The translations under genes were made by a program, and so were the position numbers. The notes beneath the pieces are model-generated. The model saw nothing but the letters and a program-made list of their open reading frames with translations. It searched no databases and had not been told where the DNA came from. Shown here piece after piece: positions 1 to 64,000 of a stretch of DNA of 64,000 nucleotides (position 1 is the stretch's first letter; every line of letters starts with the position of its first letter). The DNA comes from Spartinivicinus ruber. GTDB lineage: Bacteria > Pseudomonadota > Gammaproteobacteria > Pseudomonadales > Zooshikellaceae. Location of the stretch: the NCBI RefSeq assembly GCF_011009015.1, contig NZ_CP048878.1:4184354-4248353 (forward strand). Direction: 5' to 3'.

Positions 1-247
1 CTTAGGCTATACCCTATCGGGTATAATATTATTTACATACTGCTACAAAGTGGATGCGGGACATCCATTAGCTTGCAGCGACCTCATTTGGGAAATTTAT
101 GCATACCCGAGCGAAAGGCATACAGGACTATTTGCTCAGTATAGCGGCATATTTGCAGAAATTTACTTCAAATTTTAGTTTTTATTAGTTTATTTATCTA
201 AAATTAAATTTATTAAAAGAAATAATATCTATTCTACCAACCCACAA
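1..247. other. left-edge intergenic sequence, no gene seen
   Basis: No convincing reading frame is visible. Positions 9-24 form a short palindrome (ATACCC and GGGTAT arms around TATC). Positions 53-69 form a small hairpin with TGGATG and CATCCA arms. The rest is AT-rich, and any gene to the left lies outside the window. Confidence 0.5.
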
Positions 248-275
248 AAAAAGCAGTCTAAAAAGGCTGCTTTTT
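248..275. terminator. bidirectional intrinsic terminator after sucD
   Basis: The arms AAAAAGCAG (248-256) and CTGCTTTTT (267-275) pair perfectly over 9 bp with a 10-base loop. The A/T-rich stem base gives a U-tract on either strand. It lies about 180 bases past the sucD stop and is the most likely end of the sdh-suc transcript. Loop and flank are AT-rich, so strength is uncertain. Confidence 0.65.
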
Positions 276-286
276 CATATTATTTG

Positions 287-456
287 ATTTTCCAAAGTGT
301 AGGGCTCTAAGGAAAGGCCGTCAGGCAGTTTTTTGCTCCTCGGCAATTGCTCCTGCATTGCCCTAATTAGTGGTTTCCATACCACCATGCAAAAACTGCA
401 TTCCCACCATCCATGGTGGTCACAACAAATCCTAAGAGTCATTCACGAAGGAAAAT
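287..456. repeat. family C structured repeat at the sucD 3' end
   Basis: A multi-branched inverted-repeat structure can be drawn by eye. The outermost arms are ATTTTCC (287-293) and GGAAAAT (450-456). Further pairs are CTCTAAGGA (305-313) with TCCTAAGAG (430-438, one mismatch), and GCAGTTTTTTGC (325-336) with GCAAAAACTGC (389-399). Inside are hairpins 342-347/357-362 (GGCAAT, ATTGCC), 370-374/381-385 (GTGGT, ACCAC) and 404-410/413-419 (CCACCAT, ATGGTGG). The right end (CAACAAA, then TCCTAAGAGTCATTCACGAAG) matches the reverse complement of the element at 24394-24504, so the two are one family. It begins one base beyond the sucD stop codon and would be part of its 3'UTR. Confidence 0.7.
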
Positions 457-457
457 T

Positions 458-1333
458 TTATTTCCAGCCAGTGAGTTCTGCTAACGCATTCCCAATCTCA
501 GCTAAGCTACGAACCGTTTTAACGCCAGCATCTTCTAATGCAGCAAACTTTTCATCAGCTGTACCTTTACCACCAGAAATGATCGCACCTGCATGCCCCA
601 TCCGTTTTCCTGGAGGCGCAGTCACACCAGCAATATAAGAAACTACAGGCTTGCTAACATTGGCTTTAATGTAAGCAGCCGCTTCTTCTTCTGCAGTACC
701 ACCGATTTCACCAATCATCACAATGGCTTCAGTTTGTGGGTCTTTTTCGAACATTTCTAAAATGTCGATAAAGTTGCTGCCTGGGATTGGGTCACCGCCA
801 ATACCGACACAAGTAGACTGGCCAAAGCCATGATCAGTGGTTTGTTTAACTGCTTCATAAGTCAACGTACCAGAGCGAGAAACAATACCGACTTTACCTG
901 GCTTATGAATGTGACCAGGCATAATACCGATCTTACATTCACCTGGAGTAATCACACCTGGACAGTTAGGGCCAATTAAACGCACACCTAACTCGTCGCA
1001 CTTCACCTTGGCATCCAGCATGTCTAAAGTAGGAATACCTTCAGTGATACAAACGATCAGTTTGATCCCAGCGTTAGCTGCTTCCAGAATAGAGTCTTTA
1101 CAGAAAGGCGCTGGTACATAAATAACAGAAGCTTCAGCACCGGTTTGCTCAACGGCTTCTTTTACCGTATTGAAAACAGGCAAGCCTAAGTGAGTTTGAC
1201 CACCCTTACCAGGAGTGACTCCACCTACCATGTTAGTGCCGTATTCAATAGCCTGCTCTGAGTGGAAAGTCCCCTGAGAACCTGTAAAACCTTGGCAAAT
1301 AACTTTAGTGTCTTTGTTAATTAAGATACTCAT
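458..1333 (-). CDS. sucD: succinyl-CoA synthetase alpha subunit
   Basis: Joins CoA and succinate (reversibly) with nucleotide triphosphate formation in the TCA cycle, as a complex with SucC in the cytoplasm. The 291-residue length is typical. An N-terminal Rossmann CoA-binding domain is visible ([10 protein letters not shown] near residues 15-24), then the ligase-CoA domain. The phospho-histidine is His247 in the motif [19 protein letters not shown]. The start lies two bases after the sucC stop, so the two subunits are translationally coupled. Nothing in the protein departs from the family. A structured repeat immediately follows the stop codon. Confidence 0.98.
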
Positions 1334-1335
1334 TA

Positions 1336-2502
1336 TTATTTACCCTCCGCGGCTTTAACAACTTGCTGGGCAGCATCGGTCAAGCTTGTAGCAGCGATAA
1401 TATCCAGGCCACTGTCAGCCAGGCGCTTAGCACCTAAATCTGCATTGTTACCTTCAAGGCGCACAACAACTGGCACATTAACACCAACATCTTTAACAGC
1501 GCCAATAATACCGTCAGCAATCAAGTCGCAACGAACAATACCACCGAAAATATTCACTAAAACGGCTTTTACATTGTCGTCAGACAAAATTATCTTGAAA
1601 GCTTCAGCAACCCGCTCTTCAGTCGCACCACCCCCAACATCAAGGAAGTTGGCTGGGGCACCACCATGTAACTTAACGATATCCATGGTTCCCATTGCTA
1701 AGCCAGCGCCGTTAACCATACAGCCAATGTTGCCGTCTAATGCAACATAGTTAAGCTCCCAAGAAGCTGCATGCGCTTCACGGGCATCTTCCTGTGAGGG
1801 GTCATGCATTTCTTTTAATTTAGGCTGGCGGTACATAGCATTGCCATCGATATTAATTTTACCGTCCAGACAATGCAGATTACCTTCACTGGTAATAACC
1901 AATGGATTAATTTCTAATAACGCCAAATCATAGTCTTGGAATAACTTTGCCAAGCCTAAAAAGATTTTAGTAAATTGCTTAATTTGAGCTGAGTTTAAGC
2001 CAAGTTGGAAAGCAATTTCACGGGCTTGATAAGGCTGCGCACCCACCAATGGGTCAATAATTGCCTTCAGAATTTTTTCTGGGGTTTCTTCAGCAACTTT
2101 CTCAATCTCTACGCCACCTTCAGTGGAAGCCATGAAAACAATACGGCGAGTTGAGCGGTCAACGACTGCACCCAGGTACAGTTCTTGATCAATATCAGTG
2201 CAAGACTCAACCAAAATTTTACTGACTGGCTGACCCTTTTCATCAGTTTGGTAAGTCACTAAGTTCTTACCTAACCAATTAGCTGCAAAGGCTTTTACTT
2301 CGTCTTTAGAGCTAACCAGCTTTACACCGCCGGCTTTACCGCGTCCACCTGCGTGAACCTGCGCTTTCACCACCCACTTGTCACCACCGATTTTATCAGC
2401 GGCTTCAGCAGCTGCTTCGGGGGTATCTACCGCATAGCCTTTGGAGACAGGCAGGCCATACTCAGCAAATAATTGCTTCGCCTGATACTCATGAAGATTC
2501 AT
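1336..2502 (-). CDS. sucC: succinyl-CoA synthetase beta subunit (ADP-forming type)
   Basis: Carries the nucleotide-binding and succinate-binding half of succinyl-CoA synthetase. At 388 residues it is full length. The start [12 protein letters not shown] is the family-standard N-terminus. The ATP-grasp segment includes [18 protein letters not shown] (residues about 45-62), and the C-terminal domain carries [11 protein letters not shown] and the VRLEGNN loop. It is followed directly by sucD. The 203-base gap to lpd holds two hairpins, one terminator-like, so sucCD may be partly separated from the upstream transcript. Confidence 0.98.
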
Positions 2503-2614
2503 GCTTCTTCTACCGTTTTTTGTGCTGTAATTCGAGTTGCACTTAATTCAATCAACAGCGCTTTATGTCACTTACACAATGTAAATACTAAAGTTCTGCT
2601 AACCCCACTAAAAA

Positions 2615-2660
2615 CTATAGCAATCGACATTTAGAGTAGCCTAAATTCACATTGCTATAG
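2615..2660. repeat. 46-bp palindromic element between lpd and sucC
   Basis: Perfect 10-bp arms CTATAGCAAT (2615-2624) and ATTGCTATAG (2651-2660) enclose a symmetric internal loop and a second perfect stem, ATTTAG (2629-2634) with CTAAAT (2641-2646). There is no U-tract, so it is more like a short palindromic repeat unit than a terminator. No second copy was seen in this window. Confidence 0.55.
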
Positions 2661-2669
2661 TAAAAAGGC

Positions 2670-2694
2670 AGCTTGGTTTTATTAAAACCGAGCT
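2670..2694 (-). terminator. terminator-like hairpin downstream of lpd
   Basis: Read on the minus strand, arms of 11 bases (2694-2684 and 2680-2670) pair with a 3-base loop and one C-A mismatch, followed by GCC and TTTTT. This is intrinsic-terminator architecture directly after the lpd stop at 2706. It could attenuate readthrough into sucCD. On the plus strand the mismatch becomes a T-G wobble. Confidence 0.5.
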
Positions 2695-2705
2695 ACCAAA
2701 CCTAA

Positions 2706-4163
<1,458 letters not shown>

Positions 4164-4191
4164 TCAATTTTGCGCTTGGCAAATAAACCTG

Positions 4192-4237
4192 GAGGTTGCT
4201 GCATTTAACTAATTTAAATAAGCGTTGCAACAACCTC
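4192..4237. repeat. hairpin with family B inverted ends, lpd-sucB gap
   Basis: GAGGTTGCTGCA (4192-4203) pairs with TGCAACAACCTC (4226-4237) over 12 bp with one mismatch. These arms match the terminal inverted repeats of the larger element at 62849-62990. The simplest reading is an internally deleted or solo copy of that family. A small ATTCT/AGAAT palindrome follows at about 4239-4251. It lies in the only gap between sucB and lpd and may act on the transcript. Confidence 0.55.
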
Positions 4238-4262
4238 ATTATTCTGAGAATAAATTAGGTGC

Positions 4263-5489
4263 TTAGATTTCCAGTAAAATACGAGCAGGATCTTCCAGCA
4301 TTTCCTTGATAGCCACCAAAAAAGTCACCGCTTCTTTACCATCTAACAGACGATGGTCATAAGATAGTGCTAAATACATCATTGGTAGTATTTCTACTTT
4401 GCCATTCACTGCCATTGGCCGCTCTTGAATTTTGTGCATGCCTAAAATAGCGGTTTGAGGTGGGTTTAATATTGGCGTAGATATTAACGAGCCAAACACC
4501 CCACCATTAGAAATAGTGAAGGTACCACCGGTCATTTCATCAATCGACAGTTTGCCATCACGCGCTTTTAAGCCATATTCACGAATTTTCGCTTCAACTT
4601 CAGCCAGTCCCATATTTTCAGCATTGCGCAATACAGGTACCACTAAACCACGATCAGAAGAAACCGCCACCCCAACATCCTGGTAGCCATGATAAACAAT
4701 GTCATTGCCATCAATTGAGGCATTGACAGCTGGATAACGCTTCAGCGCTTCCACTGCTGCCTTGACGAAAAATGACATAAAGCCTAAGCGGGTGCCATTA
4801 TGGGATTTTTCAAACACATCTTTGTATTTGTTCCGCAAATCCATAATTGGCTTCATGTTAACTTCGTTAAACGTTGTTAACATCGCTGCTGTCTGTTGCG
4901 CTTGAACCAAACGCTCTGCCACACGAGCGCGTAAGCGACTCATGGGTACACGTTTTTCTTCACGAGGACCACCACTGGCAACTGGGGCTTGGACTGCAGC
5001 CGGTTGAGCAGCTGCAGGCTGGCTTTGCCCTGCTTGCTTAACGTGTGCCAATGCGTCTTCTTTAGTGACTCGGCCACCTTTGCCAGTGCCCTTAATTGCA
5101 CTTGGATCAACACCATGCTCATCAGCTATACGGCGAGCAGCTGGGCTTAATATTGCTTCACCTGTTTCTGTTTGAGCACTAGAGGCTGCAGGTGCAGCTT
5201 CTGCAGTAGCAGCTGTTTTGCCCTCTGCTGCAGGGGTTGCAGATGCGACTGCACCTTCTTCAAACAGACCAATAATTGCCTCACTTTCAACCACATCGCC
5301 TTCGGCAGCAACAATTTCTTTCAACACACCATCAGCAGGTGCTACTACTTCCAAAACCACTTTATCGGTTTCAATATCTACTAATAATTCGTCGCGGCTG
5401 CAGGCTTCGCCCACTTTTTTGTGCCAAGTGGCGACAGTGCCATCAGCAACTGATTCAGGAAAAGTAGGTGCTTTTATTTCAGTGGCCAT
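4263..5489 (-). CDS. sucB: dihydrolipoyllysine succinyltransferase, 2-oxoglutarate dehydrogenase E2
   Basis: Transfers the succinyl group from the lipoyl arm to CoA and forms the core of the 2-oxoglutarate dehydrogenase complex. The 408 residues show the usual order. An N-terminal lipoyl domain carries its lipoylation lysine in [11 protein letters not shown] (residues about 39-49). An Ala/Pro linker follows, then the peripheral E1/E3-binding domain ([14 protein letters not shown], about 115-128), a second linker and the catalytic domain. The acetyltransferase-type active site SYDHRLLDG near the C-terminus supplies His379 and Asp383. One lipoyl domain is normal for SucB, where AceF often has more. 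Confidence 0.97.
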
Positions 5490-5573
5490 GTTGTTTCCTT
5501 AAAAACCTTTAATGTTTACTGCTTATTACCCAATCATTCTTTATTTAAGAGGACACTTAATTCTGCCCTACAA

Positions 5574-8411
5574 TTAAACAGTGAAAGCATCATCAACCAG
5601 CTTCTGCTGTTCTTCCACATGCACCGACATATAGCCACATGCGGGAGCTGCTGATGCCTCACGGCCTGCATACTCTAAATACAGGTGCTTGTTAGGATGC
5701 TCTGCAATCACCCGGCGCATATGATGCTGGCTAGAGTACCAGGCTCCCTGGTTCATTGGCTCTTCCTGACACCACACCACACGCTCTAAATTTGGATACT
5801 GTGCAAAAACAGCTTCCAAGTCTTCATGGGGGAATGGGTAAAGTTGTTCAATACGTATAATTACCGCATCGTTAATATTTTCCGCACGACGCTTTTGCAG
5901 TAAGTCGTAATAGACCTTACCACTACACATAATTAAACGCTTAACATCAGCTGGATTGATTTCATCCACTTCCGGCAGCACGGTATAGAAGCTACCTTCT
6001 GCTAACTCTTCTAAGGTTGAAACTGCTAGTTTATGGCGAAGTAAGCTCTTTGGCGTTAGAGCAATCAGCGGCTTCCGCAAAGGACGCAACACTTGTCGTC
6101 TAAGCATATGGAAAACTTGAGCAGGTGTCGTAGGCACACATACTTGTACATTATGTTCAGCGCACAATTGTAAATAACGCTCTAACCGTGCTGATGAGTG
6201 TTCAGGTCCCTGTCCTTCATAGCCGTGAGGCAGTAACATGGTTAAACCGCACAAACGCCCCCATTTATGCTCACCACTGGTAATAAATTGATCTACCACA
6301 ACTTGAGCACCATTAGCAAAATCACCAAATTGTGCTTCCCAAATAACAAGAGCATTGGGTGTTGTTGTGGCATAGCCATACTCAAAAGCCAGTACAGCTT
6401 CTTCAGATAATAGCGAGTCGTAAATATCAAATGTTGTCTGGCCTTCAGCCAGGTTTTTCAGTGGAATATAAGGCTCAGCATTTTTTTGGTTATGCAATAC
6501 AGCATGACGATGAGAGAAAGTTCCCCGGCCAACATCCTGCCCAGTGAGGCGAATAGGGTGCCCTTGATGCAACAAGGTGGCATAAGCCATAGTCTCAGCA
6601 AAGCCCCAGTTGATAGGTAAAGCACCAGCGGCCATTTTACGTCGGTCTTCAATAATTTTTCCTACCTGACGCTGTACCACAACCCCATCAGGAATATCTT
6701 GCAGTTTATTGGCCAGCTCCTGTAGAGCATTAATATCAATCCGAGTGTCGTGTTTTGCAGTCCATTCATGACCGATATGAGGAGTCCAGTCGACAAACAA
6801 TTCTTTGTTAGGCTCTTTAACCAGGCTTTTCACTACATGCTGGCCATTATCTAGTGCAGTACGATAGCCTTCAAATATTTGCTTGTCTTCTTCGGCAGTT
6901 AACGTACCTTCTTTAATCAAGCGCTCAGCATACAAAGTGCGTGTAGTCTGTTGATTTTTAATCGCCTGATACATCAATGGCTGGGTACCAGAGGGCTCAT
7001 CTGCTTCGTTATGGCCACGGCGACGATAACAAACCAAATCAATAACTACATCCTTTTTAAACTGCATCCGGTAATCTAAAGCCAGACGAGTAACAAATAA
7101 TACAGCCTCTGGATCATCACCATTAACATGCAAAATTGGCGCTTCAACAATTTTAGCCACATCGGTGCAATATTCAGTTGAGCGGGCATCATCCTGACGA
7201 CTGGTAGTAAAACCAACCTGGTTATTAACAATAATATGGATGGTGCCACCTGTCTTATAAGCTCTGGTTTGCGACATTTGCATGGTTTCCATCACCACGC
7301 CCTGCCCTGCAAATGCAGCATCCCCATGAAGATTAATCGGCACCACTAAATCACGTTTCATATCATTACGGCGATCTTGGCGCGCACGTACTGAACCTTC
7401 AACCACAGGTGAAACAATTTCTAAGTGAGAGGGGTTAAATGCCATTGCCAAGTGAATCTCACCACCAGGTGTCATCACATTGGACGAAAAGCCCTGGTGG
7501 TATTTCACATCGCCGGACCCTTGGTCTTGGAGCTTCTTCCCTTCAAACTCGTCAAATAAATCAGCGGGGTTTTTGCCTAGGATATTCACCAATAAATTCA
7601 ACCGGCCCCGGTGTGCCATGCCAATAACCACTTCCTTGGCACCATAGGAACCTGCCCGTTGAATTAACTCATCAACCATTGGCACCAAACTTTCACCCCC
7701 TTCCAGACCAAATCGTTTGGTACCTGGGTATTTAGTGCCAAGGTATTTTTCCAAGCCCTCTGCAGCCGATAAACGCTCTAATAAATGCAGCTTGGATTCT
7801 TTGCTTATGGTAGGGTGAGCACGATTAGACTCCAGGCGCTGCTCAAACCAGCGACGCTCCTCAGAATCTACAATGTGCATAAATTCTGCACCGATGGTGG
7901 AGCAGTAAGTATTTTTTAAACCTTGCCAGATTTCTTTAAGAGTGGCTTCATCTTTACCAAATGAAAGAGAGGCAGTTTGAAATACAGTGTCTAGATCAGC
8001 TTGATTAAGTCCATGGTGCTCAAGGGTCAAATCTGGTACTTGTTGCCGATGCTGGAGGTTAAGAGGGTCAAGTTTGGCATTTTGGTGGCCCCGCTGACGA
8101 AATGACTCAATCAGCTCCATTACCTGAACTTGTTTTTTTTCATGTTCAGAGGTAACGGAAGCAGGTGCCATTACATGGGAAGTAGATCGTTGCTTTGCTA
8201 ACAGCTGGAAGTGTTCACGAATGGTGGCATGCGAAACATCCTGAGTACTAACACCTTCAATTTGTGGCAGCTTCTCAAAATAGTCACGCCACTCTTCTGG
8301 TATACCGTTTGGATCACGCAAAAATTGCTCGTATAACTCTTCTACATAAGCTGCATTGCCACCAGATATATGCGCAGTCCGCCACATCTGGTGCATGACA
8401 CCTTCTTGCAT
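5574..8411 (-). CDS. sucA: 2-oxoglutarate dehydrogenase E1 (thiamine diphosphate)
   Basis: Decarboxylates 2-oxoglutarate and succinylates the lipoyl group of SucB. The protein is about 945 residues. The start chosen is the ATG giving MQEGVMHQMWRTAHISGGN, because Pseudomonas SucA begins with the same pattern; an upstream in-frame extension of 12 codons (to 8447) is probably not translated. Family motifs include the E1 N-terminal tail that docks on E2, GMAHRGRLNLL, the ThDP-binding stretch GDAAFAGQGVV, and RRRGHNEADEPSGTQP. Position between sdhB and sucB is the classic sdh-suc order. Confidence 0.97.
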   Translation of the reverse strand: MQEGVMHQMWRTAHISGGNAAYVEELYEQFLRDPNGIPEEWRDYFEKLPQIEGVSTQDVSHATIREHFQLLAKQRSTSHVMAPASVTSEHEKKQVQVMELIESFRQRGHQNAKLDPLNLQHRQQVPDLTLEHHGLNQADLDTVFQTASLSFGKDEATLKEIWQGLKNTYCSTIGAEFMHIVDSEERRWFEQRLESNRAHPTISKESKLHLLERLSAAEGLEKYLGTKYPGTKRFGLEGGESLVPMVDELIQRAGSYGAKEVVIGMAHRGRLNLLVNILGKNPADLFDEFEGKKLQDQGSGDVKYHQGFSSNVMTPGGEIHLAMAFNPSHLEIVSPVVEGSVRARQDRRNDMKRDLVVPINLHGDAAFAGQGVVMETMQMSQTRAYKTGGTIHIIVNNQVGFTTSRQDDARSTEYCTDVAKIVEAPILHVNGDDPEAVLFVTRLALDYRMQFKKDVVIDLVCYRRRGHNEADEPSGTQPLMYQAIKNQQTTRTLYAERLIKEGTLTAEEDKQIFEGYRTALDNGQHVVKSLVKEPNKELFVDWTPHIGHEWTAKHDTRIDINALQELANKLQDIPDGVVVQRQVGKIIEDRRKMAAGALPINWGFAETMAYATLLHQGHPIRLTGQDVGRGTFSHRHAVLHNQKNAEPYIPLKNLAEGQTTFDIYDSLLSEEAVLAFEYGYATTTPNALVIWEAQFGDFANGAQVVVDQFITSGEHKWGRLCGLTMLLPHGYEGQGPEHSSARLERYLQLCAEHNVQVCVPTTPAQVFHMLRRQVLRPLRKPLIALTPKSLLRHKLAVSTLEELAEGSFYTVLPEVDEINPADVKRLIMCSGKVYYDLLQKRRAENINDAVIIRIEQLYPFPHEDLEAVFAQYPNLERVVWCQEEPMNQGAWYSSQHHMRRVIAEHPNKHLYLEYAGREASAAPACGYMSVHVEEQQKLVDDAFTV

Positions 8412-8981
8412 TCTTATTACCCCATGAGTAAGACAGCTATCCGGCAAGTTTTGTCAGGTTTTCCCCAAAGCTGTTTTGCTTCAGGTTACACAGCTTATTA
8501 CTAGTTAAACTGAGCCAGTTAAAACGGAATAAGCTTAAACGGCTTTACCAGATAGGCCGACAAACAGACTCGTTGTATTTCGTTATAACACTCACACAAA
8601 AACCGGGGCATAAAGGTAACTGCATTTAACGATTAAAAATTAAACACAACTACCCGCTCCGGCTATTTATCAACACTGCAGTACTTATTATAGAGAAGTA
8701 ATAAATTAACTAACTCATTCAGCACTACCATGCAATTAACTCAGTAATGTAGGGCATTTGTCGGAATTACCCAACCAGCTGACGTTTTGAGGTTTTAATT
8801 ATCCTGGCAAAACCGCAAAAATAGCTTTGGTAAAACTACAACAGGTCAGGCATGGATTACACTATATAAGCATAAAAAGCGAACACTACACTTTAAACAC
8901 CCTAAGCAACCCCGCCATGGTTAAAATGCCCTACAAAAATCAGGTGCCAAGTATGAACTGAAACACCTGTAATTGCTATTA
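8412..8981. other. intergenic sequence between sdhB and sucA
   Basis: No coding frame of note is visible over 570 bases. A weak stem CAGGTG (8941-8946) with CACCTG (8964-8969) lies just past the sdhB stop and could mark the sdh 3' end. A TATAAT on the minus strand (8687-8692) is a possible -10 box for sucA, but no good -35 lies at the expected distance. The size of the gap suggests that suc may have its own promoter in addition to readthrough from sdh. Confidence 0.4.
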
Positions 8982-9689
8982 CTAAGTCCCACTCTTTAGC
9001 AGCATTTGCCTGATATGGCCAATGGCACGAGTTGGGTTAAGCCCTTTTGGACATACATTGACACAGTTCATTATACCCCGGCAGCGGAATACACTAAAAG
9101 GGTCGTCTAATTCTGCAAGCCGCTCTTCAGTATGCGTATCACGACTATCTGCAAGAAAACGATAAGCTTGTAATAAACCAGCAGGGCCAACAAACTTATC
9201 AGGATTCCACCAAAATGAAGGACAAGAGGTAGAACAGCAGGCACACAGAATACACTCGTACAAGCCGTCTAATTTTTCTCGGTCTTCAGGCATTTGCAAT
9301 CGTTCAATAGCCGGTGGTGGCTCATCATTTAGCAGATAAGGTTTAATTTTCTCATACTGCTTATAAAACTGACTCATATCCACCACTAGGTCACGTACCA
9401 CAGGTAACCCTGGTAATGGCCGTAAAACCAATTTATTGCTGCCTTTGGTGGCTTGCGATACAGGTGTAATACAGGCCAACCCATTGGTGCCATTCATATT
9501 CATCCCGTCAGAGCCACACACACCTTCACGACAGGAGCGACGATAAGCCAAAGTTGGGTCCTTTTCTTTTAACAAACCCAACACATCCAGTACCATTAAA
9601 TCCTTACCTTCAGGAAGATCAATTGTCACATCCTGCATGTAAGGGGTTTTATCGGTTTCAGGATTATAACGATAAATACTGACTAACAT
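8982..9689 (-). CDS. sdhB: succinate dehydrogenase iron-sulfur subunit
   Basis: Passes electrons from the SdhA flavin to ubiquinone through three iron-sulfur clusters. The start is the ATG at 9689, giving MLVSIYRYNPETD and 235 residues, because it is preceded by a strong AGGGGGAG ribosome site. A longer frame to 9734 would overlap the sdhA end. The [2Fe-2S] ligands are in CREGVCGSDGMNMNG and the following Cys. The [4Fe-4S] and [3Fe-4S] ligands are in CILCACCSTSCP and CRGIMNCVNVCPKGLNP. It is coupled to sdhA with a 10-base gap. Confidence 0.97.
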   Translation of the reverse strand: MLVSIYRYNPETDKTPYMQDVTIDLPEGKDLMVLDVLGLLKEKDPTLAYRRSCREGVCGSDGMNMNGTNGLACITPVSQATKGSNKLVLRPLPGLPVVRDLVVDMSQFYKQYEKIKPYLLNDEPPPAIERLQMPEDREKLDGLYECILCACCSTSCPSFWWNPDKFVGPAGLLQAYRFLADSRDTHTEERLAELDDPFSVFRCRGIMNCVNVCPKGLNPTRAIGHIRQMLLKSGT

Positions 9690-9699
9690 GATCTCCCCC

Positions 9700-11472
9700 T
9701 TAGTATTTACGTGCTTTTGGTGGAAACGCATCAACTGTCTTCGGCGAGAAGTTTACATCCCGCTTACCGATACGCTTCTCTAATGGGAAATACATGGAGT
9801 GTTTCAGCCAGTTTTTATCATCGCGATCTGGGTAGTCATTTCTGGCATGGGCACCACGACTTTCTTTGCGCTCTTCGGCTGCCATTGCGGTAGCAAGTGC
9901 AACTTCATAGAGGTTTTCCAATTCAAGCGCTTCAATTCGAGCCGTATTAAATGCAGATGACTTGTCTTCTAAGTGGGTATTTTGGATCCGCTCACCAATT
10001 TCTTCGAGTAGCTTAAGGCCTTTTTGCATACTGTCGCCTTCGCGGAATACCCCAAAGTATAGCTGCATGGTCTTTTGTAATTCAGCACGAACTTCAGCCA
10101 CTTTTTCACCGCCACTTGAAGTATTCAAGCGATTTAAACGTGACATAGCCGCTTCGATATCAGTATCACTGGCATCCATAGAGTCAAAGCCTTCACGCAA
10201 AGACTGCTCAATTTGCAAGCCAGCTGCACGACCAAACACCACCAAGTCGAGTAGTGAGTTACCACCTAAACGGTTAGCGCCGTGTACTGATACACAAGCC
10301 ACCTCACCACACGCATAAAGCCCTTCAACGATAATATCTTTGCCTTTTTTATCTTGAGCAAGCGCCTGACCACCGACATTCGTTGCTACACCACCCATCA
10401 TATAGTGGCAAGTTGGAATAACTGGAATCGGCTGTTTAACAGGGTCTGCGTGAGCGAAGGTACGAGATAACTCTAAAATACCAGGTAGACGCAAATTCAG
10501 TGTTTCTTCACCTAGATGATCCAGCTTCAGTAGTACGTGATCTTTATTAGGACCACAACCACGGCCTTCCAGAATCTCCAAAATCATCGAGCGAGCGACT
10601 ACATCCCGACCAGCCAGGTCTTTTGCGTTAGGGGCATAACGCTCCATGAAACGCTCACCTTCACTGTTAATGAGATAACCACCTTCACCACGACAGCCTT
10701 CTGTTACCAGCACCCCAGCGCCTGCAATGCCAGTTGGATGGAATTGCCACATTTCCATATCTTGAGCAGGTACACCTGCACGCAGTGACATACCCACACC
10801 ATCACCGGTATTAATTAACGCGTTAGTCGTGGATTGATAAATACGGCCTGCACCGCCTGTTGCTAATACCGTGGCTTTTGATTTGATATAAACGGTTTCA
10901 CCGGTTTCGATACAAATAGCAACCACACCTACAATGGCGCCTTTTTGGTTTTTTACCAAGTCAACTGCATACCATTCATTTAAGAATGTGGTACCACCTT
11001 TTAAGTTACCCTGATAAAGAGCATGCAATAAGGCATGACCCGTCCGGTCAGCTGCGGCACAGGTTCTTGCGGCTTGGCCACCCTCACCAAAATTTTTTGA
11101 TTGACCACCAAAAGGGCGCTGATAAATACGACCAGTTTCGGTACGCGAGAATGGCAGCCCCATATGCTCTAATTCAAATACTGCTTGCGGCCCCACCGAA
11201 CACATATACTCAATAGCGTCTTGGTCACCAATATAATCGGAGCCTTTTACTGTGTCGTACATATGCCATCGCCAATCATCATTAGGATCAGCACTAGCAA
11301 TAGCACAGGTAATACCACCCTGCGCAGAAACCGTATGTGAGCGAGTAGGAAATACTTTAGTAATACAGGCTGTTTTTACACCTGACTCAGTTAATTGCAG
11401 TGCCGCGCGCATCCCGGCACCACCACCACCAACTACAATTGCATCAAAGGAAATGGTGCGAATATTGGCCAT
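9700..11472 (-). CDS. sdhA: succinate dehydrogenase flavoprotein subunit
   Basis: Oxidises succinate to fumarate with covalently bound FAD, linking the TCA cycle to respiration at the inner membrane. The 590-residue length is standard. The N-terminal FAD fold is [13 protein letters not shown]. His46, in [11 protein letters not shown], is the expected flavinylation residue. Active-site stretches HPTGIAG, RGEGG and [14 protein letters not shown] are intact. The gene lies between sdhD (3-base gap) and sdhB. Confidence 0.98.
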
Positions 11473-11475
11473 TGT

Positions 11476-11850
11476 TTATAATCCCCACAAAATCTGAATA
11501 CCCCAAACCACATAAGCAAACATGGCAAAACCACATATCGCTTGTGCGCCAAAGCGAACGACAACCGCTTTATTGCCAATTGCTTGTTCAGTCAGGTAAT
11601 CGGTCGTGATGGTCCACATTCCTACCCAGGCATGTGCACCCAATGCAACAATGGCCATAAGGCTAAAAATACGCATTGCTGTATTACTGAAAAGCCCATG
11701 CCAGTCAGCAAAGGTCAAACCAGGATGCGTAATAAAGAAGCCCAGCATAAAGAGAAAATAGACACCTAAAACAATGGCTGATACACGCTGGACCATCCAG
11801 TCATATAAGCCACTACGAGACAAGTTGGTTACATTGGTTACCATACCCAC
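11476..11850 (-). CDS. sdhD: succinate dehydrogenase membrane anchor subunit
   Basis: A small membrane subunit of 124 residues with three hydrophobic segments (about 24-44, 60-80 and 95-117). Together with SdhC it anchors SdhAB and forms the haem b and quinone site. The motif SRSGLYDWMVQRVSAIVLG near the N-terminus is typical of SdhD. Its start overlaps the end of sdhC by 13 bases, indicating coupled translation. Confidence 0.93.
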   Translation of the reverse strand: MGMVTNVTNLSRSGLYDWMVQRVSAIVLGVYFLFMLGFFITHPGLTFADWHGLFSNTAMRIFSLMAIVALGAHAWVGMWTITTDYLTEQAIGNKAVVVRFGAQAICGFAMFAYVVWGIQILWGL

Positions 11851-12212
11851 ACTCCAGCTATCAAAATCAGTAATACAGAAACAGCAAGAGTCACTTTAGA
11901 AGCGAGCAAGCCGGACTCTTTACCATCGGCAATATCAATGTCGAGCAACAAGTGCTTTACACCAGCAACAAAATGGTAAATTAATGCCGACAACAAGCCC
12001 CAAGTAATAAACTTGGCAAAAGGATGACTCATTGTTTCTTTCATACTGTTAAAGCCTTCTTTAGAACTCAGGGAAGAATCCAAAGCACATAAAAGAAAGG
12101 CAATGCCAATAAAAAGAATGACACCAGATATACGGTGAAGAATGGAGGTGTACGCTGGTAACGGGAGTTTTATAGTTCTAAGATCTAAGTTTACAGGTCG
12201 TTTGCTATTCAC
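11838..12212 (-). CDS. sdhC: succinate dehydrogenase cytochrome b556 subunit
   Basis: The first gene of the sdh-suc cluster, 124 residues with three membrane segments. It starts with a GTG codon giving the family-standard NSKRPVNLDLRTIKLP; no better ATG exists. The signature SILHRISGVILF is present (residues about 24-35), as is HFVAGVKHLLLD, whose first His is the expected haem ligand. The leader upstream contains a perfect 21-bp hairpin, and a sigma-70-like promoter lies about 170 bases before the start. Confidence 0.95.
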   Translation of the reverse strand: MNSKRPVNLDLRTIKLPLPAYTSILHRISGVILFIGIAFLLCALDSSLSSKEGFNSMKETMSHPFAKFITWGLLSALIYHFVAGVKHLLLDIDIADGKESGLLASKVTLAVSVLLILIAGVWVW

Positions 12213-12275
12213 GGCTTTTCACACTCAAGCAGGCCCAGTCAGGCGTGATATTTTTTGGACGCGTACAAAGACTCT

Positions 12276-12323
12276 TGCTGCATCCTATAAATAAGTAGCT
12301 CGACTTATTTATAGGATGCAGCA
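12276..12323 (-). promoter_or_regulatory. perfect 21-bp hairpin in the sdh leader
   Basis: Arms 12276-12296 and 12303-12323 are perfectly complementary over 21 bp around the loop AGCTCG. It sits between the predicted sdh transcription start (about 12383) and the sdhC GTG at 12212. No U-tract follows, so it is not a standard intrinsic terminator. It could be a leader RNA structure, an RNase processing site or an inserted palindrome. Confidence 0.7.
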
Positions 12324-12389
12324 CATTTCATAAATAGGTTAGAAGTCATTGACTGTATTAGCCAGTAACCCCAACAAATTCGCGGCTGA

Positions 12390-12418
12390 AGTATAAATAG
12401 ATCGTTTCTTAATTACAA
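12390..12418 (-). promoter_or_regulatory. predicted sigma-70 promoter for sdhC
   Basis: On the minus strand TTGTAA (-35, 12418-12413) and TATACT (-10, 12395-12390) are spaced by exactly 17 bases. This predicts a start near 12383 and a leader of about 170 bases that includes the 21-bp hairpin. The hexamers are good but were found by eye only. Confidence 0.55.
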
Positions 12419-12673
12419 TTGTGTAATGTTACTACATATGCGTCTTTACAGATTATTTTTTGAACAGAATTTATTTATAGATAACTTAATCAATTTCTAT
12501 TTAACAGTTAAAAGGATTTAACTAGAAAGATAGAAGACTGTAATTAACTAATTAAATATGCTACTAAAGTAGATAAATACCAACCCCCTAAGTAATCGTG
12601 GCAAGCTAAGAGAATGGTCAGACAATTTTTCAATATTACCTATTCAATAAACTGGCAACACCAGGGTATATAT

Positions 12674-12701
12674 TTGACAAAAAGTTCTTACTCTCTATAG
12701 T
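12674..12701 (+). promoter_or_regulatory. predicted sigma-70 promoter for gltA
   Basis: A consensus TTGACA (-35, 12674-12679) is followed after 16 bases by TATAGT (-10, 12696-12701). The predicted transcript starts near 12708, giving an unusually long gltA leader of about 240 bases. Confidence 0.6.
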
Positions 12702-12945
12702 TGAGCCGGTTTACTGTGAGGGTATCGTAACAGGCTTTCGACACCCTCCCACCTCCTGGGAAGACATAATAAAGACGTAGTTTATTCGTCAACTTACGAG
12801 TGTTTGCGGATTATCAGCTGAAAGTTGCCAAAAGCGTACTTCCAGCAAGCGTCAACAAACTCTAAGTGTTTTACAATACTAAAAGGGTATATCTGTACCA
12901 ATGATGTGTTACCCTTCCAAAAGAATGGCATGATAGGAGGCCTAG

Positions 12946-14232
<1,287 letters not shown>

Positions 14233-14281
14233 ACACCTCTTATCGAAACGCTGCCATCACTCTCACTTTAAGGATAGAAAA

Positions 14282-14390
14282 GATATAGAGTAACAGGGTA
14301 TTGACAGCTAAGGCAGAATGCCTTGCTAGATCATGATAGGCCATTGAAGGCCCTTCATGATCGGCGAAAAAACAGCCTGTTTTCCATATC
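14282..14390 (-). repeat. family A structured repeat, copy 1
   Basis: A 109-bp element with a closing stem of GATATAGAGTAACAGG (14282-14297) against CCTGTTTTCCATATC (14376-14390). A small hairpin AAGGCA-GAA-TGCCTT lies at 14310-14324. A longer hairpin has GATCATGA (14329-14336) against TCATGATC (14355-14362) with an inner GGCC/GGCC stem. It is the same architecture as the copies at 21094, 22781, 41713 and 59857, but in the opposite orientation. It sits between the converging gltA and YkgJ-type genes. Confidence 0.75.
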
Positions 14391-14401
14391 GAACACCAGG
14401 C

Positions 14402-14653
14402 TCAATTCGTCATTATCTCTAATTCCATTAAGTTAATTAATGCCTGCTGATTCGTCTCACCACAAACTGCAGCATCTGCACTAAATTGCAAACATACCGT
14501 TGGTCGCTCTAATTTACCAAACAAACTGCAAAGATTTTGCTCATTTAACTGAATACAACGCTCACCGGCAAGTTTACCGTTAGGCATACCTGGAATTGGA
14601 CTAGATATTGAAGGGGCAATACAGCAAGCACCACAGCCCATTCGACAATGCAT
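14402..14653 (-). CDS. YkgJ-type cysteine cluster protein
   Basis: A small protein of 83 residues beginning MHCRMGCGACCIAPSISS. The spacing of cysteines (CxxxCGACC near the start, then RCIQLN and a Cys-Leu pair further on) fits the YkgJ/UPF0153 zinc- or iron-binding cluster family, whose role is not firmly known. The ATG at 14653 is preferred over a TTG two codons upstream. It follows the GNAT gene after 13 bases and is probably co-transcribed. The C-terminal residues after the last Cys are unremarkable. Confidence 0.85.
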   Translation of the reverse strand: MHCRMGCGACCIAPSISSPIPGMPNGKLAGERCIQLNEQNLCSLFGKLERPTVCLQFSADAAVCGETNQQALINLMELEIMTN

Positions 14654-14666
14654 AAACAACTAAAAC

Positions 14667-15176
14667 CTACGATTTAATGGCGGTTTCTGTATTGTACAAT
14701 TGAAAGCCTCTAGCTTGATAGTTAGCCATTGCCGCTGGGTGATCTTCGGTACAAGTGTGTACCCATACCCGCTCTGAAGCAATTTGCCAGGCCTGAGTGA
14801 TCGCCTCTGACAATAAATACCCACCCAACTTCATACCAATAAACTGAGGTAACAAGCCAAAGTATTTAAGCTCAACTGTTTCTTCTTGTTGCTCAAGCTC
14901 GAAATAACCTGCCGGTGTACCTGACACATAAAGCAAGGTGGTATTCAGCTCATCACGCTCAACATAATTACGCCACTGCTTTTCCAGCCAAGATAATTTC
15001 TCATACCATTGCCAAGGCTCACCGACCACTTGATATAAAAATCGATTTAACTGCCAGCAGGGGATTTCAACTTTCTTCACTTGCACATCAAGAGCTGGTG
15101 CTGCTACAGGATTTAGCTGGTCAGATGATTTCATTTCTAAATAATAAATGGTACTGCTAGACACTGATACAGTCAT
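14667..15176 (-). CDS. GNAT-family N-acetyltransferase
   Basis: A 169-residue protein with the GNAT acyl-CoA fold. The core contains the beta strand YVSGTPAGYFELE, then VELKYFGLLPQFIGMKLGGY, which holds the acyl-CoA binding loop (a divergent QxxGxG). A C-terminal TEDHPAAMANYQARGFQLY is the usual last helix and strand. The substrate cannot be told. An internal ATG (residue 15) is a possible alternative start. It is followed by the YkgJ-type gene and diverges from the LetA-like genes. Confidence 0.88.
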   Translation of the reverse strand: MTVSVSSSTIYYLEMKSSDQLNPVAAPALDVQVKKVEIPCWQLNRFLYQVVGEPWQWYEKLSWLEKQWRNYVERDELNTTLLYVSGTPAGYFELEQQEETVELKYFGLLPQFIGMKLGGYLLSEAITQAWQIASERVWVHTCTEDHPAAMANYQARGFQLYNTETAIKS

Positions 15177-15312
15177 ACCAATAATATCCCTTGCTTTTTA
15201 ATGAACGCTATCACACTCAACAAGAATCAACTATCGTAATAAGTCAACTGCAGTTAAAGTCTACTGTTTGCATACCCAATGCGAAGGGTTTAATCACTTC
15301 ATTTAGGAGCCT

Positions 15313-15921
15313 ATGGATACACTGACAGCCTGTCACGAATGTGATCTGCTTGTTCCCATTCAGCCTTTACCATTAGGCTGCAAAGCACGCTGCCCTCGCT
15401 GCGGCTATACCCTTTATGAGAATACGCCTCATAATGTAGAAAAAAACTTAGCTATTTGCTTAAGCGCGATTATTTTATTTATTCCAGCTATTTCACTGCC
15501 TTTATTATCAATGAGAATGTTAGGGCAGTCACAACATGACACTGTATTGGCTGGAATTTATGTACTTTTTACCCATGACCTGTGGTGGACAGCCTTACTG
15601 ATCAGCTTTTGTAGTATTATTGCCCCCTTTGTAAAACTCATTTTACTGACTTATGTGTTAATAGGCATCACTCGTAAAAAAACCCGGTTTCGCCATTTTT
15701 TAGCTTTTCGGGGTTACCAAAAACTCGACACCTGGAGCATGCTAGAAGTCTACATGTTGGGCATACTGGTTTCTATGATCAAACTGCTTGAGCTGGCAGA
15801 GTTGCACTTTGGACTCGGCCTGGCTTGTTTTATAGGCCTATTGTTAGCGGTAATATTAGTGAGGGTTACCCTGAATAAACATCAGGTTTGGTCACTATTG
15901 GAGCAATATCGTGTCAACTAA
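15313..15921 (+). CDS. PqiA/LetA-family membrane protein, first half
   Basis: Integral inner-membrane protein of 202 residues with an N-terminal zinc ribbon (CHECDLLVPI, then CPRCGYTLYE) and four hydrophobic segments. In E. coli, PqiA and LetA (YebS) fuse two such units into one protein of about 420 residues. Here the two units are separate genes that overlap by 11 bases. LetA is proposed to move lipids to or from its MCE-tunnel partner. The following six-MCE gene supports a LetAB-type role. The ATG has an AGGAG site only three bases upstream. Confidence 0.93.
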   Translation: MDTLTACHECDLLVPIQPLPLGCKARCPRCGYTLYENTPHNVEKNLAICLSAIILFIPAISLPLLSMRMLGQSQHDTVLAGIYVLFTHDLWWTALLISFCSIIAPFVKLILLTYVLIGITRKKTRFRHFLAFRGYQKLDTWSMLEVYMLGILVSMIKLLELAELHFGLGLACFIGLLLAVILVRVTLNKHQVWSLLEQYRVN

Positions 15922-16564
15922 CCCCTGGTTAACAGCACAACAAGCTCAGCTCATTGTTTGTCATGAATGCCACAAAGTATGTCAGCTAAACAACGAGCAC
16001 AGTGAGACTCAGTTGCGATGCCCTCGTTGTCATAGCCCATTGCACAGCCGTTACCCCAATAGCCTAGCCAAGACCTGGGCATTAACGTTAACTAGTTTGA
16101 TTTTATTTATTCCAGCCAATACCTACCCTATCACCAAAATTGCTTTTTTTGGTAACGGCCAGGCCGACACTATTATGTCTGGCGTGATTGCTTTAGCAAA
16201 AGCAGGCATGATTCCTATCGCAGCAGTGGTATTTATTGCCAGTATTGCGGTACCTCTTTTAAAGCTACTAGGTTTAACCATTCTATTACTATCTATTCAA
16301 TTCAAATGGTCTTTAAGCCCCCAGCAACGCACCTTAATGTACCGTATGATTGAGTGGATTGGCCGCTGGTCAATGTTAGATTTATTTGTTATCGCTACTT
16401 TAGTGGCACTGGTAAGAATGGGCAACCTGGCAACCATTGAAGCTGGAGTTGGTGCAGGTGCTTTTGGTGGCGTTGTGGTCATGACCATGTTTGCCGCCAT
16501 GACCTTTGACCCACGACTGATTTGGGATAATGCTTCTCCCCAAAAGGAGTCATCGATTGACTGA
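15911..16564 (+). CDS. PqiA/LetA-family membrane protein, second half
   Basis: A second PqiA-family unit of 217 residues. It has its own zinc ribbon (CHECHKVCQL, then CPRCHSPLH) and four predicted membrane segments, including GRWSMLDLFVIATLVALV, a family hallmark. It overlaps the previous gene by 11 bases and the next by 8, so the three products are surely made together. It corresponds to the C-terminal half of fused LetA/PqiA. Confidence 0.93.
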   Translation: MSTNPWLTAQQAQLIVCHECHKVCQLNNEHSETQLRCPRCHSPLHSRYPNSLAKTWALTLTSLILFIPANTYPITKIAFFGNGQADTIMSGVIALAKAGMIPIAAVVFIASIAVPLLKLLGLTILLLSIQFKWSLSPQQRTLMYRMIEWIGRWSMLDLFVIATLVALVRMGNLATIEAGVGAGAFGGVVVMTMFAAMTFDPRLIWDNASPQKESSID

Positions 16565-18881
16565 AACAAACAACCCTATACCAAAACCACCCTTACCTGA
16601 ACCGATTATCAGCCAAAAAAAGGGCATTTCCCCTATTTGGCTACTGCCATTTATTGCACTACTGATTGGCGGCTGGATTATTTATAAAGGTATTCGCGAT
16701 GCTGGGGTTGAAATCACCATTCGGTTTGACTCTGGCTCAGGCATTATTGCAGGAAAAACAGAAGTCTTATTTAGAGGGCTTAAAGCAGGTGTTGTGAAAA
16801 AAGTTGTCATCAATGATGACCTGTCTGCAGTTGATGTAAAAGTTGAAATGGATGCCAAAACAGAATCACTGCTTAGGGAAAATACCCAGTTTTGGTTAGT
16901 GAAACCCAGAATCTCCGTGGCCGAAGTATCTGGTTTGGAAACGCTTGTGTCGGGTAATTATATTGCCATTAAACCTGGGGAAGGTGAAGCTAGACGTCAC
17001 TTTACTGCCCAAACCGAACCACCCCCTGTTGATGATGAAAGCGGTTTACAAATTCGTTTGCAAGCAAAAGAGTTAGGCTCTCTCGATCGCGATAGCCCGG
17101 TATTTTATAAAAAATTAATTGTTGGCAAGGTGGTTGATTATAATCTAGCCGAGGATTTAAAAAGCGTTAATATCGAAGTATTAATTGACGAAAAATACCG
17201 TCACCTGGTCAAGAAAAACAGTCGATTCTGGAATGCCAGCGGCATCAGTTTTAAAGGCAATTTATCAGGTTTTAAATTTCGCACTGAATCCCTAGCCAGT
17301 TTAATTGCTGGAGGTATCGCGTTTTACACCCCAGATACAGAGCCTCAACACAGTCCAGTCAATGATCAGGATGAGTTTGTTTTATACGAAGATTTCGATG
17401 CCGCCGAAGCTGGCATTTTAGCCCGTATCCGTTTTAAAAGCGGACGAGATTTAATTATTGGCCAAACCAAAGTTATTTTTGAAGGGTTGACCGCTGGTGT
17501 TGTCAAAGATGTATCCATTATGCCGGATTTACAGGGGGTTTATGCCGATGTGTTGTTTGACCCGCGCGCTGAACCAGCCTTAAATGAAAGCACCCAGTTT
17601 TGGCTGGTAAAACCCAAAATAGGGATTGCAGGTATTACTGGATTGGATGCCTTAATTAAAGGCAATTATATCGCCATGCGGATTGGTGACCCCGATGCAT
17701 CTGAACCCAAACGGGAATTTACTGCGCTGAATGCCCCACCCCCACTGCCATTGGACACCCCAGGACGACACCTAACTTTATTGAGTGATGAACTGGATTC
17801 CATTGATATTGGTAGCTCTGTTTATTATAAAAAAATACCAGTCGGCACAGTGAAAAGTTATCAGCTGGGCAAAGACAAAAAGCAAGTGGAAATCAATGTT
17901 CATATTAAGCCCGAATATCAACATTTGGTACAAAGCCACAGCCGTTTTTGGCACAGTAGTGGTGTTGAAATCAGTGGTGGTTTATCAGGCCTAAAAGTTC
18001 GCACTGAGTCCATGACTGCAATTTTTGCAGGTGGTATTTCATTTTATACGCCCCCTATTCGTCGACCGAAAGCGGTAAAAAATGGTGCGCAATTTAAAAT
18101 ATACGACGATTACGATGCGGCTCATCAAATCGGCTATCCCATTACCATTACCTTTAAACATGGTGATGGTTTATCCCAAGGCACCGCGATTAAATACCAA
18201 GGGATTCAGGTAGGAAAAGTCACCAAAGTCAAACTTATCGATCAGCTATCTAAAGTGCAAGTCAAAGTAATGCTCAACCCCGAAGCTGAGCGATTAGCCA
18301 GTAAAGGGACTCGATTCTGGGTAGTAAAGCCCGAATTAGGCTTAGCTAAAACCGCTCATTTAGATACGTTAGTAACCGGTAAGTATATCGAAGCAGCTCC
18401 CGCCAAAGGCAACCCTGCCAAAGCAACTGCATTTAAAGGGCTAGAAGAAGCTCCCAACAAACCAGCTCAATCACTAGCAGGTTTTAAAGTAATGCTAGCC
18501 GCCAAACGATTAGGTGCCGTTCAAGTCGGTAACCCGGTATTTTATCGTGATGTACAAGTAGGCAAAGTAACAGGGTACCGGCTCAGCCCTAAAGCCAATG
18601 AAGTGTATATTGAAGTCACCATTAAATATAAATACGCCCCACTGGTCCGTAGCAACAGTAAATTCTGGAATACCAGCGGCATCGGTGTCGACTTCAGTTT
18701 ATTCGGCGGCGCTAAAATCAAAGCCAGCACCTTAGAGTCTATATTAGAAGGGGGCATCGCCTTCGCTACCCCGAACAATAATGAAATGGGTAAACTAGCC
18801 AGCCCTAAACAATACTTTACCCTCCATGAAGAAGTAGACCCAAAATGGCTAGAGTGGCGACCGGAGATTGAGATTAAATAA
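16557..18881 (+). CDS. six-MCE-domain LetB/PqiB-like envelope protein
   Basis: Forms a periplasm-spanning lipid tunnel in the LetB/PqiB family. One membrane anchor (PIWLLPFIALLIGGWIIYKG) is followed by six MCE repeats of about 115 residues. Odd repeats carry the pattern TQFWLVKP or TRFWVVKP, and even repeats carry SRFWNASG-like motifs. E. coli PqiB has three MCE domains and LetB seven, so this 774-residue protein is closer to LetB. The start is taken as a TTG (LTETNNPIPK) with AAGGAG seven bases upstream; the first ATG at 16530 has no such site. There is no PqiC-like lipoprotein gene after it. Confidence 0.9.
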   Translation: MTETNNPIPKPPLPEPIISQKKGISPIWLLPFIALLIGGWIIYKGIRDAGVEITIRFDSGSGIIAGKTEVLFRGLKAGVVKKVVINDDLSAVDVKVEMDAKTESLLRENTQFWLVKPRISVAEVSGLETLVSGNYIAIKPGEGEARRHFTAQTEPPPVDDESGLQIRLQAKELGSLDRDSPVFYKKLIVGKVVDYNLAEDLKSVNIEVLIDEKYRHLVKKNSRFWNASGISFKGNLSGFKFRTESLASLIAGGIAFYTPDTEPQHSPVNDQDEFVLYEDFDAAEAGILARIRFKSGRDLIIGQTKVIFEGLTAGVVKDVSIMPDLQGVYADVLFDPRAEPALNESTQFWLVKPKIGIAGITGLDALIKGNYIAMRIGDPDASEPKREFTALNAPPPLPLDTPGRHLTLLSDELDSIDIGSSVYYKKIPVGTVKSYQLGKDKKQVEINVHIKPEYQHLVQSHSRFWHSSGVEISGGLSGLKVRTESMTAIFAGGISFYTPPIRRPKAVKNGAQFKIYDDYDAAHQIGYPITITFKHGDGLSQGTAIKYQGIQVGKVTKVKLIDQLSKVQVKVMLNPEAERLASKGTRFWVVKPELGLAKTAHLDTLVTGKYIEAAPAKGNPAKATAFKGLEEAPNKPAQSLAGFKVMLAAKRLGAVQVGNPVFYRDVQVGKVTGYRLSPKANEVYIEVTIKYKYAPLVRSNSKFWNTSGIGVDFSLFGGAKIKASTLESILEGGIAFATPNNNEMGKLASPKQYFTLHEEVDPKWLEWRPEIEIK

Positions 18882-18898
18882 CCTGATAATGATAAAAG

Positions 18899-18934
18899 AA
18901 AAGTGCCAGATGATTTTTTATTTGGTGCTTTTTT
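18899..18934. terminator. terminator between letB-like gene and collagen gene
   Basis: AAAAGTGCCA (18899-18908) pairs with TGGTGCTTTT (18923-18932), allowing two G-T wobbles, and is followed by TT. It lies between two converging genes and may serve both. Confidence 0.5.
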
Positions 18935-19009
18935 ACTACCTTTGAAGTATTTACCTCCAAAAAGAAAGCCATCCCTGGCTACTGAAATTTTTATTGCAAT
19001 GCAAATAGT

Positions 19010-20242
19010 TTATTTCTTAATACAAGAATACCTTTGCGTATCCCATGGTTGCGAGTAATAAGCTAATCCAGTTAGAAAAGCTGACCAGCCTTCTTCACAG
19101 GTACACTGCCCCCCTTCTAACTTGGCAGGTAAAACTGCCTCCACGTGACCACTTTGAGAACAAAAGCCAGCTAGACTACCTGTTGGTAATTTAGAATAAT
19201 GAGTAGCAACGGGCCCCATTGGTCCTTGTGGGCCAACAGGTCCAAGGTCACCTTTATCCCCTATCGGCCCTTGCGGCCCAATTTCACCCAGTGGTCCTTG
19301 CTCACCTTTTTCGCCCTTTTCTCCTTTAAAGCCTTGCGGTCCTCTTGGGCCTATAGGACCCGTGTCGCCTTTATCACCTTTCTCGCCTTGCGGGCCACGA
19401 CCACCTTTTTCGCCTTGAACTCCTTCCTTACCCGGTAAACCAGCTGTTCCTTGGCTACCCTTCGGCCCTCTTGCCCCCTGGTAAAAATTAGGTACACACT
19501 TAAAGCCTAATTCTGCTAAACATTTTGCTTCAATAGAGCTGATAGCACGGCTGTATAAATGCACTTCATCTAACTCACCGAGCAGTGGGGTTTCTAAACC
19601 ATTTCGTTCACTATTGCCAATTAGCATTGGTCCTTTAGGCACAACAGCATTTGGTAATCCATCATTTTGACTAGGTAAAAATCGGCCATTTAAGGCTAAA
19701 TGCATATTGTATTGATCACCATCAAAGGAAAACACCAGGTGTTGCCATTGATTTCTGATGTTATTTAATGGCTCAGAAATCAGGCCACCAGTTTTATTAG
19801 CCGCATTAGTAAACGACACATTCAGTTGGTTTTGCTCATCCAAATAAATAGAGAAATTTGCATTATTATTGGCATCTGCTTTTTCTATCAGGGTTTGCAC
19901 TTGGTTTAAGGTGGTTACTTTAAACCACAACGCAATTGAAAACGGATTTTGAGTATCAAAATCTGCTGCTTCTATGACCAGCGGGTTCTTAGCTTCCACT
20001 TCCAGTGCGTCACCTTTTTTACCATCGGTAAAACGCCCACCTGAATAATCTCCTTTTTCCCGGTCATAAAAGTGTCCATGATTTTCACTACCCGAAAAAT
20101 CAGCGGCGCCTAAACGGGAGTTTCCCCCATCAAACGACCAATAACCATATTCAGAAGAAGTCGGGGTTGGATTAGCTAATGCATTACCGGCAACTACTAT
20201 AGCCAACAACAGAGGGGCTTTTTTAAATTGTTTTAGTTTCAT
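19010..20242 (-). CDS. secreted LamG plus collagen-repeat protein, type 1 tail
   Basis: Signal peptide ([19 protein letters not shown], cleaved near ALANP), then a LamG/concanavalin-like domain (about residues 24-235, with the strand pattern SIALWFKV and [11 protein letters not shown]). About 30 Gly-X-Y triplets follow (residues about 252-345), then a short Cys-containing tail with [14 protein letters not shown] and CTCEEGW. The start at 20242 is preferred because the signal peptide begins there; the frame is open 11 codons further. Probably a surface or extracellular fibre or adhesin. The tail is shared with the gene at 41919 and differs from the other paralogs. Function is not known. Confidence 0.85.
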
Positions 20243-20485
20243 TAAGTACTGCCTAAAATTATAATAACTACTCAATAAAAATGAGCAACTATTATATAAA
20301 ACATTACATGCAGTTAACAGTATTAACGATACCTTAAGCCTTACTAGTAAAGAAACTTTTTACCCCCATTCTTCAATTAACCAACAAAGAAAGCCTATGT
20401 AGGTTACTTGTGGATAATAAGTAATTATCAGTATTTTCTAATAAGAAAAACTCGGTTATTTTTCCAACTTTTTGGGAAGGTATCT

Positions 20486-20893
20486 ATGCTCAAACATCTC
20501 ATCACAGTTTCATTACTTTTAATAGCATCAACAAGCCAAGCAGGCTGGGTGAGCATGTATGTTTATTGCGCTAAACCTGATGGCAGTGATTGGAATTGGC
20601 TAAAACAGCCTAATGGAGAATATGCAACTGTATTTGGTTATATGGATAGACAGTCTAAACCACCTCACCAATATTTTCATTACCATAGGATTAAAAAGTA
20701 CGAGTACGACCTTCTAAAAAGTCAATGTAAAGCTGGTTATGTACCCCAACCAGCCAAAACCAATGGTGATGGCTGGTATGTTTTTCAGGTAGAAAACCTA
20801 AATGGTAATAAGTCATTTGCTGAAGGTTATCGTACTCTGTATCGAGATCCCTGTTCTATTACAGATCATTACCGAGACCCACGCTGCGATTAA
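20486..20893 (+). CDS. small secreted protein of unknown function
   Basis: The start at 20486 gives a clear signal peptide (MLKHLITVSLLLIASTSQAG) and follows GGGAAGG. The mature part, about 115 residues, contains four Cys (YCAKPDG, SQCKAGY, RDPCSIT, PRCD) that could form two disulfides. It is rich in Tyr, Trp and Asp. No family was recognised. It is the only plus-strand gene inside the minus-strand collagen/RHS island and converges with the collagen gene at 21237. Confidence 0.7.
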   Translation: MLKHLITVSLLLIASTSQAGWVSMYVYCAKPDGSDWNWLKQPNGEYATVFGYMDRQSKPPHQYFHYHRIKKYEYDLLKSQCKAGYVPQPAKTNGDGWYVFQVENLNGNKSFAEGYRTLYRDPCSITDHYRDPRCD

Positions 20894-21093
20894 TTGGCAG
20901 GTCAAACTTGCAAATTACAATATGTTGACCGAAAATTTCGAATAGCTATTAAAACTTTATATTTTTAAAGCTTTATTAGCTATTTTTTTATTTTGCAATT
21001 ACTATCTAATTAATTATTTTTAGAATATATCTTTTAGTAAGTACCTGTTGCCTTTTGAAGCAATAAAGTGTCAGAAAGTAAGCTTTGTGTTCA

Positions 21094-21202
21094 ATATAGG
21101 ATAACAGGGTATTCTTTCACCGCTCTTGAAGTACCATCCTTGGCACATCAAGAGCTAAAACAACATCCATGTCGTAGCTACAGAATACCCTATTCCCCAT
21201 AT
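21094..21202 (+). repeat. family A structured repeat, copy 2
   Basis: A 109-bp copy. The closing stem is 21094-21115 against 21182-21202 (AGGGTATTCT with AGAATACCCT at its core). A long hairpin has GCTCTTGA (21122-21129) against TCAAGAGC (21148-21155). A small hairpin lies around 21161-21175 (ACAT/ATGT core). About 50 bases upstream are also similar to copy 3, as part of a duplicated gene unit. It lies between the converging genes 20486 and 21237. Confidence 0.8.
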
Positions 21203-21236
21203 TTACTGACTTGGGCGATAGCTAGACATTTAGTTT

Positions 21237-22679
21237 CTAGTCAATAATAGTTAGGCGACAATTAGCAACATACTCTTTCCAACTAACAAAAGAAAAGTTG
21301 AGGTCCTTATCACCTGCATTACTCCAATTTTCATAATCCCCATCAGAAAAATAACATGCATAAAAATTAGCTGAGTTTGCTTGGAATAAGTTATCTCCGT
21401 TTTTTCCAGCAAGTCCTTCTCCTACCCAGACCTTAGTATCTTTATTATAGAAAAACATAGTGCTCTTATATTCAACAGCACCAGGATACGCAGTGCTCCA
21501 GTCTTCCAAACCTATACGTAGTTGACAACCATCCTCATCACTACATAAATCAATAATATCCTGTTCTGGGATAACAATTGATGTTCCACGCTCTGCTTTT
21601 GTCGTGTAATAATGTTTACGATCTACCGAAGAACCTGGGTCACCTTTATCGCCTTTAGGGCCTTGAATACCTTGATCTCCTTTTGGCCCCTGCTGTCCGA
21701 TTTCGCCTTGTGGTCCTTGCTCTCCTTGTTCTCCCTTTTCTCCTTTAAAGCCTTGCGGGCCTCTTGGGCCTATAGGACCCGTGTCGCCTTTATTACCCTT
21801 TTCACCCTGTAGACCACGATCCCCTTTTTCACCTTTATTTCCCTGATCACCTGTCAACCCACTTGGCCCTTGTAATCCTCTAGGCCCTTTTGGCCCCTGA
21901 TAAATAGTCGGCACACAATTGAAACCTAATTCTGCTAAACATTTGGCTTCAATAGAACTTAAGGGGCGATTATAGAGCTGAATTTCATCCAGCTGTCCTT
22001 GAAATGGGCTGCTCAAATCACTAACCAAGCTGTTACCCACAGAAATGAGTCCTGTAAAACCCCCTGCTGGCTTTCCTTGTAATTGCACAGGTAAACGCTT
22101 GCCGTTTAACGCCACATGCATCCCATGTAGTTTACCATTAAATGAAAAAACCACATGCTGCCACTGATTATTGATATTGGTTAATGGGTCTATTGATGTC
22201 ACACCTTTTGGGCTGGGTGAGCCATCTTGCCATTCAACATGCAAATAATTATTTTCATCTAAATAAACCGTGAATACGCCATTATCATTCACTTGTTCAA
22301 ATAGTACTTGTTGAACATTATCTGTCGTGGTTTGTTTAAGCCAAAAGGATAATGAAAAAGGCTCAGCACTATTAAACCCAGGGATATTAATTAACAATGG
22401 ATTGTCTTGCTCTACTTTCAACGCATTCCCATTGGCACCATCTGGTGTATAAGTACCACCACTTAAAAGAGCTTCGCCTGGTTTTATCAAATCAGCCTTT
22501 GCAAAAAAATAACCATGGTGATGATTATCAGAATAATCCCGCGTCCCTTCTTGAGAAAAGCCCCCATCAAATGACCAAACACCCAGTTCAGAAGTGGTTG
22601 ACTGTGCAACAGCTGATGAAGATAAAGCGACCGAGATAGCAATGGTTAGAGGTTTAACTATTTTATGCATGTTTTTCAT
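21237..22679 (-). CDS. secreted LamG plus collagen-repeat protein, type 2 tail
   Basis: A 480-residue paralog. Signal peptide (ending SSSAVAQ), LamG-like domain (LSFWLKQ and [11 protein letters not shown] marks), about 30 Gly-X-Y triplets, then a C-terminal domain of about 130 residues. That tail contains [41 protein letters not shown] and the end CRLTIID. The tail is shared with the neighbour at 22924 but not with the type 1 or type 3 proteins. The two neighbours and their downstream repeats look like a tandem duplication. Likely extracellular; the role is unproven. Confidence 0.85.
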
Positions 22680-22780
22680 CTTACAATTATTTTCAAATAA
22701 AACTTTCTAGAATAGATTTTTAAATAAGTACCGGCTGCCTTCTGCAGCAACAAAGTGCCAGGAAATAAGTTTTGTGTTCA

Positions 22781-22889
22781 ATATAGGATAACAGGGTATT
22801 CTTTCACCGCTCTTGAAGTACCATCCTTGGCACATCAAGAGCTAAAACGACATCCATGTCGTAGCTACAAAATACCCTATTCCCCATAT
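22781..22889 (+). repeat. family A structured repeat, copy 3
   Basis: A 109-bp copy nearly identical to copy 2, with the closing stem intact except for one base. The small hairpin reads ACGACAT/ATGTCGT, where copy 5 reads AAGGCAT/ATGCCTT, so two pairs differ in a compensatory way. It lies downstream of the collagen gene at 22924 and upstream of the one at 22679. Confidence 0.8.
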
Positions 22890-22923
22890 TTACTGACTTG
22901 GGCGGTAACTAGACATTTAATTC

Positions 22924-24372
22924 CTAATCAATAATGGTTAGGCGACAGTGAGCGTCATACCCATCACTCCATGAAAGTAACCAAAAATTATTATCCTTAT
23001 CTGACACATCTTTCCAGTTGATATGTTGTCCATCGGTAAAATAGCAAGCCCATGGACTCATAATATGCTGAGTTACATTGTTATTATTTTCTCCTTGCAC
23101 ATCGCCTGCTGATGCTCTCCATTTTTTTGTTTCGGCATGGTAATAAAATAATGATTCGCGAGATGCTATCCGATGACTATTTGGACCATTCTCTCCATCC
23201 CACCCTTCAAGCCCTATTCTAAGCTTACACCCATCCTCATCTGCACATAAATCAATAATATCTTGCTCAGGAATCGCTAAAGAAGTGCCACGTTGTTCTC
23301 TTGATACAAAATAATGTTTACGATCTACCGAAGAGCCTGCTTCACCTTTATCCCCTTTTTCACCTTTTGGTCCCTGGTCACCTTTATCTCCTTTGTCGCC
23401 TTTAGGCCCTGTTTCGCCCTGTGGTCCTTGCTCACCTTGTTCTCCCTTTTCACCTTTAAAACCTTGCGGGCCTCTTGGGCCTATAGGACCAGTGTCGCCT
23501 TTATTACCCTTTTCACCTGGTAAACCGCGCTCACCTATTTCACCTTTATTTCCCTTATCCCCTTTTAATCCAGGCGAGCCTTGGTCACCTTTTTCCCCTT
23601 TAGGGCCTTGATAAAAAACCGGTACACAATTAAAACCATTTTCAGCAATACATTTGGCTTCAATCGAGCTAATGGCACGGGTAAACAGTCGTACTTCATC
23701 CAGCTGGCCATTGAGTGGCGTTTGTAATTGGTTTAACTCACTATTACCGATAATTAACGGACCATTAATGTTAACAATGCTATTTAAGCCTAAGTTAACC
23801 GTATTCGCTGCTTGTCCATTTAACGACAGATACATATTTTTCGCATCACCACCAAATGAAAATACCAAGTGTTGCCATTGGCCTTTACTATTATTTAACG
23901 GTAATGATACCAAGCCACCTTTTTCACCCGTTGCCCCAACAAAGGCCACATTGACTTGGTTTTTATCATCCAAATAAATCGCAAATTGCGCCTGGCTATT
24001 GGTATCAGCTTTTTCGATTAATGTTTGCTCGATATTTAATTGATCAATTTTAAACCACAATGCAACAGAAAAAGGCTGGGTAATATCCAAATCAGCAGCT
24101 GGCACCACCAATGGATTTTCTGGTTCTACCACTAACGCCGTACCTTTTTTACCATTAACAAACTGACCACCCGATACATCACCGGCCTGACGCTGATAAA
24201 AATAACCATGGTGTTGCGCCGCTGAAAAATCAGCCGCGCCTAATTGATGTTTACCGCCATCAAAGGACCAATAGCCGTATTCAGAAGAGGTAGGAGTTGG
24301 ATTAGCTAATGCATTACCCGCAATAGCCATCGCCAACAGGAGAGGGGCTTTTTTAAATTGTTTTGATTTCAT
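22924..24372 (-). CDS. secreted LamG plus collagen-repeat protein, type 2 tail
   Basis: A 482-residue tandem paralog of the previous gene. It has a signal peptide ([19 protein letters not shown]), LamG domain ([19 protein letters not shown]), about 32 Gly-X-Y triplets and the same type 2 tail ([34 protein letters not shown]). Its signal peptide and leader match the 19010 paralog rather than its tandem neighbour, so these genes seem to be mosaics. Its promoter region holds a family C insertion. Confidence 0.85.
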
Positions 24373-24739
24373 TCAGAACTGCCTAAGCCTATATTCTTCG
24401 CGAATGACTTTTAGAGTTTGTTGCCGTCGCTCCCAATCACCTATTATTTTAGGCTCATGGGATTCATCACTTGGCAGCCTCATCTAAAAGACACTCGCTT
24501 TGACTATAAATAACTACTCAATAAAAATGAGTGGTAATTATACAGCAGTAGTTAAATGAGTAAAACAATTATAAAAGTAAGGAGCTGTTTATTACTATAA
24601 AAAATAGTATGAGGCTAATAATTGATAAAATGCTTTGTCATGCTGTTATATCATTAACTTTAAATAATCGCCTGGCTGCTTTCATTCCTTTTAGCCAGCT
24701 TTATCCCAGTTGTTACAATAATCTTATATTTGCCCTGCA
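24373..24739. other. intergenic region upstream of collagen gene 22924
   Basis: No gene seen. The leader TTAGGCAGTTCTGAATG next to the start matches the leaders of the collagen genes starting at 20242 and 45422. A family C repeat splits this leader from an upstream block containing ACTCAATAAAAATGAG (24516-24531), which also occurs directly upstream of the 20242 start. The remaining AT-rich sequence shows no clear signal. Confidence 0.55.
24394..24504 (-). repeat. family C structured repeat, inserted copy
   Basis: Outer arms GCGAATGACTTTTAGA (24400-24415) and TCTAAAAGACACTCGC (24483-24498) pair at 14 of 16 positions. Inner stems are GTTGCC/GGCAGC (24420-24425, 24473-24478), TCCC/GGGA and CCTA/TAGG (24440-24453). 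It is flanked by TATA on both sides (24390-24393 and 24505-24508). The homologous leader at 20246-20280 lacks the element and has a single TATA. This makes an insertion of about 111 bp with a 4-bp duplication the simplest reading. Confidence 0.7.
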
Positions 24740-25014
24740 TTAACTGCGTTTTTCTCGCAACCAACGATCCACCACCCACTGACGACAGTTATTCACATGG
24801 AAGTAATGTATACAAGTTTTGCAGGACGCAAAAACTTGCGCTCAAATGACTGGCCTGTCAATTGATCTTCATAACCTAAAAAAGCCCGTCGTACACAACG
24901 AGTAATGCAATGACCAATTTTTCTGGAAAAAAATTGGAACATCTTTAGCTGGCCCGTAGGGTATAGTGCAAGGATGCACAATATAAAGAAAGGCGTCGCA
25001 TTCAACGACACCTG
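24740..25014 (-). pseudogene. decayed Y1 (IS200/REP-type) transposase, N-terminal remnant
   Basis: Three pieces of a typical REP-associated/IS200-like transposase N-terminus can be read in order: QVSLNATPF, HCITRCVRRAF then GYEDQLTGQSFE, and RQWVVDRWLREKRS. They are separated by two stretches of foreign sequence, each containing a palindrome (24914-24937 and 24813-24838). The second interruption also shifts the frame. The His-rich catalytic core and the C-terminus are absent, so no function is expected. The 72-codon open frame here is therefore not an intact gene. The family call rests on motif memory. Confidence 0.65.
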
Positions 25015-25129
25015 TTATTGACGGGCACATGTCATACTCAAAACCTGTTACAACATAATGACTTCTATTTTAAAGGTTAAATGACACTTATATTGTGTCA
25101 GATTTATGCGTACGTCCCAGTGACCATTT

Positions 25130-25543
25130 TTAATTATTTTCCTTTATATAAAATTTACTTTCAGAAAATTCATCTCCATGCACAACAAATATTTCCTTAC
25201 CAAACAAGTTTTTATAAGGAAATATATCTAACTCAATTATAACACCAGCGTTGTCTAAATATTTATTTAAGACAACCCCTACATCCTCATGATTTCCTTC
25301 CTTCGTCAGATAACTTCTCCATAAGCCTATATTGTAACTCACAAGAGTTTTATGTTTATCATCAAAAGCAAATTGTTCATATTTACCATTTTGATAAACA
25401 CATATCTTATCTATAGGCTTAACAGTATTCTGCACATAACAGCCTTTAAAGTCTTTCAAAGGGGTGCTATACCCATGAAATAAAAATAGACAACCCCCTA
25501 AAAAAGCAAATAAGCAACATGTAACGACTGTTTTATTCTTCAT
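25130..25543 (-). CDS. membrane-anchored or lipid-modified small protein, candidate immunity protein
   Basis: A protein of 137 residues beginning MKNKTVVTCCLFAFLGGC, a hydrophobic N-terminus with a lipobox-like LGGC. It is either a lipoprotein or a membrane-anchored periplasmic protein. It is followed by a soluble domain of about 110 residues with no recognised family. The ATG at 25543 has AAGGAG nine bases upstream, inside the end of the giant RHS gene, and starts two bases after that gene's TGA. A GTG at 25549 overlapping the stop is an alternative. Position and coupling fit an immunity partner for the RHS C-terminal domain; this is inference. Unrelated lipoprotein roles are possible. Confidence 0.7.
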   Translation of the reverse strand: MKNKTVVTCCLFAFLGGCLFLFHGYSTPLKDFKGCYVQNTVKPIDKICVYQNGKYEQFAFDDKHKTLVSYNIGLWRSYLTKEGNHEDVGVVLNKYLDNAGVIIELDIFPYKNLFGKEIFVVHGDEFSESKFYIKENN

Positions 25544-25545
25544 AA

Positions 25546-28500
25546 TCACTTACTCCTTAAAGGCCTTGACCACTCTATTGTCATATATAAATCACCTTCA
25601 TTAGGCCCAAGTATTTCCGGATTTAGCCAGTCCCAACCTGTTTCACTACGTTGTCGCCCGAAGGTTAATGAGTTCAAAGACATATTATTTTTTGCACGAA
25701 ATACCACTTCATTTCCATGTCTTATTGCTTCACCTTTCCATGTACCTACGACTTGTTCCGCTGAATTTAGGTTAAATGCTCTCCAAAACCATGTATATTT
25801 ATAATCTACCTTATTCATTTCACCTAAGTCAGGTGGATTGCCAGCAAACTTATTATAAAATCTGTCTTCAAGTAATTTAGCGCCATCTCCTTGACTAAAG
25901 ATTTTAGACACTCTACTTTCAGGACTAAAATGTAGATTACCTCCATAACCCAGTGCCCAATGTTTTACCACATCAATAGGGTGCATATTTTCAACAGAGT
26001 TATAGTCTTCAACAATATCTCCCCGATTAGTCACTGTTGCAAACTCAAGAAGATCTTCTTTTTTGACTGCTGCAACTAATTTATTTTGGTGCTTTTCATT
26101 ACCACCGAAAAATGCAAGCCCCTCTTTTCCATGTTCTATTCCTATTTCTTTATCTACACTGAGTGCCAACTCAAAATTATTAACTATTTCTATTGTTCTT
26201 GTATGAAAGTCTTTTGGTGACTCATTATATAATGGCTTAATATATCCTTTCACTTGGTTTATTTGTTCCGCTTTTGATTCACCCACTGGATCTGGTTCAA
26301 AATTAGCCAGATACGCTTGGTAGTTTTGATCATTACGTTCCTGCCAGTTAGTTCCTACGCCTATTTTCCTAAAGCCACTACGGGCATACAGGCCTGCAGC
26401 ACTTTTTGCTTGAGAAGATTGACTTACATCATAATCAGGGTATGCTTCACCTACCGAGTTTAAAAACGCTTTTTTCTGGTTATAAGAGTACCCTTCAAGC
26501 CTTCCATTTAGTTGCTCATCAATTTTAATTTCTTCTACAATTTGTTGAGTATAATCTTCAGCAAGTCCTTGATTAATAACATCTGGGTTGACTTGCTTAA
26601 GCTCCTCTTTCGGATCATAGCTAAACAGCTTTTCTAAATCAGTTTGTATAATTTCTGACTCAACACCATATGCCTTCTTACTCTCGCTGCCATGCTGATT
26701 TTCCTTAGCACTTTCATTTACGATAGAACTAGATTGAGGACGGTAGTAAGCTTTTATTGAATGTCCAATTGAATTACCCGCAAAGCTATTAACATCAAAC
26801 TTACGTTTATAAATTGCTGCCTCAACACCTTCACTAATTAAAGTATCGGTCGTTGTATCTACAGCCAAATTATCCGTCCTATAATCAGCATTATTTAATC
26901 CTCTGCTGATTCCTGCAGAGATAGAAGCAACAGCGGTAGAGCGCCAATCAAACTTTTTCTGCAAACCTGACTGCATGGAAAGTGCTTGTGTACCAATATT
27001 ACCTACAGCAGCCCTAGCAGCAGCTTGCCAACTATTGACTTGTTTTCCTGCCCCAAAAACAGTCTTTCCTAAACCACTTGCTGTACTGAAATACTCACCA
27101 ACAGCACCACCTACAACAGTAGAAATGCCTGTTTGAAGACCCGCTTTCGCTGCTTGCTTAAATGAGATTTTATCTTGTACACCAAGCGCAACTCCAGCTG
27201 CTTGGCCTGCTATTGAGCCAACTGTTCCAGCCACAAATGCAGCCCCAACCGAAGCCCAACTTAGGGTTGATAAAGTTGCTAGCCCTGCTGACATGGTTGC
27301 TGCAAAACCAGAGGCAACCAAGCCACCTGCTGCCGCAGTTGCGGATGTTCCTGCAGCCATAGCACCAAACGCAGCCCCCGCAGCCCCTGCCGTAAATATG
27401 GTCGCAACAATCGCCACCACTATAATAATCACCTGAGCCGCCCCACAGCCCCCACCTTTCGGTGCCGGCGGTGGTGGCACATCCGGCAATGTCGGACTCA
27501 CGTCGCCTATCGCTACGCCGGCATCATAGGGCCTAAACGTACTGCTGTTGTTGTGGATGTTGGTGACTTTATTCGGCACGGTTAATACGGTGCCGGGTTT
27601 TAGGTTGGCAATTTGTTCAGGTTTTAACCCATTGGCATCGGCTAATAAGAACCACAGGCTGCTGTCACCCCATAAAGCCAAGGCGATACTTTGTAAACTG
27701 TCGCCTTTTTTAATGGTGTATACCCCTGGGCTTTGTGCTGGGTAGTTTTCACCAATAGCCCGGTAGTTGGCATCAAAGTCAGCACTAAAGACTGGGGTGA
27801 CTTTATCGGGGCGGCGCATTAAGCCTTGGTTATACGCCAGCTGGGTAGCGTAATCGGTGTAAGTGGGGCCATCATCCCCCACATCGCCGATACCCACTCC
27901 GTTCATATAATAAAACTGATGGGTTCTTAAATATTGGGTGCCATCCCGCTGATGACCTTCTTCAGTACGGGTTAAGACTTGGCCTTTGTGGTTATTAATA
28001 TACTTCAATATTCGTGCGTTATATTCATCCTCTACATAATTGATATGGCCATTTTGGTCATACCCAAAGGTTGAGGTACCCGGCTGCCAAACCCAACGTA
28101 ACTCCTGGCCAGTTTTGGCTTGGCTACGAATGGTTTTGCGTTTGTATTCGTCCCATAACTCATAGCTGTAATGGGTTTTAATCACCGGGTCATCACCAAA
28201 GGTGGCGGTGACTTTCAGGTTACCTACCTTATCGTATTCAAACGTGGTGCCTTTACTGCTACTTTCGCCTTTTTCGGTCGTGGTGGTTTCTTTGATGGCT
28301 CGGTTATTAGCGTCATACTCCTTGCTGACTTCCCGATACAAATTACCCTGTTGATCATACTCCCCGTATAACGTGGTATTACCCACTACATCATTGACCC
28401 GACGGGCACGGAGCACGCCATCAATATGGGTGGTCGTCAATTTACCATTTTCGTCATAGGCGTACACTTCCGTGTTATTTTTACTGGTTGCCTGAACACG

Positions 28501-31500
28501 TTGCCCTGCAGCGTTATAGCTAATTTGATAACCATGATCACCCGCTACAATTTGGCCGTCTTTCAACGTGCCCATAGTGGTGGTAAACCGATTCATGGCA
28601 TCATAGGTATACCAAAACGCTTGTACATGCTTTTTCAATCCAGGATCGGTTTCTGCTGCTACGGGGTCTTGGTCTACTTGAATATATTCACTGCGCACGT
28701 TACGCCGATTACCCATGGTATCGTATTCATAGGTAATGGTGTATTTCGGGTCATCGATTTTAGTAATACGATTGAGTGCGTCATACTCTACATTCGAGCG
28801 TTGGGTATAAACCCTTTTTTGCCCCTGATCTTCATCAATGTTGTAATAGGCCTCAAATATTAAATTACCGTTTTTATCGTATTTAAACTCGGAATAATTA
28901 TTTGCACCTAAATCATCAATATTTTTGATATAGCCATTGTTGTAATAGCCGTAATAAATTTCCTGATCATGCTCCAATTCATTTTCTAAGTTGGTGTCGC
29001 CCTTTTGCCACAGCAATTTCCCAGCCGAGTTGTATTTGTACCAGAATTTCCGTCCCCCTAAATCCTCGTGATAATGAATCCGGTCAAATACGTCTTTATG
29101 GTCTATTAAGGTTTTTTCTTCGGCATTGGTATTTGTGACAACCCAGCCGCCAATCTCTCCAATCGAGCCGTTATATTCATACTGATAGGTTGTGGTAAAC
29201 CCCGCATAATCGGTATGGGACAGCACCCGACCACTACTGTCGTATTGATAATGCTCGGTTTTACCTAAGGCATTGGTGTGACTAACTTGTTGCCCCGCGG
29301 CATCATAGCTATAGGTGTCATTATTACCACCTGCCCGATTGACCTGGGTAATATTGCCCACTTGGTCATAACCATAAGTGGTTACCAGGTCCAACTCGTT
29401 AGTCTGTTTAACTTTGTGGCCAAACTCGTCGTATTGTTGCTGGACTTGCCCCCCATCCGCATGCAGTTCTCCTGTTATATGGCCTGCGGCCCACTGCTGC
29501 TCATTAGTATTGCCATTAGCATCAGTGGTCGACAGTTGTTGGCCAAATAAGTCGTAGCCATAACGGGTAGTGGGCGTCACCTGCTGTTTATTACCTTGCT
29601 CATCGGTGGCACTCACTTCCGGGGCTTGCTTAAGCACCATCTTGCCCAGCTGGTTATAGGTAAAGTGTGTAACCTTCTCATTACCATCCACTTCTTTAAT
29701 AATTTCACCAAAGGCGTTATAAGCTTGCTGACGGTGAACGGCATGGCTGACCAGTGCTTGCTTACCAATTAAATAATCCAGGCTATTGCGATGGTAGGGT
29801 GGCCGCCCGGTATTTCGATGGGTAATGCTGCCTTTTTTAATTCCCTGATGGCGATCCAACTCATGGTGGCCTGTGGCGGTATAAGTACCAGACTCAAAAC
29901 GTTTGCCTTTAAAGCTATAATCGCCTCGCAACCAGTCTAATAATTCCCACTCACCGGCCGTATTTTGTTTATAGACATTAATGGTGTAGGTAAAGACACG
30001 CCCTTCAGCACTTTGCAATTTGGTATTCGGTGTTAACTGAATGGATTGCTGGGAAGCATCAACCTCTGTTGAACCTTTTGCTCCTGCAAAACCGGCATCC
30101 CAGTCAAAGCGTAATTTACCCGTGTAATTACCCAGGTTTTTCCAGCTTAAATAAATTGTGTCTAACTGCTGCTCACTGGGCTTGGCTTCCGCATTTGTTT
30201 CAGATGCCGGCGTGGCCGCCGTTTGGGTCATATTTAATTGCAGATCAAAGGTTTCACCGCTTTGGGCATTTTCATTGGTTTTAAAAATCCCCTCAGCCCG
30301 GTTCATCACGTTACCCTGAGCATTCACCGCCTCATAAAAATACTCATAGGTTTGGTTTTCTTTTAACCCAGGGGCATTGGACATATCCACGGCCCAATGG
30401 CCACCATTACGTCGTACCCGTGACCCCGTCACCTGAAAGCTGTATTTTTCTGGCTGATAATTCGCTTCGTTATATTCCCGGCTGGCATAGCCTGGGTCTT
30501 GCGCCACCCGATAATAAAACCGTAGTCGGGTAGTTTCTTTGGGTTGTTGTTCTAAATTAATAATTTGCGGTGCATAATGCACTTGCCCGTCTTCGTAACG
30601 CGTGCCACTTGGACCAGAACCTGTCCAGTGATACCGCCCTTTCGCATTGGTTAATAATGGCGTGTATTTACCGTTACCATTATCTTTATACAGATTAAAA
30701 CGATAAATCATCCCCTGGCTATAAATATTGCTCCTCGTCGTTTTATAACTGCGCGAGCCTCGGGTACCAAAATTAACGCTGCCGGTACTTTGATTAGCGG
30801 TAAATTGCGAAACACCTCGTGACTTCCAAGTAAACCCTGAGTCCCAGTCCAGTTTAAATTTCGTGGGCGCGTTATTAACATCCTTCCAATTAAACTGTAC
30901 GGAACGAATATCATAATGCACTTGCGGCTTATTGCTTCGGCGTGGCCTGGCTTTTAGTGAAAACCGCATTTGGAAGGCTTCACCACCGGACATGCTGGCT
31001 TTACCAAAGGTATACGGGGTGGCCTCAACTACCTGTTCAGCTGGGGTAGTGCTATCCGTCCCAGTCAGGAACGACATTTCCGGCTGAATCACATCCGTAA
31101 GTTGGTTACGAGCATCGTAACGGCTTAAAGTGATGTGTAACTTACTCGCATCCAGGGTGCGAATTTCACTGAGGGTAATGGTTGATAAATCAATTGCCTG
31201 GGATTGGATTTCTTGGCTGACATTACCATTTTCATCGTATAAATAAAGGCGTGGCGCACCATTTTTTTCATTGGTTTTGACCAGGTTACCGGCTTGGTCA
31301 TATTCATAATATTCCTGAATTTGACCATTAATCCCTTTGCCGGTGATTTGACCATGGGCGTTATGCCACACGTGTTTGATGGCACCGATCCCTTCATCTC
31401 GCCACACTTCCCGGTTATAACTGTCGTAGGCAAGCCGCATATCCACCGCTTTAGTGGTACCGTCCGCTTGCAATAAATGCTGGCGTTTACGCACCACATT

Positions 31501-34500
31501 GCCGTTGCCATCGTAAAATAATTCGGTGGCACTGCCATTAGCATCAATTTGTTTGATAGCGTTACCCGCTTTGTCGTATATCAGTCGGGTAATTAAATCC
31601 CCAGCACTTAACTCAAATTGGGTTTGTTTGCCATCCGCTTGTTCTTGTACCACTAAAGCTTGTTGACCTTGGGCATTGTAGTAGGTGCTAGTAGTCTGGC
31701 GCACCGTTTCACCACTGGCAGCTGTATAGCCAGTGCTTTGCTCCAACACTTTTCGATTTAAGGCATCGTAGCCAATATCAATCCGCTCTGCTGGGCCAGT
31801 TGCTTCGCCTGCGGTGGTTTCGCCTTTGCGAATAATCGCCACATTATTGCCGTTGGCATCATACAACAGCTGGGTAATGGCATCGCCGGTGTGGGTTTGC
31901 CATTCGTTGCCCACTTTGACTTGGTGCTCCACATTCACCTGGCGGGTTTCGATGAGGCGGCCTAAAGCGTCGTATTGTTGGCGAGTAATTCGATTATTGG
32001 CGGCGTTTTTATCCAAGCTATCCAGCAGCGGTTGTGGATCAGACTGTTCCGATAAATTCGCTAATTGTTCAGCCGTCAGGGATTGAGCAAATTTAATTTC
32101 TTCTATTTGCTGACTGGCTGGGTTATAGCTTTTAGCCGTGGCGTAACCTAAAGGGTCAACCGTTAAAATGACATTGCCAGTGGCATCGTAATAATTAAAG
32201 CTGGCGTTACCCCGGCCATCGATCACTTTGATCACATTACCATTGGCATCATACACCTGGTGTTGGGCTTTACGACCATAGAAATAGCCTTTATCAATAT
32301 CGTGCATTAACACCGTGCGGCTGTATTGAGCCACTTCCCGGTTATTGGCATCGACTGCAAAGGTGGTTTCTCGGTATTGGCCTTGGCCCACCGGTTGACT
32401 GTTCGGGTAAACAGTGCCCACTGAGGTGTCGTATACCCGCTCGGTTAATTTATTACCAGCGGCATCATAGCTAAATTCGGTTAAATAGCCTTCCCCATCC
32501 ACTTTGGCGATCACTAAATTACGGGCATTGTAGTAAAAGGTACTGGTATTACCGTTGGCATCGGTTTCGGTAATCACATTGCCGACCGCATCGTAACGGC
32601 GCTGTACTTCAGGTATGGTATTTTTACCGCCACCCGATTGACCATCTTCCACCCAATGCTGAGCTTTTCGCTGGGTAATTAATCGGCCTTGAGGGTCGTA
32701 ATCCATTTCAGTGATTAAAGGGGTGTTGCTGCCTACCCCAACCGTTGTACGAACCTTGTTGTCTAAGTAATCGTAATCGTACTGGGTCACTACCGATTGC
32801 ATCGCCACTGCACCGGTTTCGGCATTCGTCACCACTCGGACCTGCGGCGAGTATTGTTTAATTAACCGCCCTTGGGCATCGTATTCAAACTGGGTGGTAT
32901 TGCCGTTGCGATCGGTATGGCTAAGCTTATTGCCTTGCGCATCGTAGCTAAAGGTTTCGGTAACGCCCGCTTCGGTGACAGCGGTAATTTGGCCAAAGCC
33001 ATTAATTTGATTTTGTTTACTGAGCACCCCTGTTTGACTATTTAATTGGGTTAATAAGTCGTTGAGTGCGGTATTTTCATCATAGCTACCAATACTACCA
33101 GATAGCGGCTGCTGATAACGCAGGGTTTCGACCACTTGGCCGAAGGCGTTATAACGAGTTTCGGTGGCATAACCAGAAGGACCGATTTGTAAGCGTAAAC
33201 GATTATTGGCATCGTAATAAAAATACCCTTCCGCCCCTTTTGGGTCAGTGGCTTTAATGATATTGCCAAAGGCATCATATTCCGTTCGGGTCACATACCC
33301 TAACGCATCGGTTTCTGAGGTTTTATGCCCCGCCGCATCAAAGGTTTGGGTGCTGGTATAGGCGGCTAATAATGTACGAATCTCGTCGTCAGTTAACTCA
33401 TGAGCCCGTTTGGTGGCACCGGGAACGTCTTCACCCGCCTCATTTTGTACGGTATGTGTCATCCCCAGTTTGGCTCGCTCGGCTAATGCCCAATCGCTGT
33501 CTTGGCTGATCAGCGCCACACCACGAGCATCAATAATGGTGGTTAACCGGCCTAAACTGTCGTATTGATAGCGGGTTTCTGCAGCCGCCTCAGTCCCTGC
33601 TGCTTTGATTTCTGCGATTTTTTGGTTGCGGTCGTCATAGCGGTATTCAGTGTGGCGTTCTGACTGTTTACCCGCCGCTTCAATTTTACTGGTTAAATTA
33701 CCAAAGGCATCGTACACATAATGAGTTTCATGGCCATTGCCATCCGCACTCGGCGCTGTTTCGGCAATTAACCGGTTTAATCCGTCATAACGGAATCGTA
33801 CAATCCGATCGGCATACACCAACGAGCGGGACTGATTCGCGCCTTTGCTTATTGGCAATAAACCGCTGTAACGGTTTTCGAAAACCTTATTACCAAACGC
33901 ATCGTAATCAAACACAGTTAAATAACCGTTGTCGGCATCTACCTGTTTTAATTCACGGACTAATTGGCCTTTACCGTCATAGTGGAACAGGGTCAACCAT
34001 TCACCCGTTTCAGTTTGCCGATGAATCGCAGTACGTTGACCTAGCGCGTCATACTCATAATATTCCACCCGGATTTTATGCTGCTGTATGGCGGTTTTTA
34101 TTTCTTCAACCGTCATATCCGCTTTTAATACCGATGCGGCACCGGTTAATAAACCAGTTTTATTCCCTGCTGCGTCGTATTGGTAAACAGTGGATTGGTC
34201 GTTATCAGCCGCCACTAAAAGAGAGTCAACTTCTGTTGTATTCAGTGATGCAGTGGTTTGGGATAACGCTATAGGCTTCGCATAACGTACACTCCGAATT
34301 AATTGACCTACCCCATCATATTCGTGCTGAGTGACATGGCCTAATGGATCTATTTCAAAGGTGGCACGCCCCGCCTGATCATATACTGTACGGGATACTA
34401 CATAATCCAACTGTCCTAGTTTACGTGCAGTTTGGAAAGACGATGGTTTGCTTTGATAAGCAATAATCCCTTGATAACGGCGAGTTTCTATTACACGACC

Positions 34501-37500
34501 TAAGCCGTCATACAGTTTTTCTGTTACATGCCCTTGGGCATCAATGGTATAAATTTCACGCCCCGCTTTATCATATACATGCTGCTGAAACGCTGCCGTT
34601 TCGTTATGTTCAGCAATATGAGCTGCAATGACTTCTGCTGTAATAAACTCAGGGCCTGTGCCTCCTAAGTGAGCCGGTAAATTAATAGGTGTTTTATATT
34701 GCAAACTGGCAGTAATACGACTGTTGATATCATACTGAAATTCACTGATATAACCTGCCGCATCAATCTGGTATTGCTTGCGCCCTAAGCTGTCATAAAT
34801 AATCTGGCTAGTTTGTTTTGCAACATCATCATTCGCCGATAAAAATTGGCTTACTTTCTCACTTAATTCTGCAAGATTTAAGTTCGCTAATTGTTCAGGT
34901 TGAATATTTAAATCATCTTCAAAATGCAGACTATATTGAGTTGTGCCTGCTAACCGGCCATTTTCATCATAATGATTAACTGCTACATAACCTGCCGCAT
35001 TAATCGTAACCACAGGCTGGTTTAAACCATTATAAAACTGGTAACTGCTAATGGGCTGTTGGCTTTCTAATTGTTCAATTAGTTGGTCAAATTGCTGACC
35101 GACAAATAAATGCTCTACATTGGATACAGGTGTCGTGTATTTATTTTCCTGAATGATATTGCCATTGGCATCGTACTGAAAACCGACTGCATGGCCAACA
35201 CTATTAAACTGATAAGCAACCCGTCCATCCTTGTCATACAAGGTATAAGACACATGGTTCTTTTCTGTCAGTTGTGGTTTAGGCCGAGCAGAGACACGCC
35301 CTTCCACCGCCACTCGTGAATCGCCACTGTGGTTAATCAGGTCGGCTGCTAGCCCTTCAATAGTAATTGGCTTTGCTAACTGACGCTCGATGATTTTACG
35401 GCCAGCATTGTCATATTCAATGACACTAACGCCACCATTACCATCCACCATGTAGCGCAATTGATTATTGCCATTGTAGGCATAGTAGGTACTGTCGCCA
35501 TTAGCATCCGTTTCCACAATGACATTATTGCGCTGATCATATTGATAGTCGGTACGTAATGCTAATCCTTCGGGATCAATAATCTGTGCAGTTTTGCGTC
35601 CTAAACTGTCGTATTCATAATGAACGGTAGATTCAACGCCCGTCTCCAAGCTGCCTTTTTCCACCGCCACTTGGTTGCCTAGTTCATCGTAACGGTAACG
35701 GGTAAACAGCTGTACTCCTCTAAATTTACTACCACTGATAATTTCAGTGACCCGGCCATTAGCATCATAAGTTGTGCGAGTGGAAGTTAAACGATCAGGC
35801 CCTGATTGACTGATCACCCGGCCCTGGGCATCCAGGGTATAGCGTGTGGTTAATTTAAAACCTGTTGGGTCTACTACCTCTTGGATTTTACGACCTTCGG
35901 CATCATAACTAAACTGTCGGGTAATCCCTTGCTTATCAGTGGTTTCTGTTAACCAACCCAACTGGTTAAACTGTTTTTCACTGGTTTGCAGTAAATTGCC
36001 TTGGGCATCAAAAAATTCGGTTTTAGTTAAACGACCTGCCGCATCATACTGATACTGTTTACTATTACCGTTAGGGTCTTGAACTTTTAACGCCTCGCCA
36101 TGTTGATTAGACCAGGTTTTCACCGTGTGACCACCCGGAGAGGTCACCGATAATGTCCGTTGTTGGTCATCGTATTGATACTGAGTGACTTGCCCCAGTG
36201 GATCGGTGACCTGCACTTTGCGGCCTAACGCATCATAGCGAAACTGGGTTTTGTTACCACTATCAGTAACTTCCGCAACTACCCGATTTAATCGGTCATA
36301 GGCCGTCTGGGCAACATTACCATCAGCAAAAGTCTTAGTAGTGAGGCGGCCAAAAGCATCATAAGCATTGTGGCTAATTTGCTGATCAGCCCCTTCCCCA
36401 GCCACACTTCGAATCAACTGACCGCGCTTATCATAATAGGTACGGGTAGTGGTGTATGCTTCGTTGGCCGCTTGAATGCTTTTGGTGAATTCGGATAACT
36501 CACCAAAACTGTTGTAGGCCAAACGACTTATGCCGCCTTCTCCGTCAACAGTGAGAGTTTTTTGCCCCAAACGGTTAAAGGCTTGCTGGGTGGTAATATC
36601 TTCCGCGCTGGTCTGAATATCCTTCAGTTGCCGACTATTATCCCACCCTCCGGTTAACCCTTCCGTGCTAATTCGAGTTTGATAACGGATGGTTTTAATC
36701 TTTTCACCAAAGCCGTTATAGCGGTGTTCCGTCACTTCACCCAAACTATTAATGGTATAACGCAGTTGATGGGAACGATCATAATAAAAGTAGCTGGTTG
36801 GCTGCTGGCCATTTTCAGCTTGTGGCTGAATCACTTTTATTTTTAAGCCCGCATCGTTATACACAAACTGATTACTGTGGGTTTGCCAAATTTGCGCTTT
36901 GGCTTGGTCGGTAGTAGCTGTTTTTAGTAATTGGCTACCTTCGGCAGTTAACTCTGCAATAACCCGACCTTTTTGATCAAACCGACGCTGCTGTACAACC
37001 GCTTTAGAGCGAGCTTGATCTTCACCCGTCACAACGGTGGTTAAATTACTTAGCGGATCATATTGGTATTGGGTGACGACCCCAAACCGATCTATAGACT
37101 GGATTTTACGGCCTGCTTGATCATAACGGAATTGCTCCACCCACTTGGTTTGTTGTGGATCAGTGGCTAATTGACGCAGCTCTACTAACGATTGTTCTGT
37201 AGCTGGGCTATTTAAAGCAGCTTCCGCTAAAGGCTGATTATTAAATACCGCTAAAGGCTCATTTTTAAGTACTGCTAAGGGCTCTTTTTTAAGTACCGCT
37301 AAAGGCTTTTGATAACGGATGGTTTGGCTTAATCGTCCTAAGCTGTCAAAGATCTGTTCGGTTAAATAACCTTCCGCATCGATAGTCGCCACCTGTCGTC
37401 CAAAGCTGTCGTATATAAAAAAGGTTCGCTGGTCTTGATCACTAGCAGCGGGACGAAGATGCTCCAAACTATGGCTAAATTGTTGACTTACCACATAAGG

Positions 37501-40500
37501 AGTTTTAGTGGCATAACGAATTTCTGAAACTTTTTGCCCGGCTTCGTTATAGATAATTTCAGTTAAATAACCCTCGGCATCAATAGAGCCAATTAACTGT
37601 TGGTCATCATTATAAAAATGGTGATTAAAACGGCCCGCTATTTTATCGCCATTTTCGTCACTGAATTTTAATAACACTTGTTTTTTCGAGTAGCCATCAA
37701 CTGTTATTCGCGCATGGCCTTCCCGCTCAATGACCGGGTCGCCATCTTGAACAATTTTAATAGTCAGATCATTACGGCCAGCAATTAAATCCGTTAATGC
37801 CAACTCAATGGCTTGTTTATCTGCCGATAACTGGCTAGCTAAATCGACAAATTCATACTGGCTAGGCTCCTGCTGAGCCAATCGATAGGCAACGGTTGTT
37901 CCCGGTTTGGTGACAGCTAATGGTAACTGATCCAGGGGAATGGTCAGGCGGGTATGATAATTAATCTCTTGCTGATTACCGACTTGATAAACAAATGACT
38001 CTTCCGCTCGGGTGCCATCATAATAATATTTGGTCATGGATATACGATAAGTGCCGCTATCCAACTCACGACCTAAGGATAAATTCACTTCCCCTTGGTA
38101 ATGACGATACCCCCTTGGGTAGGTCAACGCATGGCTGACTTCTTCGCTTTGGCTCCCTACTGAGTCGACATAAGTAGAGATATAATCGATTTTTTTCGCT
38201 TCTTCGGCTGAAATAATACCGGTTAGCGATGCTCCCTCTACGGTTTGACTATTAACCGCTGCTTGAGAAAACTCAATATTTTGTGTGGAATCTCTGGAGG
38301 TAGGCACCAATAAAAAGGTGCCAGATTTTTCGGTCAGCTGTTCATTGTCAATATTGCTGGCATCCTGCTGATGCACTAAGCGGACTTCATAAGGTAAATT
38401 CGGTACTACTTCTTCAAGGGTGGCCTGATAAAAACCATCGACAATCTCTACAGCAACTGTCTTAAAAGGCGCCGTCGCCGTTAAACCAAACGGTGGGCGA
38501 TCTAAGGGGCGGTATTCAATCTGATGTTTAGTGCCAGGCTGATTGGCCAGCGCATCAACCGGCCAACGAATCGTTTGGCTAATAAACTGGTGACGACCTT
38601 TTTCAATCACAAAGGTTGGTTTGGCAATCCGTTCACCATTTTGCAAATATACCACTACACTGGCACGATAACGGCCACCCGTTAAATGGCTAGGTAGAAT
38701 TAACTCGCCTTGATAATTATCAAATTGAGCTGGGTCGGTTGTTACCCGTTTGGATTGACGAGTTTTCAAATCAATAAAGTCTACGACTATCTTGTCAACC
38801 GATGCTTGCTCTTCATCCGTTAAATAATTTACTAAAATAGTACCGGTAATATCAGCCTTATTTTGTTGTTTAATCACAGTGACATGGTTAGGAATGCTAT
38901 CCACCATTTGATAGCTGCTTGAGCCACTCAGCTGCAAAGTAGCATAGCTTTTGACGGTTTCTGTGGTCTGCTCGGAAGCACCCAGTTGATAGGCCGAGGC
39001 TTTATAAGTCGTTTCCCAAGGTGTAGTCGACGAGTTCCGTACAACAATCGGCGTGTAGTCACCCAAATTGGCCTGCACTTCAGCAACGGTTAATCGCTGA
39101 CCTAGTAGGCTAGTCGCTAATGGGGCCTCGTATTGATGTTCACCCACCACTTTACCATGGGCATTATAAACCCACTCTTTGACTTGGCCCTGGCCATTAA
39201 TCGCAAATCGCTTTTGACCTGCGGTGTCGTATACCCAGTAACTATGGCGATCGGCGGTAGCAGACGACGCAGGCCGTAGTGTATCCAACACCAGTTTTTG
39301 TTCATTAATTTGCCCACCCATCACTAAGCCTCGGGTGTTTACCTGCTGGTGGTACTGGATTTGTTCAATTAACTGATTATTGGCATCGTAACGATACTCT
39401 ACCATTGCCCCAAGGCTATCTATGGTGGCCACTTTACGATTACGGGTATCATACAGGGTGTAACTGCGTCCACCATTGGCATCCTGCATGGCAATTTGCC
39501 GACCCGCTTGATCATAAAAATAACGGACTTTACCCAAAGTCTGGGTGTCATCAGTGGCTTGTTCGGTACGGCTTAATAATCGACCGGCTGCATCAAATAA
39601 TTCAGTTTTAACTAACCCGCTAGCGAAGGTGGTCGTCACTAAATGGTTTTGGTCATCATAACGATAAACAGTGGTTAAACCAGCTTGATTGGTTTTACTC
39701 AACACCCGCCCTAAGCCATCATAGCTTAAGGTTTCTGTTGCCCCTTCAGCATTTGCCGTGCTTAATAACCGACCAAAGTGGTCGTAGTTAAAGACAGTTT
39801 CAATCGATTGTGCTGCACCGTTTTTATCCGTACCCTGTTTAACGACTTTATTAATTAAACCGCGACTGTCGTATTCAGTCAGGGTTTGAGTAAGTTTCGT
39901 GGCTTGACCATTGGCTAACTGTGCATTAACCCAATCAGACACCGCCGTTAAGGTGATCTCACTTTCTGTCTCTTCAGGTGAAGCAATCGGATATACAACA
40001 CCAGCTAACTGATAAGTTTCAATTAACTGGCCCTGGCTGTCATACTGAAATGCAGAAACTCGTCCCTCCGCCGATAAGGTAAATTGACGTAATCCTTGTG
40101 AATTATAAAGATGACGGGTAAACGCTGCATTTTCCGGTATGGCCGTGAATTCCGCAGGCGTTGTAGGTGCTCGCTGTAACTGCCAGGTGGCCTCGGCAAT
40201 TAACTGTTGCTGGGTATTATATTGATAGTGGCTGACCCGGTTTTCACTGTCGATTTCATAGGTAAGATTACCCATACTGTCGTATTGACGGCTAATTCGG
40301 TCACCCAACCCATTGGTAATTTGGGTAATATTGTCTTGCTCGTCATACTGATAAGCAATCGTATCCCGCTGGCCATCCACTGCGGGGGTAAATACTTGGG
40401 TAATACGGCCCTGGTCGTCAAACTGATAACTGGTTTGATGGCCCAAGGTATTAGTGACATGGGTAATTTGTTGGGCAACATCGTATTGATAGTCTACACC

Positions 40501-41391
40501 CACACCCGTAGCATCACGATAACTGGCTACACGGTAAGTGCCGTTCACCTGTTCATAGGTAAAAGTTAAAGCCGTACCGTCACTGTTATGAATGGTTTTG
40601 ATGCGCTGGCTGTTACCATCGTAACGGTATTGGGTTTGATACGTTTGGCCATCAGTAATACTGTTATCTGCTGGCGTTAAATCCACGATCACATGACTTA
40701 AGCGGTTTTGCTCATCGTATTGATAGCGCGACACCACCTGGCTTATTTGTTGACCTGCTTGATTGGGATAAGCCACTTGTACTTCAGTTAACAGGTTGTC
40801 AGTGTAAATCAATGAAGTGACTTGACCCGAAGCATCCGTAATTGTACTTAACTTGTTGTTTAGGTAACTGAGCTGAGTTTGATTACCTGCTTTATCCGTT
40901 AACTGAATTAATTGCCCTTGAGCATTATAGGTTTCAGTGACACGACTAGTGCCTTCTGTCCAGGTCCAGGTTTGGCTAGTCTGGTCATATTGAAAGTAAT
41001 CATGGGCACCCTCACCATCGGTCGTAATATAGGCTTGCAGCTTTTCATCATAGCGATAAACACTATCACTCCCATCACCATTTTGCTTAATTAAACTACT
41101 ACCTGGTTCATTCGGTGGCTCAGGTAATTGACTGATAAACCGGTTTAAGCCTAACAGCCAAGGGTTATGACGAGGATCATTGGTTTGCCCCTGGCTGTTA
41201 TAGGTGTGCAGCAAAGTTGTATCTAACCCTACACTGGCTACTGCATCGGTATGATGACGCACCACCAGGTTACCGGTTTGATGGTTAATAAAAACCCGGT
41301 TATTTCCTTCACCCAGCTGGCTATTGCCCCCTAGTCCAGCTAATACATTGTTATGTAAACCTAAATCTTGTCCAGCAATCACTGCAACCAT
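25546..41391 (-). CDS. giant YD-repeat (RHS-like) protein with LysM and unknown C-terminal domain
   Basis: A single open frame of 5281 residues. Most of it is YD/RHS repeats (patterns such as YDALGR, YQYD, G-x-x-T), which in this superfamily wrap into a hollow shell around a cargo. Two non-YD inserts interrupt them: residues about 787-1240, with two related beta-type units, and about 3440-3880, with two units sharing WDSGF/WDAGF. Near the C-terminus lie a LysM domain (about 4556-4606, GDSLQSIALALWG) and a Gly/Ala-rich hydrophobic stretch (about 4640-4740). A variable domain of about 400 residues (about 4877-5281) was not recognised. No signal peptide and no canonical RHS-core DPxGL motif were seen. 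Likely a secreted or surface toxin or adhesin; the export route is unknown and no VgrG, PAAR or Tc partner is in the window. Confidence 0.9.
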   Translation of the reverse strand: MVAVIAGQDLGLHNNVLAGLGGNSQLGEGNNRVFINHQTGNLVVRHHTDAVASVGLDTTLLHTYNSQGQTNDPRHNPWLLGLNRFISQLPEPPNEPGSSLIKQNGDGSDSVYRYDEKLQAYITTDGEGAHDYFQYDQTSQTWTWTEGTSRVTETYNAQGQLIQLTDKAGNQTQLSYLNNKLSTITDASGQVTSLIYTDNLLTEVQVAYPNQAGQQISQVVSRYQYDEQNRLSHVIVDLTPADNSITDGQTYQTQYRYDGNSQRIKTIHNSDGTALTFTYEQVNGTYRVASYRDATGVGVDYQYDVAQQITHVTNTLGHQTSYQFDDQGRITQVFTPAVDGQRDTIAYQYDEQDNITQITNGLGDRISRQYDSMGNLTYEIDSENRVSHYQYNTQQQLIAEATWQLQRAPTTPAEFTAIPENAAFTRHLYNSQGLRQFTLSAEGRVSAFQYDSQGQLIETYQLAGVVYPIASPEETESEITLTAVSDWVNAQLANGQATKLTQTLTEYDSRGLINKVVKQGTDKNGAAQSIETVFNYDHFGRLLSTANAEGATETLSYDGLGRVLSKTNQAGLTTVYRYDDQNHLVTTTFASGLVKTELFDAAGRLLSRTEQATDDTQTLGKVRYFYDQAGRQIAMQDANGGRSYTLYDTRNRKVATIDSLGAMVEYRYDANNQLIEQIQYHQQVNTRGLVMGGQINEQKLVLDTLRPASSATADRHSYWVYDTAGQKRFAINGQGQVKEWVYNAHGKVVGEHQYEAPLATSLLGQRLTVAEVQANLGDYTPIVVRNSSTTPWETTYKASAYQLGASEQTTETVKSYATLQLSGSSSYQMVDSIPNHVTVIKQQNKADITGTILVNYLTDEEQASVDKIVVDFIDLKTRQSKRVTTDPAQFDNYQGELILPSHLTGGRYRASVVVYLQNGERIAKPTFVIEKGRHQFISQTIRWPVDALANQPGTKHQIEYRPLDRPPFGLTATAPFKTVAVEIVDGFYQATLEEVVPNLPYEVRLVHQQDASNIDNEQLTEKSGTFLLVPTSRDSTQNIEFSQAAVNSQTVEGASLTGIISAEEAKKIDYISTYVDSVGSQSEEVSHALTYPRGYRHYQGEVNLSLGRELDSGTYRISMTKYYYDGTRAEESFVYQVGNQQEINYHTRLTIPLDQLPLAVTKPGTTVAYRLAQQEPSQYEFVDLASQLSADKQAIELALTDLIAGRNDLTIKIVQDGDPVIEREGHARITVDGYSKKQVLLKFSDENGDKIAGRFNHHFYNDDQQLIGSIDAEGYLTEIIYNEAGQKVSEIRYATKTPYVVSQQFSHSLEHLRPAASDQDQRTFFIYDSFGRQVATIDAEGYLTEQIFDSLGRLSQTIRYQKPLAVLKKEPLAVLKNEPLAVFNNQPLAEAALNSPATEQSLVELRQLATDPQQTKWVEQFRYDQAGRKIQSIDRFGVVTQYQYDPLSNLTTVVTGEDQARSKAVVQQRRFDQKGRVIAELTAEGSQLLKTATTDQAKAQIWQTHSNQFVYNDAGLKIKVIQPQAENGQQPTSYFYYDRSHQLRYTINSLGEVTEHRYNGFGEKIKTIRYQTRISTEGLTGGWDNSRQLKDIQTSAEDITTQQAFNRLGQKTLTVDGEGGISRLAYNSFGELSEFTKSIQAANEAYTTTRTYYDKRGQLIRSVAGEGADQQISHNAYDAFGRLTTKTFADGNVAQTAYDRLNRVVAEVTDSGNKTQFRYDALGRKVQVTDPLGQVTQYQYDDQQRTLSVTSPGGHTVKTWSNQHGEALKVQDPNGNSKQYQYDAAGRLTKTEFFDAQGNLLQTSEKQFNQLGWLTETTDKQGITRQFSYDAEGRKIQEVVDPTGFKLTTRYTLDAQGRVISQSGPDRLTSTRTTYDANGRVTEIISGSKFRGVQLFTRYRYDELGNQVAVEKGSLETGVESTVHYEYDSLGRKTAQIIDPEGLALRTDYQYDQRNNVIVETDANGDSTYYAYNGNNQLRYMVDGNGGVSVIEYDNAGRKIIERQLAKPITIEGLAADLINHSGDSRVAVEGRVSARPKPQLTEKNHVSYTLYDKDGRVAYQFNSVGHAVGFQYDANGNIIQENKYTTPVSNVEHLFVGQQFDQLIEQLESQQPISSYQFYNGLNQPVVTINAAGYVAVNHYDENGRLAGTTQYSLHFEDDLNIQPEQLANLNLAELSEKVSQFLSANDDVAKQTSQIIYDSLGRKQYQIDAAGYISEFQYDINSRITASLQYKTPINLPAHLGGTGPEFITAEVIAAHIAEHNETAAFQQHVYDKAGREIYTIDAQGHVTEKLYDGLGRVIETRRYQGIIAYQSKPSSFQTARKLGQLDYVVSRTVYDQAGRATFEIDPLGHVTQHEYDGVGQLIRSVRYAKPIALSQTTASLNTTEVDSLLVAADNDQSTVYQYDAAGNKTGLLTGAASVLKADMTVEEIKTAIQQHKIRVEYYEYDALGQRTAIHRQTETGEWLTLFHYDGKGQLVRELKQVDADNGYLTVFDYDAFGNKVFENRYSGLLPISKGANQSRSLVYADRIVRFRYDGLNRLIAETAPSADGNGHETHYVYDAFGNLTSKIEAAGKQSERHTEYRYDDRNQKIAEIKAAGTEAAAETRYQYDSLGRLTTIIDARGVALISQDSDWALAERAKLGMTHTVQNEAGEDVPGATKRAHELTDDEIRTLLAAYTSTQTFDAAGHKTSETDALGYVTRTEYDAFGNIIKATDPKGAEGYFYYDANNRLRLQIGPSGYATETRYNAFGQVVETLRYQQPLSGSIGSYDENTALNDLLTQLNSQTGVLSKQNQINGFGQITAVTEAGVTETFSYDAQGNKLSHTDRNGNTTQFEYDAQGRLIKQYSPQVRVVTNAETGAVAMQSVVTQYDYDYLDNKVRTTVGVGSNTPLITEMDYDPQGRLITQRKAQHWVEDGQSGGGKNTIPEVQRRYDAVGNVITETDANGNTSTFYYNARNLVIAKVDGEGYLTEFSYDAAGNKLTERVYDTSVGTVYPNSQPVGQGQYRETTFAVDANNREVAQYSRTVLMHDIDKGYFYGRKAQHQVYDANGNVIKVIDGRGNASFNYYDATGNVILTVDPLGYATAKSYNPASQQIEEIKFAQSLTAEQLANLSEQSDPQPLLDSLDKNAANNRITRQQYDALGRLIETRQVNVEHQVKVGNEWQTHTGDAITQLLYDANGNNVAIIRKGETTAGEATGPAERIDIGYDALNRKVLEQSTGYTAASGETVRQTTSTYYNAQGQQALVVQEQADGKQTQFELSAGDLITRLIYDKAGNAIKQIDANGSATELFYDGNGNVVRKRQHLLQADGTTKAVDMRLAYDSYNREVWRDEGIGAIKHVWHNAHGQITGKGINGQIQEYYEYDQAGNLVKTNEKNGAPRLYLYDENGNVSQEIQSQAIDLSTITLSEIRTLDASKLHITLSRYDARNQLTDVIQPEMSFLTGTDSTTPAEQVVEATPYTFGKASMSGGEAFQMRFSLKARPRRSNKPQVHYDIRSVQFNWKDVNNAPTKFKLDWDSGFTWKSRGVSQFTANQSTGSVNFGTRGSRSYKTTRSNIYSQGMIYRFNLYKDNGNGKYTPLLTNAKGRYHWTGSGPSGTRYEDGQVHYAPQIINLEQQPKETTRLRFYYRVAQDPGYASREYNEANYQPEKYSFQVTGSRVRRNGGHWAVDMSNAPGLKENQTYEYFYEAVNAQGNVMNRAEGIFKTNENAQSGETFDLQLNMTQTAATPASETNAEAKPSEQQLDTIYLSWKNLGNYTGKLRFDWDAGFAGAKGSTEVDASQQSIQLTPNTKLQSAEGRVFTYTINVYKQNTAGEWELLDWLRGDYSFKGKRFESGTYTATGHHELDRHQGIKKGSITHRNTGRPPYHRNSLDYLIGKQALVSHAVHRQQAYNAFGEIIKEVDGNEKVTHFTYNQLGKMVLKQAPEVSATDEQGNKQQVTPTTRYGYDLFGQQLSTTDANGNTNEQQWAAGHITGELHADGGQVQQQYDEFGHKVKQTNELDLVTTYGYDQVGNITQVNRAGGNNDTYSYDAAGQQVSHTNALGKTEHYQYDSSGRVLSHTDYAGFTTTYQYEYNGSIGEIGGWVVTNTNAEEKTLIDHKDVFDRIHYHEDLGGRKFWYKYNSAGKLLWQKGDTNLENELEHDQEIYYGYYNNGYIKNIDDLGANNYSEFKYDKNGNLIFEAYYNIDEDQGQKRVYTQRSNVEYDALNRITKIDDPKYTITYEYDTMGNRRNVRSEYIQVDQDPVAAETDPGLKKHVQAFWYTYDAMNRFTTTMGTLKDGQIVAGDHGYQISYNAAGQRVQATSKNNTEVYAYDENGKLTTTHIDGVLRARRVNDVVGNTTLYGEYDQQGNLYREVSKEYDANNRAIKETTTTEKGESSSKGTTFEYDKVGNLKVTATFGDDPVIKTHYSYELWDEYKRKTIRSQAKTGQELRWVWQPGTSTFGYDQNGHINYVEDEYNARILKYINNHKGQVLTRTEEGHQRDGTQYLRTHQFYYMNGVGIGDVGDDGPTYTDYATQLAYNQGLMRRPDKVTPVFSADFDANYRAIGENYPAQSPGVYTIKKGDSLQSIALALWGDSSLWFLLADANGLKPEQIANLKPGTVLTVPNKVTNIHNNSSTFRPYDAGVAIGDVSPTLPDVPPPPAPKGGGCGAAQVIIIVVAIVATIFTAGAAGAAFGAMAAGTSATAAAGGLVASGFAATMSAGLATLSTLSWASVGAAFVAGTVGSIAGQAAGVALGVQDKISFKQAAKAGLQTGISTVVGGAVGEYFSTASGLGKTVFGAGKQVNSWQAAARAAVGNIGTQALSMQSGLQKKFDWRSTAVASISAGISRGLNNADYRTDNLAVDTTTDTLISEGVEAAIYKRKFDVNSFAGNSIGHSIKAYYRPQSSSIVNESAKENQHGSESKKAYGVESEIIQTDLEKLFSYDPKEELKQVNPDVINQGLAEDYTQQIVEEIKIDEQLNGRLEGYSYNQKKAFLNSVGEAYPDYDVSQSSQAKSAAGLYARSGFRKIGVGTNWQERNDQNYQAYLANFEPDPVGESKAEQINQVKGYIKPLYNESPKDFHTRTIEIVNNFELALSVDKEIGIEHGKEGLAFFGGNEKHQNKLVAAVKKEDLLEFATVTNRGDIVEDYNSVENMHPIDVVKHWALGYGGNLHFSPESRVSKIFSQGDGAKLLEDRFYNKFAGNPPDLGEMNKVDYKYTWFWRAFNLNSAEQVVGTWKGEAIRHGNEVVFRAKNNMSLNSLTFGRQRSETGWDWLNPEILGPNEGDLYMTIEWSRPLRSK
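37224..37308 (-). repeat. 24-bp tandem repeat inside the RHS gene
   Basis: Three and a half copies of a 24-base unit encode PLAVLKKE, PLAVLKNE, PLAVFNNQ and PLAE in tandem. Other YD units have a single PL at this place (for example QKPL). This looks like a recent slippage expansion that keeps the frame. Confidence 0.8.
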
Positions 41392-41542
41392 AATAATTCT
41401 CTAATTCTTAACTATCTGTACACTAACTGTTGTACATATAATGGCGACTAAAAAACAATCAATTGCGTTTTTCGTAAGCCCTTTAGTTATATATCCAGAG
41501 TTTTCAGAAAAACGTAAACTTTTTTTTCAAACTTTTTTTGTT

Positions 41543-41570
41543 TTTATAGAAATGAGTATTTTTTAGTCAA
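41543..41570 (-). promoter_or_regulatory. predicted sigma-70 promoter for the RHS gene
   Basis: On the minus strand TTGACT (41570-41565) and TATAAA (41548-41543) are 16 bases apart in very AT-rich DNA. The predicted start is near 41536, about 145 bases before the ATG. The A/T richness raises the chance of coincidence. Confidence 0.5.
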
Positions 41571-41712
41571 AAAAAACAGGTTAATTGAATACCAATTACT
41601 CACTTACAATATAAAGGCAAGACAGATAGTGGATGATTCGCATATTGTATGAAATATTCCCTTTCCCCTGCGAGGCTGTTGCGGAAGGGTGTAGAAAGTA
41701 AATTTAGTGTCT

Positions 41713-41824
41713 GATATGGAATAACAGGATATTCTTCCGCCGCTCTTGAAGTGCCGTCCCTGGCACATCAAGAGCTAAAAAGGTATCGATGCCTTAGCTA
41801 CAGAACACCCAGTCATCCCATATC
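41713..41824 (+). repeat. family A structured repeat, copy 4
   Basis: A 112-bp copy. The closing arms begin GATATGG (41713) and end CCATATC (41824). The long hairpin has GCTCTTGA/TCAAGAGC with TGCC/GGCA inside. The small hairpin reads AAGGTAT against ATGCCTT with one T-G wobble. It lies downstream of the collagen gene at 41919 in the same relative orientation as the other copies. Confidence 0.8.
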
Positions 41825-41918
41825 CGCTAGCTTTTGCACTAGCCTTTAAGATCGAGAAAACACTTAACTGAGCAACTCGCAACATTTTGCTAAGTTAGTA
41901 GATTTCTTGTGTAGTATT

Positions 41919-43184
41919 TTAATTCTTTATACAGGAATACATTATCATATCCCATGGTTCTTGATTATAGTGCAGCCCTGTTGTAACTGGTGTCCAACCA
42001 CTTTCACAGCGACAACTCCACCCTGATCCTTCACGTACAGCAATAGCTGGTGGAATAACCTGATATTTTCCTTTATTGGCGAAATACTGCCAATAACCAA
42101 CTCGGCAATACCCCGCCAAACTCCCTGTTGGTAATTTAGAATAATGCGTTGCTACTGGTCCCATTGGTCCTTGTGGCCCTGCTGGTCCACGATCGCCTTT
42201 ATCACCTTTTGGTCCCTGCGGTCCGACTTCGCCTTGTGGCCCTTGGTCACCTTTATCTCCCTTTTCACCTGTAAATCCTTGCGGGCCTCTTGGGCCTATA
42301 GGACCAGTGTCGCCTTTATCACCCTTTTCACCTTGTAACCCTTGGTCGCCTTTATCTCCTTTATCTCCCTTGTCTCCTTTTAACCCTGGAGGCCCCTGAT
42401 CTCCTTTATCACCTTTAGGGCCTTGGTAATAAAACGGTACACAATTAAAGCCTGACTCAGCAATACATTTTGCTTCTATTGAACTAATAGCACGGGTAAA
42501 AATTCGTACTTCATCTAGCTGGCCCACTAGTGGTGTTTGCAACTGATTTAATTCACTATTACCAATAATTAATGAGCCATTCGTTTTTATTACTTCATTT
42601 AACCCTAAGTTCACAGTGTTCATTGCTTGCCCATTTAACGACAAGTGCATGGTTTTTGCGCTGCCATCAAATGAAAAAACTAAGTGTTGCCATTGTTGTT
42701 TAATATTGCCTAGTGGCAATGACACTAAACCTCCTCTACTGCCAGTTGCTCCGACAAATGCTACATTCACTTGATTTTCATCATCAATATAAATTGAAAA
42801 TTGCGCTTGGCTATTAACATCGGCTTTTTCAAAAAGCGTTTGCTCAGTATTTAACTGGTCAATGTTAAACCACAATGCTACTGAAAATGGTTGAGAAATA
42901 TCCAGATCAGCAGCGGGTACCACTAATGGATTGTCTTGTTCTACAACAAGTGCAGTACCTTTTTTTCCATTAACAAATTGGCCACCAGCCATATCACCTA
43001 CTTGGTGCTGATAAAAATAACCATGGTGCTGACTCGCCGAAAAATCCGCAGCCCCCAACTGGTGTTTTCCACCATCAAAAGACCAAAAACCATACTCTGA
43101 AGAAGTGGGGACTGGATTCGCTATTGCTGTAACGGAAAATAAACCAACCGCTAAAGCCAAGGGTTTAATTATATATTTTTTCAT
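41919..43184 (-). CDS. secreted LamG plus collagen-repeat protein, type 1 tail
   Basis: A 421-residue paralog. Signal peptide ([18 protein letters not shown], cut near AIANP), LamG domain ([19 protein letters not shown]), about 30 Gly-X-Y triplets, then the type 1 tail with [14 protein letters not shown] and CRCESGW. It has a different signal peptide and leader from the 19010, 22924 and 43266 genes, although its LamG body is closest to the 22924 gene. The mosaic pattern suggests exchange among paralogs. It is the gene directly upstream of the giant RHS gene on the same strand. Confidence 0.85.
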
Positions 43185-43210
43185 ATTGTTTTTTTACCAC
43201 GTTGATGAGC

Positions 43211-43234
43211 GTGCTGAATATTCCTATTCAGCAC
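43211..43234. repeat. perfect hairpin between collagen genes
   Basis: GTGCTGAATA (43211-43220) and TATTCAGCAC (43225-43234) pair perfectly over 10 bp with a TTCC loop. It lies in the 81-base gap between the 43266 stop and the 41919 start. There is no clear U-tract, so it may be a transcript-processing or partial-termination structure. Confidence 0.5.
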
Positions 43235-43265
43235 TGACAAACTAATAATTGATCAAATCAGAAAA

Positions 43266-45422
43266 TTACTGCGTAGCACCTAACTGATATAACTCAGCCA
43301 CTTGCTGTTGGGTTAGAGCTTTATCGAAAATCGCGATTCGTTGGAATTGGAGGTCTGAGATGCCACCACTGCCAGGTACACCATTTTCAGATTTCCAAAG
43401 TGAATATCCAGAGTTTAAATAACGTCTATTTTTTTTAACAGGATCACCTTTTTCTTCAACAACTTTAGCGACCATACCATTTACATAATAAGTGGTCTTT
43501 TTATTACTATACGTCAATGTCACATGAAAATTATCACCTTCATCAAAACTTGGCTCTTGCAATACAGATTTCCAAGCTCGTCCTCCAGAAGTATAGTAAT
43601 AGTAAGCAGATAAAGATTTTGTTGCTCTATAAAACGTGAATACTATATTTCTACTCTCCTTGCTATCTCCTGCACTAATTATTCTCTGATAACCATTCAA
43701 ACTATCTAGTTTAAACCACCCCATCCAAGTAAATCCTTCCTTCATTTCATCCGCAGTTAAACTACCCATGGATAAATAGGCATCCCCATTAAAATCAAAG
43801 GATTTAGCCGCTGCTCCAGGCACTTCACTATCATGCAATTTATCGAGTATTTTTCCGGAGCGAGAGACTAACTTTCCTTCTACTGTGCCACTACGGTCTC
43901 TTAATACTGTACCATTTTGCTCATTAATATCATCAGCAACATAGTGGCGGATTGGCTGTAACTGTTGGATTTTTTTATTCAGGTTCACCGTTAAAGCATC
44001 AGCCACCATAGGGTTTGTGCCATTAATAAATTCCTGGGCATTGGTAACTCCATCATTGTCCGCATCTTCTTGGGCATCATCTGTCTCGGGATCTAACCCA
44101 TAATAACGTTCCCAACTGTCTTGTATAGAATCCTCATCTTCGACAGTTTCCATACAAATAGCGTAACCTTTTCCTTGTGGGTAATAATCTTTACTTGAAT
44201 ATCCATCATGAGCTTCACAAGCCCAACCATTTTGAAATGGATAATTTTTCTTAATAAATTGATGGACATTAGCCTGACTAATCACATTGCAACCACCACC
44301 AATAACTTTTTCATTAGATTCACAACTAACTGTACACCCCCCAACCAAGTGATGTGAATTTTCAAAACGACAAGTTCTAATTGTTGGTGTTTTAATTATC
44401 CCATCCTTACCATCTTTTCCAGCAGGTCCTGCTGGGCCAGTTTCACCTTTAGGTCCTTGTTGCCCAGTTTCACCCTTTTCACCTGTTAATCCTTGGGGAC
44501 CTTTTGGTCCAGCTTGTCCTCTGGGGCCTCTTTCACCTGTTTCACCTTGTTTGCCTCGTTCACCGGCTGGTCCTTTTGGCCCAACTGTCCCTTGTAGTCC
44601 AGCATCCCCTTGATACCCTCTGGGGCCTCGTGGGCCTTGGTAAAAAGCGGGCACACAATTAAAACCAAAATCTTTTAAACAATTAGTTTCTACAGAGCTT
44701 AACGCTCGATTGTATAAGTGAATTTCATCAAGACTACCCAATAACGGTGCTTCTAACTCTGTTAGGGCACTATTACTAAACATTAATGGCCCGCTGATTG
44801 AAATATCCAGAGGTAACGTTGACTGATTTAAAGCAATGGTTTTACCATCTAAGGCAACATGTATCCCATCTTGTTGGCCGTTAAATGAAAAAACCAAATG
44901 TTGCCATTGATTTTTTTTGACTAATAAAGGATCAACCGAAACGGCTTCACCCTTTTCCCCTGTAGTAGTATGCCACTCAATATGCAACTGGTTATTCTCA
45001 TCAAAATAAAGGGTAAACAACCCATTATTTTTACCCAGCTGTTCAACCAACGTTTGTTTTATATTGAATTGTTCAGCTTTTAACCACAAACTGAGCGAAA
45101 AAGGTTGACCACTATTAAAATCTGCCAGATTAACGATAAAGGGGTTAAGTTGTTCCACCACTAGTGCCGTACCCTTGGCACCATCCGCTGTATATTGCCC
45201 GCCATGCAAAACAGGCTGCCCATTTTTCACCAACTCAGCATTTCCCAAGAAATACCCATGATGATTATTGCCTGAATTATCTTTGGTGCCTGTTTGAGAA
45301 AATCCACCACCAAATGACCAATGGCCATATTCAGAAGAAGTTGGTGTTGGGTTTGCGTGAATGCTGCTTGACAGTGCTACAGCTAACAGAAGAGGTGTTT
45401 TCTTAAAATTATTAAACTTCAT
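43266..45422 (-). CDS. large secreted LamG-collagen protein with second LamG-like domain
   Basis: The longest paralog, about 718 residues from the ATG at 45422 (signal peptide [20 protein letters not shown]). Order: LamG domain ([18 protein letters not shown]), about 27 Gly-X-Y triplets, a Cys-rich module ([18 protein letters not shown]), a thrombospondin-3/EF-like calcium motif ([13 protein letters not shown]), then a second LamG-like domain at the C-terminus ([19 protein letters not shown]). Probably an extracellular adhesin or matrix fibre. The leader next to the start matches those of two other paralogs. The frame is open 12 codons upstream. Confidence 0.87.
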
Positions 45423-45615
45423 TGAATACTGCCTAAACCTAGTAAAAATAGGCAGCACATTATAAGAAAGCTGAAACCTTAGTCAAACATTGTGATGAAG
45501 TTAACGAGAATAATGGCTATCTTATCCAAGCCCGACAGATTAAAAAAGAACTACCTTTTTTGACAAACTATACTAATTTCAGTATATCAACTACAAAAAA
45601 CTCGACGCGTATAAA

Positions 45616-46641
45616 TTAATGTCTCGCCTTCACCGCATAAAATAAGCAGTCATCAACCGCTATTACAGGGTTTGTGGTAATCATAAACAGTTGAATTGGA
45701 AATGAAGGGTAAATAGTGTTGTCTTTTATATCAAAATAATCATGAAAAATATCGTTGCCGGTTAAATCACTCATTTTTAATAACCGGTCACCACCATTGT
45801 TTAACCAACCTAAATGTACAGAATCGTCCACTACACCAAAATTAAATCGCTCAATATCCTTACGCAGTGTTAAATCCTTTCCTGATACTGGTTGATCACA
45901 AAAATCTAAATTAATATTATCATCCAACTCCAAACGTACAGGATTATACAAAACCTGTATTTGATTAAAGGTATTAGCTGCAAATAACTCAGGAGTATGC
46001 AGATACCGTTGTAACCCTTGAAAAGCGGTGCGATGTGATTGACCAGTTTTGGCACCACCACACTCAATAGTCACTGTTGGGTACAAATTATCTACCACCT
46101 CCATTATGGCTCCCAAACGAAGGTCAGTTTTTATCATTAACCCGGTAAATAATGAGCTTAACCACTGATGAGGTTTAGAGTCATTGATAGTTACGGCAAA
46201 ATCAGGTCCATCCCCTGAGGTATTGTGAATATCCAATAAAGCTTCTGGCTGATATTCTGCCAAACAATTTAAAATAGCTTCTGCAACTTGCCCTTGCTTA
46301 TCCTCATAAGGAGGATTAAAACAGCGATTTAAGTCTCGCTCATCAGGTAAATGTCGGTATGTATATAAAGGCTCTGTTAATGCTGTTTTAACTGAGGCAA
46401 TAATAATTAAAATATTGGCTTCTGGTAATTCGTAATGGCTTTTTAACCACTGGTGAACCGCGATTAACCCCGATGGTTCATTACCATGTAATAAAGTCGT
46501 AATAGCCCTTATCTTAGAAGTATCTTTGCCTGGAATAAACAAGCAAGTGGGCTGACCAAGCTGTTGTAAAAAGGCCCCATGCCGATCAGCTATTTCATCG
46601 GGTTTTGGGTCATACCAAGTTTTTAATACTGCCTTAGTCAT
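45616..46641 (-). CDS. AstE/aspartoacylase-family zinc deacylase
   Basis: A zinc carboxypeptidase-like protein of 341 residues from the succinylglutamate desuccinylase/aspartoacylase superfamily. HGNEPSG (zinc His and Glu) near residue 55, a following conserved RDLNRCF, and LLDIHNTSG (third zinc ligand) are visible. Such enzymes remove acyl groups from amino-acid amines. The exact substrate is unknown, and it is longer and more diverged than arginine-pathway AstE. The ATG at 46641 starts four bases after the stop of the ligase gene, so the two are likely coupled; a TTG nine codons upstream is less likely. Confidence 0.85.
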   Translation of the reverse strand: MTKAVLKTWYDPKPDEIADRHGAFLQQLGQPTCLFIPGKDTSKIRAITTLLHGNEPSGLIAVHQWLKSHYELPEANILIIIASVKTALTEPLYTYRHLPDERDLNRCFNPPYEDKQGQVAEAILNCLAEYQPEALLDIHNTSGDGPDFAVTINDSKPHQWLSSLFTGLMIKTDLRLGAIMEVVDNLYPTVTIECGGAKTGQSHRTAFQGLQRYLHTPELFAANTFNQIQVLYNPVRLELDDNINLDFCDQPVSGKDLTLRKDIERFNFGVVDDSVHLGWLNNGGDRLLKMSDLTGNDIFHDYFDIKDNTIYPSFPIQLFMITTNPVIAVDDCLFYAVKARH

Positions 46642-46645
46642 TACA

Positions 46646-48127
46646 CTACTCTCTTGCCCACTGTGCAACAGGCTGCCCAGACATGAAGTTTTGAAAATAC
46701 TTTTCAGTTAACTGGTGCAATGCTTCTTGAAGCGGGTAATGATATTTTAGTTTATTAAGCATAGTTTGTTGCCAAATGGCGCCATTTTGCTTTGCGATAG
46801 TCCTATCTTTAATCACCTGCATATATTTATCTATTTCATCACTACTAATACCTAGTTTAGCTAAACCTCTACTCGCAATGGGCAGCAAAATATCTACCAG
46901 TTTTGTCACTGGCTGCTCCGCCAGTTGATGGCTGGTAACACTGGGCCAGATTAACTTTGCATTCAGCCCTCGTTTTGCAGCTTCATAAAAATTTCCTTTT
47001 ACATAGCTAAAGGGTATTGCAGGCAATAAATAATTCATTTGTTCAGCCAAGCCTTCAGACAAACCTATCAGTAACGCTGCATTCGCCATCATATCAATTA
47101 CACTGGGGCCTGCTGGTAGCGAACGCATTTCAATTCGCAGATGGCCACCATTAGTAGGGTCATAAACAGGTCGGTTCCACGACCAAACTGACCCTAAATG
47201 CAAACGTAATTCATCTAAACTAGGGGTTAAACCATCAGCCATTTGTTGCTGATAGTCTGTATCAGTACAAATGGGTAATAATGGAGGATGTAAACTAATA
47301 GCTTCTGCCATTAACTCTTCTCCTCCATGTCGCACCCAGCCATGACCAAAATTAGCCCGAGCGGGTTGATGCCAGTATGAGTGAGGCTGGTGGGTTTCAG
47401 CAGTGAGCTTAAACAATGCAATTCTTGATTCATGCCATAACTCATGACCGAAGATAGTGGGTGAATTTGCAGCCAAGGCTAACACTACAGGTGTTGCTAA
47501 TTGAACTGCATTAAAAAGATCCGCAAAACGTGCAGGTTTAACTTGATAATGCAGTTGAAAAGACGTATTTGCCCCTTCCATGGTGACTTCATCGGTACAA
47601 AATTGTAATGGAGTTTTACCATCAATATTAATCATAAAATGACCATTCCCCAACGCTTTTACCCCTTTGGTTAAAGCATGATACCGTGGAATATCCGTCA
47701 TCATTGCAGGATCAATATCATCTTCAGTTAACGTGGGTAAAATACCTATGGGGAATATGCGCCCGCCATGCTTATCTGCTAATTGCTGTAAACTAGTGAT
47801 AATTCTATTAAGCTCTTCCGTTATGCTTTTAAAGGGCGTGGGTTTAAGACTAACAGGTGATAAATTATATTCCAGGTTATAGCGATTTAATTCATGAGTT
47901 AGTTTTTTGTCATTAAACTCTTCCACTAACTTTTGATTGATAGGCAGTGCATTGCATTGCTTGTCAGTGATATAAAGCTCTAATTCCGCACCTAATAATA
48001 CAGGCCCCTCACCAAAGCCAGGCCGTTTAATCAACTGTTGAAAAATGGCCAGGCTTTGATGTAAACGTTGGGAAAATTTCTCATAGTCATCAGGATCAAA
48101 GTGATACTGAGTTACTCTTTCACCCAT
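46646..48127 (-). CDS. GCS2-type glutamate-cysteine ligase family protein
   Basis: A 493-residue protein of the carboxylate-amine ligase superfamily (GCS2, YbdK/EgtA-like). Visible marks are LGAELELYI near the N-terminus (metal/ATP site), TMEGANTSFQLHYQV (substrate pocket), and GGHLRIEMRSLPAGPS in the C-terminal half. It is probably an ATP-dependent ligase acting on glutamate or a related amino acid. The pairing with a deacylase suggests one modifies and the other releases an amino-acid amide. The ATG at 48127 is preferred over an upstream TTG. It is not the usual proteobacterial GshA by sequence pattern. Confidence 0.8.
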   Translation of the reverse strand: MGERVTQYHFDPDDYEKFSQRLHQSLAIFQQLIKRPGFGEGPVLLGAELELYITDKQCNALPINQKLVEEFNDKKLTHELNRYNLEYNLSPVSLKPTPFKSITEELNRIITSLQQLADKHGGRIFPIGILPTLTEDDIDPAMMTDIPRYHALTKGVKALGNGHFMINIDGKTPLQFCTDEVTMEGANTSFQLHYQVKPARFADLFNAVQLATPVVLALAANSPTIFGHELWHESRIALFKLTAETHQPHSYWHQPARANFGHGWVRHGGEELMAEAISLHPPLLPICTDTDYQQQMADGLTPSLDELRLHLGSVWSWNRPVYDPTNGGHLRIEMRSLPAGPSVIDMMANAALLIGLSEGLAEQMNYLLPAIPFSYVKGNFYEAAKRGLNAKLIWPSVTSHQLAEQPVTKLVDILLPIASRGLAKLGISSDEIDKYMQVIKDRTIAKQNGAIWQQTMLNKLKYHYPLQEALHQLTEKYFQNFMSGQPVAQWARE

Positions 48128-48183
48128 AACAGCATTCAAAGCAAGCTCACATTAACAAAACACTTTAAGCTTAGCCAATTCAC

Positions 48184-49023
48184 TCAAGGCTGCAAAGCAG
48201 GATGAAGAGCTAGTTGTTGTAATAACTGAAGACTTGCTGCTGCTGATGGTTGTTTAAGTAACAATAGCTCTAATTCATTGCCCGGTTGCAGCAGCCACCA
48301 GCCATTTTTATCCTGGCTTCCTTGGTCTGACCCTGTCATAGCTACTAAGGATGCATTGTTAGTTGGGTGTAGCCGCCACATGGTCAATCCCGATGGCCAA
48401 TGAAAACCGCCTATACGATCTGGTAGACACTTTTCTTTTAATTGATTGGGCAGCCGACAACTCGCTTTCATATTAGCCTGGAGTTGCCAAGGAATAACTT
48501 TTTGACTTGAAAGCTGGTAATGAGGCTGTTCACTACCTAACCACCAACGAATCTCTTTCACCTGTTCATGTAACACTACCAGCTTTAATTTAAGCACATC
48601 CGATGTAATTGGTAACCACTCCACTTGGTAAGGAATTAATTGATCGCCACAAGCTAATTGCCCAGCAAACTGGAATAAAGTGGCCCGACTGTAAAGCTGT
48701 TGAATACTCTGCTGCGGGCATTCAATTACTTGATTATTGTGGTTAATAGTTGCCTGAAGAAAAGCTTGTTGAGGTAATGATTGCCAGAGTAACTGATTAT
48801 TTAATGCTGCTTGTTTTTGATTATAGACTAGCTGCCACTGGCTATTTTTATCACTCCAAGCTAAAGTAAAATTCCCAAACGTATAGTGCTGATTTTGTAC
48901 AACACTCGACACCCATAATGATGAGCCAGGTTGCTGACTGCGATACCAGCGCCATCCCAAATAAACGGCAGTTACTGTCATTAAAAGCAACGATAAAATA
49001 ATCAAATAGTGTTTTTTACCCAC
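48184..49023 (-). CDS. membrane-anchored protein of unknown function
   Basis: 279 residues starting with GTG (preceded by TAGGGA). It has one N-terminal membrane segment (HYLIILSLLLMTVTAVYLGW) and a periplasmic part rich in Gln, Leu and Trp. Two Cys pairs (IECPQQS/ACGDQ and CRLPNQLKEKC) may form disulfides. No family recognised. It sits in a minus-strand run between the thioesterase and the GCS2-type ligase. Confidence 0.75.
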   Translation of the reverse strand: MGKKHYLIILSLLLMTVTAVYLGWRWYRSQQPGSSLWVSSVVQNQHYTFGNFTLAWSDKNSQWQLVYNQKQAALNNQLLWQSLPQQAFLQATINHNNQVIECPQQSIQQLYSRATLFQFAGQLACGDQLIPYQVEWLPITSDVLKLKLVVLHEQVKEIRWWLGSEQPHYQLSSQKVIPWQLQANMKASCRLPNQLKEKCLPDRIGGFHWPSGLTMWRLHPTNNASLVAMTGSDQGSQDKNGWWLLQPGNELELLLLKQPSAAASLQLLQQLALHPALQP

Positions 49024-49041
49024 ATAAATCCCTACAACTGT

Positions 49042-49497
49042 TTATTTAATCAACAACTGGCTATACCCTTCAATAAATACTTCAGGCATTCGACGTGGTT
49101 TGCCTGATGAGAGCTCCACACAAACAAATTTGGTTTTAGCCCGCAAAATACAACATTGGTCTTGTGGTCTAATAATCTGAAACTGCCGGATTAAACTCAG
49201 TTTACAATCCAATGCAACTATCCAGGTTGCAATTTGCAATTGATCCTGATGAAAAGCAGATGCTACATAATCAATCTCATGGCGATGCACGACCATTGCG
49301 CGGTTTAATTCCCTATATTGGTCAATTGATAAACCAATACTATTCGAGTGCGCCCAACTGGCATCCTGCAACCAACGTACATATTCCGCATTATTAACAT
49401 GCCCATAGTGGTCAATGACCGTTTCATCTACAATCACATCTAAAATAAACGGAGCAGGTAAATCCCATTGTTGACTTATTTCTTGACCATTACTCAC
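49042..49497 (-). CDS. acyl-CoA thioesterase, 4HBT/YbgC-like hotdog
   Basis: A 151-residue hotdog-fold protein. VIDHYGHVNNAEYVRWLQDA carries the catalytic Asp/His-Val-Asn region typical of the 4-hydroxybenzoyl-CoA thioesterase family. It likely hydrolyses an acyl-CoA in the cytoplasm. It begins with GTG 10 bases after the PLP-enzyme gene stop, consistent with one operon. The substrate is unknown. Confidence 0.88.
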   Translation of the reverse strand: MSNGQEISQQWDLPAPFILDVIVDETVIDHYGHVNNAEYVRWLQDASWAHSNSIGLSIDQYRELNRAMVVHRHEIDYVASAFHQDQLQIATWIVALDCKLSLIRQFQIIRPQDQCCILRAKTKFVCVELSSGKPRRMPEVFIEGYSQLLIK

Positions 49498-49507
49498 TAT
49501 AGGATAC

Positions 49508-50773
49508 CTATTTTAGCATTGCCCACTGTTCGACCACTCTCCCATCACGTACCACATAAACTTCAGGAAATTCTAACATTACTGCTTCACTTTGGCTTGG
49601 TCGAAAAAAGATATAGTCATCAATTTCCAGTGCCGTTTTAGCAGAGCCCGTTAAAATTTCCTGGTTGGAACTACGCCCATATAACGGATTAAAATACAAA
49701 CCTTGTGGTGAAAAGGGCTCTGCTCGCCAATAACCACCATAAATAAAATAAGTATGCTGCCAACGGGGTAAATAACGAGCAATAAAATTAGACAACAACT
49801 CTACAAATGGGATCTGTAGTCCAGCCATTTTTTTTAAAACAGGCGTTGCTATAAACCAGGCTGGCTGATGGGCCGCTAAATGGGGTAAATCAAAATCGGT
49901 GGGTTGCAGCAAACAAGAGCCTAAACTCACATCGTTAACCACCTGATTACCACCGTGCAAACAGTAGGTAGGGCTGCCACCACTGTTAAAACACAATGCC
50001 GAATGAAATAACGAGGCATACTCTACTTGTAATACATGCACATATTGACGGTATTGCGTTAGCATTTTTTGGTGAGCTTTAGCCATTACCCCCTCGGCAG
50101 ACATAGGCCACAAGTGAGGTACTTTAGCCACATGGGCATCATAACCCATCAAGCCACTTAACTGTAAATAAGCTGAATACTGTTGAATGGTAGACAGCAC
50201 TTGCCGATAACTGGCCAGGTCACTCACCCCACCACGATGCATCCCCACATCAATTTCAATACTAATTCGTAATGTCACAGACTTTTCTTCTGCTACGGAT
50301 AAATACTGCATCAGTCGCTGCGGCGAATCGACTAACCACTGCACTTGTGTCAACGAATTTGGAGAGCAGTCTTGGATTTGCTCAATAGCTTGGCGTAATG
50401 CCTGAACAGGCATGGGTTTTCCGAATAAAAAATCGACTCCTGGAAATTGGGGTAGTAATTTCGGCAGAAAATGCCAGTCGAAAACCATTAATTTATCATT
50501 TCTAAATGTTTCAAGTAACCATTTTAATAGAGGAACACAGGGTAATGATTTAACCACAAAGCGCAATTGTTTTGGATAAGGGTAATGCCGTTTAACCACC
50601 GCAGCGTTACCCGCCAAACGGTCCATATCAACGAGTTGCAATGGTCGGGCAGGCCCCACTTGCTGTAAGGTTTGGTTAAGTCGTTGAAAATAATAATTAT
50701 GAGGCTGGCTGGTATCTCGGGTTAATCGATAAATAACCCATGCTAAAATAACAATCCCAATCAGTGCAATCAT
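49508..50773 (-). CDS. fold-type III PLP enzyme (D-threonine aldolase/DSD1-like), membrane-anchored
   Basis: About 421 residues from the ATG at 50773. A single N-terminal hydrophobic segment (MIALIGIVILAWVIYRL) is unusual for this family. Then comes an alanine-racemase-like barrel with the PLP-lysine region RFVVKSLPCVPLLKWL, a core IEIDVGMHRGG, and a C-terminal beta domain with YIFFRPSQSEAV resembling the D-threonine aldolase/D-serine dehydratase group. It probably acts on a D-amino or beta-hydroxy amino acid. It leads the minus-strand run that includes the thioesterase. Confidence 0.8.
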   Translation of the reverse strand: MIALIGIVILAWVIYRLTRDTSQPHNYYFQRLNQTLQQVGPARPLQLVDMDRLAGNAAVVKRHYPYPKQLRFVVKSLPCVPLLKWLLETFRNDKLMVFDWHFLPKLLPQFPGVDFLFGKPMPVQALRQAIEQIQDCSPNSLTQVQWLVDSPQRLMQYLSVAEEKSVTLRISIEIDVGMHRGGVSDLASYRQVLSTIQQYSAYLQLSGLMGYDAHVAKVPHLWPMSAEGVMAKAHQKMLTQYRQYVHVLQVEYASLFHSALCFNSGGSPTYCLHGGNQVVNDVSLGSCLLQPTDFDLPHLAAHQPAWFIATPVLKKMAGLQIPFVELLSNFIARYLPRWQHTYFIYGGYWRAEPFSPQGLYFNPLYGRSSNQEILTGSAKTALEIDDYIFFRPSQSEAVMLEFPEVYVVRDGRVVEQWAMLK

Positions 50774-51413
50774 TGTGTAAGTTCCATTTATTATAGGCAA
50801 CTTTATTTAGCCATAAATACATTGATGCTGCTATAAAAAATTAGAGTTCATTTTCTGTTATTAAATAATCTTATCATGCTATTTCCTTTCTGTTTAATCC
50901 CACCTGCTGTTTTTTTATACTGAGAAAGTGCTTTCCATTTAAACCACCATATATCTAATACCCATTACCAAATAATCTGCCCCACCAGGGCTCAACTAAT
51001 GATAAGGACATCATTATGTTAGTTTCATTCTTGGCTTCGTTAATCAGGCTACGGGCTCTGTCTCCCTTATTGTTTAGCATACTTGTTTATAACACTGAGG
51101 CCTATCAAACGAAAGGATCTTTAGGCATTAACATTGCTGAATTAAGTTATTGGTCTACAGAATGGTTTTCTGTAGATGCATTCAAATTGGCAAATGATGA
51201 GTGGTTGACTCAATGTCGAGGCTGGGGTGACGCTGCATGTAAGCCACCCTCTCCTGCTTCACCCTGGAATACCCAAGAACAAGCCGTGTTAAATGTAGAT
51301 GAAAATGGCTGGGTAAAGTCTCTGCCTGATGAAAATGATGACAATATTTATTAGCGTTATATTTCAAAACTAATGTTTCAAGGAGCAAAAGGTCATTACC
51401 CAGAAGGACAATA

Positions 51414-51421
51414 TATTGTTT
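51414..51421. repeat. target-site duplication, left
   Basis: TATTGTTT directly before the left inverted end of the IS1595-family element; identical to 52453-52460. Confidence 0.85.
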
Positions 51422-52452
51422 CCTAATTATCATCATACCTAAGCTATATTTAGTAGCTTACCTGGTAGTGGAGGTGTTCTCAGTGCTACAAATGCTAGCC
51501 TAGGAATAAATTCTACTAAGCTAAATCTTCGATTAAATCGATACTGAAATTCAGCAAGATAACGTTGTGCATATTTAGCGCGAATAGCATGATAAGTACT
51601 ACGTAAAGCACTTTTTAAGTTTCCAAGGATGGTGTTAACCCAATAAAATTCAGGTTCCTCTACTGATGCACGACCACCACCGCATACAATTTTATCATGA
51701 AGACAACCTGCTTCTATGACACCATTAAAACAGGCCAGTCCATCGGAGATTACGGTACTGCCCTTGGCCAAATTCTGCCTACTCCAAGCCGTTATCTCTT
51801 CTTTATTAAACCCTTTTAAAATGCTCAGTTTAATTCGTGTCGGTTGACCTTGTTTTGTTGTTTCTACGGCTGCTACAAAAGGTATTTTCCCATCTGCTCC
51901 CCTACCTCTTTTGCAACCTGTACGCTCACCACCAAGATAGGCATCATCAATTTCAATAAAACCCGACAATTGCTTGGTGCCTTCTCTTTCTTGCATCACT
52001 TTCATGAGCTTATGTTTCATTCTCCAGGCAGCTTGATAGGAAATACCTAAATGGCGATGTAATTCTATGGCTGATATACCTTTTTTGTCTTGGGAGATCA
52101 AATACATCCCTTGGAACCAAGTCTTTAATGGTAATTTGGTTGATTCAAAGATAGTACCTGCAGTTACAGATGTTTGCTGGTGACATTTATAGCACTGCTG
52201 AAGCTTTCTAGTAGTGAGTTGACAGCATTTGTCGTATCCACAATTGGGGCACTGAAAACCTTCTGGCCATCGCAATTTGTATAAGGTATTAAAGCATTGT
52301 TCTTCTGTACCATATTGTTTGAGAAACTCGTTTAAACTCAGGCCTTTTTGAAATTGAACTTTGTTGATAGCCATTATTTATACCTTCTCAATTAAGTTTC
52401 CATGCTGTTCAAATATACAGCAGTTAATGGCTTAGGTATAGTGATAATTAGG
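51422..52452 (-). mobile_element. IS1595-family insertion sequence, complete
   Basis: 1031 bp. The 23-bp inverted ends start CCTAATTATCA on both sides and extend to ATACCTAAGC, with two mismatches. They are flanked by identical 8-bp repeats (TATTGTTT), the size expected for this family. It carries one intact transposase. The insertion splits a gene that can be rejoined in frame, so it is fairly recent and may still be active. Confidence 0.9.
51439..52374 (-). CDS. IS1595-family (ISXO2-like) transposase
   Basis: 311 residues, complete. An N-terminal zinc ribbon (CPNCGYDKC and CYKCHQQT) is followed by a helix-turn-helix-like segment (LHRHLGISYQAAWRMKHKL). The DDE-type core has the first acidic pair in GFIEIDDAYLGGE, the second Asp in TVISDGLACF, and the third region in FYWVNTILGNLKSALRSTYH, which resembles the Asn/Glu-containing ISXO2 signature. 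It spans nearly the whole IS with 17 and 78 bases to the ends. Confidence 0.93.
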   Translation of the reverse strand: MAINKVQFQKGLSLNEFLKQYGTEEQCFNTLYKLRWPEGFQCPNCGYDKCCQLTTRKLQQCYKCHQQTSVTAGTIFESTKLPLKTWFQGMYLISQDKKGISAIELHRHLGISYQAAWRMKHKLMKVMQEREGTKQLSGFIEIDDAYLGGERTGCKRGRGADGKIPFVAAVETTKQGQPTRIKLSILKGFNKEEITAWSRQNLAKGSTVISDGLACFNGVIEAGCLHDKIVCGGGRASVEEPEFYWVNTILGNLKSALRSTYHAIRAKYAQRYLAEFQYRFNRRFSLVEFIPRLAFVALRTPPLPGKLLNIA

Positions 52453-52460
52453 TATTGTTT
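52453..52460. repeat. target-site duplication, right
   Basis: TATTGTTT directly after the right inverted end; identical to 51414-51421. Confidence 0.85.
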
Positions 52461-52985
52461 TATATGAAGGAGAAGGCAGAATTGAATACAATTTTAATGC
52501 AGTAAAAAATCAAGCGTTATCACGACCTGGTCGAGACGTATTAGATGTTAAGCCAACTAATGGTGGTATATTATTAACAATTTATGAAACAGACCCAAAT
52601 AAAAATGGTAATTATATTCGTAACATTAGGGTCATCTTGCCAGGTGGAACGTGTAAAAATAATCCGTTCAAATACGCTAAAACAGCGAAAGATTGTGAAG
52701 CCACTGAACAATTTACAGCATTGAAACCACTTATCGGCATTTCCCCCCAACTGCAATATTATCCGCTTTAACCGAATTTAGCCAGCAAGTTGCATGCTGG
52801 TGGAAAGACTGCTAGAACCTGCTTCCTTTATCTATTCCTTCAAACCTTAATGGTCTTTGGTTTGAGGGAATGAAGACACACTATCTAGGGCCTGTTAACA
52901 CTATTCAATAAACTATAACTTGCCAGAGCTAATTGTTTTTGATCTATTTATAGTTTTTGTCCTTTAACTGCCGAGACTGCTTATC

Positions 52986-53570
52986 ATGAAAAAACTACGT
53001 CACCTGTTTCTACCATTAGTATTAGCCTCAAATGCCACCATCGCAATGGCCGATTGGAAACTCAATAATGAGTTATCCCGCTTAAGTTTTGTTTCAATAA
53101 AAAAAGAACATATCGCTGAATCCCACTTTTTCAGCAATGTTCAAGGCGGTGTTGATGCAGCAGGACAAATCAATGTTATGGTTAAGTTAGACTCCGTACA
53201 AACCAATATTGATATTCGTAATGAACGCATGCGTCAATATTTATTTGAAACCAGCAAATACCCTAATGCCGTCATCACTGGCAAAATTGATATCAATAAA
53301 GCACTCAAACTTGTTCCTGGTGCAACCAGTACCGAAACCGTAAAGCTAAATCTAAACATGCATGGTCAAACTCACCCTATTGATGCAACACTAGCTGTGG
53401 CAAAATTAAAAGATAAAAAAATTGTTGTCAGCACATTACAGCCAATTCTACTCAATGCCTCTAAATATGGATTAACACCTGGTATTGACAAACTAAAAGA
53501 GCTGGCAGGGTTAAACAGTATCAGCTTTGCAGTACCTGTTACTTTTGAGTTGGTGCTGGAAAAGGCATAA
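52986..53570 (+). CDS. YceI-family periplasmic protein
   Basis: 194 residues with a signal peptide (HLFLPLVLASNATIAMA) and a lipocalin-like YceI barrel: NELSRLSFVSIKKEHIAESHFF near the N-terminus, DSVQTNIDIRNERMRQYLF in the middle, and the C-terminal strand SFAVPVTFELVLEKA. YceI proteins bind polyisoprenoid or other lipophilic molecules in the periplasm; the ligand here is unknown. It ends just before a long hairpin shared with the converging O-methyltransferase. Confidence 0.92.
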   Translation: MKKLRHLFLPLVLASNATIAMADWKLNNELSRLSFVSIKKEHIAESHFFSNVQGGVDAAGQINVMVKLDSVQTNIDIRNERMRQYLFETSKYPNAVITGKIDINKALKLVPGATSTETVKLNLNMHGQTHPIDATLAVAKLKDKKIVVSTLQPILLNASKYGLTPGIDKLKELAGLNSISFAVPVTFELVLEKA

Positions 53571-53604
53571 ATCTTCCCCAGCTAGCACTAACCCTATCCT
53601 TCTT

Positions 53605-53663
53605 CCCCTAGAGGGTCTCGCAAAAGGTCATGAGCGCAGTAGTTTTGCGGACCCCTCTAGGGG
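53605..53663. terminator. long hairpin between converging yceI-like and O-methyltransferase genes
   Basis: Arms 53605-53625 and 53643-53663 are complementary at 19 of 21 positions, starting CCCCTAGAGG and ending CCTCTAGGGG. The loop GGTCATGAGCGCAGTAG carries the TCATGAGCGCAG core also found in family B elements near 62867. It may serve as a bidirectional terminator and is probably a member of that repeat family. Confidence 0.6.
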
Positions 53664-53672
53664 CAAACAACA

Positions 53673-54332
53673 CTATTTTTTCCTAACCAACGTTAAACCA
53701 TCCCCTATTGGAAGCAACCCCATATCCACCCGCTGGTCACCATGCACATGGCGATTAAATTGCTGCAAGGCAACTGTATCTGGATCTTCACTGGGCTCTG
53801 CCACTGAACCACTCCACAAAGTATTATCAAATGCCATTAACCCCCCCTGGCGGAGTAACTGCAATCCTTGCTCGTAATAATCCTGATACCCGGTTTTATC
53901 AGCATCAATAAACAACATATCAAACTGACCTGATTGGCCAACAGTTAATAATTCAGCAAGGGACTCTGTCGCTGGTTGAATTTTTAAGCTGATTTTGCTC
54001 GATATCTCTGCTTGTTGCCAATAATGTTCAGCTTTTGCCGTATATTCATCACTGATATCACAAGCAATCAACTCACCGTCTTCTGGCAACACTGATGCCA
54101 TCCATAGCGCACTGTAACCAGTGAATGTACCCACTTCTATAATACGTTTTGCACCTGTCAGTTGTGCTAACAGTGCTAAAAACTGCCCCTGTTCAGGTGC
54201 AATTTGCATATTTGCGTTTGGCATGGCTGCAGTTTCTTCACGACATTGCTGCATAACCGTCGTCTCCCTCACCCCTACTTGCCAAATGTAGTTTTCAATC
54301 GTATCCGTTATATTCAGTGTTGATCGACTCAT
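53673..54332 (-). CDS. class I SAM-dependent O-methyltransferase
   Basis: 219 residues of the caffeoyl-CoA O-methyltransferase/catechol type. The SAM-binding motif IEVGTFTGYSALWMASVLP is present, followed by GELIACDIS, the metal-binding FDMLFIDADKTGYQDYYE (Asp residues), and GLMAFDNTLWSGSVAEP. It likely methylates a small phenolic or similar substrate with a divalent metal. The start has an AGGG ribosome site. No biosynthetic neighbours indicate the substrate. Confidence 0.93.
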   Translation of the reverse strand: MSRSTLNITDTIENYIWQVGVRETTVMQQCREETAAMPNANMQIAPEQGQFLALLAQLTGAKRIIEVGTFTGYSALWMASVLPEDGELIACDISDEYTAKAEHYWQQAEISSKISLKIQPATESLAELLTVGQSGQFDMLFIDADKTGYQDYYEQGLQLLRQGGLMAFDNTLWSGSVAEPSEDPDTVALQQFNRHVHGDQRVDMGLLPIGDGLTLVRKK

Positions 54333-54493
54333 CGAATAATCCCTCTATGTAAATTCATTTACCAATTTTTCAATTAACAATTGAAACCACTAAAACCATT
54401 AGTCTAATTTATTTTTAACACTTTACTATTTTGTCTTATTTTTCAAAAAAATAGATTTAATCTTTGAATGCTTAGCATCAGATTTTTCACCTA

Positions 54494-54529
54494 AACTAAA
54501 AAACCCGCCAAATGGCGGGTTTTTTAGTT
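54494..54529. terminator. strong bidirectional terminator
   Basis: Perfect 16-bp arms 54494-54509 and 54514-54529 with a 4-base AAAT loop. The GC-rich core (ACCCGCC/GGCGGGT) is flanked by A6 and T6, so it terminates well on either strand. It is 14 bases after the RND gene stop. Confidence 0.9.
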
Positions 54530-54542
54530 CACAAGGCGTATG

Positions 54543-56993
54543 TTAAGTTAAGCTGCTAGATATAGACTTATCTATTGACTCCAACGACTTTTCCATTGGC
54601 TGGCTAGGTTCATCCGCTTTAGCAACGTCTGCAGTTTTAGCTACCTCAAGTTTAACAGGACTGGCGACCATTCGCTCAGGCCTCACAAAGAAACGGGCTA
54701 AAGCAGGCAACAACCATAGTGCACCAATCATATTCCACAAGAACATAAAGGTTAGTAATATCCCCATATCTGCCTGGAATTTAATCGGAGACCATATCCA
54801 AGTGCCAACGCCAATTGCCAGGGTAACGCCTGTAAAGCTCACGGCCTTACCTGTTGTACGCAATGTGTTGTAATAAGCTTCTTGCAAATCCATCTCCTGT
54901 CGTAAGAAGCTTTCTAAACGACTATAAATATAAATACCATAATCGACGCCAATACCAACCCCCAAAGCAATAACAGGTAAAGTAGCTACCTTAACCCCTA
55001 TCCCCAATATAGCCATGAGTGCCTGGCACAGTAGAGAAGTAAGTGCTAGCGGGATAATAATACAACATACTGCCCGTAGTGAGCGGAAAGTAATTAAGCA
55101 TAAAATACTGACAACGCCATACACAAACACCAGCATTTCGTATTGTGCTTCTTCAATAACCTCATTAGTTGCTGCTTCGATTCCCGCATTACCAGAGGCT
55201 AATAAAAACTTAATTTGATCAGTATTATTTTGGGCGGCAAATGCCTGGGTCGCTTTTACCACCCGCTCTAGGGTTTCTGCTTTATGGTCATTTAAAAACA
55301 ATAAGACAGGCGCCATACTACAGTCTGGGTTATATAAACTACTGGCACTACGAATCGAGCTATTTAATACATACTGGTTACGGGATAAACCTTGCCATTT
55401 TAAACTCCCTTCATTAGTGCCTTTAATATACAATTTGGACACGGTGACCAAAGACACTGCCGTTTGTACCCCTTTGACATTTTCCATCGCCCACATATAA
55501 CGATCAATAGCTGACATCACTGGATAGGTTGAACAGGTTTCCTTTTCTGTTTCTACCATAGTGACTAACACATCAGCACTAGTGGAATAGTTTTGGGTAA
55601 TATAGGCATTATCTAGATTATAACGAGAGTCAGGGTGTAACTCTGGTGCACCCGGGTCTAAATCACCTATTTTTAAATCCTGGCTTTGGTACCACCCCCA
55701 GCCAAACCCTGCGATAGCAATAACAATAGAAATAGGGGCTACTACGGGATGAGCAAAGTTTGATAAACGATCCCACACTTTCGAGCGAGTAGCACTGCCT
55801 GCTTTTACCCGGTCACGAAAAGTATTACCTACCCCTAAATACGACATGATCACTGGCAGTAACAGTAAATTAGTAAGAATAATTACTGCCACCCCAATAC
55901 AAGCCGCAACGGCTAAATCACGAATAACCGCGATATCAATAACATACAGGGTTAAAAAGCCAATAGCATCACTGATTAATGCAAGCATACCTGGGATATA
56001 CAGCGACCGAAATGCTCGCCGTGCAGCCGTGCAATAATCAGCCCCAGCAGCTGCCTCCAACCCTATCGCATTGATAATTTGCACCCCATGGCTTACCCCA
56101 ATGGCAAATACTAAAAAGGGCACTAATACGGAATAAGGATCTAACCCATAATCTAAGGTGGCTAATAACCCTAACTGCCAGATAACTGCCACAATAGAGC
56201 AGATAACTGGGATAATGGTACTGAAACTGCAACGTGAGTAGATAAACAACAACAGTAAGGTAATGCCAATAGCAATGGCAAAAAAGTAAGCAATAGAGTC
56301 TATACCCTCAATTAAATCCCCTACTTTTTTGGCAAAGCCAATGATTTTTATTTCAATGCCTTGATCTGCAAATTTAGTGCGGACTTTTTCTTCAATGGTT
56401 TGAGAAAGTGCCTGATAATCTAATGCTTCGCCTGTTTCTGGGTCTTTTTCAAATAATGGTACATAAATAATGGACGATTTAAAGTCATTGGACACTAAAC
56501 GGCCTATTTGCCCAGAGCGTAAAATATTATTGCGTAATTCCTCTAATACTGTCGGCGTACCATCATATCCCTTAGGAATCACTGGCCCACCCACAAAGCC
56601 ATCTTCAGTCACCTCCATCCAACGTACATTGGCCGTCCAAAGGGATTTTAACCCTGCTCGATCAACCCCTCGCAAATAAAACACCTCATCGGTCATTTGC
56701 TTAAGGGTTTCCATGTAATCAGCCGAAAAAATATCCCCTTCTTTAGCCACCACCGCAATACGAATCGAGTTGCCTAAGTTTTCCAACTCATCTTGATGCT
56801 TTAACCAGTTTTGAATAAAAGGATGTTCCACAGGAATCATCTTCATAAAACTGGTTTCTGGCTTTAACTTGGTTAACTGATACCCTAGCACTAACGTACA
56901 AAATGCAAACACCAGCAATAATAATGGCCGGTGGTTAAAACAGATACGCTCTAAAAAGGGTTCGGTTTCACTTGGATGATGAAATTTAGCCAT
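54543..56993 (-). CDS. RND/MMPL-family transporter (HpnN-like group)
   Basis: 816 residues, half the length of tripartite RND pumps but with the MMPL duplication. One N-terminal segment (LLLLVFAFCTLVLGY), a periplasmic loop, five membrane segments (including FFAIAIGITLLLLFIYS and VPFLVFAIGVSHGVQI), a second loop, then five more (VLSILCLITF-like, LPVIALGVGIGVDYGIYIYS). The Gly-Asp proton-relay-like GIGVDYGIYI lies in the second half. These proteins export lipids or hydrophobic compounds without a separate outer-membrane TolC. It is 14 bases past the YCF48-like gene and has a strong GGGGGAGG site. Confidence 0.92.
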   Translation of the reverse strand: MAKFHHPSETEPFLERICFNHRPLLLLVFAFCTLVLGYQLTKLKPETSFMKMIPVEHPFIQNWLKHQDELENLGNSIRIAVVAKEGDIFSADYMETLKQMTDEVFYLRGVDRAGLKSLWTANVRWMEVTEDGFVGGPVIPKGYDGTPTVLEELRNNILRSGQIGRLVSNDFKSSIIYVPLFEKDPETGEALDYQALSQTIEEKVRTKFADQGIEIKIIGFAKKVGDLIEGIDSIAYFFAIAIGITLLLLFIYSRCSFSTIIPVICSIVAVIWQLGLLATLDYGLDPYSVLVPFLVFAIGVSHGVQIINAIGLEAAAGADYCTAARRAFRSLYIPGMLALISDAIGFLTLYVIDIAVIRDLAVAACIGVAVIILTNLLLLPVIMSYLGVGNTFRDRVKAGSATRSKVWDRLSNFAHPVVAPISIVIAIAGFGWGWYQSQDLKIGDLDPGAPELHPDSRYNLDNAYITQNYSTSADVLVTMVETEKETCSTYPVMSAIDRYMWAMENVKGVQTAVSLVTVSKLYIKGTNEGSLKWQGLSRNQYVLNSSIRSASSLYNPDCSMAPVLLFLNDHKAETLERVVKATQAFAAQNNTDQIKFLLASGNAGIEAATNEVIEEAQYEMLVFVYGVVSILCLITFRSLRAVCCIIIPLALTSLLCQALMAILGIGVKVATLPVIALGVGIGVDYGIYIYSRLESFLRQEMDLQEAYYNTLRTTGKAVSFTGVTLAIGVGTWIWSPIKFQADMGILLTFMFLWNMIGALWLLPALARFFVRPERMVASPVKLEVAKTADVAKADEPSQPMEKSLESIDKSISSSLT

Positions 56994-57007
56994 GTCCTCC
57001 CCCTTAT

Positions 57008-58057
57008 TTATTCAGTTATTTTATTTACTAACGGTTTGCCAAAGGGAGAAGCTAATTTAACACCACCCTCACCCACTAATACTAAATTTTGGTTTGCCAA
57101 ACTGGCCACATTACTTAGGGCCTTACGATCAGCTCGCTGCATTACCTGAAAATTCACCCCGGCATCTTTACTGACTAATACCACACCGGCATTACCCACA
57201 ATGGTAATTTGCTGACTAGCCAACAACTGTCCACCATATAAACCTTGCTCGGTATTCACCTTTACTTGTTGCCAAGTATCGCCAAAATCATTAGTACGAA
57301 AAACATGGCCGCGCAACCCAAAAATTAATGCCCCATCTGGTATACCAGAAGCAACAGCACCAAATAATGAACCTTCATAAGGGCTTTCTAATAACTCCCA
57401 ATTTTTGCCCCGATTGACGGAGCGATACAATAAACCTGCTTCCCCCACAATCATCAGCCGATCATTATCAATCGCAGTAATGCTGTTATAGTGAAACTCT
57501 TCTTCATTCTCGATTGTATGGGACCAGTCCTGCCAGTTATTACCACCATCTGTCGTACGCAAAATTTGTCCATAAGCACCCACCACAAAACCTTCCTGGG
57601 TATTTATAAACCATACATCCAACAAAGGTGCTTCCACGGCTAAATTATCATACTGGCGTTGCCAGGTAGCGCCGCCATCATTGGTAGCTAAAATAATTGA
57701 ATCATGGCCTACCGCCCAACCCTGCTGTTGATCAACAAAATGTAGTGCCGTAATTAACTGACTGGTTGGCACCTTCGCCTGTTGCCAGTTTTTGCCTTGA
57801 TCATCGGAATAAACAATATGGCCACGCTCACCCACAGCCACTAATCGCTGACTACTGGGCAACGCCGTGATATCCAACAACAACCCTTGGCTTGCCTTGT
57901 CACTAGCAACAGCCGGTGGATCGGTTATTTTATTATCAGCGTATAATTTAAAAGTATTGGTTAGCAGCAAAATCAACAGGCCAGCTTTAAGCAGTGCATT
58001 GAGAGCTGGCCACTGGTTAACTCGAGCGAATCGTCGTTGCCGAGCGGCAAATCGCAT
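57008..58057 (-). CDS. YCF48/BNR-repeat periplasmic protein
   Basis: 349 residues with an N-terminal hydrophobic segment (LLKAGLLILLLTNTFKLYA) and a seven-blade-type beta propeller. At least six Asp-box-like motifs are visible, such as SDDQGKNW, TNDGGATW, TTDGGNNW and RTNDFGDTW. YCF48/HCF136-like proteins are assembly factors in photosynthetic organisms, but bacterial relatives often sit next to this RND type. It probably acts in the periplasm with the RND protein. The start has AAGGGAG seven bases upstream. Confidence 0.88.
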   Translation of the reverse strand: MRFAARQRRFARVNQWPALNALLKAGLLILLLTNTFKLYADNKITDPPAVASDKASQGLLLDITALPSSQRLVAVGERGHIVYSDDQGKNWQQAKVPTSQLITALHFVDQQQGWAVGHDSIILATNDGGATWQRQYDNLAVEAPLLDVWFINTQEGFVVGAYGQILRTTDGGNNWQDWSHTIENEEEFHYNSITAIDNDRLMIVGEAGLLYRSVNRGKNWELLESPYEGSLFGAVASGIPDGALIFGLRGHVFRTNDFGDTWQQVKVNTEQGLYGGQLLASQQITIVGNAGVVLVSKDAGVNFQVMQRADRKALSNVASLANQNLVLVGEGGVKLASPFGKPLVNKITE

Positions 58058-58397
58058 GCGCCTACTCCCTTATCGTTATCGTTGTTTCTCACTGGATTAC
58101 AGTGTTTTTTTGTTCAAGTTAGTTACTCGTAATTCAAACTGTTGTTTTATCTAATTTTGACCACAGAAGGTGTAATTATTACTGACTTGGCAGTCATTTT
58201 TATATTTAGCTCACAAAAATACCCAACTAACAAGCCATCATACCGAAAAAACAAGGCTTAGCTATCAAAAACAGAATAAGGAGCGAAAAGAGGTAAAGTC
58301 AAAAGAAAGATAAGCGGATTATGGCTTAACCCGCTTACCTGTAGAAGAAACATTCTAAGTGAGGTTGCTATGTTATCCCGTTATGTAGGGTAATGTC
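58058..58397. other. intergenic region between DUF1329 and YCF48-like genes
   Basis: No gene seen in 340 bases. The terminator-like hairpin at 58308-58340 is the only clear structure. The rest is AT-rich, with a possible promoter for the YCF48-RND pair not resolved. Confidence 0.45.
58308..58340 (-). terminator. intrinsic terminator after the DUF1329 gene
   Basis: On the minus strand AGGTAAGCGG (58340-58331) pairs with CCGCTTATCT (58317-58308) with one mismatch, followed by TTCTTTTG. Suggests that YCF48-RND is transcribed separately from DUF1329. Confidence 0.6.
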
Positions 58398-59774
58398 TTA
58401 CCGGCGCCCTCTTCGTCTCAATGCTGCTGGCTTAAAGTATTTGTCATCAGGTATGGCTTTTGAAAAATCCACATAGGTGCTTTCTTCATTTGCCAAGCCT
58501 TGTACATAATAACGGCGTGCTTGTAAGTCGTGGAACACATCTAAGCCAGTCCAAGTGGTTGGCAAATCATAGTTATTTAATAAATAAGCCATGCTTACTC
58601 GCCATAACTCACCACGGCCATCGTATTGATCAACAACGGCTGCACCCCAGCTGTCTTCATCCAAATACAACACCCGCTTTGAATAAATATGGCGTTCGCC
58701 TGGTTTCAAATTACCTTCCACTATCCACACCCGGTGTAGTTCATAACGGGTATGGTCTGGATTAACATGGCCAACTTTTAAGATGTCTTCGTTTTTAAGT
58801 TTGGGGCTTATCAACTCATAGTTATTGTAGGGGATATAAATTTCTTTTTTACCCACTAATTTCCAGTTATACCGATCTGGTGCGCCGTTATACATATCGG
58901 TATCATCCGCCACGATTAACCCATCAGCAGAAGAAATCGGCGTATCATAAGCTAAATTAGGCGCACGACGCACTCGACGCTGACCCGCATTATAACCCCA
59001 AGCCTGACGGGGCTGTTTTACCTGGTCTAATGTTTCATGTACTAACACTGCCCCACCAGCTAGCCGAGCTGGGCTGGTAGTAAACGACAGGTAGTAGATA
59101 ATAATATTATCTAAAGTCGATTCACTGCCATTAGGGTCATAATACTTAAAAAACGCCTCTTGTTGGGTAATAACAGGCGTGTAATTACCGTTACGATGCA
59201 CCGGCACACCTGCCGCTTTACGCACACCATATTCGCCACGATAACGCACAATATGGTTCCATAGTGCTTCTAAACCGTCTTTTGGAAGTGGGAATGGAAA
59301 ACCAGCGTATGCCCCAGTAAAACCATTGCCACCATTATTCAGCTTAGCGGTGGTAGCATGTTTAATCGTATTATCATACACAAACTGAGGTAACGAACCT
59401 GACCGCCGGGTTTTATATACTGGAATTTTAAAGGTCTTAGGATAAGCCTTAAATAACGCAATTTGCCCAGGGGTTAAATTAGCCTGATATTTACTCAAGT
59501 TACTGGAAGTAATCACAAATTGTGGCTTTTCACCTGGAAATGGATTGGGGTAATGTTGACCCCGTTGAGTGTAACTTTTTGGGATATCACTTTTTTGTAA
59601 ACCACCCGTCCAGGCAGGAATGGTCCCTGCTTTATTACCGGCCTTTTCAGCACCAATGGGGGTTAAATCTTTTTTTAACCGCTCCGCTTCTTTTGGCGAC
59701 ACGGCTGCAACAGCCATCTGCGTTGCCAGGGCTAAAGCCGTTAACCCACCAATAATTGTTTGTTTTTTTAGCAT
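58398..59774 (-). CDS. DUF1329 family periplasmic protein
   Basis: 458 residues with a signal peptide (MLKKQTIIGGLTALALATQM, cut near AVAA). Family marks include KDLTPIGAEKAGN near the mature N-terminus, IPAWTGGL, VRYRGEYGVRK, RRAPNLAYDTP and LYLDEDSW. DUF1329 proteins resemble lipoprotein carriers (LolA/LolB-like fold) and are usually encoded beside DUF1302 and RND genes. Probably helps move hydrophobic compounds across the periplasm; the substrate is not known. The C-terminal basic tail is RRRGRR. Confidence 0.93.
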   Translation of the reverse strand: MLKKQTIIGGLTALALATQMAVAAVSPKEAERLKKDLTPIGAEKAGNKAGTIPAWTGGLQKSDIPKSYTQRGQHYPNPFPGEKPQFVITSSNLSKYQANLTPGQIALFKAYPKTFKIPVYKTRRSGSLPQFVYDNTIKHATTAKLNNGGNGFTGAYAGFPFPLPKDGLEALWNHIVRYRGEYGVRKAAGVPVHRNGNYTPVITQQEAFFKYYDPNGSESTLDNIIIYYLSFTTSPARLAGGAVLVHETLDQVKQPRQAWGYNAGQRRVRRAPNLAYDTPISSADGLIVADDTDMYNGAPDRYNWKLVGKKEIYIPYNNYELISPKLKNEDILKVGHVNPDHTRYELHRVWIVEGNLKPGERHIYSKRVLYLDEDSWGAAVVDQYDGRGELWRVSMAYLLNNYDLPTTWTGLDVFHDLQARRYYVQGLANEESTYVDFSKAIPDDKYFKPAALRRRGRR

Positions 59775-59856
59775 GAGGTTATCTCTTTTTTACTTACCCC
59801 TTTAAACAGGGATATACCACAAGGCTGTTTTATCTTCTTACAATAAAATATGTTAA

Positions 59857-59966
59857 GTACGGTGTAGTCGAATATTCTTCCGCCACTCTTGAAGTGCCAT
59901 CCTTGGCCGATCAAGAGTTAAAAAGGCATCCATGCCTTAGCTACAGAACACCCTACTACTCCATAC
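59857..59966 (+). repeat. family A structured repeat, copy 5
   Basis: A 110-bp copy with the most divergent closing stem (GTACGGTGTAGTCGAATATTCT-like against the complementary right arm ending CCATAC). The long hairpin is ACTCTTGA/TCAAGAGT, where other copies have GCTCTTGA/TCAAGAGC: a compensatory G-C to A-T change. The small hairpin is AAGGCATCCATGCCTT. Located upstream of the DUF1329 start and downstream of the direct repeats. Confidence 0.8.
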
Positions 59967-60042
59967 ATCAAACTATTGCGAAATCCTCAACATTATCTCA
60001 ATTGAAAATTTGTCTAGCAAAAATAGTCTCAACTTGTGCGTT

Positions 60043-60121
60043 GTTTAAAGCGTTTATGAGCGCAGGCAAAACAAAGCGAAGGTTTTTTACCCTACTACTC
60101 TCAACAAAGTGCTGCTTAGTA
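60043..60121. repeat. direct repeat, left copy
   Basis: 79 bases starting GTTTAAAGCGTTTATGAGCG, containing AAAACAAAGCGAAGG and ending CAACAAAGTGCTGCTTAGTA. Similar over its full length to 60157-60238 with small gaps. Confidence 0.7.
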
Positions 60122-60156
60122 ATATGTAATCTAAATCTCAACCTTTAAACCTTTAC

Positions 60157-60238
60157 GTTTAAAGCGTTATGAGCGCAGGTAAAACAAAGCGAAGGCTTTT
60201 CCTTCAACTTTCTACTCTCAACAAAGTGCTGCTTAGTA
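60157..60238. repeat. direct repeat, right copy
   Basis: 82-base second copy of the repeat at 60043-60121; the start-to-start distance is 114 bases. It shares the core TTATGAGCGCAG with the hairpin at 53605 and the element at 62849. Confidence 0.7.
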
Positions 60239-60350
60239 GGAATTTTGGTTAGTGAGGACAAGGCGTCCATGCACGGAAACTTTGAGTGTATAAATAATAC
60301 ATGATAAGTTGAGTACATGGACAACGCCGTCATCGCTAATCAAAAACCTA
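60237..60350. repeat. inverted-repeat element downstream of the DUF1302 gene
   Basis: The outer arms are imperfect over about 35 bases (TAGGAATTTTGGTTAGTGAG on the left, matching the right arm ending TAATCAAAAACCTA). Inside are nested stems AACTT/AAGTT and TGTAT/ATACA. The inverted similarity extends outward to CTGCTTA (about 60228) and TAAGCAG (60358). It may act as a terminator for the DUF1302 gene. Confidence 0.65.
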
Positions 60351-60362
60351 ATAAGCAGTGCT

Positions 60363-62612
60363 TTAAAAAGCGTATTTAAAATTCACCGCTATATTATCCC
60401 TATCATTCAACTTATTCCGCCGCTCAGCCCCAAAGAAGTTGGTATAACTAATACCCGCCGACATGGTGCCTAAATAATTAGCATTTAACGCAATAGTCGC
60501 TGCTTTGCGGTCTTCCATAAAGCTACCTGTCCGCCGTGAGTTACCTTCCACATCATGTTTAAAGCGGAAAACCGGGTTTAAATTCACCCCAGCAAATACA
60601 TCATTCCAGGTGCCAGAAGCCACCAGTGTATAACCCCAGCTAAACTTGTCTAACCGCTCATGGGCTGGTGTATAATCGCTGGAAAATGTCCGTTGATCAT
60701 AGGGGCCTGAGCCAGTAGACAAAAATCGATCATAATCGCCACCTAAACCAGAAATTCTCTCAAAATGAGGCTCTACTAACCCCATAAAACCATCAAAGCC
60801 TAGGGTAGGGCCAAAGTTATGAATAAAGACTAAGGAGCCTGTCCATAACTCTACACGTTCATAATTGTTATACCAATCACCAACACAAGCAACATTATCA
60901 GGACGCCCTTGTGATAAAGCTCCTCCACCTAATGCCGTATCTCCAGTGCACAACTCTTGTCCTAATTTACGCTTAGCTAAAATAGAAGCAACATTAGATT
61001 TAATACCTGATACTAAATCATCTGGGTGATCGATCCATATTGGCATATTCGGTCGATAAGTCAGCTCTCCAGCTATTGAAGTATCACCTACAGTAGTATT
61101 AAAACTTAATCCAAACATTCTAATATCTTCTGGAAATACTCTGCGTCCAAAAACACTATTTGATAAAATTCTTGCCTGTCCTACACCTGCATAACCAATA
61201 TTTGCACAATTTCCCGATAATCCATAAATAGCTGATAAGCCAGCACTACAAAACTGGGGGCTTACTGCACCTAGCGAAGGACCTAACGCATTAAAAACTG
61301 CTGCCCTACTATCTAAGAGCGCAACTGCAGAGTTTATTCCTTCTAGAGGTACAGTAGCTTGAACAAATGGGGCTTGTGAATGATAATTTACAAAATAAAA
61401 ACCAAATTCCGTATCATTTAGCTCTTCAGCAAAATACTTAAAATTAACACCCCACTGCCCGCCATCACTTGAATTTTTCTTTTGACTTGTATCTGCTACT
61501 ACTAAATAGTCTCCATCAGTATTTATATTAAAATCACTAAACAAGCTTCTACCACCAGAAGCAAAGAAGTAGCCTGCTCCCAGCCCTACTAAATCAGAAG
61601 TAATTTCATTATATCCTTTATCCGCCCCCTCTGAAAAAATATCATTATTACTAAAATAAGAACCACGGGGGGGGACAATCGTCTCATCCCATTCCAACAT
61701 ATAAAAGGCTTCCATGGAAAGGCTATCAGTCAACCCAACATTAAAGGATAATGCCATTTGCGGGATTAATAAGTCTTTTACTTCTGAGCCAGGTAGGGAA
61801 AATTGGGCGGCATCAATGGGATTTATGGTATTAATCCCACCCCGGTAAAATAAACCCTCCCCCCAGTTGAGCACTTGCTGGCCAAAACGTATATCAACTG
61901 GCTTATCATATACATCAAAACTGGTGTATACATAGGCATCTAATAAAGATGCATCTTTACCGATTAAATTTTCAACATCGCGGCTAAAGCCATCCCCGTG
62001 AGGATAGGTACCTGTTTGGTCCGGATAGCCCCGGCCAGTAAACTGATCATTAGCATGGAGCCAGTCAGTGGATTGATCCATCACTACAGAGTCATAAAAA
62101 GCCCGGCCCCGTACAAAAGCCCCCACATTAGAAATACTTTCTGTTGGGTTAGCGTAATTAATTTCTAACTCAGAAGTTATTTTATAAGTGTTGGAAACCA
62201 GGCCCGTATCATAATTACGGTTACCATCGTTAGTATTCACATCATCATGGGTAGGCTTATCAGCGCCTGCATATTTTCGGGTATCTCGCCCTTCTACCCG
62301 CCACATGGCCCCGTAGGATAAGGTAGTATCTAGCGAGCCGGTGACATCGCCATCCATTAATTCAAACTCAACCCCATGGGCTGCTGGCAGCACAGCTAAA
62401 GCACTGGCTAGCACAAAACCTGCTCTAGCAGGGACCAAGCGCAATGCTAATTGAGCAGTCCCAATAACTCCCTTTTTCAGCGATAGCTGTGTTAGCGCCG
62501 TACTCAAAGCCTCATGTACTTTTTGTACACTCTGGTTTTCCGTGCGCCGCTGCCTTGCTCTCACTAAAAAATGACTTTCATTGGAACTACTCATGTTACG
62601 TATGGTTTCCAT
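60363..62612 (-). CDS. DUF1302 family outer-membrane beta-barrel-like protein
   Basis: 749 residues. The ATG at 62612 has GGAG six bases upstream and gives an unusually long, Arg/Gln-rich leader of about 70 residues before a hydrophobic signal stretch (AGFVLASALAVLPAAHG) and the mature start VEFELMDGDVTGSLDTT. The mature protein shows alternating beta strands and ends in aromatic residue Phe (NFKYAF), as porin-like barrels do. Motifs such as RFGQQVLNWGEGLFYRGG and AEELNDTEFGFYFVNYHS are family-typical. Likely an outer-membrane channel working with DUF1329 and the RND transporter. A shorter start near the hydrophobic stretch is possible. Confidence 0.9.
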   Translation of the reverse strand: METIRNMSSSNESHFLVRARQRRTENQSVQKVHEALSTALTQLSLKKGVIGTAQLALRLVPARAGFVLASALAVLPAAHGVEFELMDGDVTGSLDTTLSYGAMWRVEGRDTRKYAGADKPTHDDVNTNDGNRNYDTGLVSNTYKITSELEINYANPTESISNVGAFVRGRAFYDSVVMDQSTDWLHANDQFTGRGYPDQTGTYPHGDGFSRDVENLIGKDASLLDAYVYTSFDVYDKPVDIRFGQQVLNWGEGLFYRGGINTINPIDAAQFSLPGSEVKDLLIPQMALSFNVGLTDSLSMEAFYMLEWDETIVPPRGSYFSNNDIFSEGADKGYNEITSDLVGLGAGYFFASGGRSLFSDFNINTDGDYLVVADTSQKKNSSDGGQWGVNFKYFAEELNDTEFGFYFVNYHSQAPFVQATVPLEGINSAVALLDSRAAVFNALGPSLGAVSPQFCSAGLSAIYGLSGNCANIGYAGVGQARILSNSVFGRRVFPEDIRMFGLSFNTTVGDTSIAGELTYRPNMPIWIDHPDDLVSGIKSNVASILAKRKLGQELCTGDTALGGGALSQGRPDNVACVGDWYNNYERVELWTGSLVFIHNFGPTLGFDGFMGLVEPHFERISGLGGDYDRFLSTGSGPYDQRTFSSDYTPAHERLDKFSWGYTLVASGTWNDVFAGVNLNPVFRFKHDVEGNSRRTGSFMEDRKAATIALNANYLGTMSAGISYTNFFGAERRNKLNDRDNIAVNFKYAF

Positions 62613-63564
62613 GTCTGACTCCGTGGAACAAATCAACCCCGCAGACTACACTTGCTTTATTAATGGCGTAGCTGCTTTTATGTATTGTTATAAGTGTTGC
62701 GTCTTGTAACTTTTTTTATTGTTAAGATCAATAGTCGTTTTGTTTTTGAATAGTCACTAAGTTTGTGCTTTATATTTTACGCCTGACTATTTTTTGTTCT
62801 TTCTATACCCATTCCCCCCTTCCCTGAGGAGGATGTCCTTTCATTCCAAGAGGTTGTTGCAAAACGTCATGAGCGCAGTAAAGACAAGGCAAAAATCAGC
62901 GAAAAAGCGGAGTTTATACCTAATAAATAAGCACTTTGAGCCGACTTTTAACAAAGTATTTACAAGCGCAATAGATTTGCAGCAACATCTACACTATCCC
63001 TATTAGATAGCACGATAACAATCTTGTAAGAATTAATCAAACGCTCGATTGAGGGCAAAACAACCGGTTTATGTATCTTTACTCACTGTTACCCAAACAC
63101 AACTTACTGAAAAAGAGTAACTTTTAACTATTTTTGACTAATTGGTCGATATTTATTTTTGAATGGTAGCTAATACATTGGATTCTAATTGATGCATAAG
63201 GATCAAAAGACTGTCGCTTTATATCCAGCTCGATTGATTTACAGGCAGGCTATTGAAGAATGAAAGTAGACATAAGTCGAATGGATTTTAATCTCATTTT
63301 TAGGTATCACATTAAATAAAGTAATTTTAAAGGCCACTTCGTATGATCAGCCAGTATTTTTTATAAATTAACTCACGTAGTGAGCTATTAAAAAAACACA
63401 AACCGCTAAAACAAGAACAAACAACCACCAAAGTTACCACTCACTTATTTTCTGGCTAATTAATCCTACGTAAAATTACTAACAAAAACTCTCCTATTAA
63501 GTAAAAAACATTTGTCTTATAATGGCCCGCCAATTTTAGTCGTAATAATAAAAGGTGTTTACCT
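62613..63564. other. intergenic region before the right-edge gene
   Basis: Nearly 950 bases without a supported gene. A family B repeat occupies 62849-62990. From 63000 to 63500 the DNA is AT-rich with no further structure noted. A TATAAT at 63518-63523 is a possible -10 box for the partial gene at 63565, though its -35 is weak. Confidence 0.5.
62849..62990. repeat. family B inverted-end element
   Basis: 142 bp with inverted ends AGAGGTTGTTGCAAA (62849-62863) and TTTGCAGCAACATCT (62976-62990), 13 of 15 complementary. The interior holds GTCATGAGCGCAGTAAA, shared with the loop at 53605-53663 and related to the direct repeats at 60043-60238. Its ends match the hairpin in the lpd-sucB gap. MITE-like in form. 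Confidence 0.6.
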
Positions 63565-64000
63565 ATGGTAAGGAAGCTTGTTGTATTACTTAGTGCAGCT
63601 TTATTTTTCTCTTCTCAGATTACTGCCGATACAAGCCATTTAGTTGAGTACAATCCAACCTCAATCAACATTTATGAGTATTATGAAAAAAGCTATTGGC
63701 ATACTCCTTTACTCTCAGACAGACCAGGCACTTGTAAAAACATTGAAAACCTTTTTAATGGGTCAATGAAAAGTATTATTATTACACAAAAAAACGATAA
63801 TTATTCTTATATAACAAGAACTCTCACTATGGGAAATCTCCTCCAAGATTATCACTCTTTTGAGATCTATAACAAAAAAGACTTGTATAGTATTTTTTCT
63901 AAAAAATTTCAACTAGATAAACCAGGAATTGAGTACAACAAAAAATGTTCAGGAGATATCCTTGAAGTTCAAAAAAACTCAGGCAAGTCGTATTATTCCG
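63565..64000 (+). CDS. secreted protein of unknown function, cut by right edge
   Basis: An open frame of 145 codons from an ATG at 63565 that runs off the window. The N-terminus is a clear signal peptide (MVRKLVVLLSAALFFSSQ, cut near ITADTS). The rest is rich in Tyr, Lys, Asn and Ser, with two Cys so far (PGTCKNIE and KKCSGD). A weak ribosome site (AAAGGTG) lies about nine bases upstream. No family recognised; the C-terminus is unseen. Confidence 0.7.
   Translation, partial: MVRKLVVLLSAALFFSSQITADTSHLVEYNPTSINIYEYYEKSYWHTPLLSDRPGTCKNIENLFNGSMKSIIITQKNDNYSYITRTLTMGNLLQDYHSFEIYNKKDLYSIFSKKFQLDKPGIEYNKKCSGDILEVQKNSGKSYYS

Follow-up and report, generated by a model that had tools for sequence, protein, structure and literature searches.

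The giant YD/RHS-repeat gene of Spartinivicinus ruber and the small gene directly behind it quite probably make up a polymorphic toxin/immunity pair carried by a form of the RHS platform that includes LysM; in this pair the tip of the giant would act periplasmically and an anchored 137-residue protein would protect against it. The architecture of the giant is modular, its relatives carry swapped tips on a conserved platform as well as known toxin and immunity families, and the gene behind it is coupled to it and encodes an anchored protein.

The window, the whole stretch of DNA analysed, spans 64,000 nucleotides of a genome of 6.69 Mb in 4 contigs, and the features of the locus are collected in Table 1. 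The giant open frame has no internal stop and ends in a TGA at 25548-25546. The RHS-type layout and the LysM domain that a first-pass annotation had described from the letters alone are both borne out by Pfam, where RHS_repeat matches with E 1.3e-208; when the whole giant was scanned in two pieces at E<=1, nothing was found besides RHS_repeat and LysM. Against the RHS core model of NCBIfam (NF041261), residues 1-4399 score 278 bits, compared with a cut-off of 2000. The first 200 residues reach no more than 1.02 in Kyte-Doolittle hydrophobicity, which leaves no obvious signal peptide. The core motif DPxGL, which had been called absent, is indeed missing from the shell/tip junction, and from the C-terminal stretch in 29 of 30 family members; it does occur once in the protein, mid-shell within the repeats at residue 1939.

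Behind LysM, the consensus of the linker block runs on to ..PPP..GGCG, and the most hydrophobic 19-residue window of the giant (at 4654, Kyte-Doolittle 2.57) lies right behind this proline/GGGCG linker. The 15 most hydrophobic windows all fall at 4645-4659, and none lies within the toxin domain. Among the 26 of 30 family proteins that cover the LysM region, 24 have a comparable hydrophobic helix (above 2.2 on the same scale). Judged by sequence, the linker block and the helix behind it are the common signature of the platform. The hydrophobic Gly/Ala-rich stretch of the first-pass annotation is thus present, and the tip of about 400 residues that was drawn behind it shrinks to a toxin domain of the last ~155, since the Zooshikella harenae giant shares a ~75-residue pre-toxin module and then has another end, so that the toxin proper would begin close to residue 5127.

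Table 1. Features of the locus, with positions in the window.
Feature	Positions	Strand	Basis or remark
Giant YD/RHS-repeat protein, probable polymorphic toxin, 5281 aa	25546..41391	-	open frame; PF05593 x50
N-terminal region and YD/RHS shell (residues 1-4399), G+C 45.3%	28195..41391	-	N-terminus kept in relatives
LysM domain (residues 4558-4606)	27574..27720	-	PF01476 E 3.7e-6, exceeds its cut-off
Linker block PNKVTNIHNN..TFRPY..G.AIGD..PTLP..PPP..GG (residues 4607-4648)	27448..27573	-	consensus of 26 family members, this giant included
CG, hydrophobic helix (residues 4654-4672) and Gly/Ala-rich stretch (to ~4830)	26902..27447	-	last part common to most relatives
Pre-toxin module (residues 5050-5126)	26014..26244	-	otherwise only in the Z. 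harenae giant, whose terminal domain differs
Putative toxin domain proper (residues 5128-5281 and stop), G+C 37.4%	25546..26010	-	unrecognised family
Candidate immunity protein, 137 aa, N-terminal membrane anchor	25130..25543	-	sequence
Ribosome-binding site AAGGAG of the small gene, within the giant gene	25553..25558	-	nine bases ahead of ATG
Terminator-like stem-loop behind the small gene	24991..25013	-	consensus match only

The small gene stands where it had been placed, its ATG at 25543 being separated from the giant's TGA by two bases, with the ribosome-binding site inside the giant; an alternative upstream GTG at 25549 would give a 4-nt overlap. Its product begins with about 20 hydrophobic residues (Kyte-Doolittle 2.05) and has cysteines at 35 and 48, both past the anchor. 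An LGGC in the protein could be a weak lipobox, and because the hydrophobic run goes on beyond the Cys, a membrane anchor is the likelier half of the earlier proposal of a signal-anchored or lipid-modified protein. Terminator-like sites such as the one behind the gene numbered 3, against 0.8 expected in shuffles. Compared with the shell, the G+C content of the tip and of its neighbour (29.8% for 25130-25549) is low, as expected of an imported cassette. Among the five genomes of its family, the small protein is present in one, namely that of S. ruber. DUF1496 (E 0.9) and NF011929 (E 0.036) were rejected as assignments for it, both being far under cut-off, as was PADLOC PDC-S72 (E 0.0022), a short partial match over 59 of 377 profile positions to a profile with no curated cut-off.

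Elsewhere in the window, five paralogous proteins with LamG (Laminin_G_3) and collagen repeats are encoded on the same strand as the giant (19010-24372 and 41919-45458, minus strand), with 47-77% mutual identity over 333-492 residues, and the toxin locus lies between the third and the fourth. One of them matches Toxin_R_bind_N weakly (E 3.2e-5), which probably reflects a shared lectin-like fold. An IS1595-family transposase (51439-52374, minus strand) lies ~10 kb away from the giant gene.

A scan of the contig collection with six short peptide patterns from the last 882 residues, which is not exhaustive, returned 33 loci, in Zooshikella, Lysobacter, Massilia, Duganella, Pelomonas, Methylophilaceae, Aquitalea, Acinetobacter and others. 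Five of them were left out of the counts, two because they run off the contig (L039, L052) and three because the frame is interrupted (L043, L045, L047). The 28 loci kept include several from one genome and some fragments whose frame opens shortly ahead of the match (L041 and L050, for example); together with the second giant of S. ruber they make the 29 relatives that were aligned, with both S. ruber giants the 30 whose neighbouring frames were counted, and with the tip described here the 29 tips scanned. Across residues 4420-4800, 20-27 of the 29 relatives align, falling to 15 at 4820, 3 at 4920 and a single one (Z. harenae) at 4940-5120; past 5127 none does, so the C-terminus is not invariant among homologues. 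Of the two giants nearest by N-terminus, which is kept across the platform, one (57% identity, on a Z. ganghwensis contig) differs in both tip and neighbour. Among 56 genomes of relatives, five match, that of S. ruber included. Two genomes of the same genus gave, respectively, no match and a 58-residue LysM match only, and the giant gene is therefore not a fixed part of the genus. The module of LysM and hydrophobic helix, presented earlier as a possible new delivery architecture, is better described as a widespread variant of the RHS platform and is not particular to this gene.

The second LysM giant of S. ruber (G000:C1:3772000-3780000) is a 6016-residue frame whose different tip has no Pfam match, and a 208-residue frame begins 9 bases past its stop. 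In Z. harenae (2684-3229 of locus L023, plus strand), the giant has the pre-toxin module of S. ruber followed by an unrelated terminal domain, and its neighbour has a strongly hydrophobic segment (Kyte-Doolittle 2.43). It may be that this module accompanies toxins that act on the envelope.

Known toxin families were recognized by Pfam in up to 11 of the 28 relatives' tips, namely Endonuclea_NS_2 (three), the EC869-type CDI toxin (two) and, once each, LHH, TNT, Tox-REase-7, Toxin-deaminase, a Tle1-like lipase and WHH, while NCBIfam gave one weak match over the 29 tips (XopAI, E 0.0074, in one member). Three of the six relatives' neighbours that were scanned belong to CdiI or SUKH immunity families, with EC869 paired with CdiI at L033 (E 6.4e-43), the LHH nuclease with SUKH at L030 and the deaminase with SUKH at L032. 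At L041, which has the second EC869-type tip, the neighbour gave no CdiI match, and those at L022 and L026 gave weak matches only, under cut-off. An open frame of at least 74 residues starting between -60 and +80 of the stop accompanies 30 of 30 giants, compared with 973 of 6000 random positions (16%); the 74-residue cut was chosen after inspection of the neighbouring frames, several of which (those of 74-87 residues, or in G+C-rich DNA) may be there by chance. A frame beside the stop is thus, with that cut set post hoc, not absent from most homologues, and no structural adhesin matched the C-terminus. A strongly hydrophobic 19-residue segment (Kyte-Doolittle above 2) occurs in five of the 30 neighbours, those of S. 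ruber, L023, L028, L029 and L042. An all-against-all comparison yielded four related tip pairs and zero related neighbour pairs, which falls short of strict co-variation between tips and neighbours, and the expectation that the two vary together holds only through family names at the three loci given above. These named tips and neighbours support the toxin/immunity arrangement that had been proposed.

The tip itself is as unrecognised as first reported. Pfam offers no family for its last 155 residues at E<=10, and the tip matches no family in NCBIfam or PADLOC and nothing convincing among PDB sequences, where the hits to Afp5 (E 0.07) and a cyclodipeptide synthase (profile E 0.014) each align with a portion of the domain, probably by chance. 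Matches on plasmids of Paraburkholderia (E 3e-3) and Skermanella (E 0.2) were likewise set aside, as they lie on the opposite strand of annotated genes and are unrelated to toxins. By the sequence evidence, the tip is a putative toxin domain outside the family libraries searched, and as far as sequence families go, the proposal of a new toxin type is supported. Folded from its single sequence, the 242-residue tip reached a pLDDT of 35.2, and a model of the toxin domain predicts a mixed alpha/beta structure (pLDDT 64.8).

An order-wide search of 390 genomes was positive in three, S. ruber itself, Z. harenae (G003), where the match is to the pre-toxin module only, and a genome of another family (G877), which holds the single homologue of the toxin domain among the sets searched. 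Genome sets of 369, 398, 24, 48, 274 and 379, which partly overlap and the last of which contained no genome known to match, gave no further homologue of the toxin domain. No relative was confirmed in viral contigs scanned with the tip and its homologue; in phages the tip was unmatched and the homologue gave one match of E 0.1 across 40 residues, and plasmids held no match to the G877 homologue or to the small protein. The toxin family therefore consists, beyond S. ruber, of one distant homologue in the sets searched, which counts against the explanation given here. That homologue is a displaced 152-residue cassette with 36% identity (E 3e-29), and no His or Cys is conserved between the two; the positions that they have in common include R5160, Q5167, E5212, R5246 and D5267. 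The gene behind it starts with an ATG five bases past the stop, or with a GTG at a one-base overlap, and encodes a 124-residue protein with the lipobox LLVGC and a weak DUF3997 match (20 bits, cut-off 25). Its relationship to the small protein of S. ruber is undetectable (E 1.6), despite the kinship of the toxins. More lipoprotein genes surround it in an array where the cassette also recurs as a second, broken copy. As a whole, this array of displaced toxin cassettes (7000-14700 of locus L088, minus strand) repeats a common leader (MTVNEDAPEVVSPIQREE...) and includes five distinct small proteins, lipoprotein-like by eye, and one broken cassette.

Solved RHS proteins have a hollow shell of YD repeats. 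In the mechanism that we infer for this locus, for toxicity and site of action as for exact target and export route, the YD repeats of the giant would build a large shell, presumably hollow in the same way, the LysM domain would bind peptidoglycan, and the hydrophobic Gly/Ala-rich stretch may act on membranes or in translocation, serving many toxins of different kinds. The toxin itself would be formed by the variable last ~155 residues, acting on the periplasmic side of a competing bacterium's envelope, most likely on a cell-wall precursor or on the membrane itself, and the coupled 137-residue protein, seated in the inner membrane and facing the periplasm, would shield the producer. The periplasmic site is suggested by the exported, membrane-attached neighbour that the toxin family has in two genomes, and the independent lipoprotein partner of the single toxin homologue supports the earlier placing of the immunity protein on the periplasmic side.

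Other readings share parts of this evidence. The toxin may instead attack the membrane directly, as a pore former or lipase, non-enzymatic or directed at phospholipids, with an anchored immunity protein; we consider this rather unlikely. Anchored neighbours also suit membrane-directed toxins, and the missing conserved His and Cys argue against Cys/His amidases and His-metal peptidases, but the 15 most hydrophobic windows all lie outside the toxin domain, the domain model is mixed alpha/beta, and no lipase family matched at E<=10. A sharper form of the preferred explanation, which we regard as unlikely, makes the tip a colicin-M-like lipid II hydrolase with a ColM fold and an altered active site that would cut the precursor at the outer face of the inner membrane, the anchored protein playing the role of Cmi. 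The ColM catalytic signature is DxYDx5HR, with degenerate forms also reported, according to the accessible part of PMC5821083. This signature is not among the residues conserved between the two toxin homologues, the ColM domain gave no Pfam match at E<=10, and none of the 10 PDB sequences retrieved from the profile (E<=10) is colicin M.

A toxin acting in the cytoplasm, with an immunity protein anchored for some other reason or an anchored neighbour that is not the immunity protein at all, would fit the 25 of 30 neighbours that lack a strongly hydrophobic segment, in keeping with nuclease and deaminase tips, and no relationship is detectable between the two anchored partners. The G877 homologue also directly precedes an exported, lipobox-bearing protein, and twice by chance is unlikely, an argument weakened in turn by the richness of that region in lipoprotein genes; overall we judge a cytoplasmic toxin improbable. 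As for a giant adhesin or matrix protein whose variable ends reflect antigenic change, with no toxin involved, the LysM domain and the flanking same-strand LamG/collagen-repeat proteins speak for it, but the known toxin domains at the relatives' tips and the known immunity families beside some of them make it very hard to sustain.

As to the delivery of the preferred toxin/immunity pair, no PAAR was matched on the giant (Pfam, E<=1). The S. ruber genome has a T6SS sheath gene (VipB, PF05943, E 3.9e-136), as do 22 of the 29 genomes searched; the gene is absent from seven of the 26 genomes in which the platform is present at least in part, an absence that is only suggestive because some of the seven are metagenome-assembled or draft genomes. 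Around two plasmid-borne examples, there are no annotated secretion genes within ~36 kb. A bolder proposal, which we hold as possible yet doubtful, is that of a new family of envelope toxins, perhaps with a ColM-like fold and a remade active site, on an undescribed and widespread class of ~5000-residue LysM-YD proteins that reach the target envelope without PAAR and sometimes without T6SS, the LysM domain holding the particle at the peptidoglycan and the hydrophobic segment passing the tip onward.

Like RHS/WapA-type toxins (Rhs-CT/immunity), the locus combines a YD shell, a conserved body and an exchangeable, putatively toxic C-terminus with a candidate immunity gene directly downstream, and a displaced toxin cassette is found in another genome. 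Unlike them, it has no DPxGL at the shell/tip junction, reaches ~5000 residues, has neither PAAR nor a signal peptide-like start, and separates shell from tip by LysM, a conserved linker and a hydrophobic Gly/Ala-rich stretch. Its layout recurs in Eleftheria terrae WP_301260612.1, whose N-terminus, LysM, linker and hydrophobic helix are as in the S. ruber giant, whereas tip and neighbour differ; the NCBI name reflects the LysM domain only. This protein of 5105 residues is encoded on a plasmid (5617-21344 of locus L094, plus strand), and its end is overlapped by 4 nt by a 414-bp gene, the product of which has weak zinc-ribbon matches only, under cut-off. Colicin M and Cmi likewise pair an envelope toxin with a small inner-membrane-anchored periplasmic immunity protein; the modelled resemblance in fold would be weak, and here there is no sequence match, no DxYDx5HR signature and another delivery.

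LysM is one of several adhesion-type domains in polymorphic toxins, according to the accessible part of PMC3482391. The Streptococcus suis Rhs toxin WapA-CT1, as the accessible part of PMC12704120 presents it, also has a LysM domain, credited with cell-wall anchoring; there the domain sits in the N-terminal fragment of a Gram-positive protein with a Sec signal, whereas in the Gram-negatives of this platform it separates shell from toxin. No description of LysM between shell and tip was found in the accessible parts of the open-licence literature searched, including PMC3482391, PMC12704120, PMC13340143 and PMC6833914, and this locus is not described among the papers listed for Zooshikella and Spartinivicinus, one of which, on an exotoxin family, names Spartinivicinus once.

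If right, this reading would add an unrecognised toxin/immunity family that acts at the envelope. It would also bring out a recurring RHS sub-platform, defined by LysM and a hydrophobic linker with no junction DPxGL and no PAAR, in Zooshikella, Lysobacter, Massilia, Duganella, Pelomonas and others, which is currently hidden behind names such as "LysM peptidoglycan-binding domain-containing protein". Should the missing sheath genes be real, export would not be T6SS-dependent in every holder, and how proteins of ~5000 residues exit one cell and enter another becomes a directly testable question.
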